This document shows positions 1-64,000 of a stretch of 64,000 nt of DNA, in pieces. The DNA lies in the NCBI RefSeq assembly GCF_001571325.1, contig NZ_BCTO01000052.1, forward strand, positions 1 through 64,000, written 5' to 3'. A program made the translations under genes and the position numbers. Under the pieces are notes generated by a model. The model was not told where the DNA came from, ran no database searches, and saw only the letters and a list, made by a program, of their open reading frames with translations. The number at the start of each line of letters is the position of its first letter. Position 1 is the stretch's first letter. Source of the DNA: Delftia tsuruhatensis NBRC 16741. Lineage in GTDB: Bacteria > Pseudomonadota > Gammaproteobacteria > Burkholderiales > Burkholderiaceae_C.

Positions 1-48
1 AGGAATTTCTTCCTTGCTTCTGACTTGCTGCAATCAGCGAAGCCTTGA

Positions 49-78
49 ATTCTAACACAGTTTTTAGCGTCGTTGCAA
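49..78 (-). promoter_or_regulatory. Tandem promoter P1 (rrn/tRNA-like), reading out of the window
   Basis: On the minus strand TTGCAA (73-78) and TAGAAT (49-54) are separated by 18 bases. This is the promoter nearest the left edge in a series of three similar minus-strand promoters, each with an A-run just before the -10 box. The gene they serve lies beyond position 1. Stacked promoters suggest a stable-RNA operon, which is an inference. Confidence 0.45.
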
Positions 79-140
79 TCAAATTTCTTCGATCTTTTCA
101 ACACCAGCGATTTGCATCGCTCTCTTCAGCAGAGCCTTGC

Positions 141-168
141 ATTGTAGCACGTTTTTTCGCGCTGTCTA
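141..168 (-). promoter_or_regulatory. Tandem promoter P2 (rrn/tRNA-like)
   Basis: The minus strand shows TAGACA (163-168), a 16-base spacer with an A6 run, and TACAAT (141-146). The sequence from the A-run through the -10 and on to GCAAGGC closely matches the corresponding part of P1 about 92 bases downstream, as if the promoter unit had been duplicated. Confidence 0.45.
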
Positions 169-223
169 CAAGACTTTTCTGACTCATCGCTGTCTGCAAG
201 GCAGTGTGGCGACGAGGGATCGA

Positions 224-255
224 ACTATAGCATGGGTTTTTACCGATGGCGTGAA
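224..255 (-). promoter_or_regulatory. Tandem promoter P3, weakest of three
   Basis: The minus strand has a TATAGT -10 box (224-229) preceded by the same AAAAAC context seen in P1 and P2. The best -35 (TTCACG, 250-255) is poor and sits 20 bases away, so this call rests on the -10 and its resemblance to the other two. The rest of 1-401 holds no convincing gene. Confidence 0.25.
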
Positions 256-312
256 ATTCGTGAACTTCCTTGCAGACCAGTGAAGAAGCCACCGCCCCGC
301 CCTCTGAAACCC

Positions 313-345
313 GCCCGGAGCCTGCCCTGCGGGCAGGCTCCGGGC
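313..345. repeat. Perfect 15-bp inverted repeat in the uup leader
   Basis: Positions 313-327 and 331-345 are perfect complements separated by TGC, giving a very stable G+C-rich hairpin that ends 56 bases before the uup start codon. No T-run follows on the plus strand, so it is not a standard terminator in that direction. It could be a leader structure, an operator, or an insulator from the opposing promoters. Confidence 0.6.
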
Positions 346-401
346 GCGGAGGCCTTGCTGCCTGCACCAGGAATCGGGCCCGCATAGATAATGCGCGCAC
401 G

Positions 402-2279
402 ATGGCATTGATTACTTTGTTAGACGCCCAACTGGCGTTCGGGCATGTGGCGCTTCTCGACCACGCCCAGTTTTCCCTGGAGAGCGGCGAGCGTGTGGGC
501 CTGATCGGTCGCAACGGCGCAGGGAAGTCCTCTTTGTTGAAGATTCTTGGCGGGCTGGCCAAGGCAGACGACGGGCAGGTCCAGACACAGTCCGGCATCC
601 GCATTACCTATGTGGCGCAGGAGCCGGTGCTTGTGCCCGAGCAGACAATCTTCGAGTCGGCATCCGCCGGCATAGCCGAGGTGATTGCCGTGCGCGACCG
701 CTACCTGGCTGGCGCCGAGGGCGAGGATCTCGATGCGCTGCAGTCCCAGATCGAGGCCTATGACGCCTGGAACTGGGAGCAGCGCGTGGAGGAGACTCTG
801 CAGCGGCTGCACCTCGATCCCGAAGCCGTGGTGGGCACCCTGTCCGGCGGGATGAAGAAGCGCGTGGCACTGGCCCAGGCCCTGGTGGCGAGACCCGATG
901 TACTGCTGCTGGATGAGCCGACCAACCACCTGGATCTTGACGCCATCGAGTGGCTGGAAGAGTTGCTGCTGAACTTCAAGGGCAGCGTGGTGACCATTAC
1001 GCACGATCGATCCTTCCTGGACCGGATTTCCACACGCATCGTGGAGCTGGATCGTGGAACGCTGCGCTCGTATCCCGGCAATTTCGTCCAGTACCAGCAG
1101 ACCAAGGAGGATCAGCTGGCCCAGGAGGCCGTGATCAATGCCAAGGCCGACAAGCTGCTGGCCCAGGAAGAGGTCTGGATCCGCAAGGGCGTGGAAGCCC
1201 GCCGCACGCGCAGCCAGAGCCGCATCGGCCGGCTTGAGCAGTTGCGGGCCAACCGCGCTGCCCGCCGCGAGGTGCTGGGTGGCGTGAAGATGGACATTGC
1301 GTCGGGCCGAGGCGACGGCTACCAGGGCAAGATCGTGGCCGAGCTGACGGATGTGGCCAAGTCCTTTGGCGACAAGAACATCGTCTCCCACTTCACCGCC
1401 ACCATTTTGCGCGGAGACAAGGTGGGCCTGATCGGACCCAACGGCGCAGGCAAGACGACGCTGCTCAAAATGATTCTGGGCGAACTGGCACCTGACAGCG
1501 GCCAGGTGCGGCTGGGGGCGAATCTGCAGGTGGCGTACTTCGACCAGATGCGTCACCAGATCGACATGGATGCCACGCTGGAGGACTTCATCAGCCCCGG
1601 CAGCGAGTGGATCGAGATCGGCAGCCAGAAGAAGCACGTGAAGAGCTATCTGTCGGATTTCCTGTTCTCTCCGGCGCGCGCCCATTCCCCCGTTCGCTCG
1701 CTGTCTGGCGGGGAGCGCAACCGCCTGTTGCTGGCCCGGCTGTTTGCCCGGCCCGCGAATGTGCTGGTGCTGGACGAGCCGACCAACGATCTCGATATCG
1801 AGACGCTGGAAATGCTGGAAGACCTGCTGCAGAACTACGACGGCACCGTTTTTCTGGTCAGCCATGACCGCAGTTTCCTGGACAACGTGGTCACCAGCAC
1901 CATCGCCTGGGAAGGCCCGGGCCAATGGCGCGAATATGAAGGCGGCGTGCAGGACTGGCTGGATCAGTCCCGCCGCAGCCGCGATCTGGCCGAGGCCGCG
2001 CAGCCCAAGCCATCCAAGGAAGAGGCCAAGCCCGTTGCGGCACGCAGCGACGGCAAGCCCAAGCGCAAGCTCAGCTACAAGGAGCAGCGTGAGCTCGATC
2101 AGTTGCCCGAAAGCATTGCAGCGCTGGAGGCAGAGCAGAAGTCCATTCGGGAAGCCTTGGCCGATGGTTCGCTGTATGCCAGCGACAATTCCCGCGCCGT
2201 TCAGTTGCATCAGCGCGATGGCGAGATCGATGAGCAGCTGATGGAGGCGCTGGAGCGCTGGAGCGCACTGTCGGAGTGA
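402..2279 (+). CDS. uup: ABC-F family ATPase, Uup-like
   Basis: A soluble tandem ATPase of the ABC-F family, which acts on ribosomes or on DNA-associated processes rather than in membrane transport. Two nucleotide-binding domains are clear: GRNGAGKSS and LSGG...LLLDEPTNHLDL in the first, GPNGAGKTT and LSGGERNRLLLARL...LDEPTNDLDI in the second. A charged C-terminal segment of about 90 residues (KRKLSYKEQRELDQLP onward) matches the coiled-coil DNA-binding tail of Uup. The ATG at 402 is chosen because the homologous protein begins there; upstream in-frame codons start at a TTG and cross the long hairpin at 313-345. No strong ribosome site precedes it. It is 625 residues, normal for Uup, and ends in a bidirectional terminator shared with cheB. 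It has no flagellar role. Confidence 0.93.
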   Translation: MALITLLDAQLAFGHVALLDHAQFSLESGERVGLIGRNGAGKSSLLKILGGLAKADDGQVQTQSGIRITYVAQEPVLVPEQTIFESASAGIAEVIAVRDRYLAGAEGEDLDALQSQIEAYDAWNWEQRVEETLQRLHLDPEAVVGTLSGGMKKRVALAQALVARPDVLLLDEPTNHLDLDAIEWLEELLLNFKGSVVTITHDRSFLDRISTRIVELDRGTLRSYPGNFVQYQQTKEDQLAQEAVINAKADKLLAQEEVWIRKGVEARRTRSQSRIGRLEQLRANRAARREVLGGVKMDIASGRGDGYQGKIVAELTDVAKSFGDKNIVSHFTATILRGDKVGLIGPNGAGKTTLLKMILGELAPDSGQVRLGANLQVAYFDQMRHQIDMDATLEDFISPGSEWIEIGSQKKHVKSYLSDFLFSPARAHSPVRSLSGGERNRLLLARLFARPANVLVLDEPTNDLDIETLEMLEDLLQNYDGTVFLVSHDRSFLDNVVTSTIAWEGPGQWREYEGGVQDWLDQSRRSRDLAEAAQPKPSKEEAKPVAARSDGKPKRKLSYKEQRELDQLPESIAALEAEQKSIREALADGSLYASDNSRAVQLHQRDGEIDEQLMEALERWSALSE

Positions 2280-2293
2280 GCTTTCTTCGGACG

Positions 2294-2323
2294 AAAAAAA
2301 AGAGCGCCTGGCGCTCTTTTTTT
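2294..2323. terminator. Bidirectional intrinsic terminator between uup and cheB
   Basis: AGAGCGC (2301-2307), loop CTG, GCGCTCT (2311-2317), with an A-run on the left and a T-run on the right. It therefore works as a rho-independent terminator in both directions for the convergent genes uup and cheB. Confidence 0.9.
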
Positions 2324-2353
2324 CATGGGTGCCGCCAGGACCGGCCGTTGCAC

Positions 2354-3487
2354 TCAAATGCGGTGGTGAACCTGGTCCGAACCTATGCGCAGCTTGCCCA
2401 GCAAGGCGGAGGCGATCTGGTTGAGGGGCAGCACCTCGTCGGCCGCACCATGGGCGATGGCCTCGCGCGGCATGCCGAAGACGATGCAGCTGGCTTCGTC
2501 CTGCACGAAGTTGTAGCTGCCCGCATCGCGCATTTCACGCATGGCGACCGCGCCATCGGCACCCATGCCGGTGAGCATGATGCCGTAGGCGTTGCGGCCC
2601 GCACAGGCCGCCACCGACTTGAAAAGCACCTCGACCGAAGGCTTGTGGCGATTCACGGGCGGGCTGTCATCCACCACGGCGACATAGTTGGCACCGCTGC
2701 GCTGCACGGAGAAATGCTTGCCGCCCGGTGCGATGTAGGCGTGGCCGGGCAGCAGCCGCTCGCCCTGCTGTGCTTCCTTCACGGTCATCTGGCACAGGCT
2801 GTTGAGCCGGGCCGCGAAGCTGGTGGTGAAGCCCGGCGGCATGTGCTGGGTGATGACGATGGCCGGGCAGTCGGCCGGCAGATGGGTGAGCACTTCACGG
2901 ATGGCCTCGGTGCCGCCGGTGGAGGCACCGATGGCAATCAGCTTTTCCGTGGACAGCCGTCCCAGCAGCGACGCCGGTGCAGCCTGGCGCGGCGCGCTCA
3001 TGCCAGCCGAGGCGGAGACCGGCGCCACCGCGCTGCCGGTGGCGGGAGCCGCACTGCGCGGAGCGACCGGCAGGCGCCGGACCTGGGCCACGGCAGCAAC
3101 GCGGATCTTGTCCACGATCTGCGCGGCCAGCTCCTGCAGGCCGTTGGACACGCCCACGCGCGGCTTGGCCACGAAGTCGATGGCGCCCAGCTCCAGCGCG
3201 CGCATGGTGACCTCGGCGCCGCGCTCGGTCAGCGTGGAGATCATGACCACCGGCATGGGGCGCAGCCGCATGAGCCGGCCCAGGAAGTCGATGCCATCCA
3301 TGCGGGGCATTTCCACATCGAGCGTGATCACGTCGGGATTCATCTCGCGGATCATCTCGCGTGCGATCAGCGGATCGTTGGCCGAGCCGATGCATTCCAT
3401 GTCGTGCTGGCGATTGATGATCTCGGACAGCAGACTGCGCACCAGCGCAGAGTCGTCCACCACGATCACCCTGATTTTCCTGTCCAT
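2354..3487 (-). CDS. cheB: Chemotaxis glutamate methylesterase / glutamine deamidase CheB
   Basis: CheB removes methyl groups from receptor glutamates during adaptation and is activated by phosphorylation from CheA. The N-terminal receiver (about 1-125) has the acidic pair VVDDS and the phospho-acceptor Asp57 in TLDVEMP. An Ala/Pro-rich linker leads to the methylesterase domain, whose triad is visible: Ser in GASTGGTEA, His in ITQHMPPGF, and Asp in LTGMGADGA. The 377-residue length is normal. It is the last gene of the minus-strand che operon, 15 bases after cheD, followed by the shared terminator at 2294-2323. Confidence 0.97.
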
Positions 3488-3502
3488 TCCTTTGAACCTT
3501 CC

Positions 3503-4240
3503 TCAAAACAGGTCGACCGAGCCGCCTGCCGTATTGCGTGCCACGACGGCTGCATTGCCGCGCGTGAATTCCTGCTGTACCAGCTCCTCCGGATGGGCAT
3601 GTGCCAGGCGCTTGACCATGGCCTTGCCGCTGGCGGGGAAGAACACCACCTTGCGCGGGTAGATGTCCAGCACATCCTCCGAGACGATGGGGATGCGTTC
3701 GGTCTGCAGGTACTGCGTGACGAAGGCGGTATTGCGTTCGCCCACGTTCATGGTGGTGAAGTTGTGCATCACCTGCCCGCCGCCGAAGATCTTGGCCTGC
3801 AAAGACTCGCGCCGTGCGCCGAGCTTGAGCATTTCGTTGATCAGCAATTCCATGGCGTACGAGCCGTAGCGGCCCGACGCATCAGCGGAGTCGCCGTCGG
3901 GCAGCATGAAATGGTTCATGCCGCCCACGCGCATGGTGCGGTCCCAGATGCAGGCCGAGATGCACGAGCCCAGCACGGTGACCAGGATCACGTCCTCGTT
4001 GGAGACGAAGTATTCGCCCGGCAGCACCTTGACGGCGTTGTGCTGGAAATGCGGGTCGTAGTAGAAGAACGACGCCTCGCCGGGGTAGCGCTGCTGGCGC
4101 TTGAGCTGCTCCAGCGAGGAGCGCGGCACCGGGTCGCCCGGCGCCGGGTAGTCCGCAGCGGTATAGCTGTTGATGCGCGGCGTGCGGCGGCGCTCCGAAG
4201 GCGGCGGGGGCGGTGCGAAGGCGGAGCGGTCTCCGATCAT
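3503..4240 (-). CDS. cheD: Chemoreceptor glutamine deamidase CheD
   Basis: CheD deamidates selected receptor glutamines so that they become methylatable. The catalytic Cys is in VTVLGSCISACIWD and the partner His in GGMNHFMLPD. The C-terminal part contains the KVVFFPASGKAMVKRL stretch typical of the family. The N-terminal 50 or so residues are Pro-rich and poorly conserved. The start at 4240 has a strong ribosome site (AGGGGG seven bases upstream). At 245 residues it is slightly longer than the usual 200 or so because of that N-terminal extension. It lies between cheR and cheB in a compact operon. Confidence 0.95.
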   Translation of the reverse strand: MIGDRSAFAPPPPPSERRRTPRINSYTAADYPAPGDPVPRSSLEQLKRQQRYPGEASFFYYDPHFQHNAVKVLPGEYFVSNEDVILVTVLGSCISACIWDRTMRVGGMNHFMLPDGDSADASGRYGSYAMELLINEMLKLGARRESLQAKIFGGGQVMHNFTTMNVGERNTAFVTQYLQTERIPIVSEDVLDIYPRKVVFFPASGKAMVKRLAHAHPEELVQQEFTRGNAAVVARNTAGGSVDLF

Positions 4241-4273
4241 GGGAAGACCCCCTTGTGTGCGGCAGGACCTGCG

Positions 4274-5164
4274 TCAGCGGCGCTCATAGACCGTCTTCCC
4301 CTTGAGCGTGAACAGATCGCGCGAGTCGCTGAAGTTCTCGGCATGTCCGACGAACAGCAGGCCCCCGGGCTTCATGACGCGGTGGATGCGCTCCAGCACG
4401 CGGCGCTGCGTGGCCGCATCGAAGTAGATCATCACGTTGCGGCAGAAGACCACGTCGAAGGGATCGCGGAACGGCCAATCGTCACGGATCAGATTGACGT
4501 TGAGAAACTCCACCAGGCGGCGCAGCTCGGGCTTGACGCGCACCAGGCCCGCATTGCCGGCCTTGCCCCGCAGGAAGAAGCGGTGCAGGCGCTCGGCGCT
4601 CATGCCCTTGATGCTTTCGGCGCGATAGACACCGGCCGACGCCGTGTCCAGCACACGCGAGTCGATGTCGCTGGCCTGCAACTGGAAGCTGGGCGTGGCG
4701 CCCAGCACTTCCAGGGCCGTCATGACGATGGAGTAAGGCTCTTCCCCGGTCGAGGCCGCGTTGCACCAGACCTTCCAGGCCGTGCCGGCCGGCTTGCTGC
4801 GCAGATGCTGGGCAAAGATCTCGAAATGGTGCTGCTCGCGAAAGAACGCGGTGAGATTGGTGGTCAGCGCGTTCACGAACTCCTGCCACTCCACGCCATC
4901 GGACTGGGACTCCAGCCAGTCCAGGTAGGTGGCAAAGCTGTCGTAGCCCGTCTCGCGCAGGCGCCGCGACAGGCGGCTGTAGACCATGGCGTGCTTGCCA
5001 TCGTGCAGGCTGATGCCGGCCCGCTGGTAGATCAGCGCCTGCACGCGGGCGAAGTCCCGCGACGACCATTCGAATTCGCGCCCCTGGGCCAGGGGCCCGT
5101 TGGCTGCCCCGTCGTCGGCGACGGGGCGCGCGGCCAGTGCCGCATTGGAAGAACCGGATCGCAT
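4274..5164 (-). CDS. cheR: Chemotaxis protein methyltransferase CheR
   Basis: CheR transfers methyl from S-adenosylmethionine to receptor glutamates. After an N-terminal helical CheR_N domain (about 30-90, beginning DFARVQALIYQRAGI), the methyltransferase core has the motif VWCNAASTGEEPYSI for AdoMet binding and VVFCRNVMIYFD near the end. The protein is 296 residues, normal length. Only 26 bases separate it from cheW. In many beta- and gammaproteobacterial operons a receptor gene sits between cheW and cheR; here none does. Confidence 0.97.
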   Translation of the reverse strand: MRSGSSNAALAARPVADDGAANGPLAQGREFEWSSRDFARVQALIYQRAGISLHDGKHAMVYSRLSRRLRETGYDSFATYLDWLESQSDGVEWQEFVNALTTNLTAFFREQHHFEIFAQHLRSKPAGTAWKVWCNAASTGEEPYSIVMTALEVLGATPSFQLQASDIDSRVLDTASAGVYRAESIKGMSAERLHRFFLRGKAGNAGLVRVKPELRRLVEFLNVNLIRDDWPFRDPFDVVFCRNVMIYFDAATQRRVLERIHRVMKPGGLLFVGHAENFSDSRDLFTLKGKTVYERR

Positions 5165-5190
5165 GAGGGCGCTCAGTGCAAGAACGGGTC

Positions 5191-5676
5191 TCAGTCGGCC
5201 GAAGCGACCAGGCCCATGTCCACGTTGTTCATGAGCTTTTCGATGTCCAGCAGGATGAGCATGCGCTCGCCCACCGAACCCAGGCCCAGGATGCAGCCGC
5301 TGTCGATGGCGCTTTCGATGTCCGGCGCGGGGCGCACGGCTTCGGGAGCCAGCTCCATCACGTCGCTGACCGAGTCCACCACGATGCCCACCACGCGGTT
5401 GCGCAGGTTCAGGATGATGACGACGGTGAAGCTGTTGTATTCGACCTGGGAGCAGTTGAACTTCAGGCGCATGTCCACGATGGGCACGATGGTGCCGCGC
5501 AGATTCACCACGCCCTTGATGAACTCCGGCGCATTGGCGATGCGCGTGGGCGGCTCGTAGCCGCGGATTTCCTGCACCTTCAGAATGTCGATGCCGTATT
5601 CCTCCTGGTCCAGGCGGAAGGTCAGGTACTCGCGCGCGCCGGTGGCGACGCCTGCAGTCTTAGCGATCACGCTCAT
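5191..5676 (-). CDS. cheW: Chemotaxis coupling protein CheW
   Basis: CheW is the adaptor that links receptors to the kinase CheA in the signalling array. The single CheW domain shows YLTFRLDQEEYGIDI near the N-terminus, NLRGTIVPIVDMR in the middle, and the GIVVDSVSDV segment. At 161 residues it is standard. A strong GAGGAG ribosome site precedes the ATG. It follows cheA after a 114-base gap that contains a small G+C-rich hairpin. Confidence 0.97.
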   Translation of the reverse strand: MSVIAKTAGVATGAREYLTFRLDQEEYGIDILKVQEIRGYEPPTRIANAPEFIKGVVNLRGTIVPIVDMRLKFNCSQVEYNSFTVVIILNLRNRVVGIVVDSVSDVMELAPEAVRPAPDIESAIDSGCILGLGSVGERMLILLDIEKLMNNVDMGLVASAD

Positions 5677-5738
5677 TGCTCAGCTCCTCAACTGTCGGGC
5701 CCGCGCCGTGGTGGCGAAAGCCATGGTTTTTGGCGGCG

Positions 5739-5755
5739 CGCAGGCTCTGCCTGCG
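5739..5755. repeat. Small inverted repeat in the cheA-cheW gap
   Basis: CGCAGGC (5739-5745), loop TCT, GCCTGCG (5749-5755): a seven-pair hairpin with no T-run on either side. It may stabilise or attenuate the mRNA between cheA and cheW. No gene is visible in the 114-base gap. Confidence 0.35.
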
Positions 5756-5790
5756 GCTCCGTCGTTTGTCGTCAGGTATCCCTGTCCCAT

Positions 5791-7995
5791 TCAGTGGCGC
5801 GCGCGGCGCACCAGCGCACCCGTGTCCAGAATCAGCGCCACCGTGCCATCGCCCAGGATGGTGGCGCCCGAAACGTTGGGCACCTTGCGATAGTTCGATT
5901 CCAGGTTCTTGACCACCACCTGGTGCTGGCCCAGCAGCTCGTCGACCAGCAGGGCCACGCGGCTGCCGTCGGACTCGACCACCACCATGATGTTGCTGGA
6001 CTGGCTGGTGTCGCTGCGCGGCACACGGAAGGTCTTTTCCAGCGCGAACACGGGCATGTACTCGTCGCGCACCTTGACCAGTTGCGTGCCGTTGGCCACG
6101 GTGTTGACGTCCTCTTCCTTGACCAGGAAGGACTCGACCACCGAGGACAGCGGCAGGATGTAGACCTCGTCGCTGACGCCCACCGACATGCCGTCCATGA
6201 TGGCCAGGGTCAGCGGCAGGCGAACGGCCACGCGCATGCCCTTGCCCTGGTTGGACTCGATCTCCACCGAGCCGCCCAGCGCCGCGATGTTGCGCTTGAC
6301 CACGTCCATGCCCACGCCGCGCCCGGACACGTCGGTCACCACATCGGCCGTGGAGAAGCCCGGCGCGAAGATCAGCTGCCAGACATCCTGATCGGGCATG
6401 CTGTCCGAGACATCCATGCCGCGCTCGCGGGCCTTCTTGAGAATCTTCTCGCGGTTCATTCCGCGGCCGTCGTCGCGCACCTCGATGACGATGGAGCCGC
6501 CCTGATGGGAGGCTGCCAGCGTCAGCGTGCCATGCTCGGACTTGCCAGCGGCCAGGCGCTCCTCGGGCATTTCGATGCCGTGGTCCACGCTGTTGCGCAC
6601 CAGATGGGTCAGCGGGTCGGTGATCTTCTCGACCAGACCCTTGTCCAGTTCGGTGGCTTCGCCCAGCGTGATCAGGTCGATCTTCTTGCCCAGCTTGCCG
6701 GCCAGGTCGCGCAGCATGCGCGGGAAGCGGCTGAACACGGTGGACATGGGAATCATGCGGATGGACATCACCGATTCCTGCAGATCGCGCGTATTGCGGT
6801 CCAGATCGGCCAGGCCTGCCAGCAGTTGCTGGTAGGCCGATGCATCCAGCCCGTGGCTGTTTTGCGCCAGCATGGCCTGGGTGATGACCAGCTCGCCTAC
6901 CAGGTTGATGAGCTGATCGACCTTGGCCACCGACACACGGATGCTGGTCGACTCCATCTGCGCCTGCTGCGCCTGGGCAGCCGTCTTGGCAGCGGGCTTG
7001 GCCGCGGCACCGGCCGGCTGGATGGCCAGCGCGCCGTCGGCCTGGGGCATGCCGGGTGCGCCGTTGAAGAAGCCGTAGGCCTCTTCGGCGGGCGGAATGG
7101 CGACCGAGGCCAGGGCGGCGTCGGGATCGTGCGCGGCATGCTCTTCGGCGACGGGGGCTTCGGCCACCTGCACCGCTTCGGTTGCAGGAGCGGCCCCGGC
7201 CGCCTCATCGGCTGCCGTGATGCGAACCTGCTCCTTGGCCACGTGGAAGGCGAACAGATCGAGCAGGTCGTCGTCGGTGGACGAGGTCTGCACGGCAAAG
7301 AGGCGGCTTTGCGGCTGATCGCAGGCCAGGTCCTCGATGCGGCCCAGGCCGGGAATGTCGCGGAACAGTTCCTTGATGGCCTCGGCCATCTCCAGACGCT
7401 CCAGCGGACCGATCAGGATGTGCAGCGAACGGCCGCCACTGGCGGGTGCCGTTCCGACGGCGCCGCCCGATACGGGTGCGGCAGGCGCGGGCGCCTCGAC
7501 CGGCGTTGCCACGGGAGCAGGCGCCGGTGCCGGTGCGGCGGCCGGGGCGGCTGTTGCAGGCACGGCACTGCGGCCTTCTGCCAGCATCTCGATGCGCGCC
7601 ACCAGATCCGTGGTGGACAGGGCCTCGCCCTCGTTGCCGGCCTGGTGGCGTGCCAGCAGGCTGCGGCTGGCATCGGCCGACTCCAGCAGCACGTCGACCA
7701 TTTCCGGAATCGGTGTGATCTCATGCCGGCGCAGCCGGTCGAGCAGCGACTCCATGCGGTGCGTCAGCTCGGTCACATCGGCAAAGCCGAAGGTGGCCGC
7801 GCCGCCCTTGATCGAGTGCGCGCAACGGAAAATGCCGTTGAGCTCCTCGTCGTTGGCCGCCGACAGATCCAGATTCAGCAGCATCTGCTCCATCTGGTCG
7901 AGGTTCTCGGCCGCTTCTTCGAAGAAGATTTGATAGAACTGGCTCAGGTCGAAGTCTGCGCCCGCTCCTGCCCCATCCTGGTGTAGATCCGCCAT
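5791..7995 (-). CDS. cheA: Chemotaxis histidine kinase CheA
   Basis: CheA is the central kinase that phosphorylates CheY and CheB in response to receptors. Domains in order: Hpt with the phospho-acceptor His60 in CAHSIKGGAATFG; an Ala/Pro-rich linker and a P2-type CheY/CheB-binding region near 190-270; a second Ala-rich linker; dimerisation helices starting around SIRVSVAKVDQLINLVGEL; an ATPase domain with HLVRNSVDHGIE, VRDDGRGM and GRGVGMDVV boxes; and a C-terminal CheW-like domain. It is 734 residues, somewhat long because of the linkers. A sigma-28-like promoter lies just upstream, over the end of cheY, so cheA can probably be transcribed separately from cheY. Confidence 0.98.
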   Translation of the reverse strand: MADLHQDGAGAGADFDLSQFYQIFFEEAAENLDQMEQMLLNLDLSAANDEELNGIFRCAHSIKGGAATFGFADVTELTHRMESLLDRLRRHEITPIPEMVDVLLESADASRSLLARHQAGNEGEALSTTDLVARIEMLAEGRSAVPATAAPAAAPAPAPAPVATPVEAPAPAAPVSGGAVGTAPASGGRSLHILIGPLERLEMAEAIKELFRDIPGLGRIEDLACDQPQSRLFAVQTSSTDDDLLDLFAFHVAKEQVRITAADEAAGAAPATEAVQVAEAPVAEEHAAHDPDAALASVAIPPAEEAYGFFNGAPGMPQADGALAIQPAGAAAKPAAKTAAQAQQAQMESTSIRVSVAKVDQLINLVGELVITQAMLAQNSHGLDASAYQQLLAGLADLDRNTRDLQESVMSIRMIPMSTVFSRFPRMLRDLAGKLGKKIDLITLGEATELDKGLVEKITDPLTHLVRNSVDHGIEMPEERLAAGKSEHGTLTLAASHQGGSIVIEVRDDGRGMNREKILKKARERGMDVSDSMPDQDVWQLIFAPGFSTADVVTDVSGRGVGMDVVKRNIAALGGSVEIESNQGKGMRVAVRLPLTLAIMDGMSVGVSDEVYILPLSSVVESFLVKEEDVNTVANGTQLVKVRDEYMPVFALEKTFRVPRSDTSQSSNIMVVVESDGSRVALLVDELLGQHQVVVKNLESNYRKVPNVSGATILGDGTVALILDTGALVRRARH

Positions 7996-8026
7996 CTTTG
8001 GTCCTGCTGTTTCCTGTTGCCCGTAC

Positions 8027-8053
8027 TTATCGGCTCAACGCATTACTTTCTGA
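8027..8053 (-). promoter_or_regulatory. Candidate sigma-28 promoter for cheA
   Basis: On the minus strand TCAG (8050-8053), 15 bases, then an exact GCCGATAA (8027-8034). The start point would fall in the short gap between cheY and cheA. The -10 is perfect and the -35 is imperfect but matches the TCA(A/G) form seen before motA, flgM and fliD in this window. Confidence 0.5.
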
Positions 8054-8397
8054 ATGACTTCGATCAAACGGTTCGGATCGAAGGGCTTGACCAGCCAGCC
8101 CGTGGCGCCCGCAGCGCGTCCGGCCTGCTTCATCTGGTCGCTGGATTCGGTGGTGAGAATGAGAATGGGCGTGTTCTGGAACTTCGGGTTTTCGCGCAGC
8201 TTGCGCGTCAGGCCGATGCCATCGAGGCGCGGCATGTTCTGGTCGGCCAGCACCAGATCGACTTGTTCGAGCTGGGCCTTTTCGAGCGCATCCACGCCGT
8301 CCACGGCCTCCACGACGCGAAATCCCGCTCCTGCGAGGGTGAACGCCACCATCTTTCGCATCGAGGGGGAATCATCAACAGCCAGAATCGATCGCAT
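8035..8397 (-). CDS. cheY: CheY-type response regulator (operon copy)
   Basis: A single receiver domain of 120 residues. AVDDSPSMR carries the Mg-binding acids, Asp52 in LADQNMPRLDG is the phospho-acceptor, and LVKPF carries the conserved Lys. It starts at the ATG at 8397, which has GGAG six bases upstream; a TTG four codons earlier overlaps that ribosome site and is less likely. It lies between a short CheZ-like gene and cheA. It differs clearly from the second CheY at 61078, which has the classic enteric [14 protein letters not shown] start, so the two probably have different partners. The downstream target (flagellar switch or CheA phosphate sink) cannot be read from sequence. Confidence 0.93.
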   Translation of the reverse strand: MRSILAVDDSPSMRKMVAFTLAGAGFRVVEAVDGVDALEKAQLEQVDLVLADQNMPRLDGIGLTRKLRENPKFQNTPILILTTESSDQMKQAGRAAGATGWLVKPFDPNRLIEVIQKVMR

Positions 8398-8449
8398 GTA
8401 TAGCTCCAACAGACGGGCAATAAAAGGTGGATGGGTGCATGGTCAGCGG

Positions 8450-8896
8450 TCAGAACAGTTCGACCGAGCCGGCATCCATCTCGCTTTGCGTGACGGGATT
8501 GGGCCGGTCGGGTATCGCCGGCAGGCCCAGGGAATCGTCCTCTCCCTCGTCCACACCCATGGTGGCTGCGGCCAACTGGAACGCGCAGCCTTGCAAAATC
8601 TTCGTAATATGGGCGATCAGTTGGGAGGACATGTCGTGAAACTGCAACTCGGTCACCGCCAGCCTCAACGTGGACCGGGCGGCATCGAGCTGGGGCAAGG
8701 CGGCTAGCGCCTCGCCGGCCAGCTGGCCATGGGTCTCGTCGAAACGGTCCAGCAGGTTCTGCGTTGCGTGATTGAGAAGGCCTTCCAGGCGCTGCAGATC
8801 GCGCATCGCCACCAGCAAGGCATCCTGCAGGTCTGCGGCCACCATGACGGGCATGGGGACGGCAGGCTCGCCTGAAGGCTTGTGCATTGACTGCAT
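8450..8896 (-). CDS. Short CheZ-like protein, putative CheY-P phosphatase
   Basis: A 148-residue protein at the head of the che operon, just upstream of cheY. It is probably helical. Residues 85-96 (LQFHDMSSQLIA) match the catalytic helix of CheZ, which in this window's own CheZ reads QDFHDLTGQVIA. The two catalytic residues, Asp and Gln four apart, align as Asp88 and Gln92. The C-terminus (VTQSEMDAGSVELF) also resembles the CheY-binding tail of CheZ (TSQSQVDDLLASLGF). It is about 55 residues shorter than CheZ, mostly in the N-terminal half. The ATG is preceded by GTGGAG at good spacing. CheZ-like phosphatase function is an inference from these two motifs and from the neighbouring cheY. Confidence 0.8.
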   Translation of the reverse strand: MQSMHKPSGEPAVPMPVMVAADLQDALLVAMRDLQRLEGLLNHATQNLLDRFDETHGQLAGEALAALPQLDAARSTLRLAVTELQFHDMSSQLIAHITKILQGCAFQLAAATMGVDEGEDDSLGLPAIPDRPNPVTQSEMDAGSVELF

Positions 8897-9015
8897 TGTT
8901 ACTCCACCACCAACGTTTCAGCCCAACGTGCGCCGTGCCTTGCAGCACGGCCAACCCTTGTCAATCGTTCACGGGAATGCCGCGCATCCCTTGGTGTACA
9001 CGACCATTTGCATTT

Positions 9016-10164
9016 ATGTTCCAAAATGTATCTCATGATAGCGCCCCCGGGGATGCCAGACCACCGCACAAGCCCTTGCGCATACTGCACATCGAGGATT
9101 CGGCCGCTGACCAGGCGCTGGCGCGGCTGAGCCTGCTGCGCGGCGGGCTGGTCTGCGAGATTGTCGTGGTCGACACGCTCGATGATGCCGCAGCTGCGCT
9201 GCACAACCAGGCATTCGACCTCATCCTGGCCGACTACCACCTGCCCGGCTTCACGGCGCTGGATGCCTGGGAGCTGGTTCGCCGCCAGCCCGGGCATCCG
9301 CCCTTCGTGCTGCTGTCCGGCGCCATCGGCGAGTCGGCCGCCGTGGATGTGATGCGCGAGGGCATCAGCGACTATCTGCTCAAGGACCACATCACGCGCC
9401 TGCCCCATGTGGTCTCGCATGCGCTGGAAGTGCACGAGGCCCGCCTGGCACGCCGGCGCGCGGCGGCCGAACTGGCGGCGTCCGAGCGGCGCCTGGCCGA
9501 CCTGACCGAGCACCTGCAGACCTCCACCGAGCGCGAGCGCGCCAGCATCGCCCGCGAGATCCACGATGACATCGGCGGCTCGCTGACCTCGGTGAAGTTC
9601 GACGTGGCCTGGATCGCGCGCAATGCGCCCGAGGGCGGGCTGCGCGAGCATGCGCTGGCTGCGCTGGAGATGCTGGAGCACGCGCTGGGCGCCAGCCAGC
9701 GCATCATGATGAACCTGCGCCCGCCCGTGCTGGACCAGGGACTGGTGGCCGCCGTCCAGTGGCTGGCCGAGAATTTCGAGCGCCGCACGGGCGTGCCCAC
9801 CCGTGTGCGCAGCAGCCGCGAAAGCATGGACATCGCGCCCGACATCCAGGTCGTGGCCTACCGCACGGCCCAGGAGGCGCTGACCAACGTCGGCAAATAT
9901 GCCCAGGCGCGCCATGTGGACATCGATCTCTCCGACCGCGAAGGTTTTCTCACGCTGGAGGTGACGGACGACGGCGTGGGCCTGGCCGACGGCGCCCGCG
10001 ACAAGCCCGAATCCTTCGGCCTGCGCGGTCTGGGCGAGCGCGCGCGCACCGTTCGGGGCTGGCTGGATGTCAGCAGTCAAGCCGGACGCGGAACCTCGGT
10101 CATCGTCTCCATTCCGCTGGACGATGGCGGCGCTTGCCCTAATATCCCGGGCAATGAATGCTGA
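9016..10164 (+). CDS. Receiver-HisKA_3 histidine kinase (NarX/DegS-type catalytic part)
   Basis: A soluble sensor kinase of 382 residues with an N-terminal receiver instead of a membrane sensor. The receiver has HIEDSAADQ and Asp73 in LADYHLPG. A coiled-coil stretch (about 140-175) leads to the HisKA_3 dimerisation helix with His183 in REIHDDIGGSL. The ATPase domain shows AQEALTNVGKYA, VTDDGVGL and GLRGLGERA. No transmembrane segment is seen, so input probably comes from phosphorylation of its own receiver or from a partner protein. The start at 9016 is chosen because the receiver begins soon after; no ribosome site is evident. It is divergent from the che operon and 39 bases upstream of a NarL-type regulator, its likely partner. 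Confidence 0.85.
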   Translation: MFQNVSHDSAPGDARPPHKPLRILHIEDSAADQALARLSLLRGGLVCEIVVVDTLDDAAAALHNQAFDLILADYHLPGFTALDAWELVRRQPGHPPFVLLSGAIGESAAVDVMREGISDYLLKDHITRLPHVVSHALEVHEARLARRRAAAELAASERRLADLTEHLQTSTERERASIAREIHDDIGGSLTSVKFDVAWIARNAPEGGLREHALAALEMLEHALGASQRIMMNLRPPVLDQGLVAAVQWLAENFERRTGVPTRVRSSRESMDIAPDIQVVAYRTAQEALTNVGKYAQARHVDIDLSDREGFLTLEVTDDGVGLADGARDKPESFGLRGLGERARTVRGWLDVSSQAGRGTSVIVSIPLDDGGACPNIPGNEC

Positions 10165-10203
10165 ACGCCATGGCGGCGTGACCCTTTTTCCAGGAGGCCG
10201 ACT

Positions 10204-10833
10204 TTGATCCACGTGGTGCTGTGCGACGACCATGCGGTGCTGCGCCGGGGCATCCGCGACACCCTGGCCGAGGCAGTGGACATCAGCGTCACCGCAGAAG
10301 CAGGCAGCTATGCCGAGCTGCGTGAACAGCTGCGCACCGCCGCCTGCGACGTGCTGCTGCTGGACATCAACATGCCCGGCCGCAGCGGCCTGGAGGCCCT
10401 GGCCAGCGTGCGCGAGACCCATCCGCTGATCAAGGTGCTCATGGTCTCCATGTACCCCGAGGACCAGTACGCGCTGCGCTGCCTCAAGGCGGGCGCCCAG
10501 GGATATGCCAACAAGGCGGGCGATCCGATGCTGCTGATCGAGGCCGTGCGCACGGTGGCCACGGGCCGCAAGTACCTGACGTCCGAAGTGGCCCAGATGC
10601 TGGCCGACAGCCTGGCCCAGCCCGCACCCCAGGTGCCGCATGAAAGCCTGTCCGAGCGCGAGCTGCAGACGCTGATCAAGATCGCGGCCGGGCAGCGGCT
10701 GACCGACATTGCCACCGAGCTGATGCTCAGCCCCAAGACCGTCAGCGTCTACCGGGCGCGCGTGCTGGAAAAACTGCAGATGAGCAGCAACGCCGAACTC
10801 ACGGCCTACGCCATCCACAACCAGCTGATCTGA
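10204..10833 (+). CDS. NarL/FixJ-family response regulator
   Basis: A 209-residue transcription regulator. The receiver (1-120) has LCDDHAVLR and Asp54 in LLLDINMPGRSGLEA. The C-terminal LuxR-type helix-turn-helix (about 140-205) has LSERELQTLIKIAAGQRL...LSPKTVSVYRARVLEKL. It starts with TTG: AGGAGG stands six bases upstream at ideal spacing, which decides this unusual start. It follows the receiver-kinase gene and ends 48 bases before the convergent fliR. The pair sits inside the flagellar locus, so control of motility or chemotaxis genes is plausible but not shown. Confidence 0.9.
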   Translation: MIHVVLCDDHAVLRRGIRDTLAEAVDISVTAEAGSYAELREQLRTAACDVLLLDINMPGRSGLEALASVRETHPLIKVLMVSMYPEDQYALRCLKAGAQGYANKAGDPMLLIEAVRTVATGRKYLTSEVAQMLADSLAQPAPQVPHESLSERELQTLIKIAAGQRLTDIATELMLSPKTVSVYRARVLEKLQMSSNAELTAYAIHNQLI

Positions 10834-10881
10834 GGCTTTTGCGGCCGCCAGAGCGGAAAATCTGTTGTTTTTCACAACTGC

Positions 10882-11652
10882 TTACATTGAGGTGCCAAAC
10901 ACCGCGATGCCGCGCTGCAGCAAGGCGACCAGGGGCTGCTCGAGCAGCGGCAGCGTGGCCATCAATCCCGTCAGGCCCACGGTGAGCGTGACCGGGAAGC
11001 CCACGGCATAGATGTTCATCTGCGGTGCCACGCGCGAAATGATGCCCAGCACCAGGTTCACGAACAGCAGCATGGCGACCATGGGCAGGGCGATCCAGAA
11101 GGCGCTGGCAAAGACCGCCGCCCCCATCTCGTGCAGCCGCATCTGGTTGATGGCCTGCAGGAAGCTGCCGTCCACAGGAAACGCCTCGTAACTCTTGAGC
11201 ACGGCCATCAGCACCAGCAGGTGTCCGTTGATGACGATGAACAGCAGCGTGGAAATCTGGACCATGAAGCGCGCCACGGCGCTGAGCTGGGCATTGGTCG
11301 TGGGATCGAAGAAGCTGGCGAAGTTCAGGCCCATCTGCAGGCCGACCACCTCGCCCGCCACCTCCACGGCGGCAAACACCAGGCGCACGGCAAAGCCCAC
11401 GGCCAGTCCCACGCCGACCTGCTGTATCAGCGTCCCCAGCGCCTGCGGCGAGTTGATGCCGATCACGGGCTGGTCGCCCAGCACGGGCTGCGCGCACACC
11501 GCGACCAGGAAGGCCAGGCCGATCTTCAGCCGCATGGGAATGACGCGCTGCGAGAACACGGGGGCCACGGAGAACATGGCCAGCACGCGCAGAAACGGCC
11601 AGAGAACGGGCGACAGCCACGCCACCAGTTGGGCTTCGCTGAAGGTGATCAC
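10882..11652 (-). CDS. fliR: Flagellar export gate protein FliR
   Basis: FliR is a polytopic inner-membrane protein of the flagellar type III export gate with FliP and FliQ. The 256-residue product has several hydrophobic segments and family signatures such as GEVVGLQMGLNFASFFDPTTN. A GTG start at 11652 is chosen because FliR proteins begin with this (M)ITFSEAQLVAWL sequence; upstream in-frame codons run into a Pro/His-rich stretch that does not look like FliR. It is the last gene of the fliL-to-fliR block, 29 bases after fliQ. A short stem of five pairs at about 10864-10878 in the gap to the convergent regulator could be a weak terminator. Confidence 0.94.
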   Translation of the reverse strand: MITFSEAQLVAWLSPVLWPFLRVLAMFSVAPVFSQRVIPMRLKIGLAFLVAVCAQPVLGDQPVIGINSPQALGTLIQQVGVGLAVGFAVRLVFAAVEVAGEVVGLQMGLNFASFFDPTTNAQLSAVARFMVQISTLLFIVINGHLLVLMAVLKSYEAFPVDGSFLQAINQMRLHEMGAAVFASAFWIALPMVAMLLFVNLVLGIISRVAPQMNIYAVGFPVTLTVGLTGLMATLPLLEQPLVALLQRGIAVFGTSM

Positions 11653-11681
11653 AGTGGCGTTTCCAATGCGCGGCGAAGGGC

Positions 11682-11951
11682 TCAGCCCACCGCCTGCGGA
11701 ATGGTCTCGATGGTGCGGCGGATGAAATCCACCAGCGTGCTCAGCATCCACGGACCGGCAATGGCAAACACCAGCACGGCGGAGATGAGCTTGGGCACGA
11801 AGGCCAGCGTGGCCTCATGCACCTGGGTCACCGCCTGGAAGACACTGACGGCCAGGCCCACGGCCAGCACCACGCCCAGCACGGGCATGGAGATCATGAG
11901 CAGCAAGGTCAGTGCCTCGCGGCCGAAGGTGAGCACGTATTGGGAGGTCAT
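11682..11951 (-). CDS. fliQ: Flagellar export gate protein FliQ
   Basis: A small (89 residues) inner-membrane subunit of the flagellar export gate with two long hydrophobic helices, the first around LLLMISMPVLGVVLAVGLAV and the second around VLVFAIAGPWML. It matches the family length exactly. It lies between fliP and fliR in the usual P-Q-R order. Confidence 0.96.
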   Translation of the reverse strand: MTSQYVLTFGREALTLLLMISMPVLGVVLAVGLAVSVFQAVTQVHEATLAFVPKLISAVLVFAIAGPWMLSTLVDFIRRTIETIPQAVG

Positions 11952-11978
11952 GGAAGGATTTCCAAAGAAAGAGCGGGG

Positions 11979-12764
11979 CTAGACGGCGAAGCTGGCGGCC
12001 AGCGATCCGATGAGCAGGTTCCAGCCATCGGCCAGCACGAAGAGCATGAGCTTGAACGGCAGGGCCACCAGCACGGGCGACAGCATCATCATGCCCAGCG
12101 ACATCAGGATCGAGGACACGACCATGTCGATGACCAGGAAGGGGATGAAGATCATGAAGCCGATCTGGAACGCCGTCTTCAGCTCGCTGGTCACGAAGGC
12201 CGGCACCAGCACGCGCAGCGGCGCGGTCTCTGCGGTGACGCCGGCTTCGAGCTTGGCCAGGCGCGCGAACAGCGCAAAGTCCGACTGGCGCGTCTGCTTG
12301 AGCATGAAGTCGCGCATGGGCGCCTCGGCCTTTTCAATGGCCTGCTCGAAGGTCGCGGCATTCGTGGTGTAGGGCACATAGGCCTCCTGGTACACGCGGT
12401 CCAGGGTGGGTCCCATGACGAACAGCGTCAGGAACAGCGACAGGCCGATGATCACCTGGTTGGGCGGCGCCGACTGCGTGCCCAGCGCCTGGCGCATCAG
12501 CGACAGCACGATGACGATGCGGGTGAAGCCCGTCATCATCAAAAGGATGGCCGGCAGGAACGACAGCGCCGTGAAGAACAGCAGGGTCTGGATGGGCACC
12601 GAAAAACTGGTGCCACCGCTGCCCTGGCCGATGACCAGCGGCAGGCTGGCGGGCGCGCCCTGCGCCCAGGAGGCCAGGGGCGTGGCGCAGCACAGCGCCA
12701 GCGCTGCGGTGCCAGCGGCCTGGCTCAGCGTGCGCGCCGGGCGCTTGCAGGAATATTCAGACAT
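11979..12764 (-). CDS. fliP: Flagellar export gate protein FliP
   Basis: The main pore-forming subunit of the export gate. After a signal-like N-terminal segment (about 1-35, ending near ASWAQG), the family blocks are clear: LPAILLMMTGFTRIVIVLSL, FIPFLVIDMVVSSILMSLGM and LPFKLMLFVLADGW. The ATG at 12764 overlaps the end of fliO by eight bases (ATGTCTGA), a translational-coupling layout repeated at fliG/fliH. It is 261 residues, as expected. Confidence 0.97.
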   Translation of the reverse strand: MSEYSCKRPARTLSQAAGTAALALCCATPLASWAQGAPASLPLVIGQGSGGTSFSVPIQTLLFFTALSFLPAILLMMTGFTRIVIVLSLMRQALGTQSAPPNQVIIGLSLFLTLFVMGPTLDRVYQEAYVPYTTNAATFEQAIEKAEAPMRDFMLKQTRQSDFALFARLAKLEAGVTAETAPLRVLVPAFVTSELKTAFQIGFMIFIPFLVIDMVVSSILMSLGMMMLSPVLVALPFKLMLFVLADGWNLLIGSLAASFAV

Positions 12765-13110
12765 TCGCACCGTCCGCAGGCAGGCTGCGCGCTTGCGCCA
12801 TCGCAGCCGAAAAATCAGCAGGGGCCGGGGCCTGCAGCACATGCAGGCACTGGATGCTTTGCGCCGTGACGCCCAGCACCAGCCGCACGGTCTGCGCGCC
12901 CTCGCCCACTTCCACCGTCACCACCCGCTGCTGCGGGCCCACGCCCACGGCGCCCAGCACCCGCGACTGCAGGCCGGCTGCGCCACGCAGCGCAGCCGTG
13001 CGCTGCTGAAAGCGGCGCAGCAGCCAGGGCAGAGCAGCCATGGCCGTGACCAGGGCCACGACCGTGAGCAGGGTCGGCCACAGCGGGCCCATGCCGGCGC
13101 TCTCAGCCAC
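12757..13110 (-). CDS. fliO: Flagellar biosynthesis protein FliO
   Basis: FliO helps assemble or stabilise FliP in the export gate. The 117-residue product has one membrane segment near the N-terminus (LLTVVALVTAMAALPWLL) and a cytoplasmic domain with LGVGPQQRVVTVEVG, typical of FliO. It overlaps fliN by eight bases at its start and fliP by eight at its end. FliO is a weakly conserved family, so the call leans on position between fliN and fliP. Confidence 0.9.
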   Translation of the reverse strand: MAESAGMGPLWPTLLTVVALVTAMAALPWLLRRFQQRTAALRGAAGLQSRVLGAVGVGPQQRVVTVEVGEGAQTVRLVLGVTAQSIQCLHVLQAPAPADFSAAMAQARSLPADGANV

Positions 13111-13534
13111 GGCTGACCCGGCGCAGGCGCTCGGACGGCGTGACCACGTCGGTCAGGCGGATACCGAACTTGTCGTTGACCACCACCACCTCGCCCTGGG
13201 CGATCAGGTAGCCGTTGACCAGCACGTCCATGGGCTCGCCGGCCAGTGCGTCGAGTTCGACCACCGAGCCCTGGGCCAGCTGCAGGATGTACTTGATCGG
13301 CACCTTGGTGCGGCCCAGTTCCACCGACAGCTGCACCGGGATGTCCAGCACCATGTTGATGTCGTTGACCGGCACGTCGCCGCCACCGGCGTAGGGGCGC
13401 ACGGGCTCGCCCGTCAGCGGGCCGCCCTGTTCCGCCTCCAGCTTGGCGTCGCGCTCGCGCTGCTCGTCCAATGCCTCTGCCCATCCCGAGAACGGATCGT
13501 CGCCAGCGGGCTTTTGCGTGTCTTCAGTTGCCAT
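13103..13534 (-). CDS. fliN: Flagellar C-ring switch protein FliN
   Basis: FliN forms the lower C-ring and docks the FliH-FliI export complex. The C-terminal SpoA domain (about 60-140) shows LDIPVQLSVELGRTKVPI, GSVVELDALAGEPMDV and KFGIRLTDVV. The N-terminal half is charged and variable. The ATG at 13534 has GGAG nearby and overlaps the end of fliM by 11 bases. It is 143 residues, normal. Confidence 0.97.
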   Translation of the reverse strand: MATEDTQKPAGDDPFSGWAEALDEQRERDAKLEAEQGGPLTGEPVRPYAGGGDVPVNDINMVLDIPVQLSVELGRTKVPIKYILQLAQGSVVELDALAGEPMDVLVNGYLIAQGEVVVVNDKFGIRLTDVVTPSERLRRVSRG

Positions 13535-14528
13535 TGTTTTCTCCCATCCAGCCAGCATCGGCACCGCGCAGGCAGTGCTCGACACGGATTGCATACTTGT
13601 CGTTGTGAGTGCCGTACTGGCACTCGAAAATCGGAACGCCGCCGATGGAGGCGCGGATCAGCGGCTCGCGGTCGAGTTCGATGAAGTCGCCGGGGCGCAT
13701 GGCCAGCAGCTGCTCCACCGTGGCGTCGGCGCGCGCCAGTTCGGCCACCAGGGTCACCTCGGCGGCCTGGATTTCGCGCTTGAGCACCTTGACCCAGCGG
13801 CGGTCCACTTCAATGGAGTCGCCCTGCGTGGAGGAGTACAGGACATCACGGATGGGCTCCAGCGTCGCATAGGGCATGCAGATGTGGATGGAGCCCGAGA
13901 TGTCGCCGATCTCCAGCTGGAAGGCCGTGGACACGACGATTTCGCTGGGGGTGGCAATGTTGGCGAACTGCGGCTGCATCTCCGAGCGCTGGTAGCCCAG
14001 CTCCAGCGGATAGATGCCGTGCCAGGCCTTCTTGTATTCCTCGCAGATCACGTTGACCAGGCGGTTGATCACGCGCTGCTCGGTGTGCGAGAAATCCCGC
14101 CCTTCGATGCGTGTCTGCAGCCGGCCCGTGCCGCCGTACAGCGTGTCGATGACGCCGAACACCAGCGAGGGATCGCAGACCACCAGGCCGCTGCCGCGCA
14201 GCGGGCGGATGGCGACGATGTTGAAGTTGGTGGGCACCACCAGTTCGCGCAGGAAGGCGCTGTAGCGCTGCACCGACACCGTGCCCACCGACACCTCGGG
14301 GCTGCGGCGGATGAAGTTGAACAGGCCGATGCGGAAGTTGCGGGCAAAGCGCTCGTTGACGATCTCCATCGTCGGCATGCGCCCGCGCACGATGCGCTCC
14401 TGGCTGGAGATGTCGTACTGGCGGATGATGCCCGCCTCGACCTCCTCGGTCGTGGATTTCTGGCTCTCGCCGGTCACGCCCTCCAAAAGGGCATCGACTT
14501 CTTCCTGGGAGAGAAACGAATCGCTCAT
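13524..14528 (-). CDS. fliM: Flagellar motor switch protein FliM
   Basis: FliM binds phosphorylated CheY and sets rotor direction. The N-terminal peptide SFLSQEEVDALLEGV is the CheY-binding segment. The middle domain and C-terminal SpoA domain follow, with the VCDPSLVFGVIDTLYGG region and the motif PGDFIELD. It is 334 residues, normal. It is followed by fliN with an 11-base overlap and preceded by fliL 18 bases away. Confidence 0.98.
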   Translation of the reverse strand: MSDSFLSQEEVDALLEGVTGESQKSTTEEVEAGIIRQYDISSQERIVRGRMPTMEIVNERFARNFRIGLFNFIRRSPEVSVGTVSVQRYSAFLRELVVPTNFNIVAIRPLRGSGLVVCDPSLVFGVIDTLYGGTGRLQTRIEGRDFSHTEQRVINRLVNVICEEYKKAWHGIYPLELGYQRSEMQPQFANIATPSEIVVSTAFQLEIGDISGSIHICMPYATLEPIRDVLYSSTQGDSIEVDRRWVKVLKREIQAAEVTLVAELARADATVEQLLAMRPGDFIELDREPLIRASIGGVPIFECQYGTHNDKYAIRVEHCLRGADAGWMGENNGN

Positions 14529-14546
14529 GGCGCCTTGCCTCCCCGG

Positions 14547-15119
14547 TTACTGAATGATGAAGCTGGAGAACAGCACGCGGCGCACGGGGTTCTTGCCAGG
14601 GGAGCGGCGGCGCTCGCCATCTTCGTCCTCTGCATCCTCGTCGCGGCTGCGCTTCTTGGCCTTGGCCTGGTTGCCGTAGCCCAGCGGTGCGGACACTTCG
14701 TTGAGCACGTCGGCAGCCAGGCGTTCCTTGCCGTCGCGCTCCAGCAACTCCTCGGCCGTGCGCTGGGACACCAGCATCAGGATGCCGTTGCGGATGCTGG
14801 GCAGGTACTGCTTGACCGTAGTGGCCGTCTTCTCGTCGGCCAGCTCCAGCGTGATGCCGATCTGCACGAAGCGGTCGCCGCCCGGGTCGGACAGATTGAC
14901 CACCAGGCTGTCCAGCGGCAGGAAGGTGGGAACCGTGACGGCCGCCTTGCTGGAGCCGCCCTCCTCCTCATCGGCATTGCTGTGCCGCTTGGACAGCAGG
15001 ATGAAGGCAGCGGCCGCGCCTATGGCCAGGACGGCGATGATGACGATCAGCACGATCAGCTTCTTGCCCTTGGCCGGGGCGGGAGCTGCATTGTTGGCGG
15101 CATTGGGTGTGGCAGACAC
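14547..15119 (-). CDS. fliL: Flagellar basal-body-associated protein FliL
   Basis: FliL is a single-pass inner-membrane protein around the MS ring that supports stator function. One hydrophobic segment (LIVLIVIIAVLAIGAAAAFI) follows a short Ala/Lys-rich cytoplasmic head. The periplasmic domain contains FLPLDSLVVNLSDPGGDRFV, a typical FliL block. The start is GTG at 15119 with AGAGGA six bases upstream. A highly charged Lys/Arg/Asp/Glu insert near residues 155-175 is unusual. It heads the fliLMNOPQR block after a 254-base gap from fliK. Confidence 0.93.
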   Translation of the reverse strand: MSATPNAANNAAPAPAKGKKLIVLIVIIAVLAIGAAAAFILLSKRHSNADEEEGGSSKAAVTVPTFLPLDSLVVNLSDPGGDRFVQIGITLELADEKTATTVKQYLPSIRNGILMLVSQRTAEELLERDGKERLAADVLNEVSAPLGYGNQAKAKKRSRDEDAEDEDGERRRSPGKNPVRRVLFSSFIIQ

Positions 15120-15287
15120 TGGAATTCCTCTGGGTGAGCGGGACCGCCACGCGCTCGCGCATCATGCGCGGCGCCATGACGCAGCAGGCCCATGGCAGGA
15201 ATTATTCGGCGATTGGACCTCGGGCCATGGCCTGAATAAGCGCATGAAACCCCGGTTTCTCGCTGGCTTGATGGCCCCCAAACGCCA

Positions 15288-15350
15288 CAGGCCGGGCAGC
15301 TTGTCGCCACCCGGCCTGTTCTGAAAACCCGGAAAACGGCGCATGCGCCG
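15288..15350 (-). other. Two hairpins in the fliK-fliL gap
   Basis: CAGGCCGGG (15288-15296) pairs with CCCGGCCTG (15310-15318). CGGCG (15337-15341) pairs with CGCCG (15346-15350), and the minus strand then reads TTTT. Both lie just after fliK in the direction of transcription. The second could be a weak terminator, which would make fliL the head of a separate operon. The remainder of 15120-15373 shows no gene. Confidence 0.4.
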
Positions 15351-15373
15351 CCCCGCAAGAAGCGCAGGAAGAA

Positions 15374-16849
15374 TCAGACGAACAGATCCACCCCGCCTGC
15401 CGCCGCGCGGCCACCAGCCTGTGCGGCACCATTGCCGCCCGTGACGCCGGCGGCATCGACCATGGCGCTCACGCGGCCCTGGCGCGCCTGGGCATCCGCG
15501 CCCTGGCGGCCCCCCGCCTCGCCATTGCCGGACTGGCCACCCGCGTCCACGCTGACGCCGGCCAGTTGCAGGCCCTGGGCCTGCAGCAGCTCGCGCAGCT
15601 GGTCGGCACCGTTGCCCAGCCATTCGCGCGCCTGGGATTCGCTGGCGCCAAAGCGCACATGGGCCTCGTTGCCCTGCAGGCTGACCTGCACCTGGATGGC
15701 CTTGCCCTCATGCTCGACAGACAGCGAGGCGTTCTGGCTCTTGTTGTGCACCCAGAAGGCCACCTGCTCGGACACCTGCTGCTCGCGCTCGGTGGAGTTG
15801 CCCGGCTGTGCCTGGGCGTCGGGCTGGGCCAAGGCTGCGCCATTGTGTCCGGCGGCCTGCTGTCCCAGGGACTGGCCGGCGTGGGCCGCGCCCACGGCGG
15901 CTGCAACCCCATGCAATCCGTTGGCGGCAGACTCTGCGGAGCCGGTGCCACCTTCGCGGGCCCGCTCGAACAGGCCGCGCCATTCCGCGGGCCGCACCGC
16001 CGCCATGCCGTTGAGCGCAATGCCCGACGCCAGGGCCGCGTCCTGCCGCACGCCGGGAGCCAGTGCCTGGGGTGTGTGCTCATGCGTGGCCTGGGCTGCA
16101 GATGCCGTGCGCGCTGCGGCGGCCGTCAGCGCCGCGTCGGACTGCACGGCGGCCAGCACATCGGCCGCCTGTGTCTGTGCCTGAGCGCCCTGGCGCGCAG
16201 CGGTATCGGCGGGCGTGCCGGCTGCAGCGGCATCCACTGCGCCAGCCAGCGCCGCCGTGTTGGCGTTCGCGGCCAGCGCCGCGCCTGCGGCATCGCCCGC
16301 TGCAGGTTGCGGCGCCATGAAGGCGGCATGCGCCACCACGCCCTGTTCCTGGCGCAAGGCCAGCATGGCGGCACTGCCCCGGCCAGACAACCAGTCGCCC
16401 GCCACGCCCTGCAGCATGTCGCGGTCGCCCTTGCCATCGAGGTGGGCGGTCTGCCCGACCAGGCTGAGCCAGGGCGCCTGGCCGTTGGCGGCCAGCAGCA
16501 TGGCATCGGCCTGCGCGGAAGTGGCCATATCGGCCGTCTCCGCCTGGGGCTGCAGCGGCAATTGCGTCTGCAGCAGCCCCTGCGCCAGGCCGGACAGGTC
16601 AGCCGGATCCTTCAGGCTGCCCTGAATTGCACCCTTGAGGCTGGCCAGTGCGCCGGCCCCCTCATCGCCGAGGACCTGGCCCAGGTCCGGCAGTCCGCCA
16701 ATGCCATCCATGGCGGCCAGCAGCGAGGAAAAGCCTGCGGCCTGCTCATTGGACGGCGGCTGCGCCGCGCGCGCGGAACGCACGCCCTCCATGGTGCGCT
16801 GCATGGCGCTGCGCGCGTCGGCGCGCTGTTCGATCTGGTTGGTGGACAT
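15374..16849 (-). CDS. fliK: Flagellar hook-length control protein FliK
   Basis: FliK is a secreted ruler that stops hook growth and switches FlhB specificity. Most of the 491 residues are a low-complexity Ala/Gly/Gln-rich ruler region. The conserved C-terminal domain (about 345-440) has SVEHEGKAIQVQVSLQGNE, ARVRF-like strands and LGNGADQLRELLQAQGLQL. The ATG at 16849 has AGGAGG eight bases upstream, embedded in the end of fliJ. It is the last gene of the fliF-to-fliK block. Confidence 0.94.
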   Translation of the reverse strand: MSTNQIEQRADARSAMQRTMEGVRSARAAQPPSNEQAAGFSSLLAAMDGIGGLPDLGQVLGDEGAGALASLKGAIQGSLKDPADLSGLAQGLLQTQLPLQPQAETADMATSAQADAMLLAANGQAPWLSLVGQTAHLDGKGDRDMLQGVAGDWLSGRGSAAMLALRQEQGVVAHAAFMAPQPAAGDAAGAALAANANTAALAGAVDAAAAGTPADTAARQGAQAQTQAADVLAAVQSDAALTAAAARTASAAQATHEHTPQALAPGVRQDAALASGIALNGMAAVRPAEWRGLFERAREGGTGSAESAANGLHGVAAAVGAAHAGQSLGQQAAGHNGAALAQPDAQAQPGNSTEREQQVSEQVAFWVHNKSQNASLSVEHEGKAIQVQVSLQGNEAHVRFGASESQAREWLGNGADQLRELLQAQGLQLAGVSVDAGGQSGNGEAGGRQGADAQARQGRVSAMVDAAGVTGGNGAAQAGGRAAAGGVDLFV

Positions 16850-16852
16850 GCG

Positions 16853-17317
16853 TCAAGCCTCCTGGAATGTCAGCCCGAAGCTGCGGCGGAAAAACTGGAT
16901 GGCCGCACGTTCGTCGGTTTCCTTTTGCTCGCGGCGCATCTGGCCCAGCGCCAGGTCGCGGCGGCGCACCTCGACCACCTTGCGCAGGCTGCTGACCCGC
17001 AGCTCGCAGGCCATCAAGGCCTTTTGCGCGGCCTCCAGGCGGATGGCCAGGTCGGCCAGCACCCGTGTCTGCAGGCCGATGGCGTGCTGCAGGCGGTCCA
17101 TGAACTGGTATTGGTGGAACATGACTTCGGGCTGCACGGACTGGTTCTGCTGCACGCCCCAGCGTGCCTGCATTTCCTGCACGTAGTGCTGCAGCTGGTC
17201 CATCTGCGCCTGCGCCGCCTGCTGCGAGCGCTGACGCTCCTGCACCGCCTGGCGCGCCTCGTCACGCTTGCGCGACGCGGCATCGATGGCCACCATCAAG
17301 GCATTCAAGGACGACAT
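16853..17317 (-). CDS. fliJ: Flagellar export chaperone FliJ
   Basis: FliJ is a coiled-coil stalk-like component of the export ATPase complex. The 154-residue product is almost entirely charged helix with heptad character (KRDEARQAVQERQRSQQAAQ, LEAAQKALMACELRVSSLRKV). It lies between fliI and fliK, with fliK starting three bases after its stop. Sequence conservation is low in this family, so position supports the call. Confidence 0.92.
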   Translation of the reverse strand: MSSLNALMVAIDAASRKRDEARQAVQERQRSQQAAQAQMDQLQHYVQEMQARWGVQQNQSVQPEVMFHQYQFMDRLQHAIGLQTRVLADLAIRLEAAQKALMACELRVSSLRKVVEVRRRDLALGQMRREQKETDERAAIQFFRRSFGLTFQEA

Positions 17318-17373
17318 ACCGGGTTTTCCTCCCTGTGTTCGCTGTTGCGTTATCTCAGTGCCGCGTCACCGCA

Positions 17374-18792
17374 TCACTGACCACCGAGCGCGGCGGCCAT
17401 GCCCGAGATGCTCTCGTCCATGGAAGCCGACTCGAACATGCTTTGCTGCAGAAAGGCCGCCATGGCCGGCTGCAGCCGTATCGCCTCGTCCATCTGCGGG
17501 TCCGAGCCCGCCATGTAGGCTCCGACCTGGACCAGGTCCCGGCCCTTCTGGTAGCGCGAATAGACAGCGCGAAAGCGCCTCGCCAGCTCGAAGTGCTCGC
17601 GCGAGACCACGTTGTGCATCACGCGCGAGGCCGATTGCTCGATGTCGATGGCCGGGTAGTGGCCCGACTCGGCCAGCGCCCGCGACAGCACGACGTGGCC
17701 GTCCAGAATGGCGCGTGCCGCATCGGCGATCGGGTCCTGCTGGTCGTCGCCCTCGGACAGCACGGTGTAGAAGGCCGTGATCGATCCCACGCCGTTGAGG
17801 CCGTTGCCGCTGCGCTCGACCAGGGCCGGCAGCTTGGCAAAGCACGACGGCGGATAGCCCTTGGTGGCCGGTGGCTCGCCAATGGCCAGCGCGATCTCGC
17901 GCTGGGCCATGGCATAGCGCGTCAGCGAATCCATGAGCAGCAGCACATGCTGGCCCTTGTCGCGGAAATGCTCGGCAATGGCCGTGGCGTAGGCGGCACC
18001 CTGCATGCGCAGCAGCGGCGGCGCATCGGCCGGCGCGGCCACCACCACGGCGCGGCTGCGGTCCTGTGCGCCGAGGATGTCCTCGACGAATTCCTTGACC
18101 TCCCGGCCGCGTTCACCGATCAGGCCGACGACGATCACGTCCGTCTGGGTGTAGCGCGCCATCATGCCCAGCAGCACGGACTTGCCCACGCCCGAGCCTG
18201 CGAACAGGCCCAGCCGCTGGCCCCGGCCCACGGTGAGCAGGGCGTTGAGCGAGCGCACGCCGGTGTCCAGCGTCTCGCGCACCGGGTCGCGGTCCATGGC
18301 GTTGATGGGATTGCGGTCCAGCAGATCGGCCGTGACGTCGGCCAGCGGCCCGCCATGGTCCAGCGGCTGCCCCTGCGAATCCACGACACGGCCCAGCAGG
18401 CCGCTGCCGATGGGCAGGCGCAGCACGCCGGCCGCCATGGACACGGGCTCTTCAGGACCGTCGCCAAAGCGCAGCGGGGCGACAAAGGGTTCGGCCGGCG
18501 TCACGATGGCGCCGCTGGACAGCCCCTGGATGTCGCCCGCAGGCATCAGGAACGCACGCTCGCCGGCAAAGCCGACGACTTCGGCCAGCACCGGGTCCTG
18601 GCCTGCCTGGCGTATCCAGCACTGCGAGCCCACCGGCACCTGCAGGCCCGTGGCCTCCAGCACCAGGCCGGTCAGGCGCGTGAGCGTGCCGTGGGTCTCC
18701 AGCGGAATGTCGCTGTGCAGGCGGGCGCGGGCATTGGACAGCAGCTGCTGCCAGGGCTTGCCGGCGTCGGCCAGGGAGGCATCAACCGGCAT
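17374..18792 (-). CDS. fliI: Flagellum-specific ATP synthase FliI
   Basis: The export ATPase, homologous to the F1 beta subunit. It has the Walker A motif FAGSGVGKS, Walker B in [18 protein letters not shown], and the family block [19 protein letters not shown]. The start at 18792 is chosen because GGAG stands six bases upstream; an ATG five codons earlier has no ribosome site. It overlaps fliH by 11 bases. It is 472 residues, normal. Confidence 0.97.
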
Positions 18793-19672
18793 CGCGCTCT
18801 CCGTCATACCAGGTGGAGACCAGGCCCAGCGCGGCCACGGCGCGGCGCCAGCGCTTGTCCATGCCGGCATCGACCTGGGCACCGCCCGATTCCACGCGCA
18901 CATCGCCCTGGGCCACGCCAGCGTCGCTGATCCACTGCACCTTGGACTGGGCGCCATGCTCGGCGCGCAGCGCCTCGTCCAGCACGGCGAAGTCGGCAGG
19001 GTTCAGGCGCACGGTGGCGGCGCGGCCGTCGGAGGCCAGCATGTCCAGCGCCTCGCGCACCACGGGCAGCAGGGCCTGGGGCTGGCTGCGCAGCTCCTGG
19101 CGGACCACCTGGCGCGCGATGTCGCAGGCCAGGTTCAGCAATTCCTGCGCCGCATCCGCCTGCAGCTGCTTGAAGCCGGCGTCCAGGCCGGACAGCAGCG
19201 CGTCCACGCGCTGCGCCGTCTCGCGGCCCGTGCCGGAGACATAGTCATCCATGTGCTGCTGCCACTGCTGCCGGGCTTCCTGGCGGCCTTGCTCCAGGCC
19301 CTCGGCATGGCCTTCGGCGCGTGCCTGCTCCAGCAATTCATGCAGCCGCTCCTCGTCCACGGCGGGGGTGGATGCCGCCGTGCCTGGCGCGTCGGCGTCG
19401 ACATCCAGCACCATGGAATCGGCGTCCAGCCGGGGCGCATCGGAGCGCCCGGGCAGCGACAGGCTGTGGAAGCCGGACGAGGAAGCGGGTGTGCGCGCCA
19501 TGCCGGCGCCACCGGGTGCAGCCTGTGCATCGGGGGCGCCCTGAATGTTCGGCAGGCCGGGCAGGCTTTGCAGGCCGCCCATGTGGTCCACGGCACCAAA
19601 GCGCCACTGCACCACCTGGCGCTCGTCAATCTCCTCGGAGGGAATGAAGCGCGAGTTCATCCCACTAGACAT
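18782..19672 (-). CDS. fliH: Flagellar assembly protein FliH
   Basis: FliH binds FliI and anchors it to the C-ring. The N-terminus ([17 protein letters not shown]) fits the family. The middle is rich in small residues and in Gln/Glu repeats ([20 protein letters not shown]), and the C-terminal domain contains [14 protein letters not shown] and [13 protein letters not shown]. The start overlaps the end of fliG by eight bases (ATGTCTAG). At 296 residues it is longer than the roughly 235 of enteric FliH because of an N-terminal insert. Confidence 0.93.
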
Positions 19673-20660
19673 AGCTGTCCTCCGCGCCGCTGCCGATGGT
19701 GATCTGGCCTTCTTCGGCCAGACGGCGCACCACCTTCAGGATTTCCTTTTGCTGCGCTTCCACTTCGGACAGGCGCATCGGGCCGCGGCCTTCCAGGTCC
19801 TCGCGCAGCGACTCGGCCGCACGCATGGACATGTTGGCCAGGATCTTGTCGCGCACTTCCATCGAACCGCCCTTGAGCGCGATGATCAGCGTCTCGGACA
19901 CCACTTCGCGCAGCACCAGCTGCACCGAGCGGTCGTCCAGTTTGACCAGGTCGTCGAACACGAACATCTTGTCCATGATCTTCTGGGCCAGGTCCGGGTC
20001 GTAGTTGCGGATGGTGTCCAGCACGGCCACGTCGGCATTGCCGCCGAGGTTGTTGATCATCTCGGCCGCCGTCTTGACGCCGCCCAGCGAGGTCTTGCGG
20101 ATCTTGTCGCCGCCGGCCAGCACCTGGAACAGCACTTCGTTGAGGTCCTTGAGCGCGGTCGGCTGAATGCCTTCCAGCGTGGCCACGCGCAGCATGACTT
20201 CGCTGCGAAAGCGTTCGGGCAGCTGCATCAGCACGGCAGCAGCCTGCTCGTGCTCCAGGTGCACCAGGATGGCGGCCACGATCTGCGGATGCTCGCCGCG
20301 CAGCAGTTCGGCCACCGACAGCGGGTCCATCCATTTCAGGCTTTCGATGCCGGAGACATCGCCGCCCTGCAGGATGCGGTCGATCAGCAGCGCGGCCTTG
20401 TCGTCGCCCAGGGCGCGCTTGAGCACCGAGCGCACATAGCCGCTGGCGTCGTCCACCAGCAGGCTTTGCGCGGCCGCGTCATCGGCAAAGCGGTTGATGA
20501 CGAAGTCCACCTTCTCGCGCGAGACGCCGCGCATGTGCGCAATGGTCTCGCCGAGCTTTTGCACTTCCTTGGGTGTGAGGTGCTTGAACACCTCGGCCGC
20601 TTCCTCCTCGCCCAGGGAGACCAGCAAGATGGCGGCGTCGTTCAGGCCTCGTTCGTCCAT
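19665..20660 (-). CDS. fliG: Flagellar motor switch protein FliG
   Basis: FliG is the rotor protein that contacts the stators. The armadillo-like middle and C-terminal domains are complete: LRGEHPQIVAAILVHLE, the torque helix MDKMFVFDDLVKLDDRSVQ, and the charged residues of VSETLIIALKGGSMEVRDKI. It is 331 residues, as expected. It lies 26 bases after fliF and overlaps fliH. Confidence 0.98.
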   Translation of the reverse strand: MDERGLNDAAILLVSLGEEEAAEVFKHLTPKEVQKLGETIAHMRGVSREKVDFVINRFADDAAAQSLLVDDASGYVRSVLKRALGDDKAALLIDRILQGGDVSGIESLKWMDPLSVAELLRGEHPQIVAAILVHLEHEQAAAVLMQLPERFRSEVMLRVATLEGIQPTALKDLNEVLFQVLAGGDKIRKTSLGGVKTAAEMINNLGGNADVAVLDTIRNYDPDLAQKIMDKMFVFDDLVKLDDRSVQLVLREVVSETLIIALKGGSMEVRDKILANMSMRAAESLREDLEGRGPMRLSEVEAQQKEILKVVRRLAEEGQITIGSGAEDSYV

Positions 20661-20686
20661 ATCTCAGCAATCCGTGTTTGGCAGGC

Positions 20687-22387
20687 TCAGGTGGCCTCGC
20701 CGTTGATCCAGGTCTTGACGATGTTGGCCACCGCGATCGGGTTCTGCTTGGCCAGTTGGCGCGCCTGCTCCAGGCGCACCTGCTCCTGTGTGGGAGACAG
20801 ATCGACAGCGGGTCCGGCCAGCGCCGGACGGTCCAGCTGCTCGCCCTCGATGGCATTGAGCTGACCGCCCACGGCAGCCGTCTTGCGGCCCTTGAGCATG
20901 GGTCGCACCAGGCCCAGCAGCAAGATGGCGCCGAACAGGGCCAGGCCGATGGGCACGCCCAGGCTGCGGGCCATGTCCAGCACTTCGGGCTGGCGCCACA
21001 GCGGCACCTCGGCAGGCGCTTCGTCCTGCACAAAGGGGGTGCTGACCAGGTTGACCGAGTCACCGCGCTCGGCGCTGTAGCCCACGGTCTCGCGCACCAG
21101 GGTCAGCAGTTGCGCCTGCTGCGCCGCCGTCAGGCCGCGCGCTGCGGCGGCAACGGTGGCGGCATCGGTGGCGCCACCGGCTGCATTCGGCGCAGCGGCC
21201 GCCACCAGGGGCGCATTGATGACCACGGCGGCCGTCAGGCGCTTGATGCTGCCCGTGCTGCCGCGTGTGTGGCGCACGGTCTTGTCCACTTCGTAGTTGG
21301 TGATGGACTCGCGCTTGCTGGCAGAGCGCACGGCGTTCTGTCCATCGGCCGCCTGGGGTGCGGGATTGGCGCCATTGACCGGCGCGGACGCGTTCTGGGG
21401 CGGCTGGTTGCTGGTGGCGCCGGGGATGCCGGTGGGCTGGGGCGGCTTTTGCTCGCCCGTGCTCTCCACCACCTGCTGGCTGCGCACCACGCCCGCGTCG
21501 GAGGACTGGTTGGGGCGGTGCTGCTCCGAGGTCGATTCGGTCTGGCTGAAATCCATCTCGGCCGAGACCTGGGCCTTCACATTGTTCTTGCCGACCACAG
21601 GCTCCAGGATATCCAGGATGCGGCGCACGTACTGCTGCTCGATCTGCTGGGTGTAGTTCAGCTGCTGCATGTCCACGGCGTTGGCGTTGCCGTCGGGCGA
21701 CTGCGACAGCAGCTTGCCCGAATCGTCGAGGATGCTCACGGCCGTGGGCGCCATCTCGGGCACGCTGGAGGCCACCAGGTGCACGATGCCCGCGATCTGC
21801 GTGCGGTCCAGCACGCGGCCGGGGTACAGGCTCAGCAGCACCGAGGCCGAAGGCTTTTGCTGCTCGCGGAAAAAGCCGTTCTGATTGGGCAGGGCCAGAT
21901 GCACGCGTGCGCTTTGCACGGCGGCCAGGGCCTGGATGGAGCGCGTCAGCTCGCCTTCGAGGCCGCGCTGGAAATTCAGGCGTTCCTGGAACTGGGTGAT
22001 GCCGAACTTGCTGTTTTCCATCAGCTCGAAGCCCGTCACCGAACCCTTGGGCAGGCCCTGGGTGGCCAGCTTCAGGCGCACATCGTGCACGCGGTCGGAC
22101 GGGATGAGGATGGCGCCGCCGCCTTCCGTGTAGCGGTATGGCACGTTCATCTGCGACAGCTGGGCGACGATGGCGCCACCATCCTTGTCGCTCAGATTGG
22201 AGAACAGCACCTTGTAGTCCGGCTGGCGGTAGAACATGGCCGCCGCCCCCACGGCGACGACCAGCAGCACGGCGATCGCGCCCCAACGCAGGCGCTGGCC
22301 ACGGTCCATGGCCGTCCAGCGCTGCTGCAGGGCAGGCTGGGGGACGGGAGTGGCTTGGGGGACAGGGATTTCAGCGACAGCAGACAT
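20687..22387 (-). CDS. fliF: Flagellar MS-ring protein FliF
   Basis: FliF forms the MS ring in the inner membrane. Two membrane segments frame a large periplasmic part: the first near residues 35-55 (WGAIAVLLVVAVGAAAMFY) and the second near LFGAILLLGLVRPML. The ring-building domain shows YKVLFSNLSDKDGGAIVAQL, and the C-terminal tail that binds FliG ends AKQNPIAVANIVKTWINGE. The ATG at 22387 follows GGAA; 566 residues is normal. It is divergent from fliE with a 177-base gap that should hold promoters for both; no sigma-28 pattern is complete there. Confidence 0.97.
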   Translation of the reverse strand: MSAVAEIPVPQATPVPQPALQQRWTAMDRGQRLRWGAIAVLLVVAVGAAAMFYRQPDYKVLFSNLSDKDGGAIVAQLSQMNVPYRYTEGGGAILIPSDRVHDVRLKLATQGLPKGSVTGFELMENSKFGITQFQERLNFQRGLEGELTRSIQALAAVQSARVHLALPNQNGFFREQQKPSASVLLSLYPGRVLDRTQIAGIVHLVASSVPEMAPTAVSILDDSGKLLSQSPDGNANAVDMQQLNYTQQIEQQYVRRILDILEPVVGKNNVKAQVSAEMDFSQTESTSEQHRPNQSSDAGVVRSQQVVESTGEQKPPQPTGIPGATSNQPPQNASAPVNGANPAPQAADGQNAVRSASKRESITNYEVDKTVRHTRGSTGSIKRLTAAVVINAPLVAAAAPNAAGGATDAATVAAAARGLTAAQQAQLLTLVRETVGYSAERGDSVNLVSTPFVQDEAPAEVPLWRQPEVLDMARSLGVPIGLALFGAILLLGLVRPMLKGRKTAAVGGQLNAIEGEQLDRPALAGPAVDLSPTQEQVRLEQARQLAKQNPIAVANIVKTWINGEAT

Positions 22388-22564
22388 CTTGGTTCCAGGT
22401 GTTCGAGCCCTGCACACACAGGACCCTAGCGTGCTGTCGATTATTCGAAGTCCGCCGCTTCACATTCGCCCGATAAGCGCGCCGTTTGACCTTCTATTTG
22501 CCCGGATGCGAAAACCCTGCCGACCTACGATCTCGTCATCTTGCTAACTCCGATGGAATGTGTC

Positions 22565-22882
22565 ATGGACCTTCGCATCCCCAGTACCACCTCTCCCCTG
22601 TACGGCACCCAGCTCCCCAAAGGCGTGGGCGCAGGCGACGCATCGACCAAAGTGGCGGCTGGCGGCTTCAGCCAGGCCCTTCAAGGCGCGCTGCAGTCCG
22701 TCAGTTCAGCCCAGAACCACTCCAGCCAGCTGCAGCGTGAAGTGCAGCTGGAGAACCCGGCCGTCAGCCTCGAAGAAACCATGATCGCCATGCAAAAGGC
22801 ACAGATCGGCTTCCAGGCCACGATGCAGGTGCGCAACCGGCTCGTGCAGGCCTATACCGACGTGATGAACATGCAGGTCTGA
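22565..22882 (+). CDS. fliE: Flagellar hook-basal body protein FliE
   Basis: FliE joins the MS ring to the rod. The C-terminal half carries the family signature (NPAVSLEETMIAMQKAQIGF followed by the conserved VRNRLVQAYTDVMNMQV end). The ATG at 22565 is chosen; in-frame ATG and TTG codons four and eight codons earlier have no ribosome site. At 105 residues it is the usual size. It is a single-gene unit divergent from fliF, followed by a hairpin terminator. Confidence 0.94.
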   Translation: MDLRIPSTTSPLYGTQLPKGVGAGDASTKVAAGGFSQALQGALQSVSSAQNHSSQLQREVQLENPAVSLEETMIAMQKAQIGFQATMQVRNRLVQAYTDVMNMQV

Positions 22883-22886
22883 GGAC

Positions 22887-22910
22887 GTCCGGCCCCGGCC
22901 GGACCCTCTT
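22887..22910 (+). terminator. Hairpin terminator after fliE
   Basis: GTCCGGCC (22887-22894) and GGCCGGAC (22897-22904) form a stable stem, followed by CCTCTTT. It starts five bases after the fliE stop. The T-run is short, so efficiency is uncertain. Confidence 0.55.
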
Positions 22911-22920
22911 TGCCCACCCA

Positions 22921-22953
22921 GACCGCAGACCGCAGACCGCAGACCGCAGACCC
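22921..22953. repeat. Heptamer tandem repeat GACCGCA
   Basis: Four exact copies of GACCGCA (22921-22948) plus a partial fifth (GACCC). It lies in the 402-base stretch 22883-23284 between fliE and the flgN end, which otherwise contains only terminators and no convincing gene. Such a 7-base array can change length by slippage. Confidence 0.8.
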
Positions 22954-23219
22954 AACAGCATTTGCGCGCACCATCGCATGGCTGCGTCTTTCCGGCACGC
23001 GCAGGATCCGGCCTTCTTCAAGGCGTTGTTCCGCTTTCGCCGAACCGGGCCTTTGCCCACCCTCCCCATTCCTGGCCGCCCGTCACCGCACGGCCCAAAG
23101 CACCCCGTCTTTTTCAGCAAGCGTGACCTCCTCCCGCGCATGGAGGGTCGCCTTCCGATGCGCAGCCCTGCCTGCACCGGCCGGCAGGCGCGTCACGCCG
23201 ACGCCACCCCGGAAAAGAC

Positions 23220-23249
23220 AAAACCCTCGGGCACGCATGCCGGAGGGTT
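23220..23249 (-). terminator. Intrinsic terminator after flgN
   Basis: AACCCTC (23222-23228) pairs with GAGGGTT (23243-23249). On the minus strand the stem is followed by a T-rich run (TTGTCTTTTCC). It ends the flgA-flgM-flgN transcript. Confidence 0.75.
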
Positions 23250-23284
23250 GATCAGGACAGGAAAAAAGGAAGAAGGAGGCTGCT

Positions 23285-23656
23285 TCAGCTGGCCGAGTGG
23301 TAGATGCGCGCCTTGCCCGGTCCGGCGTGAGGGTGTCCATACAGGTCACGTCCATACGTGGCCTGGTCCGAAGCCTGGGGAATCAGCGCCGCCGCCTGGT
23401 GCTGGGCCACCACCGCCATGCGCGCCAGCTGGTCGCGCTGCATGGCCATCTGCTCGCCCAGTGCCTGGGCGCGCTCGCGCAGCTCCTGCGTCCAGTCGGC
23501 CGCGCTGAAGCGGCGGGCCAGTTCGGAAAACGCAGCCATGGCATCGCGCAGCCGGGTGCTGGACTGCTCCAGCGCGACCGCATCCTTCGATTGCAGCGAG
23601 GCGGACACCATCCGGACCACCGCGTCCAGGGAATCGAGCATCTCGCTGAGAGTCAT
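23285..23656 (-). CDS. flgN: FlgN-like flagellar chaperone
   Basis: A 123-residue, mostly helical protein directly after flgM, which is the standard place for FlgN, the export chaperone of FlgK and FlgL. Helical segments around LDSLDAVVRMVSASLQSKDA and LRERAQALGEQMAMQRDQLA fit a FlgN-type coiled coil, but residue-level similarity is weak. The name rests mainly on context. A terminator follows at 23220-23249. Confidence 0.65.
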   Translation of the reverse strand: MTLSEMLDSLDAVVRMVSASLQSKDAVALEQSSTRLRDAMAAFSELARRFSAADWTQELRERAQALGEQMAMQRDQLARMAVVAQHQAAALIPQASDQATYGRDLYGHPHAGPGKARIYHSAS

Positions 23657-23732
23657 GGGACAGGCCTTGCTGAAAAAAGAAAGCGCGTGCTCGCGCCGGA
23701 AGGAAAAAACCGAGAAAGAACCGAACCCGCGC

Positions 23733-24053
23733 TCAGACGCGCGAGTGCGAGAGGAATTCCTCGGAGTTGGCCAGCAGCTTGTCGGCCACGGCGTCGGCGT
23801 TCACGCGGAAGGTGCCGTTGGCAATGGCTTCGCGGATTTCCTTGACGCGGTTGGCATCGAAGTCGGCGGTGGCACGACCAGTTTGGTCCAGTGCGCGGGC
23901 CGAGTTCGAGAACGACACGGGAACACCGGCCGCCTTGGCAGGCTGGGCCTGTGCGGAGGATTCCTCGCTGGCAATGGCGCTGGCTGTCTTGGGCTGCTTG
24001 GCGGCGGCCTGGGAGGCAGCGGCGGGCAGTTCCGGTTTTTGACCTATCTTCAT
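23733..24053 (-). CDS. flgM: Anti-sigma-28 factor FlgM
   Basis: FlgM binds FliA (sigma-28) and is exported once the hook is finished, releasing late-gene expression. The N-terminal half is disordered and Ala-rich. The C-terminal half has the FliA-binding pattern: FDANRVKEIREAIANGTFRV followed by ADAVADKLLANSEEFL. It is 106 residues, normal. GGAG stands seven bases before the ATG. A good sigma-28-like promoter (24098-24124) precedes it, just inside the gap after flgA, so flgM can be made both with flgA and from its own late promoter. Confidence 0.95.
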   Translation of the reverse strand: MKIGQKPELPAAASQAAAKQPKTASAIASEESSAQAQPAKAAGVPVSFSNSARALDQTGRATADFDANRVKEIREAIANGTFRVNADAVADKLLANSEEFLSHSRV

Positions 24054-24097
24054 CTTGATTCTCCAATCGCCCTGGCGGCGTAAGGCGCTGTGCCTAG

Positions 24098-24124
24098 CTT
24101 TCGACTGCCTGGAACAAAACTTGA
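24098..24124 (-). promoter_or_regulatory. Candidate sigma-28 promoter for flgM
   Basis: On the minus strand TCAAGTTT begins at 24124 and GTCGAAAG ends at 24098, with 15 bases between TCAA and the -10. The FliA consensus is TAAAGTTT-N11-GCCGATAA. Seven of eight -35 bases match. The site lies between the flgA stop and the flgM start, as expected for a late flgM promoter. Confidence 0.6.
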
Positions 24125-24131
24125 GGTTTTT

Positions 24132-24896
24132 TTACTGCACCAGCACCACGCCCTCGGGATTCACCACCCCGGAGATGAGCCGGCCATTATCCATGCGAAC
24201 CCGCACGGTCTGGCCTTCGCCGGCGGCAGACATGGCCTTGCCCGACGATGTGACGGAAAAACCACCACCATTGACCAGAACACGCACTTCGGCACCCACC
24301 GCGAACAGCGCCGGCGTGCGCAGCATGTTCTGGCGCAGTGCCTGGCCTGCGGCCAGTGGGCGGGAAGCCACCAGGCCCACCCAGTCCTGCTGGTTGGCGT
24401 AGACGGCGGCCGAATCCTCGGCCCAGTCCACCTCGGCCTGGACGGCGTCGTCGGCCGACAGCGGGCGGCCCGAAGGCACGCCGTTTTGCAGCACCCAGGC
24501 AGGCCCCCAGGCCTTGACCGTGATGGGCAGGAACACATTCCAGGCCACGGCGCCCTGCAGGCAGCGCAGGCCCAGGCGGGTACGGCCCCACAGGCGCGAG
24601 CCTGCGGGCAAATAGGGTTCGACCTTGGCGCAGGCGGCCAGGCGCAGGCGGGGATCGAGCTGGCCCATCTGCACTTCCATGCGCAGGGGCAGGGCGCCCG
24701 CACCGGCCATGCCCTGCTGCAGGGCCTCGTCGGCAAAGCGCTGGCCGATCTGGCTGAGCTGGGCCGCGCCATCGGGCGCGTTCTGCGCGAACGCGCTGCC
24801 TGCCAGCGATGCTCCAGCGGCGAGCGCAGCGCATGCGGCGGCGCGGGCGAAGGCTCGGGCGGCGGAAGGCGGATGGGCGGTGCTGAAGTTCGACAT
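24132..24896 (-). CDS. flgA: Flagella basal-body P-ring formation protein FlgA
   Basis: FlgA is a periplasmic chaperone for P-ring (FlgI) assembly. The signal peptide is clear (AAACAALAAGASLAGSAFAQ). The mature part has the SAF-type C-terminal domain: LAAGQALRQNMLRTPALFAVGAEV and a closing GRLISGVVNPEGVVLV. The ATG at 24896 has AGGAG eight bases upstream. It is 254 residues. Divergent from flgB; 24897-25130 should carry promoters for both directions, but no complete sigma-28 pattern is visible, as expected for middle genes. Confidence 0.94.
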   Translation of the reverse strand: MSNFSTAHPPSAARAFARAAACAALAAGASLAGSAFAQNAPDGAAQLSQIGQRFADEALQQGMAGAGALPLRMEVQMGQLDPRLRLAACAKVEPYLPAGSRLWGRTRLGLRCLQGAVAWNVFLPITVKAWGPAWVLQNGVPSGRPLSADDAVQAEVDWAEDSAAVYANQQDWVGLVASRPLAAGQALRQNMLRTPALFAVGAEVRVLVNGGGFSVTSSGKAMSAAGEGQTVRVRMDNGRLISGVVNPEGVVLVQ

Positions 24897-25130
24897 GGCT
24901 GGGGCTCCTGACTTGCTCCGGCACCCCGTCAGGATGGGCGGGATACATGGAGCGATGCCAGCAAATATAGGGCGGGCGCCGTTTTCCGAAGCGCCGAACT
25001 GCGCAGGCAAACGCGCTTTCTTTGCGCTTTAGCGTTCGGGCCCGATTTCCATAATCGACGCATGCCGCAGTCCGTGGGCTGCCGCCATTTCGTCAACCGA
25101 TCACCGCAAATCCCAGAGGGCGAGGCCGAC

Positions 25131-25544
25131 ATGCTCGACAAGATGACTGAACGACTGGACTTCCAGAGCAAGGCGCTGGTGCTGCGCGCCGAGCGCCAGC
25201 GTGCAATCGCCAGCAACATCGCCAATGCCGACACCCCGGGCTATGTGGCACGCGACTTCAATTTCCGCGAGGCGCTGACGGCCGTCACCTCCGGCCCCTC
25301 GCCCATGACGCTGGCCAGCGTCAGCCAGGGCGGCCACATTCCGCTGCCTGCCGCCGCCTCGGGGCAGAGCGCGCAAAGCCATCTCGGCTACTCGGTGCAG
25401 GCCCAGACCAACATGGACAACAACACCGTGGACCTGGACCGCGAACGCGCCAACTTCGTCGACAACGCCGTGCGCTACGAAGCCACGCTGCGCTTTCTGA
25501 ACGGCCAGGCCAAGACCATGCTGTCGGCCATCCAGGGCCAGTAA
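25131..25544 (+). CDS. flgB: Flagellar proximal rod protein FlgB
   Basis: A rod subunit secreted by the flagellar export system. The N-terminal rod motif is present (LRAERQRAIASNIANADTPG), and the C-terminal helix ends FLNGQAKTMLSAIQGQ. The ATG at 25131 is preceded by GAGG at five bases; upstream in-frame codons are not FlgB-like. It is 137 residues. First gene of the flgB-to-flgL run, 30 bases before flgC. Confidence 0.97.
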   Translation: MLDKMTERLDFQSKALVLRAERQRAIASNIANADTPGYVARDFNFREALTAVTSGPSPMTLASVSQGGHIPLPAAASGQSAQSHLGYSVQAQTNMDNNTVDLDRERANFVDNAVRYEATLRFLNGQAKTMLSAIQGQ

Positions 25545-25574
25545 GCCGGCGCCACAGACCACAGGAGCTTTCCC

Positions 25575-25979
25575 ATGTCCATGTTCTCCATCTTCAGCAT
25601 CTCCGGCAGTGCCGTCAGCGCCCAGTCCCAGCGCCTGAACGTCGTGGCCTCGAACCTGGCCAACGTCGATGCCGTGGCCGGCCCCGACGGCAAGGCCTAC
25701 CAGGCACGCCAGGTGGTCTTCCAGACCGTGCCCATGGGCGAGGAAGGCTCCTCGGGCGTGCGCGTCAGCGCCATCAGCCAGGACAACACGCCGGGCCGCC
25801 GCATCCACGATCCCCAGCACCCGCTGGCCGATGCCGAAGGCTATGTGACGCATTCCAACGTCAGCGCCGTGGACGAGATGGTCAACATGATCTCGGCCTC
25901 GCGCTCCTACCAGAACAACGTCGAGGTCATGAACACGACCAAGTCGCTGCTGCTCAAAACCCTGCAGATGGGCCAGTGA
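25575..25979 (+). CDS. flgC: Flagellar proximal rod protein FlgC
   Basis: A rod subunit with the N-terminal motif SQRLNVVASNLANVDAV and the C-terminal motif MVNMISASRSYQNNVEVMNT of the rod/hook family. It is 134 residues with an AGGAG ribosome site. Second gene of the flg operon. Confidence 0.98.
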   Translation: MSMFSIFSISGSAVSAQSQRLNVVASNLANVDAVAGPDGKAYQARQVVFQTVPMGEEGSSGVRVSAISQDNTPGRRIHDPQHPLADAEGYVTHSNVSAVDEMVNMISASRSYQNNVEVMNTTKSLLLKTLQMGQ

Positions 25980-26013
25980 GCCCCGTCCGCACCACATTCC
26001 AGGAGCCACTCCC

Positions 26014-26676
26014 ATGATCTATGGCGCAGGCAGCGTCGCCAGCACGGCCGACCTCAACAGCAAGAACACCACGAGCAATTCGAACACCGACCCCGCAGCA
26101 GCGCAGGACCGCTTCCTGAAGCTGCTGGTCGCGCAGTTGAACAACCAGGATCCCATGAATCCGATGGACAACGCGCAGATGACCTCGCAGATGGCGCAGA
26201 TCAACACCGTCACCGGCATCCAGCAGTTGAACAAGACCATGGAAAGCATGGCCGGCCAGTTCACGGCCATGCAGGTGCTGCAGGGCACGCAGATGATCGG
26301 CCGCACCGTGCTGACCGAGGGCAACACCCTGGGCGTGGGCAAGGAAAAGTCCTATACGGCGGCCTTCGACCTCGAAGGCCCGGCCGCCGATGTCAAGGTG
26401 CAGATCACCACGGCCGGCGGCGAGCTGGTGGACACCGTCGAGCTGGGCAGCGGCACCGCGGGCCGCAACTACTTCACCTGGGACGGCAGCAAGTACACGG
26501 GCGATGCCAGCCAGCTGCGCTACACGGTGCAGGCCACGAATGCCGACAAGGCCGTGGCCTCGACCACGCTGTCGCCCCACGCGGTGCTTGCCACGGGCAC
26601 CACCGACGGCAAGCTGACGCTGGAGCTGGACGACGGCACCAACGTCGCCTACACCTCCGTCAAGGCCGTTTACTGA
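26014..26676 (+). CDS. flgD: Flagellar hook cap / assembly protein FlgD
   Basis: FlgD caps the growing hook. The N-terminal secretion and cap region contains RFLKLLVAQLNNQDPMNPMD, the family signature, followed by a C-terminal domain of beta strands (VKVQITTAGGELVDTVELG). It is 220 residues, normal. It sits between flgC and flgE. Confidence 0.97.
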   Translation: MIYGAGSVASTADLNSKNTTSNSNTDPAAAQDRFLKLLVAQLNNQDPMNPMDNAQMTSQMAQINTVTGIQQLNKTMESMAGQFTAMQVLQGTQMIGRTVLTEGNTLGVGKEKSYTAAFDLEGPAADVKVQITTAGGELVDTVELGSGTAGRNYFTWDGSKYTGDASQLRYTVQATNADKAVASTTLSPHAVLATGTTDGKLTLELDDGTNVAYTSVKAVY

Positions 26677-26716
26677 ACGCCGCACCAAACACCCCAAACC
26701 ATCGCAGGAGCACACC

Positions 26717-27988
26717 ATGGGATTCCAACAAGGCCTCTCGGGTCTGAACGCCGCCAGCAAGAACCTGGACGTGATCGGCCACAACATCGCCAACGCCAAC
26801 ACCACGGGCTTCAAGTCCTCGCGCGCCGAGTTCGCCGAGGCCGTGGCCAGCGCCGTCGGCTCGGCCAGCGGCCAGACCAGCGGCATCGGTGTCAACGTGG
26901 CCGCCGTGACCCAGCAGTTCCGCCAGGGCCCGATCACGACCACGGGCAACAACCTGGACGTGGCCATCAACGGCAACGGCTTCTTCGTGGTGCGCCAGCC
27001 CGATGGCAGCACGGCCTATACGCGCGCCGGCAGCTTCGGCCTGGACAAGCAGGGCAACCTCAAGACCGTGCAGGGCGACAACGTCATGGGCTACCCCGTG
27101 GACGCCACTACGGGCAAGGTGCTGGCCGGCGGCCAGCCCGTGCCCATGGTCTTCCCGTCGGGCCAGCCGATTGCGGCCAAGACCACGACCAAGATCAATG
27201 TGGAGCTGAACCTCGATGCGCGCGCCACGCCCGCGGCAGGCAACCCCACAGCCACGCCTCCCGTTGCCGCCACGCCGCGCGCCACCTATGGCACCTCGAT
27301 CAACGTCTATGACAGCCAGGGCGTGCCCACGCCGGTGCAGATGTACTTCGAGAAGGACGCGGCGTCCAACACCTGGAAGGTCTACGACGGCCTGGACGAC
27401 CCCGCGGCATCGCCGCCCAAGGTCGCCACCTTGCTGACCACCCTGGTGTTCGATGCCTCCGGCAAGATCACCAGCGGCAGCCCAGTGACGGCGCAGATCA
27501 AGAGCAGCAACCCCAACGCGCCCACGCCCGGCACCATCAACGGCACGGCCGGCGTGACGCTGGACTTCTCCAGCGTGACCCAGTTCGGCACCAAGTTCGC
27601 GGTCAGCAGCCTCAAGCAGGACGGCTACACCTCGGGCGCGCTCACCGGCATCAACATCGGCAACGATGGCGCCATCGTGGCCACCTACTCCAACGGCGTG
27701 ACGCGCACCGAAGGCCAGCTGGCCCTGGCCGCCTTCACCAACACCCAGGGCCTGGGCGCCGTGGGTGACAACAAGTGGGTGGAAACCTCGGATTCGGGCC
27801 CGGCGCTCAACGGCACGGCCCAGTCCGGCACCTTCGGCTCGCTGCGTTCGGGCGCGCTGGAGGACTCCAACGTGGACCTGACCGCCGAGCTGGTGAACAT
27901 GATGACCGCGCAGCGCGCCTACCAGGCCAATGCCCAGACCATCAAGACCCAGGACCAGGTCTTCTCGACCCTGGTGAACCTGCGCTGA
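26717..27988 (+). CDS. flgE: Flagellar hook protein FlgE
   Basis: The hook subunit. It has the N-terminal motif LNAASKNLDVIGHNIANANT, the D1 motif DVAINGNGFFVV, and the C-terminal helix VNMMTAQRAYQANAQTIKTQ. The 423 residues include a Pro/Ala/Thr-rich stretch near 165-185. Fourth gene of the operon, with an AGGAG ribosome site. Confidence 0.98.
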   Translation: MGFQQGLSGLNAASKNLDVIGHNIANANTTGFKSSRAEFAEAVASAVGSASGQTSGIGVNVAAVTQQFRQGPITTTGNNLDVAINGNGFFVVRQPDGSTAYTRAGSFGLDKQGNLKTVQGDNVMGYPVDATTGKVLAGGQPVPMVFPSGQPIAAKTTTKINVELNLDARATPAAGNPTATPPVAATPRATYGTSINVYDSQGVPTPVQMYFEKDAASNTWKVYDGLDDPAASPPKVATLLTTLVFDASGKITSGSPVTAQIKSSNPNAPTPGTINGTAGVTLDFSSVTQFGTKFAVSSLKQDGYTSGALTGINIGNDGAIVATYSNGVTRTEGQLALAAFTNTQGLGAVGDNKWVETSDSGPALNGTAQSGTFGSLRSGALEDSNVDLTAELVNMMTAQRAYQANAQTIKTQDQVFSTLVNLR

Positions 27989-28017
27989 TAGCCAAGAACT
28001 GAGTCAGGAGAGCCGGC

Positions 28018-28758
28018 ATGGACCGCATCATCTACACCTCCATGACGGGCGCCAACGCAGCGGCGCAGCGTCAGTCCGTGCTGGCCCACAACCTGGCCAA
28101 TGCCGGCACCAATGGCTTTCGGGCCGAAATGTCCACCTTCCGCTCCGTGCCCCTGCAGGGCAGCGGCGCGGGCACGCGCGTGTTCGCGCTGGAGGCGACC
28201 TCCGGCTACGTGGACACGCCCGGCCCCACCCAGCGCACGGGCCGCGCACTGGACGCCATGGCCATGGGCCGCGCCTGGTTCGCCGTCCAGGGCCTGGACG
28301 GCCAGGAAGCCTACACACGCAACGGCGTGTTCGAGGTTTCCCCCGAGGGCCAGCTGGTCAACAGCAACGGCCAGGCCGTGCTGTCGGACGGCGGCGGCCC
28401 CATCGACATTCCGCCCGAGTCCACGATTTCCCTGGGCTCCGACGGCACGCTGACCGCCAAGACCGGCAACCAGCTGCCCGTGGCCGTGGGCCGCGTCAAG
28501 CTGGCCACGCCGGCCGAGGACGCTGCGCTGGTGCGCGGCAACGACGGCCTGTTCCGCACGGGCAACGGCGAGCCGCTGCCCAACGACGAGAACGCCCGCC
28601 TGCTGTCGGGTGCCATCGAAGGATCGAACGTGAATTCGGTGGAGACCATGGTCGGCATGATTGCCGCCGCCCGCCAGTTCGAGACCCAGATGCGCCTGCT
28701 GCAGACCGCAGAAACCAATGACAAGACGGCCAGCCAACTCTTGAGCATGAACGGCTGA
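28018..28758 (+). CDS. flgF: Flagellar proximal rod protein FlgF
   Basis: A rod protein of the FlgE/F/G family, 246 residues. The N-terminal motif RQSVLAHNLANAGTNGF and the C-terminal MVGMIAAARQFETQMRLLQT are both present. Its closest relative in the window is FlgG, from which it is separated by 192 bases carrying the first copy of a roughly 100-base repeat. Confidence 0.97.
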   Translation: MDRIIYTSMTGANAAAQRQSVLAHNLANAGTNGFRAEMSTFRSVPLQGSGAGTRVFALEATSGYVDTPGPTQRTGRALDAMAMGRAWFAVQGLDGQEAYTRNGVFEVSPEGQLVNSNGQAVLSDGGGPIDIPPESTISLGSDGTLTAKTGNQLPVAVGRVKLATPAEDAALVRGNDGLFRTGNGEPLPNDENARLLSGAIEGSNVNSVETMVGMIAAARQFETQMRLLQTAETNDKTASQLLSMNG

Positions 28759-28767
28759 GACAGATCA

Positions 28768-28868
28768 CCCCCTGAGCGGCTGCGCCGCTTCCCCCTGGAA
28801 GGGGGACGACGCCCTCGCTGCGGGGCGGCGCGGCCGGCCTAGGCCCTTGCTAGGCGTCCCTGGCCTGG
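28768..28868. repeat. About 100-bp G+C-rich intergenic repeat, copy 1 (flgF-flgG gap)
   Basis: A composite of small hairpins: CGGC-TGC-GCCG, then CCCCC-TGGAA-GGGGG, then the block GACGACGCCCTCGCTGCGGG and a tail ending GGCGTCCCTGGCCTGG. Copy 2 lies 875 bases on. Compared with copy 2 it has a shorter second hairpin and an extra GCGGCCGGCCTAGG-like segment. Likely a dispersed repeat of this lineage; it may also affect transcription or mRNA ends. Confidence 0.85.
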
Positions 28869-28950
28869 ATCGTGCCAGTCCCGCGCGATGTGCCAAGGAT
28901 TCAAACGCTGAGACGGCGCAAGTCGCCACGGAAAACTGAAGGAAAACGCC

Positions 28951-29733
28951 ATGATCAATTCGCTGTTCATCTCCAAGACCGGCATGGAAGCCCAGCAGAC
29001 CCAGCTGGATGTGATCTCCCACAACCTGGCCAACGTCTCGACCACGGGCTACAAGCGCGCCAGCGCGGTGTTCGAGGATCTGATCTACCAGAACCTGCGC
29101 CAGTCGGGCGCCCAGACCACCGAGCAGAACCAGCTGCCCACGGGCCTGCACCTGGGCCTGGGCGTGCGCACGGTGGCCACCTCGCGCAATTTCCTGCAGG
29201 GCGCCCTGCAGCAGTCCAACAATGCGCTGGACGTGGCCATCGACGGCAACGGCTTCTTCCAGGTCAACATGCCCGACGGCACCACGGCCTATACCCGCGA
29301 CGGCTCCTTCCAGGTCGATGCCCAGGGCCAGCTGGTGACTGCCAGCGGCATGCCCATCGCCAACGGCGTCACCATTCCCCAGGGCGCGACCAAGGTGTCT
29401 ATCAGCCCCGAGGGCGTGGTCAGCGTGACCATGGCCGGCCAGGCCGCGCCCCAGCAGGTGGGCAACATCGCGATGAGCCAGTTCATCAATCCGGCCGGCC
29501 TGGAGCCGCGCGGCCAGAACCTGTTCACGGAAACCGCTTCCTCGGGCCAGCCCCAGCAGGGCCAGCCCGGTGTCAACGGCATGGGCATGATCAAGCAGGG
29601 CTACCTGGAAGGCTCGAACGTGAACGTGGTGCAGGAGCTGGTGACCATGATCCAGACCCAGCGCGCCTATGAAATGAATTCCAAGGCCATCCAGACGTCG
29701 GACCAGATGCTGGCCAAGCTGGCGCAGTTGTAA
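28951..29733 (+). CDS. flgG: Flagellar distal rod protein FlgG
   Basis: The distal rod subunit, 260 residues. N-terminal motif [21 protein letters not shown]1 motif [15 protein letters not shown], and C-terminal [20 protein letters not shown], all typical. Both flanks carry a copy of the same intergenic repeat, which sets flgG apart in an otherwise tight operon. Confidence 0.98.
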
Positions 29734-29742
29734 TTGATCTCT

Positions 29743-29845
29743 CCCCCTGAGCGGCTTCGCCGCTTCCCCCTCTCTACTCGCTTCGCGAGGGAGGGGGACG
29801 ACGCCCTCGCTGCGGGGCGGCCCTTGCTCGGCGTCCCTGACCTGG
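29743..29845. repeat. About 100-bp G+C-rich intergenic repeat, copy 2 (flgG-flgH gap)
   Basis: Same order of blocks as copy 1. The second hairpin is longer here: CCCCCTC pairs with GAGGGGG and an inner CTCGC-TTC-GCGAG adds to the stem. Matching ends (CCCCCTGAGCGGC at the left, GGCGTCCCTGACCTGG at the right) define the unit. It lies in the 201-base gap before flgH. Confidence 0.85.
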
Positions 29846-29934
29846 GCCGCGCCGGTCTCCGGGGTCGCGCCACATGCCTATGGCTCGCCAGGTTCATGCG
29901 AAGCATGGATCACTGAAACACCGGGAACATCGCC

Positions 29935-30642
29935 ATGACCCAACGAACCTTCTCCCTTTCCGCGACGGGCACGTGCCTGGCGCTGGCGGCAGTCCTGTCG
30001 GGCTGCACGACGCTCAATGACCCGCCGCCGGTGGACATGCCGTCCACGGCGCCGCCGGTGCTGCCGCAGCCCGCCCCGGTGGCCGGCAGCCCCACGGGCA
30101 GCCTGTTCAACGCGGCCAGCTACCGGCCCGGTTTCGAGAACCGGCGTGCGCGCCTGGTGGGGGACCTGGTGACGGTGCAGATCGTGGAGCGTGTGACGGC
30201 CAGCCAGAAGTCGGATTCGGGCCTCAAGCGGTCCAACAAGACCACGGCCGGGATTTCGGCGCTGCCGCTGTTTTCGGGCAATGCGCTGGCCAATCTCAAG
30301 GACCGCTCCAACATCGGCTTCAACAACAACAACGACTACACGGGCTCGGGCTCGACGTCCAGCGACAACACGTTCACGGGCGCCATCAGCACGACGGTGG
30401 TCGATGTGCTGCCCAACGGCCATCTGGTGATCGCCGGAGAAAAGCAGATCGGCGTGAACCACAACGTGGATGTGCTGCGCTTCACGGGCACGGTGGATCC
30501 GCGCACCATGCAGCCCGGCAGCCTGGTCGCCTCGACCCAGGTGGCCAATGTGCGCGTGGAATCGCGCAGCCGCGGGCAGGCCGGGGAAGCGCAGTCAATT
30601 GGCTGGTTGTCCCGGTTCTTTTTGAACGTTATGCCGTTCTGA
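29935..30642 (+). CDS. flgH: Flagellar L-ring lipoprotein FlgH
   Basis: FlgH forms the outer-membrane L ring. A lipoprotein signal ends in the lipobox LSGC, giving lipidated Cys24. The mature protein has FENRRARLVGDLVTVQIVE and ends with the VANVRVESRSRGQAGEAQSI region typical of FlgH. It is 235 residues. It is followed by flgI after 11 bases. Confidence 0.97.
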   Translation: MTQRTFSLSATGTCLALAAVLSGCTTLNDPPPVDMPSTAPPVLPQPAPVAGSPTGSLFNAASYRPGFENRRARLVGDLVTVQIVERVTASQKSDSGLKRSNKTTAGISALPLFSGNALANLKDRSNIGFNNNNDYTGSGSTSSDNTFTGAISTTVVDVLPNGHLVIAGEKQIGVNHNVDVLRFTGTVDPRTMQPGSLVASTQVANVRVESRSRGQAGEAQSIGWLSRFFLNVMPF

Positions 30643-30653
30643 TTCTCCGGAGA

Positions 30654-31811
30654 ATGGACAGCATGAAAGTACTGTCCATGCTCCTGACATTGCGCCAAGC
30701 GCAGCGCCCCTTCTGGGTTGCAGCCGCCCTCGGCGCCAGCATGCTGACCCTGCCGGCGCATGCAACACGCATCAAGGAGGTCGCTGCCATCCAGGGCGTG
30801 CGCAGCAACCAGTTGACCGGCTACGGTCTGGTGGTCGGCCTCGACGGCACGGGCGACCAGACCACCCAGATGCCCTACACCAAGCAGGCCCTGGCCAACT
30901 ACCTGGAGCAGATGGGCATCTCGCTGCCCGCCACAGGCAACGCGGGCCAGCTGCAGCTCAAGAACGTGGCGGCCGTGATCGTCACCGCCGAGCTGCCGGC
31001 CTTTGCCCAGCCAGGCCAGACCATCGACGTGGTCGTCTCCTCCGTGGGCAATGCCAAGTCGCTCAAGGGCGGCACCCTGGTGACCACGCCGCTGCGCGGT
31101 GCCGACGGCGAGATCTACGCGCTGGCCCAGGGCAACCTCGTGGTCGGCGGCGCTGGCGCCTCGGCCGGCGGCTCCAAGGTACAGATCAACCACCTGAGCG
31201 CGGGCCGCGTGCCGCAGGGCGCCCAGGTCGAACGCGCAGTTCCCACCCCGATCAACGAAGGCGACAGCATCACGCTGGGCCTGAACGCCACCGATTTCCA
31301 GACCGCCGACAAGGTGGTGCGCGCCATCAACCAGCGCATGGGCCAGGGCGTGGCGCAGGCGCTGGACGGGCGCACCGTGCGCGTATCCGCGCCCCAGGAC
31401 CCGGGATCGCGCGTGCGCATGATTGCCGAGATCCAGGAGATGCCGATCGAGACCTCCAAGCCCTCGGCCAAGGTCGTGATCAACGCACGCACGGGCTCCA
31501 TCGTGCTCAACCAGGCCGTGACCCTGGGCCCCTGCGCCATCGCCCACGGCAACCTGGCCATCACCATCAGCACCACGCCGGTGATCAGCCAGCCCGGCGC
31601 CTTCTCGCAGGGCCAGACCGTGGTGGCCCAGAAGTCCGACATCCAGATCAAGCAGGAGCCCGGCAACATCATCAACATGCCCGGCTCCCCGCAGCTCACC
31701 GACGTGGTGCGCGCACTCAACACGCTGGGCGCCACGCCCCAGGACCTGCTGGCCATCCTGCAGGCCATCAAGGCCGCAGGCGCTCTCAACGCCGAACTGG
31801 AGGTGATATGA
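30654..31811 (+). CDS. flgI: Flagellar P-ring protein FlgI
   Basis: FlgI forms the periplasmic P ring in the peptidoglycan layer. A signal peptide (AALGASMLTLPAHA) precedes the mature start TRIKEVAAIQGVRSNQLTGY. The conserved blocks GLVVGLDGTGDQT and LVTTPLRGADGEIYALAQGN follow. Two starts are possible: ATG at 30654, which touches the GGAG, and ATG at 30663, which has better spacing from it; the longer form is given. It overlaps flgJ by four bases. Confidence 0.96.
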   Translation: MDSMKVLSMLLTLRQAQRPFWVAAALGASMLTLPAHATRIKEVAAIQGVRSNQLTGYGLVVGLDGTGDQTTQMPYTKQALANYLEQMGISLPATGNAGQLQLKNVAAVIVTAELPAFAQPGQTIDVVVSSVGNAKSLKGGTLVTTPLRGADGEIYALAQGNLVVGGAGASAGGSKVQINHLSAGRVPQGAQVERAVPTPINEGDSITLGLNATDFQTADKVVRAINQRMGQGVAQALDGRTVRVSAPQDPGSRVRMIAEIQEMPIETSKPSAKVVINARTGSIVLNQAVTLGPCAIAHGNLAITISTTPVISQPGAFSQGQTVVAQKSDIQIKQEPGNIINMPGSPQLTDVVRALNTLGATPQDLLAILQAIKAAGALNAELEVI

Positions 31812-32788
31812 GCATCGCACTTCCCAATGGATCGCAGACTGCGGCCAGCAATGCGCTGGCGGCCGACGCCCGGTCCCTCAACGCACTCAAGTTCGCGGCC
31901 GGCGAGAACAGCCCGCAGGCCGCGAAGGAAACCGCCAAACAGCTGGAATCGCTGTTCATGCGCGAGATGATCAAGAGCATGCGCGAGGCGACCATGAAGT
32001 CCGGCCTGCTCGACAGCGCACAGGGCAACCTCAGCACCGACATGCTGGACCAGCAGCTGTCGGTGGCCATGTCGGGCCAGCCCGGCGGACTGTCGGATGC
32101 CATCACGCGCCAGCTGGCCCGCACCATGGGCTCGGAAGCCGCCGAGGATGCCGAGATCTCCGTGCCCTCCACGCTGAGCATGAGCCGCATCGCCTGGCGC
32201 AGCACGGCCACCAATGCCAATGGCGCCGCCGGCGGCACCGCTGCCATCGGCGCCTGGAGCGGCAGCCGCAGCAGCGCGGCCCAGTCCGTCAACGCCTACG
32301 CACCCGCGCCCAAGGGCCGCGACAACTTCGTGGCCCACCATGGCGACGCCGCGGCGCGCGTGGCGCAGGAAAGCGGCATTCCGGCCGCCTTCATGCTGGG
32401 CCAGGCCGGCCACGAGACCGGCTGGGGCAAGAGCGAGATCAAGAACGCCGATGGCAGCAATGCCCACAACCTCTTCGGCATCAAGGCCGGCAAGGGCTGG
32501 ACGGGCAAGGTCGCCGAGGTCACGACCACCGAATACATCGACGGCGTGGCGCGCAAGGTCACGGCCAAGTTCCGCGCCTACGGCTCCTACGAGGAGTCCT
32601 TCCGCGACTATGCGCGGCTGATCACCAGCAATCCGCGCTACGAGAAAGCCATGGGCAAGACCGACTCGGCCCTGGCCTATGCGACCGAGCTGCAGAAAGC
32701 CGGCTACGCCACCGATCCCGAATACGCCAGCAAGCTCAGCCGCGCCATCCAGAGCGCCGTGCAGAGCGCGGCACGCGCACAAGCCTAA
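31808..32788 (+). CDS. flgJ: Flagellar rod cap and peptidoglycan hydrolase FlgJ
   Basis: A two-domain protein. The N-terminal rod-cap domain (about 1-110) has AAKETAKQLESLFMREMIKS. The C-terminal glucosaminidase-type domain (about 165-320) has ESGIPAAFMLGQAGHETGWG with the catalytic Glu, and NLFGIKAGKGW. Full two-domain length of 326 residues, as in other beta- and gammaproteobacteria. It begins inside the flgI stop (ATGA). Confidence 0.97.
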   Translation: MSIALPNGSQTAASNALAADARSLNALKFAAGENSPQAAKETAKQLESLFMREMIKSMREATMKSGLLDSAQGNLSTDMLDQQLSVAMSGQPGGLSDAITRQLARTMGSEAAEDAEISVPSTLSMSRIAWRSTATNANGAAGGTAAIGAWSGSRSSAAQSVNAYAPAPKGRDNFVAHHGDAAARVAQESGIPAAFMLGQAGHETGWGKSEIKNADGSNAHNLFGIKAGKGWTGKVAEVTTTEYIDGVARKVTAKFRAYGSYEESFRDYARLITSNPRYEKAMGKTDSALAYATELQKAGYATDPEYASKLSRAIQSAVQSAARAQA

Positions 32789-32802
32789 ACCGAGAACACG
32801 CC

Positions 32803-34764
32803 ATGAGCCTTTTGAACGTCGGATCCCGCGCCCTGATGGCGAATCAGATCGCCCTGCAGACCACCGGCCACAACATCGCCAACGTCAACACGGCCGGCTA
32901 CTCGCGCCAGAGCGTGGCCTTCCAGACCTCGCCGGGCCAGAACATGGGCAGCGGCTACATCGGCAATGGCGTGGATGTGAACACCATCCTGCGCAACTTC
33001 AACGAGTTGCTGAACCGCCAGGCGGCCACGGCCAGCGCCGTGTCGGCGGCCGATTCGGCGCGCGCCACCTCGCTGGCGCAGATGCAGGAAGTGTTCAGCG
33101 GCGGCAAGACCGGCCTGGGCGCGGCCATCACGGACATGATGAATTCGTTCGGCGATGTGGCCGGCGCGCCCACCGACCCGTCGGCACGCCAGGTGGCGCT
33201 CACGCGCATGAACGAGCTGGCGGCGCGCTTTCGCTCGGCATCGGCCCAGCTCGACGAGCTGGACTACAGCGCCAAGCAGCAGATGGGCAACGATGTGACC
33301 GTGGTCAACAGCCTGGCTGGCCAGGTGGCCACGCTCAATGCGCAGATCAGCCGCTCCATCGCCTCGGGCCAGACGCCCAACGACCTGCTGGACCAGCGCG
33401 ACCAGCTGGTGCGCAATATCAACAAGTATGTGCAGACCAGCCAGATCCCCGCGGACGACGGCACCATCAGCCTGTTCGTGGGCGGAAGCCAGCCGCTGGT
33501 GCTGGGCTCCAGTTCGGCCCAGCTCACGCTCAAGGAGGCCACGGAGTTTCCGGGCAGCGGCAAGATGGCCCTGTACTTCCAGCAGCCCGGCGGCCAGAGC
33601 GTGGAGCTGACGCCCTCCATGCTGGGTGGCGGCGAGATCGCCGGCCTGCTGCAGTTCCAGGGCAGCGACCTGACCGAGGGCCGCAACCTGCTGGGCCGCA
33701 TGGCACTGGCCATCGGCGACACGCTGAACCAGCAAAACAACCTCGGCCTGACGCTGTCGGGACAAAGCGGCAGCAATCTGTTCAAGCTGTCCATGGTCAG
33801 CAACGGCTCGACCACGGGCGCCCAGTGGACAGGTGCCACCACGCCGACGACCACGGTGGTCGATGCCAGCCAGCTCAAGGCCTCCGACTACCAGGTCGTC
33901 TTCGGCAGCACGGCCCCAGCGGGCAAGGTCATCCGCCTGTCCGACGGCAAGGTCACGGACTTCACCGACATGGCCGACCTGAGCTCCAAGGAGATCGACG
34001 GCCTGCGCTTCGACCTCAAGGCCGAAGGCGTGCAGGGCAACTCCATCCTGTTCCGCCCCATGGCGGCAGGCGCCCACGACATCCAGGCCGCAGTGCATTC
34101 GCCCAACGACCTGGCCGTGGCCAATCCCGTGGCCGCCAGCATCAAGTCGCTGGGCGATGCCACCCTGCAGATGGGCGGGATCCAGGTCAGCGCGGGCTTC
34201 GACTTGACCAACTTCGCCGGTGCCGAGGTGTCATTCAGCAAGAACGGCGCCGGGCAGCTGGAGTACACCATCACCCCGGCACCCACAGGCGTACCCGCCA
34301 CGGGCCTGTACACCTCCGGCCAGGCCATACAGCTGGCACCGGGCCTGCAGGTCAAGATCACCGGCACGCCCGCCATCAACGGAACCAACAGCGACAAGGT
34401 CACGCTGGGCAAGGCCACCGATCCGCAATACGGCACGGCCTACCAGCGCGATGCCGGCAATGCCAGCTCCTTCCTGGCGCTGCGCGACAGCAAGCTCTTC
34501 GATGGCTCGACCACGCTGAGCGACGGCTTTTCCACCGCCATGGCCCAGGTGGGCACCCGCACACAGAGCGCGCAGTACGCGGCCAAGCTGTCCGAGACCA
34601 TCGCCAAGAACCTGGAAGCGGACCGCACGGCCGTCTCGGGCGTGAACCTCGACGAAGAGGCCGCCAAGCTGCTGCAGTACCAGCAGTCCTACCAGGCCTC
34701 GGCCAAGATGCTGCAGGTCGCGCAAAGCATTTTCGACAGCGTTCTGCAGACCGTGGGCCGCTGA
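32803..34764 (+). CDS. flgK: Hook-filament junction protein FlgK (HAP1)
   Basis: FlgK is the first junction protein between hook and filament. The N-terminal motif ALQTTGHNIANVNTAGYSRQ and the C-terminal LDEEAAKLLQYQQSYQASAK are clear. The 653 residues include a large variable middle, usual for the family. It is 14 bases after flgJ and 23 bases before flgL. Confidence 0.97.
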   Translation: MSLLNVGSRALMANQIALQTTGHNIANVNTAGYSRQSVAFQTSPGQNMGSGYIGNGVDVNTILRNFNELLNRQAATASAVSAADSARATSLAQMQEVFSGGKTGLGAAITDMMNSFGDVAGAPTDPSARQVALTRMNELAARFRSASAQLDELDYSAKQQMGNDVTVVNSLAGQVATLNAQISRSIASGQTPNDLLDQRDQLVRNINKYVQTSQIPADDGTISLFVGGSQPLVLGSSSAQLTLKEATEFPGSGKMALYFQQPGGQSVELTPSMLGGGEIAGLLQFQGSDLTEGRNLLGRMALAIGDTLNQQNNLGLTLSGQSGSNLFKLSMVSNGSTTGAQWTGATTPTTTVVDASQLKASDYQVVFGSTAPAGKVIRLSDGKVTDFTDMADLSSKEIDGLRFDLKAEGVQGNSILFRPMAAGAHDIQAAVHSPNDLAVANPVAASIKSLGDATLQMGGIQVSAGFDLTNFAGAEVSFSKNGAGQLEYTITPAPTGVPATGLYTSGQAIQLAPGLQVKITGTPAINGTNSDKVTLGKATDPQYGTAYQRDAGNASSFLALRDSKLFDGSTTLSDGFSTAMAQVGTRTQSAQYAAKLSETIAKNLEADRTAVSGVNLDEEAAKLLQYQQSYQASAKMLQVAQSIFDSVLQTVGR

Positions 34765-34787
34765 TCACAGGACAGGAGCATTCCACC

Positions 34788-35987
34788 ATGAGCATCTCCC
34801 GCATTGGCACGGCCAACATGTACGAAAGCACCATCAACAACCTGAACTCGCGCAACACGAGTCTGGTGGACCTGATGGAAAAGACCACTTCCGGCAAGCG
34901 CGTGGTGCGCGCCAGCGACGACCCCGTGGCCGCCGCCCAGGCCGAGCGCGCGCTCACGCGCATCTCCCGCTCGGAAAACGACCAGCGTGTGCTGGGCCTG
35001 CAGCGCGATGTGATGGCCCAGGGCGAATCCAAGCTGGGCACCGCCCACGACGCGCTCAAGGACTTCCGCGACCTGATCCTGCAGTCCGGCAATGGCTCCT
35101 ATGACCAGAAGGCGCGCGATGCGCTGGTGCAGCAGCTCGAAAGCATACGCAACCAGGTGCTGAGCTACGCCAATGCCAAGGACTCCAACGGCCTGCCCAT
35201 CTTCCGCGGACTGGGCAGCAAGGAAGACCCTCTCACCAACGGCAACCCCGGCACCAATTCCCAGCTGCAACCGGGCCAGGCCACGGGCAGCGAAAACGGC
35301 CTGCCGCTGGCGCTGGACGGCTTTGCGACCTGGATGAACGTGCCCACGGGCAACGGCGTGTTCGCCGTGACGCGCCAGTCGCCCACGGGCAGCTCGGCCT
35401 ATGCCGACCTGGGCACGGTGTCGGACCCCAGCGCCATCACGGGCGCCAGCTACACCCTGAATTTCACCAAGGACGCCACGACGGGCGCCCTGAGCTACAC
35501 CGTCACCTCCGGTGGCACGACCGGCCCGGCCGTTCCCTACACGGCCGGAGACACCATCACCGTGGGCGGCATGTCGATGAAGATCTCGGGCAACCTGGCC
35601 ACGGGCGACAGCTTCACGCTGGGCCCCAGCCAGCGCACCGACCTGTTCAGCGTGCTGGACAACGTGATCGCGGGCGTGAAGAACGGCGCCACCGATGCCG
35701 GAGCCATGCAGCAGGCGCTGGGCCGCGGCCTCAACGAACTCGACGCCGGCATGAGCCGCGTCCAGGCCATGCGCAGCTTCGCCGGCGACCAGCTCAACCG
35801 CGCCGACCGCCTCGAAGACGACATGAAGAACCAGGCGGACCAGCAGGAAGCAGCGCGCTCGCGGGCCGAAGACATCGATATGATCAAGGCCCTCTCCGAT
35901 GTGGACATGCAGAAGGTGGGCATGCAGGCGGCCTTGCAGTCCTACGCCTCGATCCAGAAACTGTCACTGTTCAACTTCATCAACTGA
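34788..35987 (+). CDS. flgL: Hook-filament junction protein FlgL (HAP3)
   Basis: FlgL is the second junction protein and is related to flagellin. N-terminal helix TTSGKRVVRASDDPVAAAQA and C-terminal VDMQKVGMQAALQSYASIQK are typical. The ATG at 34788 has AGGAG nine bases upstream; the open frame extends far upstream only because of high G+C. It is 399 residues. Last structural gene of the flg operon. Confidence 0.97.
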   Translation: MSISRIGTANMYESTINNLNSRNTSLVDLMEKTTSGKRVVRASDDPVAAAQAERALTRISRSENDQRVLGLQRDVMAQGESKLGTAHDALKDFRDLILQSGNGSYDQKARDALVQQLESIRNQVLSYANAKDSNGLPIFRGLGSKEDPLTNGNPGTNSQLQPGQATGSENGLPLALDGFATWMNVPTGNGVFAVTRQSPTGSSAYADLGTVSDPSAITGASYTLNFTKDATTGALSYTVTSGGTTGPAVPYTAGDTITVGGMSMKISGNLATGDSFTLGPSQRTDLFSVLDNVIAGVKNGATDAGAMQQALGRGLNELDAGMSRVQAMRSFAGDQLNRADRLEDDMKNQADQQEAARSRAEDIDMIKALSDVDMQKVGMQAALQSYASIQKLSLFNFIN

Positions 35988-36008
35988 TAACCGCCCGCGC
36001 ATGCATCC

Positions 36009-37301
36009 ATGGTCCAGTCCGTCCTGAGCTCTCTGACCCTCGGCTATAGGCCGCTCTGGAACCAGGCCCGCCGTCTGGCGGGCGTGCAGCTTTATCTTCA
36101 CGAGGAGCCCGGCGTCCAGGCCGACGTGGCCCACCTGCTGCGCATACTGCGCGAGACCTGGGGCACGCAGTCGCCGCCGGTGCTGCTGTCGCCCCAATCC
36201 CGCCAGGTGCTGTGCGACCTGCTGGAGAACGCCTCCAAGGGAAGCCCCTGGATCGAGGTGCGCGGCGACTGGCTGCAGGACTCCGCCATCTATGACCTGG
36301 TGCGCCAGGCCCATGCGCGCGGCCTGATGCTGGTCTGGCGCGGCCCGCTGTCCGACGTGCCCGACGCCCAGGCCGCCCACTGGTTTGCCAGCAGCCTGCT
36401 GCACCTGCCGCCCGAAGGCGCCTCGGGCATGCCCAATCAGACCGTGCTTGCGCTGCAGCAGGCCGCGCAGGCCGCCGAAGCGCCGACCAAGCTCCAGGCC
36501 CTCAAGCAGGCCGCCAGGCCCGCCCCCACCCTGCCCCCCCTGCAGCTGCTGGGCGGCCAGATGTATGAAGGGCTGGAAAGCCTGGCTCTGGCCGATCTGT
36601 GCCTGGACAGCTTCCATGCGGGCGCCATCGCCGGCTGGCCCGTGGCCGATGCATTGCATGCCCAGCGCCATCACCCCGCCCTGCCCAGCCGCGACACCGT
36701 GCTTGCGCTGATGCGTGCCGTCGATGCCGAGCAATCGCTGGAAGCCTTCGAGCAGATCCTGGGCGAGGACCCCATCCTGGCCTATCGCTTCATGCTCTAC
36801 ACCAACTCCGCGGCCCTGGGCCTGCGGGGCAATGTGGACTCGCTGCGCCGCGGCCTGGTGATGCTGGGCTACGGCACGCTGCAGCGCTGGCTGTCGGACC
36901 AGCTGCCCCACGCCTGCACCGAGCCCAACCTGATACCCGTGCGCACCGCCATCCGGCTGCGCGCCAGCCTGACCGAACGCCTGATCGAAGCCGGCATCAG
37001 CCACGACCTGCAGCGCGAGGTCTATCTGCTGGGCCTGTTCTCGCAGCTGGACCAATTGCTGGGCGAGCCCCTGCCCACCGTGCTGCGCCGCGTACCGCTG
37101 TCCGAACGCGTCTTCGACGCGGCCGTGACGCGCACCGGCCCCTACGCGCCGGCCCTGATGATGGCCATTGCGCTGGAATCCGACGATCCCGCACCGATTC
37201 GCCAGCTGCGCGAAGACAACGACTTCGAGATCGAGGACGTCAACCGCAACCTGCTGCGCATGCTCAGCGAACTGCAGGTGCAGCCCGCGCCGACGGCCTG
37301 A
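36009..37301 (+). CDS. HDOD-domain signalling protein with degenerate EAL-like N-terminus
   Basis: A 430-residue cytosolic protein after flgL. The C-terminal 200 residues are an HDOD domain (VLALMRAVDAEQSLEAFEQI, LGEDPILAYRFMLYTNSA, RGLVMLGYGTLQRWL). The N-terminal part resembles the YuxH-type EAL fold (QARRLAGVQLYLH), but the catalytic EAL motif and metal-binding residues are missing, so c-di-GMP hydrolysis is not expected. HDOD proteins often act as scaffolds in motility and signalling. It is 21 bases after flgL, so it is probably cotranscribed, and ends before the bidirectional terminator. Confidence 0.8.
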   Translation: MVQSVLSSLTLGYRPLWNQARRLAGVQLYLHEEPGVQADVAHLLRILRETWGTQSPPVLLSPQSRQVLCDLLENASKGSPWIEVRGDWLQDSAIYDLVRQAHARGLMLVWRGPLSDVPDAQAAHWFASSLLHLPPEGASGMPNQTVLALQQAAQAAEAPTKLQALKQAARPAPTLPPLQLLGGQMYEGLESLALADLCLDSFHAGAIAGWPVADALHAQRHHPALPSRDTVLALMRAVDAEQSLEAFEQILGEDPILAYRFMLYTNSAALGLRGNVDSLRRGLVMLGYGTLQRWLSDQLPHACTEPNLIPVRTAIRLRASLTERLIEAGISHDLQREVYLLGLFSQLDQLLGEPLPTVLRRVPLSERVFDAAVTRTGPYAPALMMAIALESDDPAPIRQLREDNDFEIEDVNRNLLRMLSELQVQPAPTA

Positions 37302-37375
37302 TCGATATACGGCGACCCACAGCGGCCGAACCTGCGGCCTGATCTGCAGCCGCTGCCATCCGCAGATTCCGCCCA

Positions 37376-37410
37376 TGAAAAAACCGCCTGGATCTCAGGC
37401 GGTTTTTTCA
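37376..37410. terminator. Bidirectional intrinsic terminator
   Basis: TGAAAAAACCGCCTG (37376-37390) and CAGGCGGTTTTTTCA (37396-37410) are perfect complements around GATCT. The A and T runs make it a rho-independent terminator for both the flg/HDOD transcript and the convergent fliDST transcript. Confidence 0.92.
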
Positions 37411-37457
37411 TGTCCGGCAGGAAGCTGCAGATGCAGCTGCCGCCGTCAGGCCATGGC

Positions 37458-37757
37458 TCAATGCATGGCGTGGGGCTGGCCGTCGAACATGTGCTCGAAC
37501 TGTGCCAGCCAGGGCTCGGCCAGCGTGCGGATCTGGGCATCGTTGCGCAGGATGCGCTGCATGATGCGGGCCTTCTCCTTGCGTTGCTCAGGCGCCAGCG
37601 GCTCGTCATGGGACTTGAGCCGCAGTTGCTCGATCAGCACGGCACAGGTGCCTTCGTAGCGCGTCACTCCCTCCCAATCCTTGTTCTGTGCGGCCTGCAG
37701 CATCTTGGCGCTGCTGTCTTCTATGGCCCGGTAAAAGTCAATCAATGTCAACTCCAT
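37458..37757 (-). CDS. fliT: Flagellar chaperone FliT
   Basis: FliT is the export chaperone of the filament cap FliD and in enterics also an anti-FlhDC factor. The 99-residue helical protein (IDFYRAIEDSSAKMLQAAQN, LRLKSHDEPLAPEQRKEKAR) fits size and position directly after fliS, two bases away. Sequence conservation is low, so the call is partly positional. Confidence 0.82.
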   Translation of the reverse strand: MELTLIDFYRAIEDSSAKMLQAAQNKDWEGVTRYEGTCAVLIEQLRLKSHDEPLAPEQRKEKARIMQRILRNDAQIRTLAEPWLAQFEHMFDGQPHAMH

Positions 37758-37759
37758 TT

Positions 37760-38173
37760 CTAGGTCCCGGCAACGGCTGGCGTGTTGGCGATATCACGCC
37801 AACCATTGGCAATCGGAGCCAACACGTCCTGCGCGCTTTGCAGCAGCGCTGCGTCGTTGCGCAGATTGGCCAGCGTCAGCTGGGTGATGCTGTAGTCGTA
37901 GACGGAAATCAGGTTCTGTGCCAGCTCGCCGCCTTCATCGGGATTGACGGAGGCCTTCAGGCCTTCTTCCAGAATGCGCACGGCCTTGCCGATCTGCACA
38001 CCTTTCTCGCCGATGTCGCCACGCTGCAAGGCGCCCTTGGCCGCGTTCAGCGCTTTCTCAAGCGCGTCGAACAGCAGCTGGATCAGTTGATGGGGCGATG
38101 CGCCGTCCACGGAGGACTGGACGCCGACCTGGGCGTAGGCACTTGCAGCACGACGGTTGAGCGATGTGTACAT
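37760..38173 (-). CDS. fliS: Flagellin export chaperone FliS
   Basis: FliS binds flagellin and prevents early polymerisation. Family blocks are present: ASPHQLIQLLFDALEKALNA, IGKAVRILEEGLKASVN and LISVYDYSITQLTLANLRND. The ATG at 38173 has AGGA seven bases upstream; codons before it are not FliS-like. It is 137 residues. Confidence 0.97.
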   Translation of the reverse strand: MYTSLNRRAASAYAQVGVQSSVDGASPHQLIQLLFDALEKALNAAKGALQRGDIGEKGVQIGKAVRILEEGLKASVNPDEGGELAQNLISVYDYSITQLTLANLRNDAALLQSAQDVLAPIANGWRDIANTPAVAGT

Positions 38174-38277
38174 GTTCGTTTCCTTGATGTCTTGTTCTTC
38201 GGCTGCAATGCCCGAAAATTTAGAGGCACCGGGCATTGGTTACAGAAAACAGGACCGCCGCTCCGCATGGCTCCTGT

Positions 38278-39699
38278 CTATTTATTCCACTGGGAAACCT
38301 GCTGGTTCATGTAGGCACTGAGCGCCGAATAGCCGCTCATCTTCTTGTCCAGCGAAGCGTACTGCTCACGCAGGCGCTTTTCCAGCGAATCGGCCTGGTC
38401 ATTGATCCGGTCCTGGGACTTGCCGTTGCTCTTCTTGAGTTCCTGCAGGCTCTTGCTCTTGGTGTCGAAGGTGCCATCGAATTCCAGCGCCTTGCGCGTG
38501 AAATCCTTCATGCGCGCGGCCAGGCCCTGCGTATCAGGCTGCCCGTCCGTTCCCACGGCGGCAAACATCTTGCTCATGGACTCGGGGTCCTTCAGCGCTG
38601 CGTCCAGCTTGGTCTTGTCGCTGGCTGTCGTACCGTAGGCGAGCTTGCCGCCCTTCTGGATCTGAATGCCCATGTCCGACAGGCGCTTGAGCGTGTCCGC
38701 TGCGCCAGCAACCGTACCCGAGACCACGCTGCGCAGGCTGTTGGTCATGCCCACCGTGGTGGAGTCGCCCTGCAGCACGCCGGCGGCCTTGCTTTCGGCG
38801 TCGTACTTGGTCGAGCTGGCCAACGCGTCATTGAGCGCGTTGTAGGCATCCATGAAGGCCTGGATCTTCTTCTTCATGCCCTCAGTGTCCGAGGACACCG
38901 TCACCGTCACCGGGGTGGCGGCCGCCGTCACCTGGTTCACGGTGATGTTCAGGCCAGGCACGGTCTGCTTGAACTCGTTGGTGGTCGACTGCACCGTGAT
39001 GCCATTGACATTGATCTCGGCATTCTGGGCGTACTGCGCCACGGAGCTCGTGGTTGCCTTGCCGTTGAAGGCCAGGGCCGACAGGCTGGCATCGCCACTG
39101 GCACCGACCGTGAAGCCGGCATCGGCACCCGTGGCACGCGAGCGCAGCACCAGGCGTTCACCCTGGGCATCCTTGAGCACCGACGCCACCACGCCCGTGC
39201 CCTTGCTATTGATGGCCTGGACCACGTCTTCCAGCTTGGCACCGGCCGCGATATCGATCTCCACGGGAGTGCCGGGATTGCTGAACTGGTCGCCAGTCTT
39301 GTCCCAGCTGCCCATGGTGATGGTGAGCTTGCCAGCCCCGAACTGGGTGGACGCCGGCATGACAGCGGTCGCAACAGACTGGCTGCGCGCCAGATCCGTC
39401 ACCGAGATCACCGAAGATCCGGGCAGAGCATTGGCGTCCGTCACCGTGGCAGTCACGGCCGTATTGGTCGTGGTGGCATTGGTCAGGCGCCATGTATCGG
39501 CATCGGCCAGCGAAGTGGCCGCGTCCTGAAGCGTGGACATCAGGGACTTGATCTGCCCGAACGTGGATATCTTGGAATCCAGAACAGACGCTTTTTGCTG
39601 AAGCGGAACCAGTGACTGCCTTTGCAGGGCCACCAGTTTGGCGATCATCGTCTCGTCCAGGCCGCTGCCGCTGATGCCAGCTGAGCTCAAGGTGGCCAT
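38278..39699 (-). CDS. fliD: Filament cap protein FliD (HAP2)
   Basis: FliD caps the filament and folds incoming flagellin. N-terminal SSAGISGSGLDETMIAKLVA and C-terminal coiled coil (DSLEKRLREQYASLDKKMSG, YMNQQVSQWNK) match the family. The start at 39699 is chosen because AAGGG stands at correct spacing; an ATG two codons earlier touches that site. It is 473 residues. A sigma-28-like promoter lies upstream at 39798-39824. Confidence 0.96.
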   Translation of the reverse strand: MATLSSAGISGSGLDETMIAKLVALQRQSLVPLQQKASVLDSKISTFGQIKSLMSTLQDAATSLADADTWRLTNATTTNTAVTATVTDANALPGSSVISVTDLARSQSVATAVMPASTQFGAGKLTITMGSWDKTGDQFSNPGTPVEIDIAAGAKLEDVVQAINSKGTGVVASVLKDAQGERLVLRSRATGADAGFTVGASGDASLSALAFNGKATTSSVAQYAQNAEINVNGITVQSTTNEFKQTVPGLNITVNQVTAAATPVTVTVSSDTEGMKKKIQAFMDAYNALNDALASSTKYDAESKAAGVLQGDSTTVGMTNSLRSVVSGTVAGAADTLKRLSDMGIQIQKGGKLAYGTTASDKTKLDAALKDPESMSKMFAAVGTDGQPDTQGLAARMKDFTRKALEFDGTFDTKSKSLQELKKSNGKSQDRINDQADSLEKRLREQYASLDKKMSGYSALSAYMNQQVSQWNK

Positions 39700-39797
39700 G
39701 ACCATCCCTTTCTAAGTGCAGAACACCTCCGCGCCACAGCGCAGAACGCGTCCTTGCGAACACGCACACCAAATGCCCGAAGGCATTCCCCGGTATC

Positions 39798-39824
39798 TTA
39801 TCGACCGGTTTCTCCCGAACCTGA
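39798..39824 (-). promoter_or_regulatory. Candidate sigma-28 promoter for fliD-fliS-fliT
   Basis: On the minus strand TCAG (39821-39824), 15 bases, GTCGATAA (39798-39805). The -10 has one mismatch to GCCGATAA. It stands about 100 bases before the fliD start, in the gap after the first flagellin gene. Confidence 0.5.
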
Positions 39825-39880
39825 GGCTTTTTTTGGCTACGCCCTGCGCAGCCAGGCTCAAAAGCCCCGCAGGCTCCCTC

Positions 39881-40753
39881 TTACTGGATCAGCTTGAGCA
39901 CCGACTGGGGCAGCTGGTTGGCCTGGGCCACCATCGCTGTACCAGCCTGCTGCAGGATCTGCGTGCGGCTCAGGTTCGCGGTTTCAGCGGCAAAGTCGGC
40001 ATCCATGATGCGCGAGCGTGCGGATGCGGTGTTCTCTGCTGCCACCTGCAGGTTGGAGATCACGGCCTCGAAGCGGTTCTGTGCGGCACCGAAGGTGGCG
40101 CGTGTGTTGTTGACCAGATCCAGGGCGGTGTCGATGGCAGCCATGGACAGGCGGGCATCAGGCGCCGAGCTGCCCGCGCCGAGCAGCGAGCCCAGGGCTC
40201 CACCCAGGGACGGCGGCGTGCCGCCGGTAATGGCCAGGCCGCCGGGCGTAGAGCCCGTCAGGTTCACGGCCATGATCGTGATCTGGTTGTCGGCCCCGGT
40301 ATTGGCACCCACCTGGAACACGGTGGCATTGTTGTTGTCCAGCAGCTGGCGGCCGTTGAAGCTGGTGCTGCCGACGATACGGGCGATTTCCTGCGCCAGC
40401 TGCTGGAACTCCTTGTCCAGCGAACCACGGTCCGTCGTGCCGTTGGTGTCGTTGGCGGCCTGCACGGCCAGTTCACGCATCCGCTGCAGGTTGTCGCTGA
40501 GCTTGCCCAGTGCGCCTTCGGCCGTCTGCGCCATGGAAATGCCGTCATTGGCATTGCGCATGGCCACATTCATGCCTCGCACCTGGGCGTTCATGCGCTC
40601 GGCAATGGCCAAGCCTGCCGCGTCGTCCTTTGCACTGTTGACACGCAGGCCCGAAGACAGGCGCTGCATGGTGGTGCTCAGCGACGACTGGGACGTGTTG
40701 AGATTGCGCTGGGCGTTAAGCGAAACAAGATTGGTGTTGATGATGGATGCCAT
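39881..40753 (-). CDS. fliC: Flagellin (copy nearer fliD)
   Basis: A 290-residue flagellin. Conserved D0/D1 N-terminus (RLSSGLRVNSAKDDAAGLAI, LQRMRELAVQAANDTNG) and C-terminus (RSRIMDADFAAETANLSRTQ) surround a short, Gly/Pro-rich central part (TPGGLAITGGTPPSLGG) that differs from the other copy. The ATG at 40753 has GAGGAG seven bases upstream. It is short for a flagellin, with almost no D2/D3 domain. It lies between fliD and the second flagellin; no convincing sigma-28 promoter was found directly upstream on its own strand. Confidence 0.96.
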   Translation of the reverse strand: MASIINTNLVSLNAQRNLNTSQSSLSTTMQRLSSGLRVNSAKDDAAGLAIAERMNAQVRGMNVAMRNANDGISMAQTAEGALGKLSDNLQRMRELAVQAANDTNGTTDRGSLDKEFQQLAQEIARIVGSTSFNGRQLLDNNNATVFQVGANTGADNQITIMAVNLTGSTPGGLAITGGTPPSLGGALGSLLGAGSSAPDARLSMAAIDTALDLVNNTRATFGAAQNRFEAVISNLQVAAENTASARSRIMDADFAAETANLSRTQILQQAGTAMVAQANQLPQSVLKLIQ

Positions 40754-40874
40754 GGGGCAGCTCCTCGTTAGGCATGAACAATGGCCAACCGTTCGACGAC
40801 CCCAAGCCGCCAGAACGCCAGAAAGCACGCCAGGACTTCCAGCTCTGCCTATCTGATGCCAACGATTGTGCGGA

Positions 40875-40901
40875 AAAGCCCTTGCGCCAAAGCGCCGATA
40901 A
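40875..40901 (+). promoter_or_regulatory. Possible antisense sigma-28 promoter between the flagellin genes
   Basis: On the plus strand AAAG (40875-40878), 15 bases, then an exact GCCGATAA (40894-40901). It points toward 41042-41893, opposite to the flagellin gene there. The -10 is perfect and the -35 is partial. It could be chance. Confidence 0.3.
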
Positions 40902-40961
40902 AGCCCATGATCGGACGCCAATTCACCTTTCGAACACCCTCTTCACCCACTCTTTCGCCCA

Positions 40962-40989
40962 TAAAAAAACCCCAGGCAGATGCCTGGGG
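40962..40989 (-). terminator. Intrinsic terminator after the second flagellin gene
   Basis: CCCCAGGCA (40970-40978) and TGCCTGGGG (40981-40989) around GA; the minus strand continues with T7. It stands about 50 bases past the stop of the flagellin gene at 41042 and separates the two flagellin transcripts. Confidence 0.92.
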
Positions 40990-41041
40990 CCTGGAGAATT
41001 CCGGCCGCCTCTTGCTTGGAAAGGCCGCCGGACTCGCACTA

Positions 41042-41893
41042 TCAGCGCAGCAGGGCCAGAACGCCCTGGGGCAGTTGGTTGGCCTGGGCCACCATCGCCG
41101 TGCCAGCTTGCTGCAGGATCTGCGAGCGGCTCAGGTTGGCGGTTTCCGAAGCGAAGTCGGCATCCATGATGCGGCTGCGGGCAGAAGCGGTGTTCTCAGC
41201 TGCCACTTGCAGGTTCGAGACCACGGCCTCGAAGCGGTTCTGGGTGGCACCCAGCACGGCGCGCTCGGAGTTGACCGTATCCAGAGCCGTGTCCAGGTTG
41301 CTGATCACGGTAGCCAGGGCAGTAGCGTCCAGAGCCGTGGTGGCGTTGGAGCCGATCGAGGCGCTGGTGATGCCGGTGATGTCGGTGTTCGTACCCAGAT
41401 TGCTCGTGGTGACGGTGATCGAGTCGTTGGCCGAAGTGTTGGCGCCCACTTGGAAGTTGATGGCGCCAGCATCGGTGCTCAGGATCTTCTTGCCGTTGAA
41501 ATCAGCGCCCTTGATCACGCGGTCGATTTCCTTGCCCAGCTCGACGAATTCCTTGTTCAGCGAAACCTGGTCCTTGGCGCCGTTGGTGCCGTTACGGGCC
41601 TGCACAGCCAGTTCACGCATACGCTGCAGAGCGTCGGTCACCTTGGACAGGGCGCCTTCAGCGGTCTGGGCCATCGACACGCCGTCGTTGGCGTTGCGCA
41701 CTGCCACGTTCATGCCGCGGACCTGGGCGTTCATGCGTTCTGCGATGGCCAGGCCGGCTGCGTCATCCTTGGCGCTGTTGACGCGCAGGCCGGAGGACAG
41801 GCGCTGCATGGTGGTGGACAGCGAGCTTTGCGAAGTAGCCAGGTTGCGCTGGGCGTTCAGCGATTGCACGTTGGTGTTGATAGACATGGCCAT
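41042..41893 (-). CDS. fliC: Flagellin (copy with its own sigma-28 promoter)
   Basis: A 283-residue flagellin with conserved ends (NTNVQSLNAQRNLATSQSSL; RSRIMDADFASETANLSRSQ) and a Thr/Ser/Asn-rich central part (TTSNLGTNTDITGITSASIG) that offers many hydroxyl side chains for O-glycosylation. It differs from the other copy mainly in this centre and in small changes elsewhere. AGGAG stands eight bases upstream of the ATG at 41893. A clear sigma-28 promoter lies about 160-185 bases upstream, giving a leader of about 150 bases. It is probably the main filament subunit. Confidence 0.96.
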   Translation of the reverse strand: MAMSINTNVQSLNAQRNLATSQSSLSTTMQRLSSGLRVNSAKDDAAGLAIAERMNAQVRGMNVAVRNANDGVSMAQTAEGALSKVTDALQRMRELAVQARNGTNGAKDQVSLNKEFVELGKEIDRVIKGADFNGKKILSTDAGAINFQVGANTSANDSITVTTSNLGTNTDITGITSASIGSNATTALDATALATVISNLDTALDTVNSERAVLGATQNRFEAVVSNLQVAAENTASARSRIMDADFASETANLSRSQILQQAGTAMVAQANQLPQGVLALLR

Positions 41894-42050
41894 GGTGACA
41901 ACTCCTAGTAAAGTCAGTTACGTCGCCGCCACGGTGCCCTCGCTTATCGCAAGGCGGGCGGCGGCGGCCCAATCCGACCATCGGCCGCTTTCACATCGAA
42001 TTACGCGGCTTTTGGTGGGCTCAGGACTTTTTGTCCCTCTGCTGAGTTGG

Positions 42051-42077
42051 TTTTCGGAGCTGCCCCGGCGAACTTTA
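42051..42077 (-). promoter_or_regulatory. Sigma-28 promoter of the flagellin gene
   Basis: The minus strand reads TAAAGTTC (42070-42077), an 11-base spacer, TCCGAAAA (42051-42058). The FliA consensus is TAAAGTTT-N11-GCCGATAA: seven of eight -35 bases and six of eight -10 bases match with exact spacing. Best sigma-28 promoter in the window. Confidence 0.75.
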
Positions 42078-42141
42078 GGGGGACTTCACAAGATTTTTTG
42101 CACTGCGCGGCATGGCCATCCGCGCGGTGCATGGTTCGCTG

Positions 42142-44946
42142 TTACAAAACGGGGGCCACAGGAGCGGCCAGACCCAGATCCTCATAGGAGACACGCAGAT
42201 CCACAGGCTCCTGTCCCTGGCACCAGCGGGCCCAGGCCTGGCGCATCCCCATCGCCACCGAGCGCGCCACGATGTCCGCCTGTTGCGGTTCCTGGTCCTG
42301 CAGGCGTGCACGCAGCCCCTGGCGTATCTGCTGCAGCTGCGGCAAATGTGCCTGCCAGAACGCAGCCTGGTCCAGCAGTTGCGCCAGGTCCCGTGCTGCA
42401 AAGCCCTGGTCCAGGCCGACACGAGCCATCACTTCGGCCGACTGCCGCCCCGCCAGCAGCTCCCCCATCAGTGTCAGCGTGGGCACGCCCATCCACAGGG
42501 CGTGGTTGGTGACCACTCCGCCGGTGAAGGGCAGAGTATCCAGGCAGATATCTATGTCATGGTGCGCCTGCAGATAGTGCTCGAATCCCATCTGCTCCAC
42601 AAAATCGACGCGCTGCGCGGCCACGCCCTCCTCGGCCAGCCAGTCGCGCAGGTGCTGCGGAGGACCGGAACGGGGGCAGGCCGCGATCTTCAGCCTCGCC
42701 GTGGGCAGTGCACGCAGCACCTCACCCCAGACAGAAACCACCTGGCGGTTGATCTTGGACAGGCGGTTGAAGGAGCCGAACGTCAGATGGCCGTTGCGCA
42801 GCGCCGGCAGTGGCGCCACGGCCTCCTGGTGGATGCCGCCGTCGAAGACGTAGGCCAAAGGAACACGCATCAGCCGTTCGGTCAGCTGGGTCTTGAGCAG
42901 CTCGTCCTCCAGGATCAGGTCGCTGAGCACGATGTAGTCCATGCTTTCCAGGCCTGTGCTGCCCGGGTTGCCTATCCAGGTCATCTGCAGCGGCGCGGGC
43001 TTTGCGGCAAACAGATCCAGCCGGTGACCACGCGTATGGCCACTGAGATCGATCAGGATATCGATGCCGTCGGCCCGAACCAGGTTGGACAGCGACTGCA
43101 CATTCATGTCCTTGATGCCGCGCCACAGCTGGAACAGGCCCTGGAATTCCTTGGTGACCTCATCGTGAATTTCGTTGTTGCAATAGGCAACGCACACCAG
43201 GTCGCCATGCCGGGACAGCTCGCGCATCACCGGCAGGAAGAACTTGGCCGCCGCATGCGCGCGAAGATCACCGGACACGAAGCCCACACGCAATGTCTTG
43301 CCGCGGTCACGGGCGTTCTCATGCCCCATGCCCCGCTGCCCCTCGGAATGCCGCCGCATGAGCGCACCATATTCGCGGTTGGCCCGCCCCACCGAGGCTG
43401 CACTGGCCTCAGGCGAATGGATCATGGCGAACAGGCGCGCGCTATAGGCGGGCTCGTAGTCCGGGTGCAGCCTGACCAGTTCATCCAGCTGGCGCATGTG
43501 GCGCAGGGCATCGCCGCAGCGGTCCCAGTAGGCGGCGCGCTGGAACATCAGCTCCCGGTCACCGGGAAGGCGTTCCAGCGCTTCGGTCAAGGCCCGGTCG
43601 AGCCGGAGCAGGTCACGCGTTTCCAGCAATACCTGGCAGCGCAGCATGTGCGCGCGGGCATTGTCAGGCTGGATGCGCAGCGCCTCTTCGAGCAGTTCCA
43701 GCGCCTGCTCCCATTTCTTCTGGGCAAACAGCGTGAAGGCCGTCTCGCAGTGGAGCACGGCATTGTCGGGGCGCAATTGGAGCGCCTTGCGCAAGCAGGT
43801 TTCAGCCTCTCCCAGCCGTCCTCCGGAGCACAGCAGCAACGCCAGATGCAGCAGCAGCTCCAGACTCTCAGGCTCGATCTGCAGCGCCATGCGATAGGCA
43901 GTTTCCGCCTGCAGCTCCCAGCCAGCCTCGCCCAGCACATGGGCGCTGGCCAGGCACAAACGCAGGTCCTCGGGCCGCTGCTGCATGAGCAGCACCAGGA
44001 ACTGCGCACATTCCTGCAGCCGTCCGGTTTTCTGCAGCGCGGCCGTCAGCCGCGACAGTGTGTCCACATCCTCCGGGTCGAGCAGCAGCGCATTCACATA
44101 GCAGGGCAGGCTGTCCTCGATACAGCCCTGGGCGCACAGCGCATCGCCCAGATGCGAGAAGGCCTGGGTCCAATGCGGCCGCAGCGCCAACGCCGCACGC
44201 ATCGCACGCTCGGCCTCGGCTGCGTGGCCTGCCTGCAGGCAGATGCCGCCCAGGTTGAACTGCACCTCGGCATCGCGCGGCAGCAGAACGGCTGCCTGGC
44301 GCGCTGCCTGCAGGGCCGCCTCGATGCGGCCGTTCGCATGATCGGCTGCCGCCTTGAACTTCCAGACCAAGCCGCTCTTGGGATACTGGCGCACCAGCGA
44401 ACCCGCCAGCTGGCTGACCTCGGCATGCTCGCGCTGGGCAAACAGCTGCCCCAGCAGCCGCAGCTGCGCCTCGGGCACCCGACCACGGCCATCGCCAGCA
44501 ACCGGCGCCGCCTCGGGCTGCGCCGGCCCCAGTGGCCAGCGCGCGGCCTGCACCTCCAGGAACGCAGCTGCCTGCGCGCCCTGCACCAGGGCCACATCCT
44601 TTTCCAGCTGTTCCAGCGCAATCTCCTGCATGCCGTTGGCCCGTGCCACGTCGATCAGCGAGATGGCCATGTCCAGCAGCCCCTCGCGGATCAGCATGTG
44701 GATGTACAGGCGCCAGTAGCCAAAATCCGCAGGCCGCACGCCGATGGCTGCCTCCAGATAGGGCAGTGCCTCGGCACTGCGCAGCTGGTGCAGACCCAGC
44801 AGCTGGGCCATGCCGTGCAGCGCCTCGGCATGGGCAGGCTCCTGCTCCAGCACCTTTTCATAGGCCTGGCGAGCCTGCTCGAACTGCCACTGTTCATGCA
44901 ACTGGCGGGCCTGCTGCAAATGCTCGTTCGTATTCATCTTGGTCAT
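42142..44946 (-). CDS. Large TPR / SPINDLY-type O-linked glycosyltransferase
   Basis: A 934-residue protein related to eukaryotic O-GlcNAc transferase (glycosyltransferase family 41). The N-terminal half (about 1-500) is a string of TPR-like helical repeats (ARQAYEKVLEQEPAHAEALH, AAEAERAMRAALALRPHWTQ). The C-terminal half has the family blocks LIDLSGHTRGHRLDLFAAKP, LQMTWIGNPGSTGLESMDYI, LTFGSFNRLSKI and LPFTGGVVTNHALWMGVPTL. It probably glycosylates flagellin Ser/Thr in the cytoplasm before export. The start at 44946 (MTKMNTNEHL) or 44937 is uncertain because neither has a clear ribosome site. It is encoded just upstream of the flagellin genes on the same strand. Confidence 0.9.
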   Translation of the reverse strand: MTKMNTNEHLQQARQLHEQWQFEQARQAYEKVLEQEPAHAEALHGMAQLLGLHQLRSAEALPYLEAAIGVRPADFGYWRLYIHMLIREGLLDMAISLIDVARANGMQEIALEQLEKDVALVQGAQAAAFLEVQAARWPLGPAQPEAAPVAGDGRGRVPEAQLRLLGQLFAQREHAEVSQLAGSLVRQYPKSGLVWKFKAAADHANGRIEAALQAARQAAVLLPRDAEVQFNLGGICLQAGHAAEAERAMRAALALRPHWTQAFSHLGDALCAQGCIEDSLPCYVNALLLDPEDVDTLSRLTAALQKTGRLQECAQFLVLLMQQRPEDLRLCLASAHVLGEAGWELQAETAYRMALQIEPESLELLLHLALLLCSGGRLGEAETCLRKALQLRPDNAVLHCETAFTLFAQKKWEQALELLEEALRIQPDNARAHMLRCQVLLETRDLLRLDRALTEALERLPGDRELMFQRAAYWDRCGDALRHMRQLDELVRLHPDYEPAYSARLFAMIHSPEASAASVGRANREYGALMRRHSEGQRGMGHENARDRGKTLRVGFVSGDLRAHAAAKFFLPVMRELSRHGDLVCVAYCNNEIHDEVTKEFQGLFQLWRGIKDMNVQSLSNLVRADGIDILIDLSGHTRGHRLDLFAAKPAPLQMTWIGNPGSTGLESMDYIVLSDLILEDELLKTQLTERLMRVPLAYVFDGGIHQEAVAPLPALRNGHLTFGSFNRLSKINRQVVSVWGEVLRALPTARLKIAACPRSGPPQHLRDWLAEEGVAAQRVDFVEQMGFEHYLQAHHDIDICLDTLPFTGGVVTNHALWMGVPTLTLMGELLAGRQSAEVMARVGLDQGFAARDLAQLLDQAAFWQAHLPQLQQIRQGLRARLQDQEPQQADIVARSVAMGMRQAWARWCQGQEPVDLRVSYEDLGLAAPVAPVL

Positions 44947-45283
44947 CAAGGTTGCGGGCAAGCGCCCCAACACAGGCCCGGCGCCCAGGCCGACACCCGC
45001 ACAAATACCGCCATCGTGCAGGCAAGCCGGCAGGCACGGCCCCCGGATAAGCGGGAACAAACCGCGTTTCTTTGACTTTTACCAGGCGGCCCGGCCACCG
45101 CCCAGGGAGCCGTGTGCCATCATCTCCGGGATTCGCTAGGACAGCGTCACCCCGCACAGCATCGGAACAGGACTCGCTTTCGCCTACAGTTTCACCCTTC
45201 CAGCGCAGAGGCTCTCTGCGAAAATTCATCGAAGCGTCTGCCCTCATAGACGAGCGCGTAGCCCTTTTTCAGGAACCCATCTC
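44947..45283. other. Divergent intergenic region at the left end of the sugar island
   Basis: A 337-base gap between the large glycosyltransferase (-) and the acyl carrier gene (+). No open frame here looks like a gene. Promoters for both directions are expected, but no strong sigma-70 or sigma-28 pattern is seen. AGGAA nine bases before 45284 is a modest ribosome site. Confidence 0.5.
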
Positions 45284-45508
45284 ATGCCCTCCATTGACCA
45301 ATTCATCGAAAGCTTTCTGACCGCCGTAGACTTCCAGGAAACCGTCGAAGTGACCCCCGAAACCGAGCTCCGGAGCCTGCCCGAGTGGGACTCCCTGGCT
45401 GCGCTGGGCGTGATCGTCATGTTCGATGTCGAATTCGGCAAGACCATCACCGGGGACGACCTCAAGAACTGCTCGACGATCACCGACCTCTACAAGCTGC
45501 TGGGATAA
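45284..45508 (+). CDS. Acyl carrier protein
   Basis: A 74-residue acidic protein with the phosphopantetheine site EWDSLAALG (Ser37) and four-helix ACP pattern. It is not the housekeeping AcpP: it lacks the usual DSLDTVE motif and sits with a dedicated ketosynthase and reductase. It probably carries a short acyl chain used to decorate a sugar. First gene of the plus-strand island operon, four bases before the ketosynthase gene. Confidence 0.93.
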   Translation: MPSIDQFIESFLTAVDFQETVEVTPETELRSLPEWDSLAALGVIVMFDVEFGKTITGDDLKNCSTITDLYKLLG

Positions 45509-45512
45509 CACC

Positions 45513-46550
45513 ATGGCGCTGTCCACTCTGCACAACGTCCGCTTTGCGGGCATGTCCAGTTGCGTTCCCAAGCGGGTGATCTCCAATCTGGAGGATTGCC
45601 CACCATCGCAACGCTCCGAGCGTGAAAGGCTGGTGCGCAACATCGGTATAAAGACGCGGCGCATCTGCCCGGAATGGCAGTGCTTTTCGGACCTAGCCTT
45701 TGCTGCCACAGAAAAGTTGCTGGCCGAACTGCAGTGGCAGCGCAACGAAATCGATGCTCTGATCGTCGTTACACAGTCTCCCGACTATCTGATTCCATCC
45801 ACCGCAATCATTCTTCAGGACAGGCTGGGATTGCCACACGGAACGATTGCTTTTGATGTAAATCTGGGCTGTTCGGGTTATCCGTTCGGGCTACACCTCC
45901 TGGGTAGCATGATTGCAGCAGGTGGAGTGAAGAAGGGATTGCTGCTGGTGGGCGATAAATCGGCCAACATCAATGATCCACTCTTCTCAGATGCAGGAAC
46001 CGCGACAGCGCTAGAGTTCTCGGCCGATGCATCTCCCATGCACTTTGACCTCAATAGTGACGGCAGCGGCTACAAGGCCATCATGAAGCCTATTGGGGGG
46101 CATAGGGAACCGTACGCTATACATCATGGCATTCCAACCCGCGATGAACATGGAATTCTCCATTGGCCCAATGATTTATCTCTGGATGGACCAGCAGTTC
46201 TGAGCTTCTCGACACAAAGAGTGCCACCTGCCATACAGCAAATCCTCGAATATGCCAAGCTTGAAAAGAATAATATTGATTATTACATTTTTCACCAAGC
46301 TAATAGAATGATAAATGAGACCATCAGAAAAAAACTGGGACTTACTATCGAGCAAACTCCAAGCACTTTGCATGATTTTGGCAACACTAGCAGTGCGACT
46401 TTACCGATAACAATTACGGCGCGACTTCGCGATACACTTGCGCAAGACCGGCACAAAATACTTCTCTCCGGATTTGGAATTGGCCTTTCATGGGGAGCCT
46501 GCATTATGGATATCGATGGCGCTTGTCTTCCTGAGTTGATCGAAGAATAA
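45513..46550 (+). CDS. 3-oxoacyl-ACP synthase III-like ketosynthase (FabH family)
   Basis: A 345-residue condensing enzyme. The Cys-His-Asn triad is visible: Cys120 in [12 protein letters not shown], His261 in [10 protein letters not shown], and Asn291 in [11 protein letters not shown]. FabH-type enzymes start chains by joining acetyl-CoA or another acyl-CoA to malonyl-ACP, so with the neighbouring ACP and reductase it can make a 3-oxo, then 3-hydroxy, short acyl-ACP. The ATG at 45513 has GGGA seven bases upstream. The 3' half (about 46230-46550) is notably A+T-rich compared with its neighbours, a sign of transfer. Confidence 0.93.
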
Positions 46551-46555
46551 TCCTC

Positions 46556-47320
46556 ATGAACCACGAGACTTCCACTCCCTTTCACCTGCATGGCCGCCGC
46601 ATCATCGTGACGGGCGCAACTTCTGGCTTGGGCCTTGCTACGGCCTTAGCTTGCGCACGCATGGGTGCCCAGGTGCTGGGGATAGGACGAGATCCAGAGC
46701 GTCTGGCCAGCAGCCTGCAGCAGTTGAAATCCATATCGGATAAGACCCATGAAATGCTGCATACGGACCTCACCCTGGAAAGGGATCGGGAAAGATTGGT
46801 CGCACATATTGGAGGCCCGGTGCATGGAGTAGTGCACAGCGCCGGAATCTCTCGCCTGAGTCCCGTACGCATGATATCGGAGCAGCACCTCAGAGAAGTC
46901 CAAGCCATCAATGTCGATGCCCCAATGCTCCTGACGCAGGCTCTACTCAAACGAAACCTCATAAGCGCAGATGGTTCATTGGTTTTTCTCTCATCAATTG
47001 CGGCTCATATAGGGGTTCCAGGAGTAGCGGCATACTCAGGTACAAAGGCTGCACTAATAGCAATGGTGCGCTGCTTGGCCATGGAGGTTGTCAAGCGACG
47101 AATACGGGCAAATTGCTTGTCTCCAGCATTAGTTGAGACACCACTGCTGGAGGCGACAGCAACCTTAGTAGGATCCATGGAAAAAGAGCGAGGCAACTAC
47201 CCTCTCGGATTTGGCAAACCAGAGGATGTCGCCAACGCCGCAGTTTTTCTATTATCGGATGCCAGCCGCTGGATAACTGGCACTACCTTGGTCATGGATG
47301 GCGGACTGACCGTCAGTTGA
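46556..47320 (+). CDS. FabG-like short-chain dehydrogenase/reductase
   Basis: A 254-residue SDR. NAD(P)-binding motif [11 protein letters not shown] (19-29), catalytic Ser147 in FLSSIAA, Tyr160 and Lys164 in [10 protein letters not shown], and the C-terminal [12 protein letters not shown] of the FabG group. It is the likely 3-oxoacyl-ACP reductase of the ACP-ketosynthase set just upstream (5-base gap). Acting on a sugar instead cannot be excluded. Confidence 0.9.
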
Positions 47321-47426
47321 CGTGGCTTGCTTTTTAGTAGGGGGCTGCGCGAGATTCCTGAGATCTAGGCCTGCGGCGATGCGGCAACGCCTCCGAAGAA
47401 TATGACAGAACCTCTTGATTGCTGAC

Positions 47427-48587
47427 ATGAGCCTTTACGCCCATCTGATCGAATCTTTTGCCCGCTCCGGGGAGCCGGAGTCTCCCGCTCTGTTGAGCGA
47501 CCGACCCTTGGTGGTGTTCGGTCCCCAGTCGTTGCTGGGGAACATGCATCTGAGGTACTTGCTGGACCAGGGAGCATCCATCATCCTCGGCGTGGACGAC
47601 TACACCAGCAAGGAATCCGTGGAAGGAATCCCCATCGTCAAATCCGCCCAGCTTGTCGAACGGGCAGGAAGCTTTCCGGCCAATACCCTGATGGTGGACT
47701 TCAGCCTCAGCCTCTTTGCCAACGGCTTTTGCCGGCATCTGGCCCGCCACGCCAGGCTTGAGCTGAGGGATGTATTCCAGGTACTGGCCTGCTTCAACTC
47801 CGTGGCGGTCTACGAAAAAATCAGGGACTACCGGAGCAACACCCTGGCACGCGCCGACGACTGGCTGAAGCTGGCACAACGCCTGGGGGACGATCACAGC
47901 CGGGAAACGCTTTATGGCGTGCTGCTGCAGCGCCTCGAATACGATCGGCGCTGGATGAACGACATTCGCATCAGTCCCAGGGATGAGTATTTCGGACTGG
48001 CGGGTGATAGCAACACCTTCACCCTGGGCAACAGGGAGCACTTCGTGGACTGCGGCGCACACCGTGGCACGATACTGCACAAGCTGTTCGGCGTCACAGG
48101 CTGGAACTATGCCAGCCTGCATGCCTTTGAACCGGATGCCGAGAATTTCCAGGCCCTGCAGCAACTGGCACCCTGGAAGCTTGAGCAATTCCACGCCCAC
48201 AACTATGCCGTCTCGGACCAGACCCAGACCCTGCGCTTTCACCAGACAGGCACCATGGGTAGCCATATTTCAGATCAGGGCGATGTCAGCATACGTTGCG
48301 TGACCGTGGACGACTGGGTGGAGCGCGCCACCTTCATGAAATTCGATGTGGAAGGCTTCGAAGCGCGCGCGCTGCGGGGCTCAAAGAGACTGCTGACCGA
48401 AAACCGGCCGCGCCTCGCCGTGGCGTCCTACCATTACGCCACCGACTTGCTGGATATTGCCCAGACCATCGATGAGCTGGCCCCGGGTTATACCTTCTTC
48501 CTGCGCCATCATGCCGGCTATTTCTACGACACCATGCTGTACGCGACACCGCGCGGCGATTGGTTGCCAGGCACCGATGCAGCCTAG
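47427..48587 (+). CDS. FkbM-family methyltransferase with N-terminal Rossmann-like domain
   Basis: A 386-residue protein. The C-terminal half is an FkbM (Methyltransf_21) AdoMet methyltransferase: FVDCGAHRGTILHKLFG (Asp208), LHAFEPDAENF, and MKFDVEGFEARALRGS. FkbM enzymes usually O-methylate sugars or polyketides. The first 110 or so residues (PLVVFGPQSLLGNMHLRYLL, then GVDDYTSKESVEGIPIV) resemble the nucleotide-sugar or PglD/NeuD-type Rossmann head. The ATG at 47427 is used; an in-frame TTG four codons earlier is less likely. A 106-base gap separates it from the SDR gene. Confidence 0.85.
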   Translation: MSLYAHLIESFARSGEPESPALLSDRPLVVFGPQSLLGNMHLRYLLDQGASIILGVDDYTSKESVEGIPIVKSAQLVERAGSFPANTLMVDFSLSLFANGFCRHLARHARLELRDVFQVLACFNSVAVYEKIRDYRSNTLARADDWLKLAQRLGDDHSRETLYGVLLQRLEYDRRWMNDIRISPRDEYFGLAGDSNTFTLGNREHFVDCGAHRGTILHKLFGVTGWNYASLHAFEPDAENFQALQQLAPWKLEQFHAHNYAVSDQTQTLRFHQTGTMGSHISDQGDVSIRCVTVDDWVERATFMKFDVEGFEARALRGSKRLLTENRPRLAVASYHYATDLLDIAQTIDELAPGYTFFLRHHAGYFYDTMLYATPRGDWLPGTDAA

Positions 48588-48681
48588 CAAGAGAGAGGAG
48601 GAGGGTGCAAACCTTGCCTCAAAGTGCCTCTTGCTGGCTCCTGACGCCTCAAGTACTGGCTGCATTTTTCTTGAAGATTCC

Positions 48682-49821
48682 ATGTCCACTCAATCCATCC
48701 CACTGGCGGCCTACCGTGACCCGAGTCAACATGCTTTCGAGCAGGGCCAGCTGTTTCAAAAAAACTGGCTGTTTGCTGGCCTGCTTTTCGAATTCCAGGG
48801 GCTCTCCCACCGTGGCCTGAGCCTGGGCGGCACAAGTCTACTGCTGCAATGCGATGCCCAGGGCAAGCCACATGCTTTTCTGAATGTGTGCGCCCATCGC
48901 CATGCCCGGCTGTGCGAGCCCGGACTGCACAAGGGCGCCGTGCGCTGCCCTTACCATGGCTGGGTTTACGACAGGCAAGGTGTCCCTGTGGGAATACCTG
49001 CCAAACAGGCATTTCCCCAAGTGGTTGCCGAGCCCGAGAAATTCAAGCTGACCGAGTTTGCCTGCGAAGCCGTGGGCCAGTTCATTTTTGTACGGCTTTC
49101 CCCTCAAGGTCCCAGCCTGCGGGACTATCTGGGCAGCCAGTATGATTTTCTGGAACGCGCCAGTGAAGGTATGGACTCCGTGCTCGATGAATTCCAGGAG
49201 GACGTTGAGGCGAACTGGAAAGTCGTGATCGAAAACTCCCTTGAGGGCTATCACGTGCCGGCCGTACACAACCGCACGTTCGCCCAGGTCGATGGAATGA
49301 GCCGGCAAGAAGAAGCGCCCCTCTTCTTTCTGAATGACCGCCTGCACAGCCATCTCGAGCACGCTGCCAATGCTGAGTGGGTGGCACGCTTTTCACGCAT
49401 GGAGCCCAGGATTGGTCAGTGGCCTTGGCGCTTCGAACACTATACCCATCATCTGATTTTTCCAAATCTCACAGTCACCTCTTTCATGGGATACAGCTTC
49501 CACGTACAACGTTTCGATCCCCTTGCCGTGGATCGCACGCGTGTGCATTCACGAACCGTGGGCGTGCATTTGAAGAATGGCACCGAAATGGGCTCGAAGA
49601 TGATGGAACGCATCCATGCCGATGGCCACGCCTTTACGCGTAAAGTATTTGCAGAGGACGGTGATATCTGTCGCAAGGTGCAGGCGGGAATCAGCCAAGC
49701 CACACGCCCCGCCATTCTGGGAGAAGGCATTGAAGATCGCGTCAAGCATTTTCACAATGCCTACGTCAGCCAGACCGAATCTGGATGCCTCCCAGAGTCC
49801 ACTCCGATTTGCGGCCATTGA
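48682..49821 (+). CDS. Rieske non-heme iron oxygenase, large subunit
   Basis: A 379-residue protein with an N-terminal Rieske [2Fe-2S] domain (Cys70, His72, Cys89, His92 in NVCAH...RCPYHGW) and a catalytic domain with [13 protein letters not shown], which supplies iron ligands His191 and His196. Family members hydroxylate, demethylate or N-oxygenate small molecules using electrons from a reductase. No reductase is encoded nearby. Its position directly before the CDP-sugar genes suggests that it oxidises the sugar or its substituent. The ATG at 48682 gives the usual N-terminal length; the ribosome site is weak. Confidence 0.88.
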
Positions 49822-49835
49822 GGCATCGCCCTACC

Positions 49836-50609
49836 ATGAAGGCAGTGATTTTAGCGGGGGGCCTGGGCACACGCCTGAGCGAAGAAACGACGACACGGCC
49901 GAAGCCCATGGTGGAAGTGGGTGGAAAGCCGATTCTCTGGCATATCATGAAAATATATTCCCACCACGGAATCAATGATTTCATCATATGCTGCGGATAC
50001 AAGGGGTATCAGATCAAGGAGTATTTCGCCAACTACTTCCTGCACATGTCTGATGTCACCTTTGACATGCGAAACAACGAAATGCAGGTGCACCAGCAAC
50101 GGGTGGAGCCCTGGCGCGTGACCCTTGTGGACACGGGCGACCACACCATGACCGGGGGCCGTCTGCTGCGTGTCGCTGCCCATTTGAAAGACGAAGAGGC
50201 GTTTTGCATGACCTATGGCGATGGCGTCGGGGACATCGACATCGCCGCGTCCATCGCTTTCCACCGCCGGCACGGCAAGGTGGCGACCATGACGGCCACC
50301 TATCCTCCCGGGCGGTTTGGTGCCGTCGCCATTCAGGCTTCCCGGGTCACACAATTCAAGGAAAAGCCCAAGGGAGACGGCGGCTTGATCAACGGCGGCT
50401 TTTTCGTACTGTCGCCCCGCGTGCTGGACCTGCTGGACAATGATCAAACGGTGTGGGAACAGGCACCCTTGACGCAATTGGCAGAGCAAGGGGATCTGAT
50501 GGCATTCGAGCACGAAGGCTTCTGGCAACCCATGGACACCCTGCGTGACAAGCAAAAGCTGGAAGAATTGTGGGAACACGGGCAGGCTCCGTGGAAGATC
50601 TGGGAATAG
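49836..50609 (+). CDS. rfbF: Glucose-1-phosphate cytidylyltransferase
   Basis: Makes CDP-glucose from CTP and glucose 1-phosphate, the first step to CDP-linked 3,6-dideoxyhexoses. The nucleotidyltransferase motif [19 protein letters not shown] is present, followed by [20 protein letters not shown] and the metal-binding [13 protein letters not shown]. It is 257 residues, normal. The start at 49836 is the canonical MKAVILAGG. First of four consecutive CDP-sugar genes. Confidence 0.95.
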
Positions 50610-50615
50610 CGCTCC

Positions 50616-51674
50616 ATGACCCCCTCTTCAAGTTTCTGGCATGGCAAACGTGTGTTTCTGACAGGGCACACGGGCTTCAAGGGCAGCTGGCTCGGCCTCT
50701 GGCTGCACCACCTCGGCGCGATGGTCCACGGCTATGCCCTGGCGCCAGACACACAGCCCAACCTGTTCACACGAGCGGGCATCGCCCGCAGGCTGACGGA
50801 TACCCGGGGCGACATCCGGGACTATGGAACACTGAGCTCGGCCCTGGAAAATTTCCAACCCGACATCGTCATCCACATGGCAGCGCAGGCCTTGGTTCGG
50901 CCGTCCTACGACGACCCGGTGCAAACCTATTCCACCAACGTCATGGGGACCGTGCACCTGCTGGAGGCCGCCCGCAAGATCGACTGCGTCCGTGCCGTGG
51001 TCAACGTGACCTCCGACAAGTGCTACGAGAACCAGGAATGGGACTGGGGCTACCGGGAAATCGACCCCCTGGGAGGCCGCGACCCCTACAGCAACAGCAA
51101 GGGCTGTGCCGAGCTGGTTACCCATGCCTTCCGCCAATCGTTCTATGAACAGCGCGGCATAGGCCTGGCCACGGCCAGGGCAGGCAATGTCATCGGCGGT
51201 GGTGACTGGTCTGCCGACAGGCTATTGCCCGATATTTTGCGTTCGCTGGAAAAAGGCCTGCCCCCCCTCATCCGCTCCCCGGGAGCCATACGCCCATGGC
51301 AACATGTGCTGGAGCCTTTGTCGGGGTATCTCTGCCTTGCGCAAAAGCTGTACGAAGAAGGCGCCGCCTTCTCGCAGGCATGGAATTTCGGCCCACTGGA
51401 CGAAGGGGCCAGGAACGTGCGCTGGATCACGGAAAAGCTAATGGCACTCTGGGGCGAAGACATCGACTGGAACTGCGATGCGGTGACAGGCCCCCATGAA
51501 GCCAATGTGCTGAAACTCGATATTTCCAAATCCGTCCAACACCTGCAATGGCGGCCGCGCTGGCAACTCGACCAGGCGCTGGCCAAGACGGTTGAATGGC
51601 ATCGCGCCTGGGTCAGCGGCGCCAACGCCTGCGAACTGGTGATGTCCCAGATCGAATCCTATACCTCGGAATGA
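50616..51674 (+). CDS. rfbG: CDP-glucose 4,6-dehydratase
   Basis: Converts CDP-glucose to CDP-4-keto-6-deoxyglucose. An extended SDR with the NAD motif [16 protein letters not shown], the catalytic pair in [12 protein letters not shown] (Tyr and Lys), and [10 protein letters not shown]. It is 352 residues, typical. It follows rfbF by six bases and precedes rfbH by one. Confidence 0.95.
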
Positions 51675-51675
51675 T

Positions 51676-53031
51676 ATGAACTCATCGACCTCCTCGCCGC
51701 AGGCGTCCTGCCGGACGCCCGAGGAAATCCGGCAAGACATTCTGGAACTGGTCCAGGAATACTCCAGCCTGGTTCATGCGCCCCAGCCCTTTCTTGCGGG
51801 ACTGTCTCCCGTGCCCGTTTCGGGCAAGGTCATTGGTGCCCCGGAACTGCAGAACATGGTGTCGGCCAGCCTGGATGGCTGGCTGACAACGGGACGATTC
51901 AATGCGGAATTTGAAAGCCGCATGGCCAGCTACCTGGGCGTCAAGCACTTTCTGACCGTCAATTCCGGATCCTCGGCCAACTTGGTTGCCTTCTCCTCCC
52001 TGACGTCCCCTAAGCTGGGCTCCAGGGCCATACAGCCCGGCGATGAAGTCATTACCGTCGCCGCTGGATTCCCCACCACGGTCAACCCCATTCTTCAGTC
52101 CGGCGCAGTACCTGTCTTCGTCGATGTGGACATCCCCACCTACAACATCGATGCCGCCGCCATAGAAGCGGCAATTTCCCCCAAGACCAAGGCCATCATG
52201 ATTGCCCATACGCTGGGCAACACCTTCGACCTCGAAGCCGTGGTGGCGATATGCAAAAAGCATGGCCTCTGGCTTGTCGAAGACTGCTGCGATGCGCTTG
52301 GCAGCACCTACGACGGCAAGCTGGTGGGGACGTTTGGCGACATCGCCACCCTGAGCTTTTATCCGGCACACCACATCACCATGGGCGAAGGCGGTGCCGT
52401 CTTCACCAATAATCCCAAGCTCAAGCGGGCCGCAGAGTCCTTCAGGGACTGGGGCCGGGATTGTTATTGCCCTCCCGGCCATGACAACACCTGCAACAAG
52501 CGTTTTTGCCGCCAAATGGGCGAGCTTCCCGGGGGATACGACCACAAGTACATTTATAGCCATCTGGGCTACAATCTGAAGATCACAGACATGCAGGCAG
52601 CATGCGGCCTGGCACAGATGGACAGGTTGCCGGGTTTCATCGCTGCCCGAAAGCACAACTTCCAGCAGCTCACGAAGCGCCTGAAGCATCTAGAGGAATT
52701 TCTCATTCTTCCCGAGCCAACGCCCCGCTCGGACCCCTCCTGGTTCGGCTTTCCCATCACCTTGAAAGAAAATACGGGATTCAGCCGTCTCGATCTGCTG
52801 AACCATCTTGAGCGGCACCGCATCGGCACACGGCTGCTGTTTGCCGGCAACCTGCTCAAGCAGCCGTACATGGAGGGCCGCACCTATCGCGTCAGCGGTG
52901 ACCTGGCAAATACCGATCGCATCATGCACCAGACTTTCTGGATCGGTGTCTATCCAGGACTTGGCACAAACCATCTGGAGTACATTGCCAGCCGCTTCGA
53001 TGCATTTTTCAGCACAACGAAGCCAGCCTAG
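51676..53031 (+). CDS. rfbH: CDP-4-keto-6-deoxyglucose-3-dehydrase (E1)
   Basis: A PMP-dependent [2Fe-2S] enzyme that removes the C3 hydroxyl of the CDP-sugar. The usual PLP lysine is replaced by His232 in [14 protein letters not shown], the hallmark of this dehydrase. The iron-sulfur ligand pattern C-X57-C-X-C-X7-C is fully kept: Cys205, Cys263, Cys265 and Cys273. It is 451 residues. The family needs an NADH-dependent ferredoxin-like reductase (RfbI/AscD/DdhD) to finish the deoxygenation; no such gene is in the window. Confidence 0.95.
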
Positions 53032-53034
53032 CCC

Positions 53035-53922
53035 ATGCGGATCCTCATCACAGGTGCCAGCGGCTTTCTGGGCCAGCATGTGTGCTCGGCGCTTTTGCAG
53101 AAAGGCCATACGCTCACCGTGGCCCTGCGCACCGAAATACTTCCTGAACCCTTGCGGCAACTGCAGGCACGGTATCCGCTGTCGCTGCATATGGTGCTCT
53201 ATGGGCAGTGCCTGGACCTGGAAGGACAGGATGGCATCATCCATATGGCCACCCAGTATGGCCGGTCGGCCTGCTCACGCACTTCGGACATCATCGCGTC
53301 CAATGTGCTCTTGCCAGCACGACTGCTGGAGGACGCCATTGCCCAGGGCCTGCAGTTTTTCATCAATACCGATACCTACTACGCCAAGGCTGGCCCGGGA
53401 CACCTGCTGCAGAACTACATCCGCAGCAAGGCCCATTTCCGGGAATGGGCCGACGTCATGGCAGGGACTCGCATACGGCTCATCCACATGCGCCTGGAGC
53501 ATCTCTACGGCCCCGGTGATGCCATGGAGAAGTTCTGCACTGCCCTGACACGCAACTGCCTGAACCATCTTCCCCGGATTGCCTTGACCAGCGGCCAGCA
53601 GATGCGGGACTTTCTCTTTGTCGAGGATGCCGCGCAGGCGTATGCCTGCCTGCTAAAGGGCCTACCAGAGCTTGCCAGGGGTTGCCACAGCGTGGAGGTG
53701 GGTACAGGCCAGGCGATTGCCCTCAGGGATTTCTGTCGGGAGCTCCATGCCGCGACGGACTCCACCAGCGTTCTGGGTTTTGGCGATATTGCGCTTGTCC
53801 AGGGAGAAATAGGCTTCTCGGTCGCGCGGCCGGGGCTGCTGCAGACACTGGGTTGGCACAGCACCACCCGCCTGCAGGATGGCATTGCGGCGCTGATTGC
53901 CGACGTGCGCAGCCGCATGTAG
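53035..53922 (+). CDS. NAD-dependent sugar epimerase/reductase, CDP-abequose/paratose synthase-like
   Basis: A 295-residue extended SDR with ITGASGFLGQHV at the N-terminus and catalytic Tyr128 and Lys132 in NYIRSKAHF. It is the last gene of the CDP-sugar set, where Salmonella and Yersinia place the 4-keto reductase that makes CDP-abequose or CDP-paratose. Which stereoisomer it makes cannot be read from sequence. It ends 13 bases before the stop of the convergent glycosyltransferase gene. Confidence 0.85.
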   Translation: MRILITGASGFLGQHVCSALLQKGHTLTVALRTEILPEPLRQLQARYPLSLHMVLYGQCLDLEGQDGIIHMATQYGRSACSRTSDIIASNVLLPARLLEDAIAQGLQFFINTDTYYAKAGPGHLLQNYIRSKAHFREWADVMAGTRIRLIHMRLEHLYGPGDAMEKFCTALTRNCLNHLPRIALTSGQQMRDFLFVEDAAQAYACLLKGLPELARGCHSVEVGTGQAIALRDFCRELHAATDSTSVLGFGDIALVQGEIGFSVARPGLLQTLGWHSTTRLQDGIAALIADVRSRM

Positions 53923-53935
53923 CAGACCTCACCAC

Positions 53936-55042
53936 TCACACCACCTGCAGGGTATTGCGAGGATAGGTGCGCCGGTCCAGATTTTCCTTGATCAAGATCA
54001 CACCCAGTTGGTCATTAATGCTTCGCTCAGACTGCGCATCATCCTGCACATGGCTGCGAATCCTGGACAACAGGGCATGCATCTCCTCATTACCGTAGGC
54101 AGCATATGCTTCCTGAAAAATATCCCACTCTTCTTCCAGGATGGGCTGACGAGTCCTGACCCTGTCCCATTGGTTGCTGAGCATGCAAACAGCCAACGAG
54201 TGAATCTTGAGATGAACAAGTTTCTTATTGGAAAAAATCAGGTCTCTGATACTCAAAATTTCATGCCAAGATCCCATTCCATATTTCTGGAGATGCTGAA
54301 AACACTGTAGCATGATGATCGTCACGGACTTTAGCCCCCCTGCAGAATAAGGCAAAATATTGTCCATTCTGTATTTCGTCACCGGCTTCTTCTTTAGATA
54401 CTTGCAAGGAATATCATGAAAGGCCTGGAGCACGCAAAATGAAAAAGAATGAGGCGAATGCAAGTAATCAATCTCATTGACCGCTCTGAATTTTTCCTTC
54501 CGAAACACACAGGAGCCCAGATAAACAAAGTAGTACCCCCAGCCTAGCGCATGGACGGCCTGTAGCAAGGATGAAAAATAAATCTCATCCTCGGGATAAT
54601 TGCCGTGTGTAATAACACATCGACGACTCAAATCTGGTGTCCATGAGTCGCGAGCCACCAAGAAAATTTCGGGGGATTCCTGTCTGATGTGGCCCAATAT
54701 GAACGACAACGCGCCTTGCTCCAGAGCATCGTCATCGCCCAGCGTCCAGAGATAGTCCCCCCGGCCAAAGTGCTTTGCAGCCAGAATGCTTTCCTCCATG
54801 GGAACGCTGTGCGGACGGCGTACATAGGAGATAAACGGATAGGCAGCACACATATCTTCCATGAGAAGACAGGTGACATCGTCCAAGCCATTGTCCACAA
54901 CAACCACTTCAAATTCCGCCTGCAGCTCTGGCTCCAACCGTGCCTGCTCAATAATGGAATCCAGCATTCCCCTCAGGTACCGAGCTCTATGATAAGTTGG
55001 TATGACAATAGAAAGTAAAGGATCTTGTAAAACGGACATCAT
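53936..55042 (-). CDS. Family 2 glycosyltransferase, abequosyltransferase-like
   Basis: A 368-residue inverting transferase. The GT-A start LSIVIPTYHRARYLRGMLDS, the nucleotide-binding VVVDNGLDD, and the metal site WTLGDDDALEQGALSF are clear. The length and layout recall RfbV-type transferases that add 3,6-dideoxyhexoses. No membrane segment is obvious. It is A+T-richer than its neighbours. It follows the acyltransferase gene with no gap. It probably adds the CDP-linked sugar to the growing glycan. Confidence 0.85.
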   Translation of the reverse strand: MMSVLQDPLLSIVIPTYHRARYLRGMLDSIIEQARLEPELQAEFEVVVVDNGLDDVTCLLMEDMCAAYPFISYVRRPHSVPMEESILAAKHFGRGDYLWTLGDDDALEQGALSFILGHIRQESPEIFLVARDSWTPDLSRRCVITHGNYPEDEIYFSSLLQAVHALGWGYYFVYLGSCVFRKEKFRAVNEIDYLHSPHSFSFCVLQAFHDIPCKYLKKKPVTKYRMDNILPYSAGGLKSVTIIMLQCFQHLQKYGMGSWHEILSIRDLIFSNKKLVHLKIHSLAVCMLSNQWDRVRTRQPILEEEWDIFQEAYAAYGNEEMHALLSRIRSHVQDDAQSERSINDQLGVILIKENLDRRTYPRNTLQVV

Positions 55043-55744
55043 TCAGCCCCAACAAAAGCGTTTGGCAGGATTTCCCATAACGGTAATGCCTGCCGGTATT
55101 TTCCCGAACACCACACTGCCTGCAGCCACCACGACTCCATCGCCTATGACGGCCTTGGCCGTGATGATGCTGCCAGGGTGAATTTGCACACCTTCACCGA
55201 TCCTGGCATTGCCAGCTACCATGCAATGCGCACCTATCGACGTCCAGTCTCCCACGCTTACATCATGGGCAATTGCAGTGAAATTACTGACCGTCACGAA
55301 ATGCCCCAACCGAGCATTTGGCGACAGGGTGGCATGGGGCGCCAGAATGCACCCAGGTGCTATGGATGAATGGGCAGACGGCGCAGCCAACTCATGAACA
55401 AGGCGGATGAACTGTCCGCCTTGGCGCAATATATTTTCGGTGTATTTTCTTCGCTGTACCGGATCGCCCAGCGCGCAGACAAAAAGATCGTCTGACTGCA
55501 CCTCGTAAGTGAGCGGATCGCCGGCAATACCATGGTTCATTGCGTATCTGGCGCGCGTTTGCTCGGATGCAGGTGCTGGATAGGGCAATGATTCATAGCT
55601 CGCAGAAAATTCATTGAGAATTTCTTTTCGGCTATCGAGAAAACCGGCAATCATCCACTCACACTGATAGCCATAACTTTCTATGGCCAATGTCAAGACT
55701 TCCCTGCCAAATCCACCGGCTCCGATGATGAACAATCTTTTCAT
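55043..55744 (-). CDS. NeuD/PglD-like sugar acyltransferase
   Basis: A 233-residue protein with an N-terminal Rossmann head (KRLFIIGAGGFGREVLTLAI) and a C-terminal left-handed beta-helix of hexapeptide repeats (NARLGHFVTVSNFTAIAHDV, IGEGVQIHPGSIITAKAVIG). PglD-type enzymes N-acetylate UDP-4-amino sugars; NeuD-type enzymes O-acetylate. Here an acyl-ACP donor from the neighbouring operon is possible. The upstream aminotransferase suggests amino-sugar N-acylation. Confidence 0.85.
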   Translation of the reverse strand: MKRLFIIGAGGFGREVLTLAIESYGYQCEWMIAGFLDSRKEILNEFSASYESLPYPAPASEQTRARYAMNHGIAGDPLTYEVQSDDLFVCALGDPVQRRKYTENILRQGGQFIRLVHELAAPSAHSSIAPGCILAPHATLSPNARLGHFVTVSNFTAIAHDVSVGDWTSIGAHCMVAGNARIGEGVQIHPGSIITAKAVIGDGVVVAAGSVVFGKIPAGITVMGNPAKRFCWG

Positions 55745-55764
55745 TATTTATATACTTTGATACA

Positions 55765-55786
55765 GAGCCGACTCCAAGCTCGGCTC
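55765..55786. repeat. Hairpin between aminotransferase and acyltransferase genes
   Basis: GAGCCGA (55765-55771) pairs with TCGGCTC (55780-55786). No T-run follows on the minus strand, so it is unlikely to stop transcription completely. The 94-base gap then becomes A+T-rich toward the acyltransferase start. Confidence 0.4.
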
Positions 55787-55838
55787 CAAACTCGCTCCCA
55801 TGGCAGCTGCGGGGCAGAACCAGGAGCTCCATATGCTG

Positions 55839-57002
55839 TCAGGCCCTGCTTGCCTTGACGGCCGCAGATACAGCCAGCTTCAAACGCCCGCGCTGCATCG
55901 CCTCCATCCCCAGAAAAAATGGCAAGCCGACCAGCGTGCTGGCCAAACGGTCCGCATGGGGTGTCTCCAATGCCTGGCAATGGGGCAGCAAGGCCTGCAT
56001 ATGCTGCAGCAGCGGCTGGTACCAGCGCCGCGTTGTGATATGCATCTGCTGGCAGGTCTGTTCAAGTGCCCTGCGCGTGCCATCGTCAGGAAGTTGGGCG
56101 CACAGCAGCGAGGGAGCAGCCAATGCGCCTCCCGCACCCAGACGCTGCCAGACCAGGGAATGTCCACTGGCTTCATCGAGTTCCTCCATCAGGCACGCAT
56201 GCAGCCTGCGCCTTTCCAGGGCATGCTCCTCCCACACCTGCAGCGAGGCCAGGCCGATGGCAGCATGGTATTCGCTCATCTTGGCATTGGTCCCCACTCT
56301 GGCCAGCGAGCCCAGGGGCATGCCGGCCTTTGGGTCCAGGTTGATGCCGAAATTCGAGAGCTGGCGTACTCGCGCGGCCAAGCCAGTCCGGGTGGAGACA
56401 ACCAGGCCGCCCTCGCCCGCCGGCAGGCTCTTGGTGGTGTGCAGACTGAAGACCAGGGTGCCCTCGGCGCCCTGCAGCCACTGGCTGCCATAGGCCGCAG
56501 CTGCGTCTATGACCACGGGAAGTCCGGTGTCCTGCTCGAATTGCTGCCAGGCTTTCATGTCGTGGGGCATACCGAAGGTGGCCACCGGCAGCACGGCGTC
56601 CACAGGCGTCACAGCGCAGGCGGCCCGCGCAATGTCGGGAGTGAGCATCCAGTCATCGGGGTCCACGTCAGCCAGTACGGGCAGATGACCGGCACGCACC
56701 ACGGCTGTGGCCGTAGCGACGAAGGTAAAGGCCGGCAGCAAGATGCGCGACCCCGGCGCCAGCTCCAGCGCCTGCAGCACCAGCTCCAAGCCCTGCGTGG
56801 CGTTGGAGACCGTGGTCAGATTGTCCACCGGCAGGGCAAACCGCTGCGCGAATTCCGACTCCAGCTCCCGGACCAGGGGGCCATAGTTCGAATAGTGCCG
56901 CGCCGCATGCATGCGTTCCAGCCAAGGCATCAGCTCCTGGGGCGAGGGCATATCGGGCACCAGCAGGGGCACCCACTCTGACGAGGCGCAAGAGTCGCTC
57001 AT
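55839..57002 (-). CDS. DegT/DnrJ/EryC1/StrS-family sugar aminotransferase
   Basis: A 387-residue PLP enzyme that aminates keto-sugars. Lys191 in FSLHTTKSLPAGEGG is the PLP lysine, and VIDAAAAYGS carries the cofactor-binding Asp. Substrate could be CDP-4-keto-6-deoxyglucose, its 3-deoxy product, or a dTDP- or UDP-keto sugar made elsewhere. It overlaps the end of the second SPINDLY-type transferase by four bases (ATGA), so the two are translationally coupled. Confidence 0.88.
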   Translation of the reverse strand: MSDSCASSEWVPLLVPDMPSPQELMPWLERMHAARHYSNYGPLVRELESEFAQRFALPVDNLTTVSNATQGLELVLQALELAPGSRILLPAFTFVATATAVVRAGHLPVLADVDPDDWMLTPDIARAACAVTPVDAVLPVATFGMPHDMKAWQQFEQDTGLPVVIDAAAAYGSQWLQGAEGTLVFSLHTTKSLPAGEGGLVVSTRTGLAARVRQLSNFGINLDPKAGMPLGSLARVGTNAKMSEYHAAIGLASLQVWEEHALERRRLHACLMEELDEASGHSLVWQRLGAGGALAAPSLLCAQLPDDGTRRALEQTCQQMHITTRRWYQPLLQHMQALLPHCQALETPHADRLASTLVGLPFFLGMEAMQRGRLKLAVSAAVKASRA

Positions 57003-58660
57003 GCCTGCGCTTCCGCTTTTGCCAGCAAGGCCTCCAGGTCAGTATCGACCGTGAGGATGTGCTGATCGCCACGCAGCCAGTTGAGCCACATGAGGCGATA
57101 GGATGTCTCCAACTCCCGGGTCCGGGCAGGATAGTCCATGAGTATGCCGCCCGCCAGCTGCGCGCGCGCTGTTAGGCGCTGCTGCTGAAGGCGCTCAGGG
57201 TCGGCCATCAGATCGAGTGCAGCCTGCACATAGCCTTCAAAGTCACTGGCGATCACACCGCCAAAGCCCAGGCCCTGCAGCGTGCGCGCCGTCGCCGCAT
57301 CCACGCCACGCTCCGCATCCAGCGCCACAATCGGCAGTCCCATCCACAGCGCATGCAAGGTCGTCGTCCCCCCGGAAATGGGCGAGGTATCCAACGCCAC
57401 GTCAGCGATGTGCCCCAGCTCCATGAATCCGTCCAGCGGCTGCTGGTGCAGCACGGACACGCGATCCAGCGGCATGCCGGCGGCTTCAACGCGCGGCTGC
57501 ATGTGGGCTTGCGCGGCATCCGGGTCCTGCTCCTTGACCATGATGATCAGCCGCGCGTCATGGCGTTCGTGCAGGATGCGTGCCCAGACCACCAGCATCT
57601 CGTCGGTGATCTTGGCGGAGTTATTCAGGGAGATCAGTGTGGGATAGCCGTTGCGCAGCATGGGCGGCTCTTCGCAAAGGGGAGAGTACTCCGGCGGTGC
57701 ATAGCTGGCCATGCAGCCCAGGTAAAACAATTTTTCAGAGTAACAAGGCGCATGACTAGGCGGCGCCATGCCGGCATCCACCAGCCGGTAATCCATGGCC
57801 TTCATCCCCAGTGTATGCATATAGCCCAGCCAGGTCACCTGCACGGGCGCGGCGCGGCGGGCGAAGACTTCCAGGCGGTGGCCCAGGGTGAAGCCGGACA
57901 GGTCCACCAGCACATCGATGCCGTCGGCGCGGATCTGTTCGTAGAGCTGGTCGTCGGTCTGCTCGACCGCATCGTGCCAGTGCGGCACCAGGGCGCGCAG
58001 CTTTGCGGTCATCGCGTCGGGACGGCCGCTGGAGTAGACGTGGATCTCGACGTTGTCCGGGTTGTGGTGCTCCAGCACGGGCCGCATGAAGAAGGCCACC
58101 GAGTGCTGGCGGAAGTCGGCCGTGACATAGCCGACCTTGAGCTTCTTGCGCGGGTTGCGATCGCGCGGGGGAAAGGGCTTGGCGTTGCGGGTCAGCGGGT
58201 CGGCGAAGCGCCGGCCCCAGTCGCGCGCCACTTCCAGGGATTTGAGCGGGTCGCTGCTGGTGTGCGAGTGGATGTAGGCCCGCGTCATCCAGTGCGTGTT
58301 CTCGTTCTTGGCGTGGCGGCAGGCGTCGTCGATCAGGTCGCAGGCCTCCTGCCTGCGGCCCGTGCTGAACAGGGCCAGGGCCAGCAGGCGCTGGGCGTTG
58401 GGCATGCGCGGCTCGATCTCCAGCGCCATCTGCAAGGCGTCCATGGCCTGGGGCCAGATGCTCATGCGCACGTAGACAAAGCCGATGTGCAGCCAGACCT
58501 TGGAGTTGCGCGGCTCCCGGGCCACCAGCTGCGCCAGCTCCGACAGGGCTTCGAGGAACTGCGCGCGATCGACCATGGCGCGGATGCGGGTCAGCTCGCT
58601 GTCGATGCTGGGCGGCTGCGCAGGGGCTGCAAAAGCGTTGGCAAGGGGTGAAGATGGCAT
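56999..58660 (-). CDS. Short TPR / SPINDLY-type O-linked glycosyltransferase
   Basis: A 553-residue member of the same family as the protein at 42142, with only a few TPR-like repeats (about 20-130). The catalytic part has LKVGYVTADFRQHSVAFFMR, VDLSGFTLGHRLEVFARRAA, QVTWLGYMHTLGMKAMDYRL and SPISGGTTTLHALWMGLPIV. Its smaller scaffold suggests a different acceptor, or a second site on flagellin. It heads the minus-strand island operon (transferase, aminotransferase, acyltransferase, family 2 transferase). Confidence 0.9.
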   Translation of the reverse strand: MPSSPLANAFAAPAQPPSIDSELTRIRAMVDRAQFLEALSELAQLVAREPRNSKVWLHIGFVYVRMSIWPQAMDALQMALEIEPRMPNAQRLLALALFSTGRRQEACDLIDDACRHAKNENTHWMTRAYIHSHTSSDPLKSLEVARDWGRRFADPLTRNAKPFPPRDRNPRKKLKVGYVTADFRQHSVAFFMRPVLEHHNPDNVEIHVYSSGRPDAMTAKLRALVPHWHDAVEQTDDQLYEQIRADGIDVLVDLSGFTLGHRLEVFARRAAPVQVTWLGYMHTLGMKAMDYRLVDAGMAPPSHAPCYSEKLFYLGCMASYAPPEYSPLCEEPPMLRNGYPTLISLNNSAKITDEMLVVWARILHERHDARLIIMVKEQDPDAAQAHMQPRVEAAGMPLDRVSVLHQQPLDGFMELGHIADVALDTSPISGGTTTLHALWMGLPIVALDAERGVDAATARTLQGLGFGGVIASDFEGYVQAALDLMADPERLQQQRLTARAQLAGGILMDYPARTRELETSYRLMWLNWLRGDQHILTVDTDLEALLAKAEAQA

Positions 58661-58696
58661 GGCGGTGGAGCAGAGGAAGTATCAGGCCGGCCCGCG

Positions 58697-58745
58697 GTCG
58701 GCACGCTTGTGCGCGCGGTGACACAAAGAATAAAACTGTGCCGAC
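58697..58745. repeat. Spaced inverted repeat upstream of the short SPINDLY-type gene
   Basis: GTCGGCAC (58697-58704) and GTGCCGAC (58738-58745) are perfect complements 33 bases apart, enclosing an A-rich segment. They stand 37-85 bases before the start codon on the minus strand. A dimeric regulator site or a promoter bracket is possible. The rest of 58661-59024 holds the motA promoter and no gene. Confidence 0.4.
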
Positions 58746-58875
58746 TATCCTCGCATGCGCGCCGCGCGATCCACCGTTAAGCGCCCGCCTTGCAAGATTC
58801 AAACAGGCACCGATTTGCCGGCCTTTTCAGGCTTTTGGCGCGCAGCGGCGCGTTTACACCTTCATCTCAGGGCTC

Positions 58876-58902
58876 TCAAGTATGGATGCCTGCGGCCGAT
58901 AG
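58876..58902 (+). promoter_or_regulatory. Candidate sigma-28 promoter for motA-motB
   Basis: TCAA (58876-58879), 15 bases, GCCGATAG (58895-58902). One mismatch in each box to TAAA-N15-GCCGATAA. It lies about 120 bases before the motA start and explains late expression of the stators. Confidence 0.6.
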
Positions 58903-59024
58903 CTTGACAAGCCATGGGTTCGTCGATGGCCGCCACCCCGCCACGGCCCAGTGTCAAAACAAGCGCGCATTTCCAAGCCAGTTCCGACTTTTCCATCGGG
59001 ACACCTCTGACAGAATCCACTCCC

Positions 59025-59885
59025 ATGCTTGTCATCATCGGATACATCGTCGCCTTCGGTTGCATCTTCGGCACCTATGTGCTGCACGGGGGCAACGTCC
59101 AGGTCATTCTCAAGGCACTGCCTTTTGAAATGATCACCATTGGCGGCGGCGCCATCGGCGCCTTCATCGTGTGCAACCAGCCCAAGGTGCTCAAGGCCAC
59201 GGCCAAGGCCATCCCTGGCGTGATGAAGAGTTCGCGCTACACCAAGGCCCGCTTCATGGAGCTGATGGCCCTGCTGTACGAGATTCTGCAAAAGGCCCGC
59301 AAGGAGGGCCTGATGTCCATCGAAGGCGATGTGGAGGCACCCAACGAGTCGCCCATCTTCACCAAGTACCCCGAGCTGCTGGCGGACCACCATGTGGTGG
59401 AGTTCCTGACCGACTATCTGCGCATGATGGTGTCGGGCAATCTCAATTCCCACGAGATCGAGTCGCTGATGGACAGCGAGATCGAGGCCCACCACGCCGA
59501 GGCCCATGCCCCCGTCAACGCACTGACCCGCCTGGCCGGCGCCCTGCCCGCCTTCGGGATCATTGCCGCCGTGCTCGGTGTGGTGAACACCATGGGCTCG
59601 GTGGGCCAGCCTCCTTCGGTGCTGGGCGGCATGATCGCCTCGGCCCTGGTCGGTACCTTCCTGGGCATCTTGCTGGCCTATGCGCTGGTGGAGCCCATGG
59701 CCGGCCTGGTGGAGCAGCGTGCCCAGGACGCCGCCAAGGAACTGGAGTGCATCAAGACCACCTTGCTGGCCAGCATGCAGGGCTACAACCCCGCCACCGC
59801 CATCGAGTTCGGCCGCAAGGTGCTGTTCTCTACCGAACGCCCCGGTTTCCTGGAACTGGAAACCCACGTCAAGGGCAAGAAGTAA
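59025..59885 (+). CDS. motA: Flagellar stator protein MotA
   Basis: MotA is the proton-channel stator subunit that pushes FliG. Four membrane segments are visible, from LVIIGYIVAFGCIFGTYVL to LVGTFLGILLAYALVEPMAG. The large cytoplasmic loop carries VMKSSRYTKARFMELMALLY. It is 286 residues, normal. The start at 59025 matches known MotA N-termini. It is 24 bases before motB. Confidence 0.97.
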   Translation: MLVIIGYIVAFGCIFGTYVLHGGNVQVILKALPFEMITIGGGAIGAFIVCNQPKVLKATAKAIPGVMKSSRYTKARFMELMALLYEILQKARKEGLMSIEGDVEAPNESPIFTKYPELLADHHVVEFLTDYLRMMVSGNLNSHEIESLMDSEIEAHHAEAHAPVNALTRLAGALPAFGIIAAVLGVVNTMGSVGQPPSVLGGMIASALVGTFLGILLAYALVEPMAGLVEQRAQDAAKELECIKTTLLASMQGYNPATAIEFGRKVLFSTERPGFLELETHVKGKK

Positions 59886-59909
59886 TCCTGCACCCAGCAG
59901 CGTCAAGCC

Positions 59910-60953
59910 ATGGCAGAGAAAAAGTTACAGCCGATCATCATCAAGCGCGTCAAGAAGACGGCGCATGCGCCCCACGGCGGCGCCTGGAAGATCGCCTACG
60001 CCGACTTCGTGACCGCGATGATGGCCTTCTTCCTGCTGATGTGGCTGCTGGGCTCCACGGCCAAGGGCGAGCTGCAGGGCATCGCGGCGTATTTTTCCTC
60101 GCCGCTGAAGGTGGCGATGGCCGGCGGCGATGGCGCAGGCAACAGCTCCAGCGTGATTCCCGGCGGCGGCAACGACCTGGCCAAGGTGCACGGCCAGGTA
60201 CGGCGCTCCGAGGCGGCCGACAGCTCCAACCGGCGCACCAGCGTCGATTCGGGCCGCGCCGATCAGGCCCAGGTGGACTCCAACCGCATCAAGGCACTCA
60301 AGGCCAAGGTGGACGCGATGATCACCAGCAATGCGCGCCTGAACGAATTCCGTTCTCAGATCCGCACCGACGTGACGCCCGACGGCCTGCAGATCCAGAT
60401 CGTGGACGAGCAAAACCGCCCCATGTTCGACAGCGGCAGCGCCCTGGTCAAACCGTATATGCGCGACATCCTGCGCGAGGTGGGCGCGGCGCTGGCAGGC
60501 GCGGAAAACCGCATCAGCCTGTCCGGCCACACCGACGCGGCCCCTTACGGCAATGCCGACCGCGGCTACAGCAACTGGGAGCTGTCGGCCGACCGCGCCA
60601 ACGCCTCGCGCCGCGAGCTGGTGGCCGCCGGCATGCCCCTGAACCAGCTGGCACGCATCACGGGCCTGGCCAGCAGCGACCTGCTGCTGCCCGACGATCC
60701 GCGCGCGCCCCAGAACCGGCGCATCACCATCACCGTGCTCACGCAGGAGGCCGAAAAGCGCCTGCTGGGCCACCGTGGGCCCGTGACGCGCAACGCCTTG
60801 CCGCCGTCATTGGCCGGCGGCAACGGCGGCACCGCGAATGCAGCCACAGCCGAAGCCACGGCCGGCGAGACCGCCGCGCAGCCCGCTGCCGCCGCGCCCG
60901 CAGCCGCAGCCGCCCCTTCGGCGCCCGCGTCACCTGATCGTGTAACAAATTAA
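59910..60953 (+). CDS. motB: Flagellar stator protein MotB
   Basis: MotB anchors the stator to peptidoglycan. One membrane helix carries the essential proton-binding Asp32 (AYADFVTAMMAFFLLMWLLG). The periplasmic OmpA-like domain has FDSGSALVKPYMRDILREVG and SLSGHTDAAPYGN. A long Ala-rich tail ends the 347-residue protein. The ribosome site is weak. Confidence 0.97.
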   Translation: MAEKKLQPIIIKRVKKTAHAPHGGAWKIAYADFVTAMMAFFLLMWLLGSTAKGELQGIAAYFSSPLKVAMAGGDGAGNSSSVIPGGGNDLAKVHGQVRRSEAADSSNRRTSVDSGRADQAQVDSNRIKALKAKVDAMITSNARLNEFRSQIRTDVTPDGLQIQIVDEQNRPMFDSGSALVKPYMRDILREVGAALAGAENRISLSGHTDAAPYGNADRGYSNWELSADRANASRRELVAAGMPLNQLARITGLASSDLLLPDDPRAPQNRRITITVLTQEAEKRLLGHRGPVTRNALPPSLAGGNGGTANAATAEATAGETAAQPAAAAPAAAAAPSAPASPDRVTN

Positions 60954-60978
60954 GGTTTGAGCCCGATGCTGCCGAAAA
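60951..60978 (+). promoter_or_regulatory. Possible sigma-28 promoter for cheY-cheZ
   Basis: TAAGGTTT (60951-60958), a 12-base spacer, GCCGAAAA (60971-60978). One base wider than ideal and with one mismatch in each box. It lies about 100 bases before the cheY start. Confidence 0.4.
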
Positions 60979-61077
60979 GCAGGAAAATTCCCACATTGCG
61001 CCAAGAAGGTTTCATATTGTTACCATCGCGGCGGATTCTTACCAGTACCGAGCACCTACCGACCGAAAGGGCCTCAC

Positions 61078-61464
61078 GTGGCTAATGCCCTGCGTTTTTT
61101 GATCGTTGACGACTTCTCCACCATGCGGCGCATCGTGCGCAATCTGCTCAAGGAGAGCGGCTTTCCCGAAGCCGATGAAGCCGAAGACGGCGTCGTGGCA
61201 CTGCACAAGCTGCGCAACAGCAAGTTCGATTTCGTGGTGACGGACATCAACATGCCGAACATGAACGGCTTCCAGCTGCTCACCGAAATCAAGCAGGACG
61301 ACAAACTCAAGCACCTTCCCGTGCTGATGGTGACGGCCGAGGCCCGCAAGGAGGACATCGTGGCAGCGGCCCAGGGCGGTGCGGCAGGCTACATCGTCAA
61401 GCCCTTCACCAAGGCCACGCTGGAAGAGAAAGTCAACCTGATCCTCAAAAAGCTGGGCCTGTAG
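61078..61464 (+). CDS. cheY: Chemotaxis response regulator CheY (classic type)
   Basis: A 128-residue single receiver domain of the enteric CheY type: [20 protein letters not shown], Asp56 in [12 protein letters not shown], Thr in LMVTAEA, and Lys in YIVKPF. When phosphorylated it binds FliM and changes rotation. The start is GTG at 61078 with AAAGGG six bases upstream. It is followed by cheZ after 10 bases, so it is likely the main flagellar CheY. Confidence 0.96.
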
Positions 61465-61474
61465 GGCGCGCGCC

Positions 61475-62089
61475 ATGAGCAACCCGGATGTCCCCGACAG
61501 CGTCCACTACAAGGTAGGCGTTCTCACGCGCCAGCTGCATGACTCGCTCAACGAGCTGGGCTATGCGGACCGATTGCGCGGCAGCATGGGAGAGCTGCCG
61601 GATGCGCAAAGCCGCCTTTCCTACATTGCGCGGCTGACCGGAGAGGCCGCCGAGAAGGTCCTCAACCGTGTCGAGCTGGCCAAGAGCCAGCAGGACCGGC
61701 TGGCCGAGCGCGTGCGCGCCATGCGCGCGCAGCTGGTCGAGGATCCCGTGGCGGCCGTGGCCAAGGGCCGGGTGATGAACTTCCTCGAAGAGGTCGAGCA
61801 GGACACGCAGCAGGCCGATGAGCACCTCACCGAGATCATGATGTCCCAGGACTTCCACGATCTCACGGGCCAGGTCATCGCCCGCGTGGTGTCGCTGGCC
61901 GCCGACCTGGAGGACCAGCTGGTGCAGCTGCTCATCCAGACCTCGCCCAACCCGCAGCAGACGGCGCTGGAGCCGCTGGAAAAGCCCAAGGAGCACCTGG
62001 CCGGCCCCGTGGTCGATCCCGAGAAGACACCCGATGTGGTGACTTCACAGTCCCAGGTGGACGATCTGCTGGCCAGCCTGGGGTTCTGA
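61475..62089 (+). CDS. cheZ: CheY-P phosphatase CheZ
   Basis: CheZ removes the phosphate from CheY. The catalytic helix is MMSQDFHDLTGQVIARV with Asp129 and Gln133. The C-terminal CheY-binding peptide is SQSQVDDLLASLGF. It is 204 residues, normal for a long helical hairpin. Compare the shorter relative at 8450-8896. Confidence 0.97.
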   Translation: MSNPDVPDSVHYKVGVLTRQLHDSLNELGYADRLRGSMGELPDAQSRLSYIARLTGEAAEKVLNRVELAKSQQDRLAERVRAMRAQLVEDPVAAVAKGRVMNFLEEVEQDTQQADEHLTEIMMSQDFHDLTGQVIARVVSLAADLEDQLVQLLIQTSPNPQQTALEPLEKPKEHLAGPVVDPEKTPDVVTSQSQVDDLLASLGF

Positions 62090-62259
62090 CACACCCCGGG
62101 GCGCCATGCGCCTTTGCATTGGCATTTGCACGGCAACCCTTCCCGCTGCGGGGCAAGGGTTTGCCGGCGTGCCGCTGCCTGCCGCACCACACCCCAGACA
62201 GCGCATAAGCGCCGCTTGAGCCCTGCTTATCGGGGCTTCGCCCATCCGGCTTGTTCCGA

Positions 62260-62285
62260 CAATGACGCAAATCCTTCCGTCATTG
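62260..62285. repeat. Inverted repeat over the flhB translation-start region
   Basis: CAATGACG (62260-62267) and CGTCATTG (62278-62285) are perfect complements with a 10-base loop, ending four bases before the flhB ATG. No normal ribosome site is visible there. It may be an operator or an mRNA hairpin that limits flhB translation. Confidence 0.5.
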
Positions 62286-62289
62286 CGCC

Positions 62290-63462
62290 ATGGACTCCAG
62301 CCAAGACAAAAACCTGCCAGCCACCGAACGCAAACTGCAGAAAACGCGTTCTGACGGCCAGGGTGCGCGCTCCCGGGACCTGTCCCACCTGGCCATCCTG
62401 GGCACGGGCGCGCTGATGATGCTGATGGGCGCCGAGCCCCTGATCCAGCACCTGCGCATGGCGCTGGCCCAGCAACTGGCGTTCGACGCGCACACGGCCA
62501 AGACCCCGGCCCTGATGATGGAGCGCATGCTGTCCATGGGCAGCCTGGGCCTGAAGATTTCCCTGGGCGTTGCCGCCGTGACCACGGCAGCGGCCGTGCT
62601 GTCGGGCATGCTGGCCGGCGGCTGGATCCTGAGCCTCAAGCCCATACAGCCGCAGTTCAACCGTCTCAACCCGCTGTCGGGCCTGACCAATCTGTTTTCC
62701 AAGCAGCAGATGGTGACCGTGGCCAAGATGGTGGCGATGACGGCCATCCTCTCCTTCGTGGCCTGGAAGTTCCTGAGCAGCCACATCGCCGAGATCGCCG
62801 CCATCTCCTCCCAGCCTTCGGCCATGGCGCTGACCATGACCGGGCAGTGGCTGGCCAGCGGCGTGGCCCTGCTGCTGCTGCTGGTGTTCCTGATGGCCGT
62901 GATCGACGTGCCGCTGCAGGCCTACCTGTTCAAGTCGCGCCTGAAGATGAGCCACGAGGAAGTCAAGCAGGAGCACAAGGAGTCCGACGGCAACCCGCAG
63001 ATCAAGAGCAAGATCCGCCAGAAGCAGCGCGAGATCGCCGACCGTGCCAGCGTCAACGCCGTGCCGCGCGCCGACTTCGTGGTCACCAACCCCACGCACT
63101 ATGCCGTGGCGCTGCGCTACGACGAAAAGACCATGGCCGCCCCGCAGGTCATCTCCAAGGGCACGGACCTGGTGGCGCTGAAGATCCGCGAGGTCGCGGG
63201 CGCCCACAAGATACCGGTGCTCGAATCCCCGATGCTGGCGCGCGCCCTGTACGCGCACGCCGACCTGGACCAGGCCATTCCCGCCGCGCTGTACACGGCC
63301 GTGGCCCAGGTCCTGGCCTATGTCTACCGCCTGAAGGCCGCGCTGCGCGGCGAAGGCCCCATGCCTGGCGATCTCGGCGAACCCGCCGTGCCCGCCGAAC
63401 TCGATCCGCACCAGGGCCGCCGCGCGCCCGCCGCCGCGACCACTGAAGGTACTGCTCCATGA
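62290..63462 (+). CDS. flhB: Flagellar export switch protein FlhB
   Basis: FlhB controls the change of export from hook to filament subunits. Four membrane segments in the first 220 residues are followed by a cytoplasmic domain with the self-cleaving site Asn267-Pro-Thr-His in [16 protein letters not shown] Pro/Ala-rich tail of about 40 residues ends the 390-residue protein. It overlaps flhA by four bases. The start lacks a ribosome site and lies just after an inverted repeat. Confidence 0.97.
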
Positions 63463-64000
63463 CGACGAATCCGCTCCAATCCCTGCAATCGATGTGGTCG
63501 GGCGAGAACACCAGGTTCGCCCAGGGCCTGATGGCGCCGCTGCTGGTGGTGGCCATCCTGGCGCTGATGGTGCTGCCGATTCCGCCGTGGCTGCTGGACA
63601 CGTTCTTCACGCTGAACATTGCCGTGGCGCTGATGGTGATGATGGTGGCGGCCTACATGATCCGGCCGCTGGACTTTGCGGCCTTCCCCTCGGTGCTGCT
63701 GCTGACCACGCTGATGCGCCTGTCGCTGAACGTGGCCTCCACCCGCGTGGTGCTGCTGGAAGGCCACACCGGCCCCGGAGCGGCCGGTGCGGTGATCGAG
63801 GCCTTCGGCCACTTCCTGATCGGCGGCAACTTCGCGGTCGGCCTGATCGTGTTCGCCATCCTGGTGGTGATCAACTTCGTGGTGATCACCAAGGGTGCCG
63901 AGCGTATCGCCGAAGTCTCGGCCCGCTTCACCCTGGACGCCATGCCCGGCAAGCAGATGGCCGTGGATGCCGACCTGAACGCCGGCCTGATCGACGAAAA
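63459..64000 (+). CDS. flhA: Flagellar export gate protein FlhA, N-terminal part (cut by window end)
   Basis: Only the first 180 or so residues are in the window. They include the opening membrane helices ([39 protein letters not shown]) and the FHIPEP-family blocks [15 protein letters not shown] and [20 protein letters not shown]. The ATG at 63459 overlaps the flhB stop. No defect is seen in the visible part. Confidence 0.95.

Follow-up and report, generated by a model that had tools for sequence, protein, structure and literature searches.

A Rieske oxygenase in a flagellin-glycosylation locus of Delftia tsuruhatensis belongs to a clade that accompanies acyl-decoration genes

What does a Rieske non-heme iron oxygenase (RO), a type of enzyme best known from the degradation of aromatics, oxidize when its gene lies among genes for sugars and flagellin? 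The question is raised by a 64,000-nucleotide stretch of DNA from Delftia tsuruhatensis NBRC 16741, hereafter the window, in which one unbroken frame of 379 amino acids occupies positions 48682-49821 of the plus strand. Its product matches the Pfam families Rieske (PF00355; 55.0 bits versus a cut-off of 20.3) and Ring_hydroxyl_A (PF00848; 82.9 versus 24.9 bits), and a Pfam scan at an E value of 0.001 revealed no other domain. An earlier note on this DNA had reported an intact RO with specific metal ligands at these positions, and its residue numbers are exact: the Rieske cluster ligands of the CxH...CxxH pattern (C70, H72, C89 and H92) and the iron ligands H191 and H196 are invariant in an alignment of 59 sequences. 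D326, conserved in at least 90% of the same sequences, is by its position the probable third ligand of the 2-His-1-carboxylate iron site. Many dioxygenases carry Asp at the position that bridges their subunits. We take E188, which is invariant among the 19 nearest relatives, to occupy this inter-subunit bridging position, where the carnitine monooxygenase CntA has Glu. H222 and H256 are likewise invariant in that 19-sequence alignment.

Judged by the predicted functions of the neighboring genes, the setting of the RO is a flagellin-glycosylation locus. The plus-strand row contains an acyl carrier protein (ACP; 45284-45508, 74 amino acids; PF00550, 25.0 bits, cut-off 20.8) whose WDSL motif holds the phosphopantetheine serine S37, a VioS/FabH-like ketoacyl synthase III (KASIII; 45513-46550; PF08541/PF08545, over their cut-offs) and a FabG/VioR-like short-chain reductase (SDR; 46556-47320; PF13561/PF00106, FabG-like in NCBIfam but under the equivalog cut-offs). 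Next come an FkbM-family methyltransferase (47427-48587; PF05050; TIGR01444, 72 bits, cut-off 37.7; query from 47415) and the RO, followed by rfbF (glucose-1-phosphate cytidylyltransferase, 49836-50609; TIGR02623, 477 bits, cut-off 300; query from 49839), rfbG (CDP-glucose 4,6-dehydratase, 50616-51674; TIGR02622, 497 bits, cut-off 278), rfbH (CDP-4-keto-6-deoxyglucose 3-dehydratase, 51676-53031; NF011936, 755 bits, cut-off 423) and an NAD-dependent epimerase/reductase-like SDR (53035-53922; PF01370, 95.5 bits; no NCBIfam equivalog reached) that probably performs the last CDP-sugar step. The gaps between these genes are, in order, 4, 5, 106, 94, 14, 6, 1 and 3 bases: the first two separate the adjacent acyl genes at 45284-47320, the 94 bases lie between the FkbM gene and the RO start, and the 14 bases lie between the RO end and the rfbF start at 49836. 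The earlier note had thus placed the RO correctly after the FkbM gene and before rfbF, although it gave the latter spacing as 15 bases. The ACP gene had been absent from its account. Because this gene directly precedes that for KASIII, it is an acyl module that opens the plus-strand row, ahead of the rfb genes.

Catalytic residues of the acyl module are well conserved. C120, H261 and N291 of KASIII, presumably its catalytic triad by analogy with FabH, are kept in no fewer than 95% of the 28 frames collected, as are S37 of the ACP in at least 95% of 27 and Y160 and K164 of the SDR in at least 95% of 40, with the window's own frame counted in each case. On the minus strand beyond the row lie a family 2 glycosyltransferase (GT2; 53936-55042; PF00535), a NeuD/PglB/VioB-type sugar N-acyltransferase (55043-55744; PF17836 and PF00132; TIGR03570, 144.9 bits, under the cut-off of 160.8), a DegT/DnrJ aminotransferase (55839-57002; PF01041, 213.6 bits) and an OGT/SPINDLY-like GT41 TPR glycosyltransferase (56999-58660; PF13844, 159.4 bits). 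The NeuD-type gene is thus on the opposite strand to the RO and 5.2 kb away. The aminotransferase probably produces a 4-amino-4,6-dideoxy sugar; its best NCBIfam match is DesI (154 bits, cut-off 650), and it reaches no equivalog cut-off. Upstream of the row are a second, different GT41 TPR glycosyltransferase (42142-45060, minus strand; PF13844, 121.5 bits), so that two such genes flank the locus, and beside it two flagellin genes (41042-41893 and 39881 to approximately 40756, minus strand) and fliD; motA, motB, cheY, cheZ and flhB lie downstream, and all of these flagellar and motility genes were named by eye from the sequence. Homologues of the flagellin genes adjoin related gene sets in other genomes as well.

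A scan for promoters and terminators returned counts near the means of shuffled sequences (5 versus 4.0 and 6 versus 8.5). The terminator-like sites of the plus strand all lie inside genes and none was found between the genes of 45284-53922, which weakly supports a single transcript. The rfbFGH genes would make a second, CDP-linked sugar, probably on a transcript shared with the acyl genes, and this sugar need not be the substrate of the RO.

The fold of the protein does not point to a particular substrate. An AlphaFold model (mean pLDDT 93.4) aligns with solved ROs over nearly its full length, with Z scores of up to 35.1 in VIA-align. The top matches are CntA (35.1), terephthalate dioxygenase (35.0) and stachydrine demethylase (34.7), all at 17-23% identity, and the top families found by Foldseek are the same. 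Identity to solved structures is at most 23% among the 50 entries listed, and the RO is therefore without a close solved relative. A guess at the substrate from the fold was dropped, since the top Z values are tied across these three enzymes.

A search for the RO itself at an E value of 1e-40 in 200 genomes of the family returned only its own genome, and a search of 399 genomes of the order at 1e-25 added one further member of the RO clade described below (genome G313). This sampling was too sparse for a test of co-occurrence, and so we used a design that starts from KASIII and is blind to the RO, covering 200 family, 399 order and 398 phylum genomes. A KASIII of at least 50% identity was found in ten distinct genomes besides the window's own, and all ten loci were fetched. 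An RO was recovered by profile (E of at most 1e-72) in 9 of the 9 informative loci, the low ends of the RO and KASIII frames being 2.99-4.34 kb apart; the tenth locus (L110) ends at NeuD and was counted as uninformative. In those nine the RO gene adjoins that for NeuD or is one gene off, and an ACP gene directly precedes KASIII in 9 of 9. With weaker KASIII matches (33-42% identity, nine genomes), the RO was present in three of the six loci fetched (L112, L121 and L124) and was not found by profile in the others (L113, L122 and L123).

We also built a tree of 89 ROs kept from 128 frames. The 39 dropped frames were all labeled as non-cassette, and every one has a retained row to which its identity is 50% or more. 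For 38 of them the retained rows are non-cassette ones, whereas the remaining frame, from Azospirillum thermophilum (L125), shares 82% identity with a cassette row in the tree. The KASIII of that RO is 13 kb away, versus the 9 kb within which the cassette label was given. In A. thermophilum (L133, 5490-9894), the KASIII/SDR/GNAT set is found near a gene for another kind of oxygenase, annotated as phytanoyl-CoA dioxygenase family, with the RO approximately 13 kb off. In the tree, all 45 cassette ROs, from 37 loci, fall into one split together with the RO of L011, which carries no cassette label, and an RO from Nostoc (L018). This split has support of 100/99, and of 98 in a quick tree. The cassette label changes twice on the tree versus a mean of 29.7 changes when labels are shuffled, and none of 500 shuffles gave a count as low.

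Outside the clade are BenA (L128) and both other ROs of the Delftia genome, namely an AndAc-like enzyme (L108) and a third RO (L106). The phylogenetic comparison with aromatic degraders that the earlier note had proposed as a check therefore separates the window RO from BenA and the AndAc-like enzyme, and the note's preference for a role in glycan biosynthesis over aromatic degradation agrees with this position and with the low identity to the solved entries listed. A match on a Xenorhabdus plasmid, within an NRPS cluster (L127), was rejected as a relative because it also falls outside the clade. Within the clade we distinguish the window's own type (20 rows), a second type (18 rows), a group with Burkholderia glumae and an Azospirillum/Nostoc/Rhodospirillales group. 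The first two of these types occur together in one island in L002, L005, L010, L015, L016 and L020, and two ROs adjoin a single acyl cassette in L120 (1010-3900), perhaps for successive oxidations. Where clade members occur in annotated records, they are labeled only as 'Rieske 2Fe-2S domain-containing protein' or 'SRPBCC family protein'.

Loci selected by the RO gave the same picture as those selected by KASIII. We fetched 79 loci from genome contigs, with ROs of 41-72% identity (L001-L017 and L020) down to approximately 30%, and 23 of these belong to the clade. KASIII is nearby in 21 of the 22 informative clade loci, lying within the locus in 18 and immediately beyond its end, at a distance of about 11.8 kb, in three from Paracidovorax; L011 is cut by a contig end and is uninformative, and no KASIII of this kind was found in the Nostoc genome. 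Outside the clade, KASIII is near the RO in 0 of 56 RO-selected loci. Among 35 tabulated cassette loci, which are of unequal length and in some cases cut, NeuD is present in 33, KASIII in 31, SDR in 31, ACP in 27, GT41 in 25, DegT (at least 27% identity) in 24, FkbM (at least 38% identity) in 14 and flagellin in 8. One cassette locus (L019) has no NeuD relative, and in two (L005 and L010) the RO gene sits between those for SDR and NeuD. Two loci from metagenome-assembled genomes (MAGs) titled 'Bordetella parapertussis' (L015) and 'Cryomorphaceae' (L012) carry cassettes like those of environmental Burkholderiales and are possibly misnamed or misbinned. These loci share descent, which means that the counts cannot be treated as independent trials. 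The constant partner of the RO is the acyl cassette, composed of ACP, KASIII, reductase and a NeuD/VioB-type acyltransferase.

The genes that surround this cassette vary. KASIII matches were found in 22 plasmid records, and the surroundings of five were examined. In B. glumae BGR1, plasmid pBGF3 carries, in order, fliC, fliD, fliT, a TPR protein, vioA, KASIII, ACP, SDR, an acetyltransferase and the Rieske protein; an unannotated second KASIII match lies between its ACP and SDR genes (L130, 20494-21508). Azospirillum brasilense Sp7 has a nucleotidyltransferase, a GNAT acyltransferase, an SDR, the RO (annotated SRPBCC), KASIII, a further SDR and pseG. With vioA in B. glumae, pseG in A. brasilense and rfbFGH in the window, the sugar genes differ and the acyl genes stay. 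The Nostoc RO (L018, 6461-11122) has a carbamoyltransferase gene on one side and an ABC exporter gene on the other, and is part of a polyketide/PUFA-synthase cluster of the PfaA/PfaB/PfaD type (PfaA/PfaB-like synthase; PfaD, 665.7 bits, cut-off 449). This is again a context of acyl-chain assembly, and no amino-sugar gene was found among the frames scanned there; the substrate of the Nostoc RO may be a long polyketide chain. A plasmid of Parabacteroides distasonis encodes an acetyltransferase, two carrier proteins, an AMP-binding enzyme, KASIII and SDR, and no RO was found by profile in the 14 kb around these genes that were searched. Parabacteroides is an anaerobe, and an RO-free cassette in this single case is as an oxygen-dependent step predicts.

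The RO probably obtains its electrons from outside its operon. Among the operon proteins scanned with Pfam and NCBIfam we found no reductase, ferredoxin or ring-cleavage gene, and the genome has 22 Fer2 matches elsewhere, which makes a shared, unlinked reductase likely. Seven of these 22 proteins, used as queries, gave no match near clade ROs, and their sole match was at an RO locus outside the clade (L021). RfbH would likewise need a reductase, E3. The window carries rfbH (51676-53031) with no RfbI/E3 reductase gene in the operon, and none of the same seven Fer2 proteins reached an NCBIfam cut-off for RfbI. A 399-amino-acid protein with Fer2 and FNR domains on contig C35 (L087) may be the E3 for RfbH.

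Taken together, these observations suggest that the RO acts as a monooxygenase on the N-acyl arm of a sugar destined for flagellin and is encoded as part of an acyl-decoration cassette, and we assign this reading a probability of about 0.62 on the genomic evidence. The location of the gene beside the acyl cassette, both here and in many relatives, makes the side chain, rather than the sugar, the most likely recipient of oxygen. We envision that ACP, KASIII and the FabG-like reductase would assemble a short 3-hydroxyacyl group, with 3-hydroxybutanoyl-ACP as the probable product, and that the NeuD/VioB-type enzyme would transfer it onto the amine of a 4-amino-4,6-dideoxy sugar nucleotide supplied by the DegT aminotransferase. 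Using electrons from an unlinked reductase, the RO would insert one oxygen atom at some position of the acyl arm, either on ACP or after transfer to the sugar. FkbM may then O-methylate a hydroxyl group, and a GT41 enzyme would presumably attach the finished sugar to flagellin; the order of all these steps is inferred. The earlier note had offered a nucleotide sugar, its acyl substituent or its methyl substituent as possible targets. The acyl option fits best with the presence of KASIII near 21 of 22 informative clade ROs, and the methyl option gains no specific support from FkbM relatives that occur in 14 of 35 cassette loci.

The alternative that survives best, though we regard it as unlikely, is that the RO acts on the amino sugar itself, at a ring carbon, the 6-deoxy carbon or the nitrogen, before or after acylation. 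Rieske N-oxygenases exist, as PrnD acts on an aryl amine, and oxidation of a nucleotide sugar would likewise place the RO in glycan islands, where a DegT relative is indeed near it in 24 of 35 cassette loci. However, this aminotransferase is a less constant partner than KASIII, SDR or NeuD, the type of sugar varies between loci, and the Nostoc RO resides in an acyl-chain cluster whose scanned frames include no amino-sugar gene.

It is improbable that the substrate is instead the CDP-sugar made by RfbFGH, with hydroxylation or oxidation of its ring or 6-deoxy methyl group. The RO gene is only 14 bases from rfbF in the window and adjoins rfbF in three Paracidovorax loci, where KASIII is the more distant gene at about 11.8 kb, and so a CDP-sugar substrate is conceivable in these four cases. 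Beyond them, the only rfbF we noted is 11.7 kb from the RO (L111), and none lies within 2 kb. A whole-genome search (E of at most 1e-100) of 20 genomes with close RO relatives, several of them MAGs that may be incomplete, found RfbH in five: the window's own, the three Paracidovorax and a Pseudorhodoferax (L005) in which RfbH is more than 10 kb from the RO on either side. RfbH was not found in isolates of Delftia, Paraburkholderia (two), Variovorax, Xylophilus and Polynucleobacter, and the ROs with which the window RO groups in the tree come from Delftia and Comamonas (the latter a MAG) genomes in which RfbH was not found either. The link to CDP-sugar genes is mostly local, and oxidation of CDP-sugars, as a general statement about these enzymes, is not supported.

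Another possibility accepts the acyl chain as the target but replaces hydroxylation with desaturation, oxidative cyclization or oxidative O-demethylation. ROs that catalyze such reactions are known, including RedG-type cyclases and DdmC-type demethylases, and the genomic evidence is the same as for hydroxylation of the acyl arm. We give this version little credence. A demethylase that undoes the work of FkbM is weakly disfavored in that 21 of 35 cassette loci have no FkbM relative of at least 38% identity, although some cassette loci carry other methyltransferases. Finally, that the RO is a degradative aromatic enzyme present in the island by chance is scarcely credible: ROs are common in this bacterial family and the genome has three PF00848 genes, the RO included, but several results stand against it. 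These are the 100/99 clade, the finding of an RO near KASIII in all 9 informative loci of the RO-blind search, the lack of reductase, ferredoxin and ring-cleavage genes among the scanned proteins of the operon, and the lack of any relative of seven of the genome's Fer2 reductases in the clade loci searched.

Oxidation of the N-acyl arm may be one case of a broader specialization. We tentatively consider that the whole clade could be dedicated to carrier-borne acyl groups, whether a short acyl chain on ACP or, in the case of Nostoc, a synthase-bound polyketide, and that its recruitment served to vary the sugar amides of flagellin and of further surface glycans. To our knowledge, acyl-S-ACP is not an established substrate class for Ring_hydroxyl_A enzymes, and it would be a new one if this proposal is true. 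ROs are often annotated as aromatic-ring dioxygenases, and a cassette-bound clade gives such genes a testable role in surface glycans, with a simple mass difference as the prediction. If the sugar is Qui4N with a 3-hydroxybutanoyl group, the calculated residue masses are 231.111 Da without oxidation, 247.106 Da after hydroxylation and 261.121 Da for the methyl ether of the hydroxylated form. These cassettes would add an oxygen-dependent layer to the diversity of flagellin glycans in Burkholderiales, Azospirillum and others. Flagellin glycans matter for plant immune recognition: Acidovorax avenae strains whose flagellins have the same sequence are reported to carry different glycans and to be recognized differently by rice (PMC8364246).

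Several known systems resemble parts of this arrangement. The alpha subunits of benzoate, anthranilate, biphenyl and naphthalene dioxygenases share the Rieske plus Ring_hydroxyl_A architecture and the metal ligands with the RO; for the biphenyl and naphthalene enzymes the comparison was one of fold, and BenA and the AndAc-like enzyme were placed in the tree. Assignment as a benzoate or anthranilate dioxygenase alpha subunit was rejected on NCBIfam scores (66.9 versus 780.95 and 64.9 versus 671.9 bits) and on exclusion from the 100/99 clade, and the scan of the operon proteins showed no beta-subunit gene. Like the RO, CntA and stachydrine demethylase (Stc2) consist of a stand-alone alpha subunit, and they resemble it in overall fold (Z of about 35, 17-20% identity), but their context is betaine catabolism whereas that of the RO is glycan and acyl genes. 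The best NCBIfam match, over the Rieske half, is to glycine betaine monooxygenase GbcA (NF058607) and scores 93 bits versus a cut-off of 670; assignment as GbcA was rejected on this score. Another parallel is CMAH, the CMP-Neu5Ac hydroxylase, a Rieske-type enzyme with a CMP-linked substrate. It combines a Rieske domain with a catalytic domain of its own and lacks Ring_hydroxyl_A, unlike the RO, which has both Pfam domains. Its conversion of Neu5Ac into Neu5Gc, as given in a passage of PMC8227644, is a precedent for the hydroxylation of an N-acyl group.

Among the titles and abstract openings of CC-licensed articles in PubMed Central, no on-topic publication on an RO in glycan or flagellin biosynthesis appeared, which leaves absence unproven. 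Excerpts of a survey of enterobacterial flagellin glycosylation islands mention ACP, FabG and FkbM genes, and the words 'Rieske' and 'oxygenase' do not occur in them (PMC4875605). The nearest system is the viosamine island of Pseudomonas syringae, composed of vioA, vioM, vioT, vioS, vioB, vioR and acp; in the portions of its description considered here, there is no oxygenase among these seven genes, and the word 'oxygenase' has no occurrence in the main text (PMC3927599). The same source holds that vioS (KASIII), vioR (reductase), acp and vioB make the N-(3-hydroxy-1-oxobutyl)-viosamine that caps flagellin glycans, that a vioR mutant lacks this residue and that in a vioM mutant each residue is 14 Da lighter (PMC3927599). 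By gene content, rather than by sequence, the window is alike in its ACP, KASIII, FabG-like reductase, VioB-type acyltransferase, aminotransferase and methyltransferase, and it differs in having GT41 genes in place of the VioT glycosyltransferase and in having the RO. The simplest reading of P. syringae-like acyl parts joined by an oxygenase is an oxidized version of that acyl group. Both the enzyme superfamily and the type of cassette are known; their combination is new, and the oxygenases that take part in it form a clade of their own.
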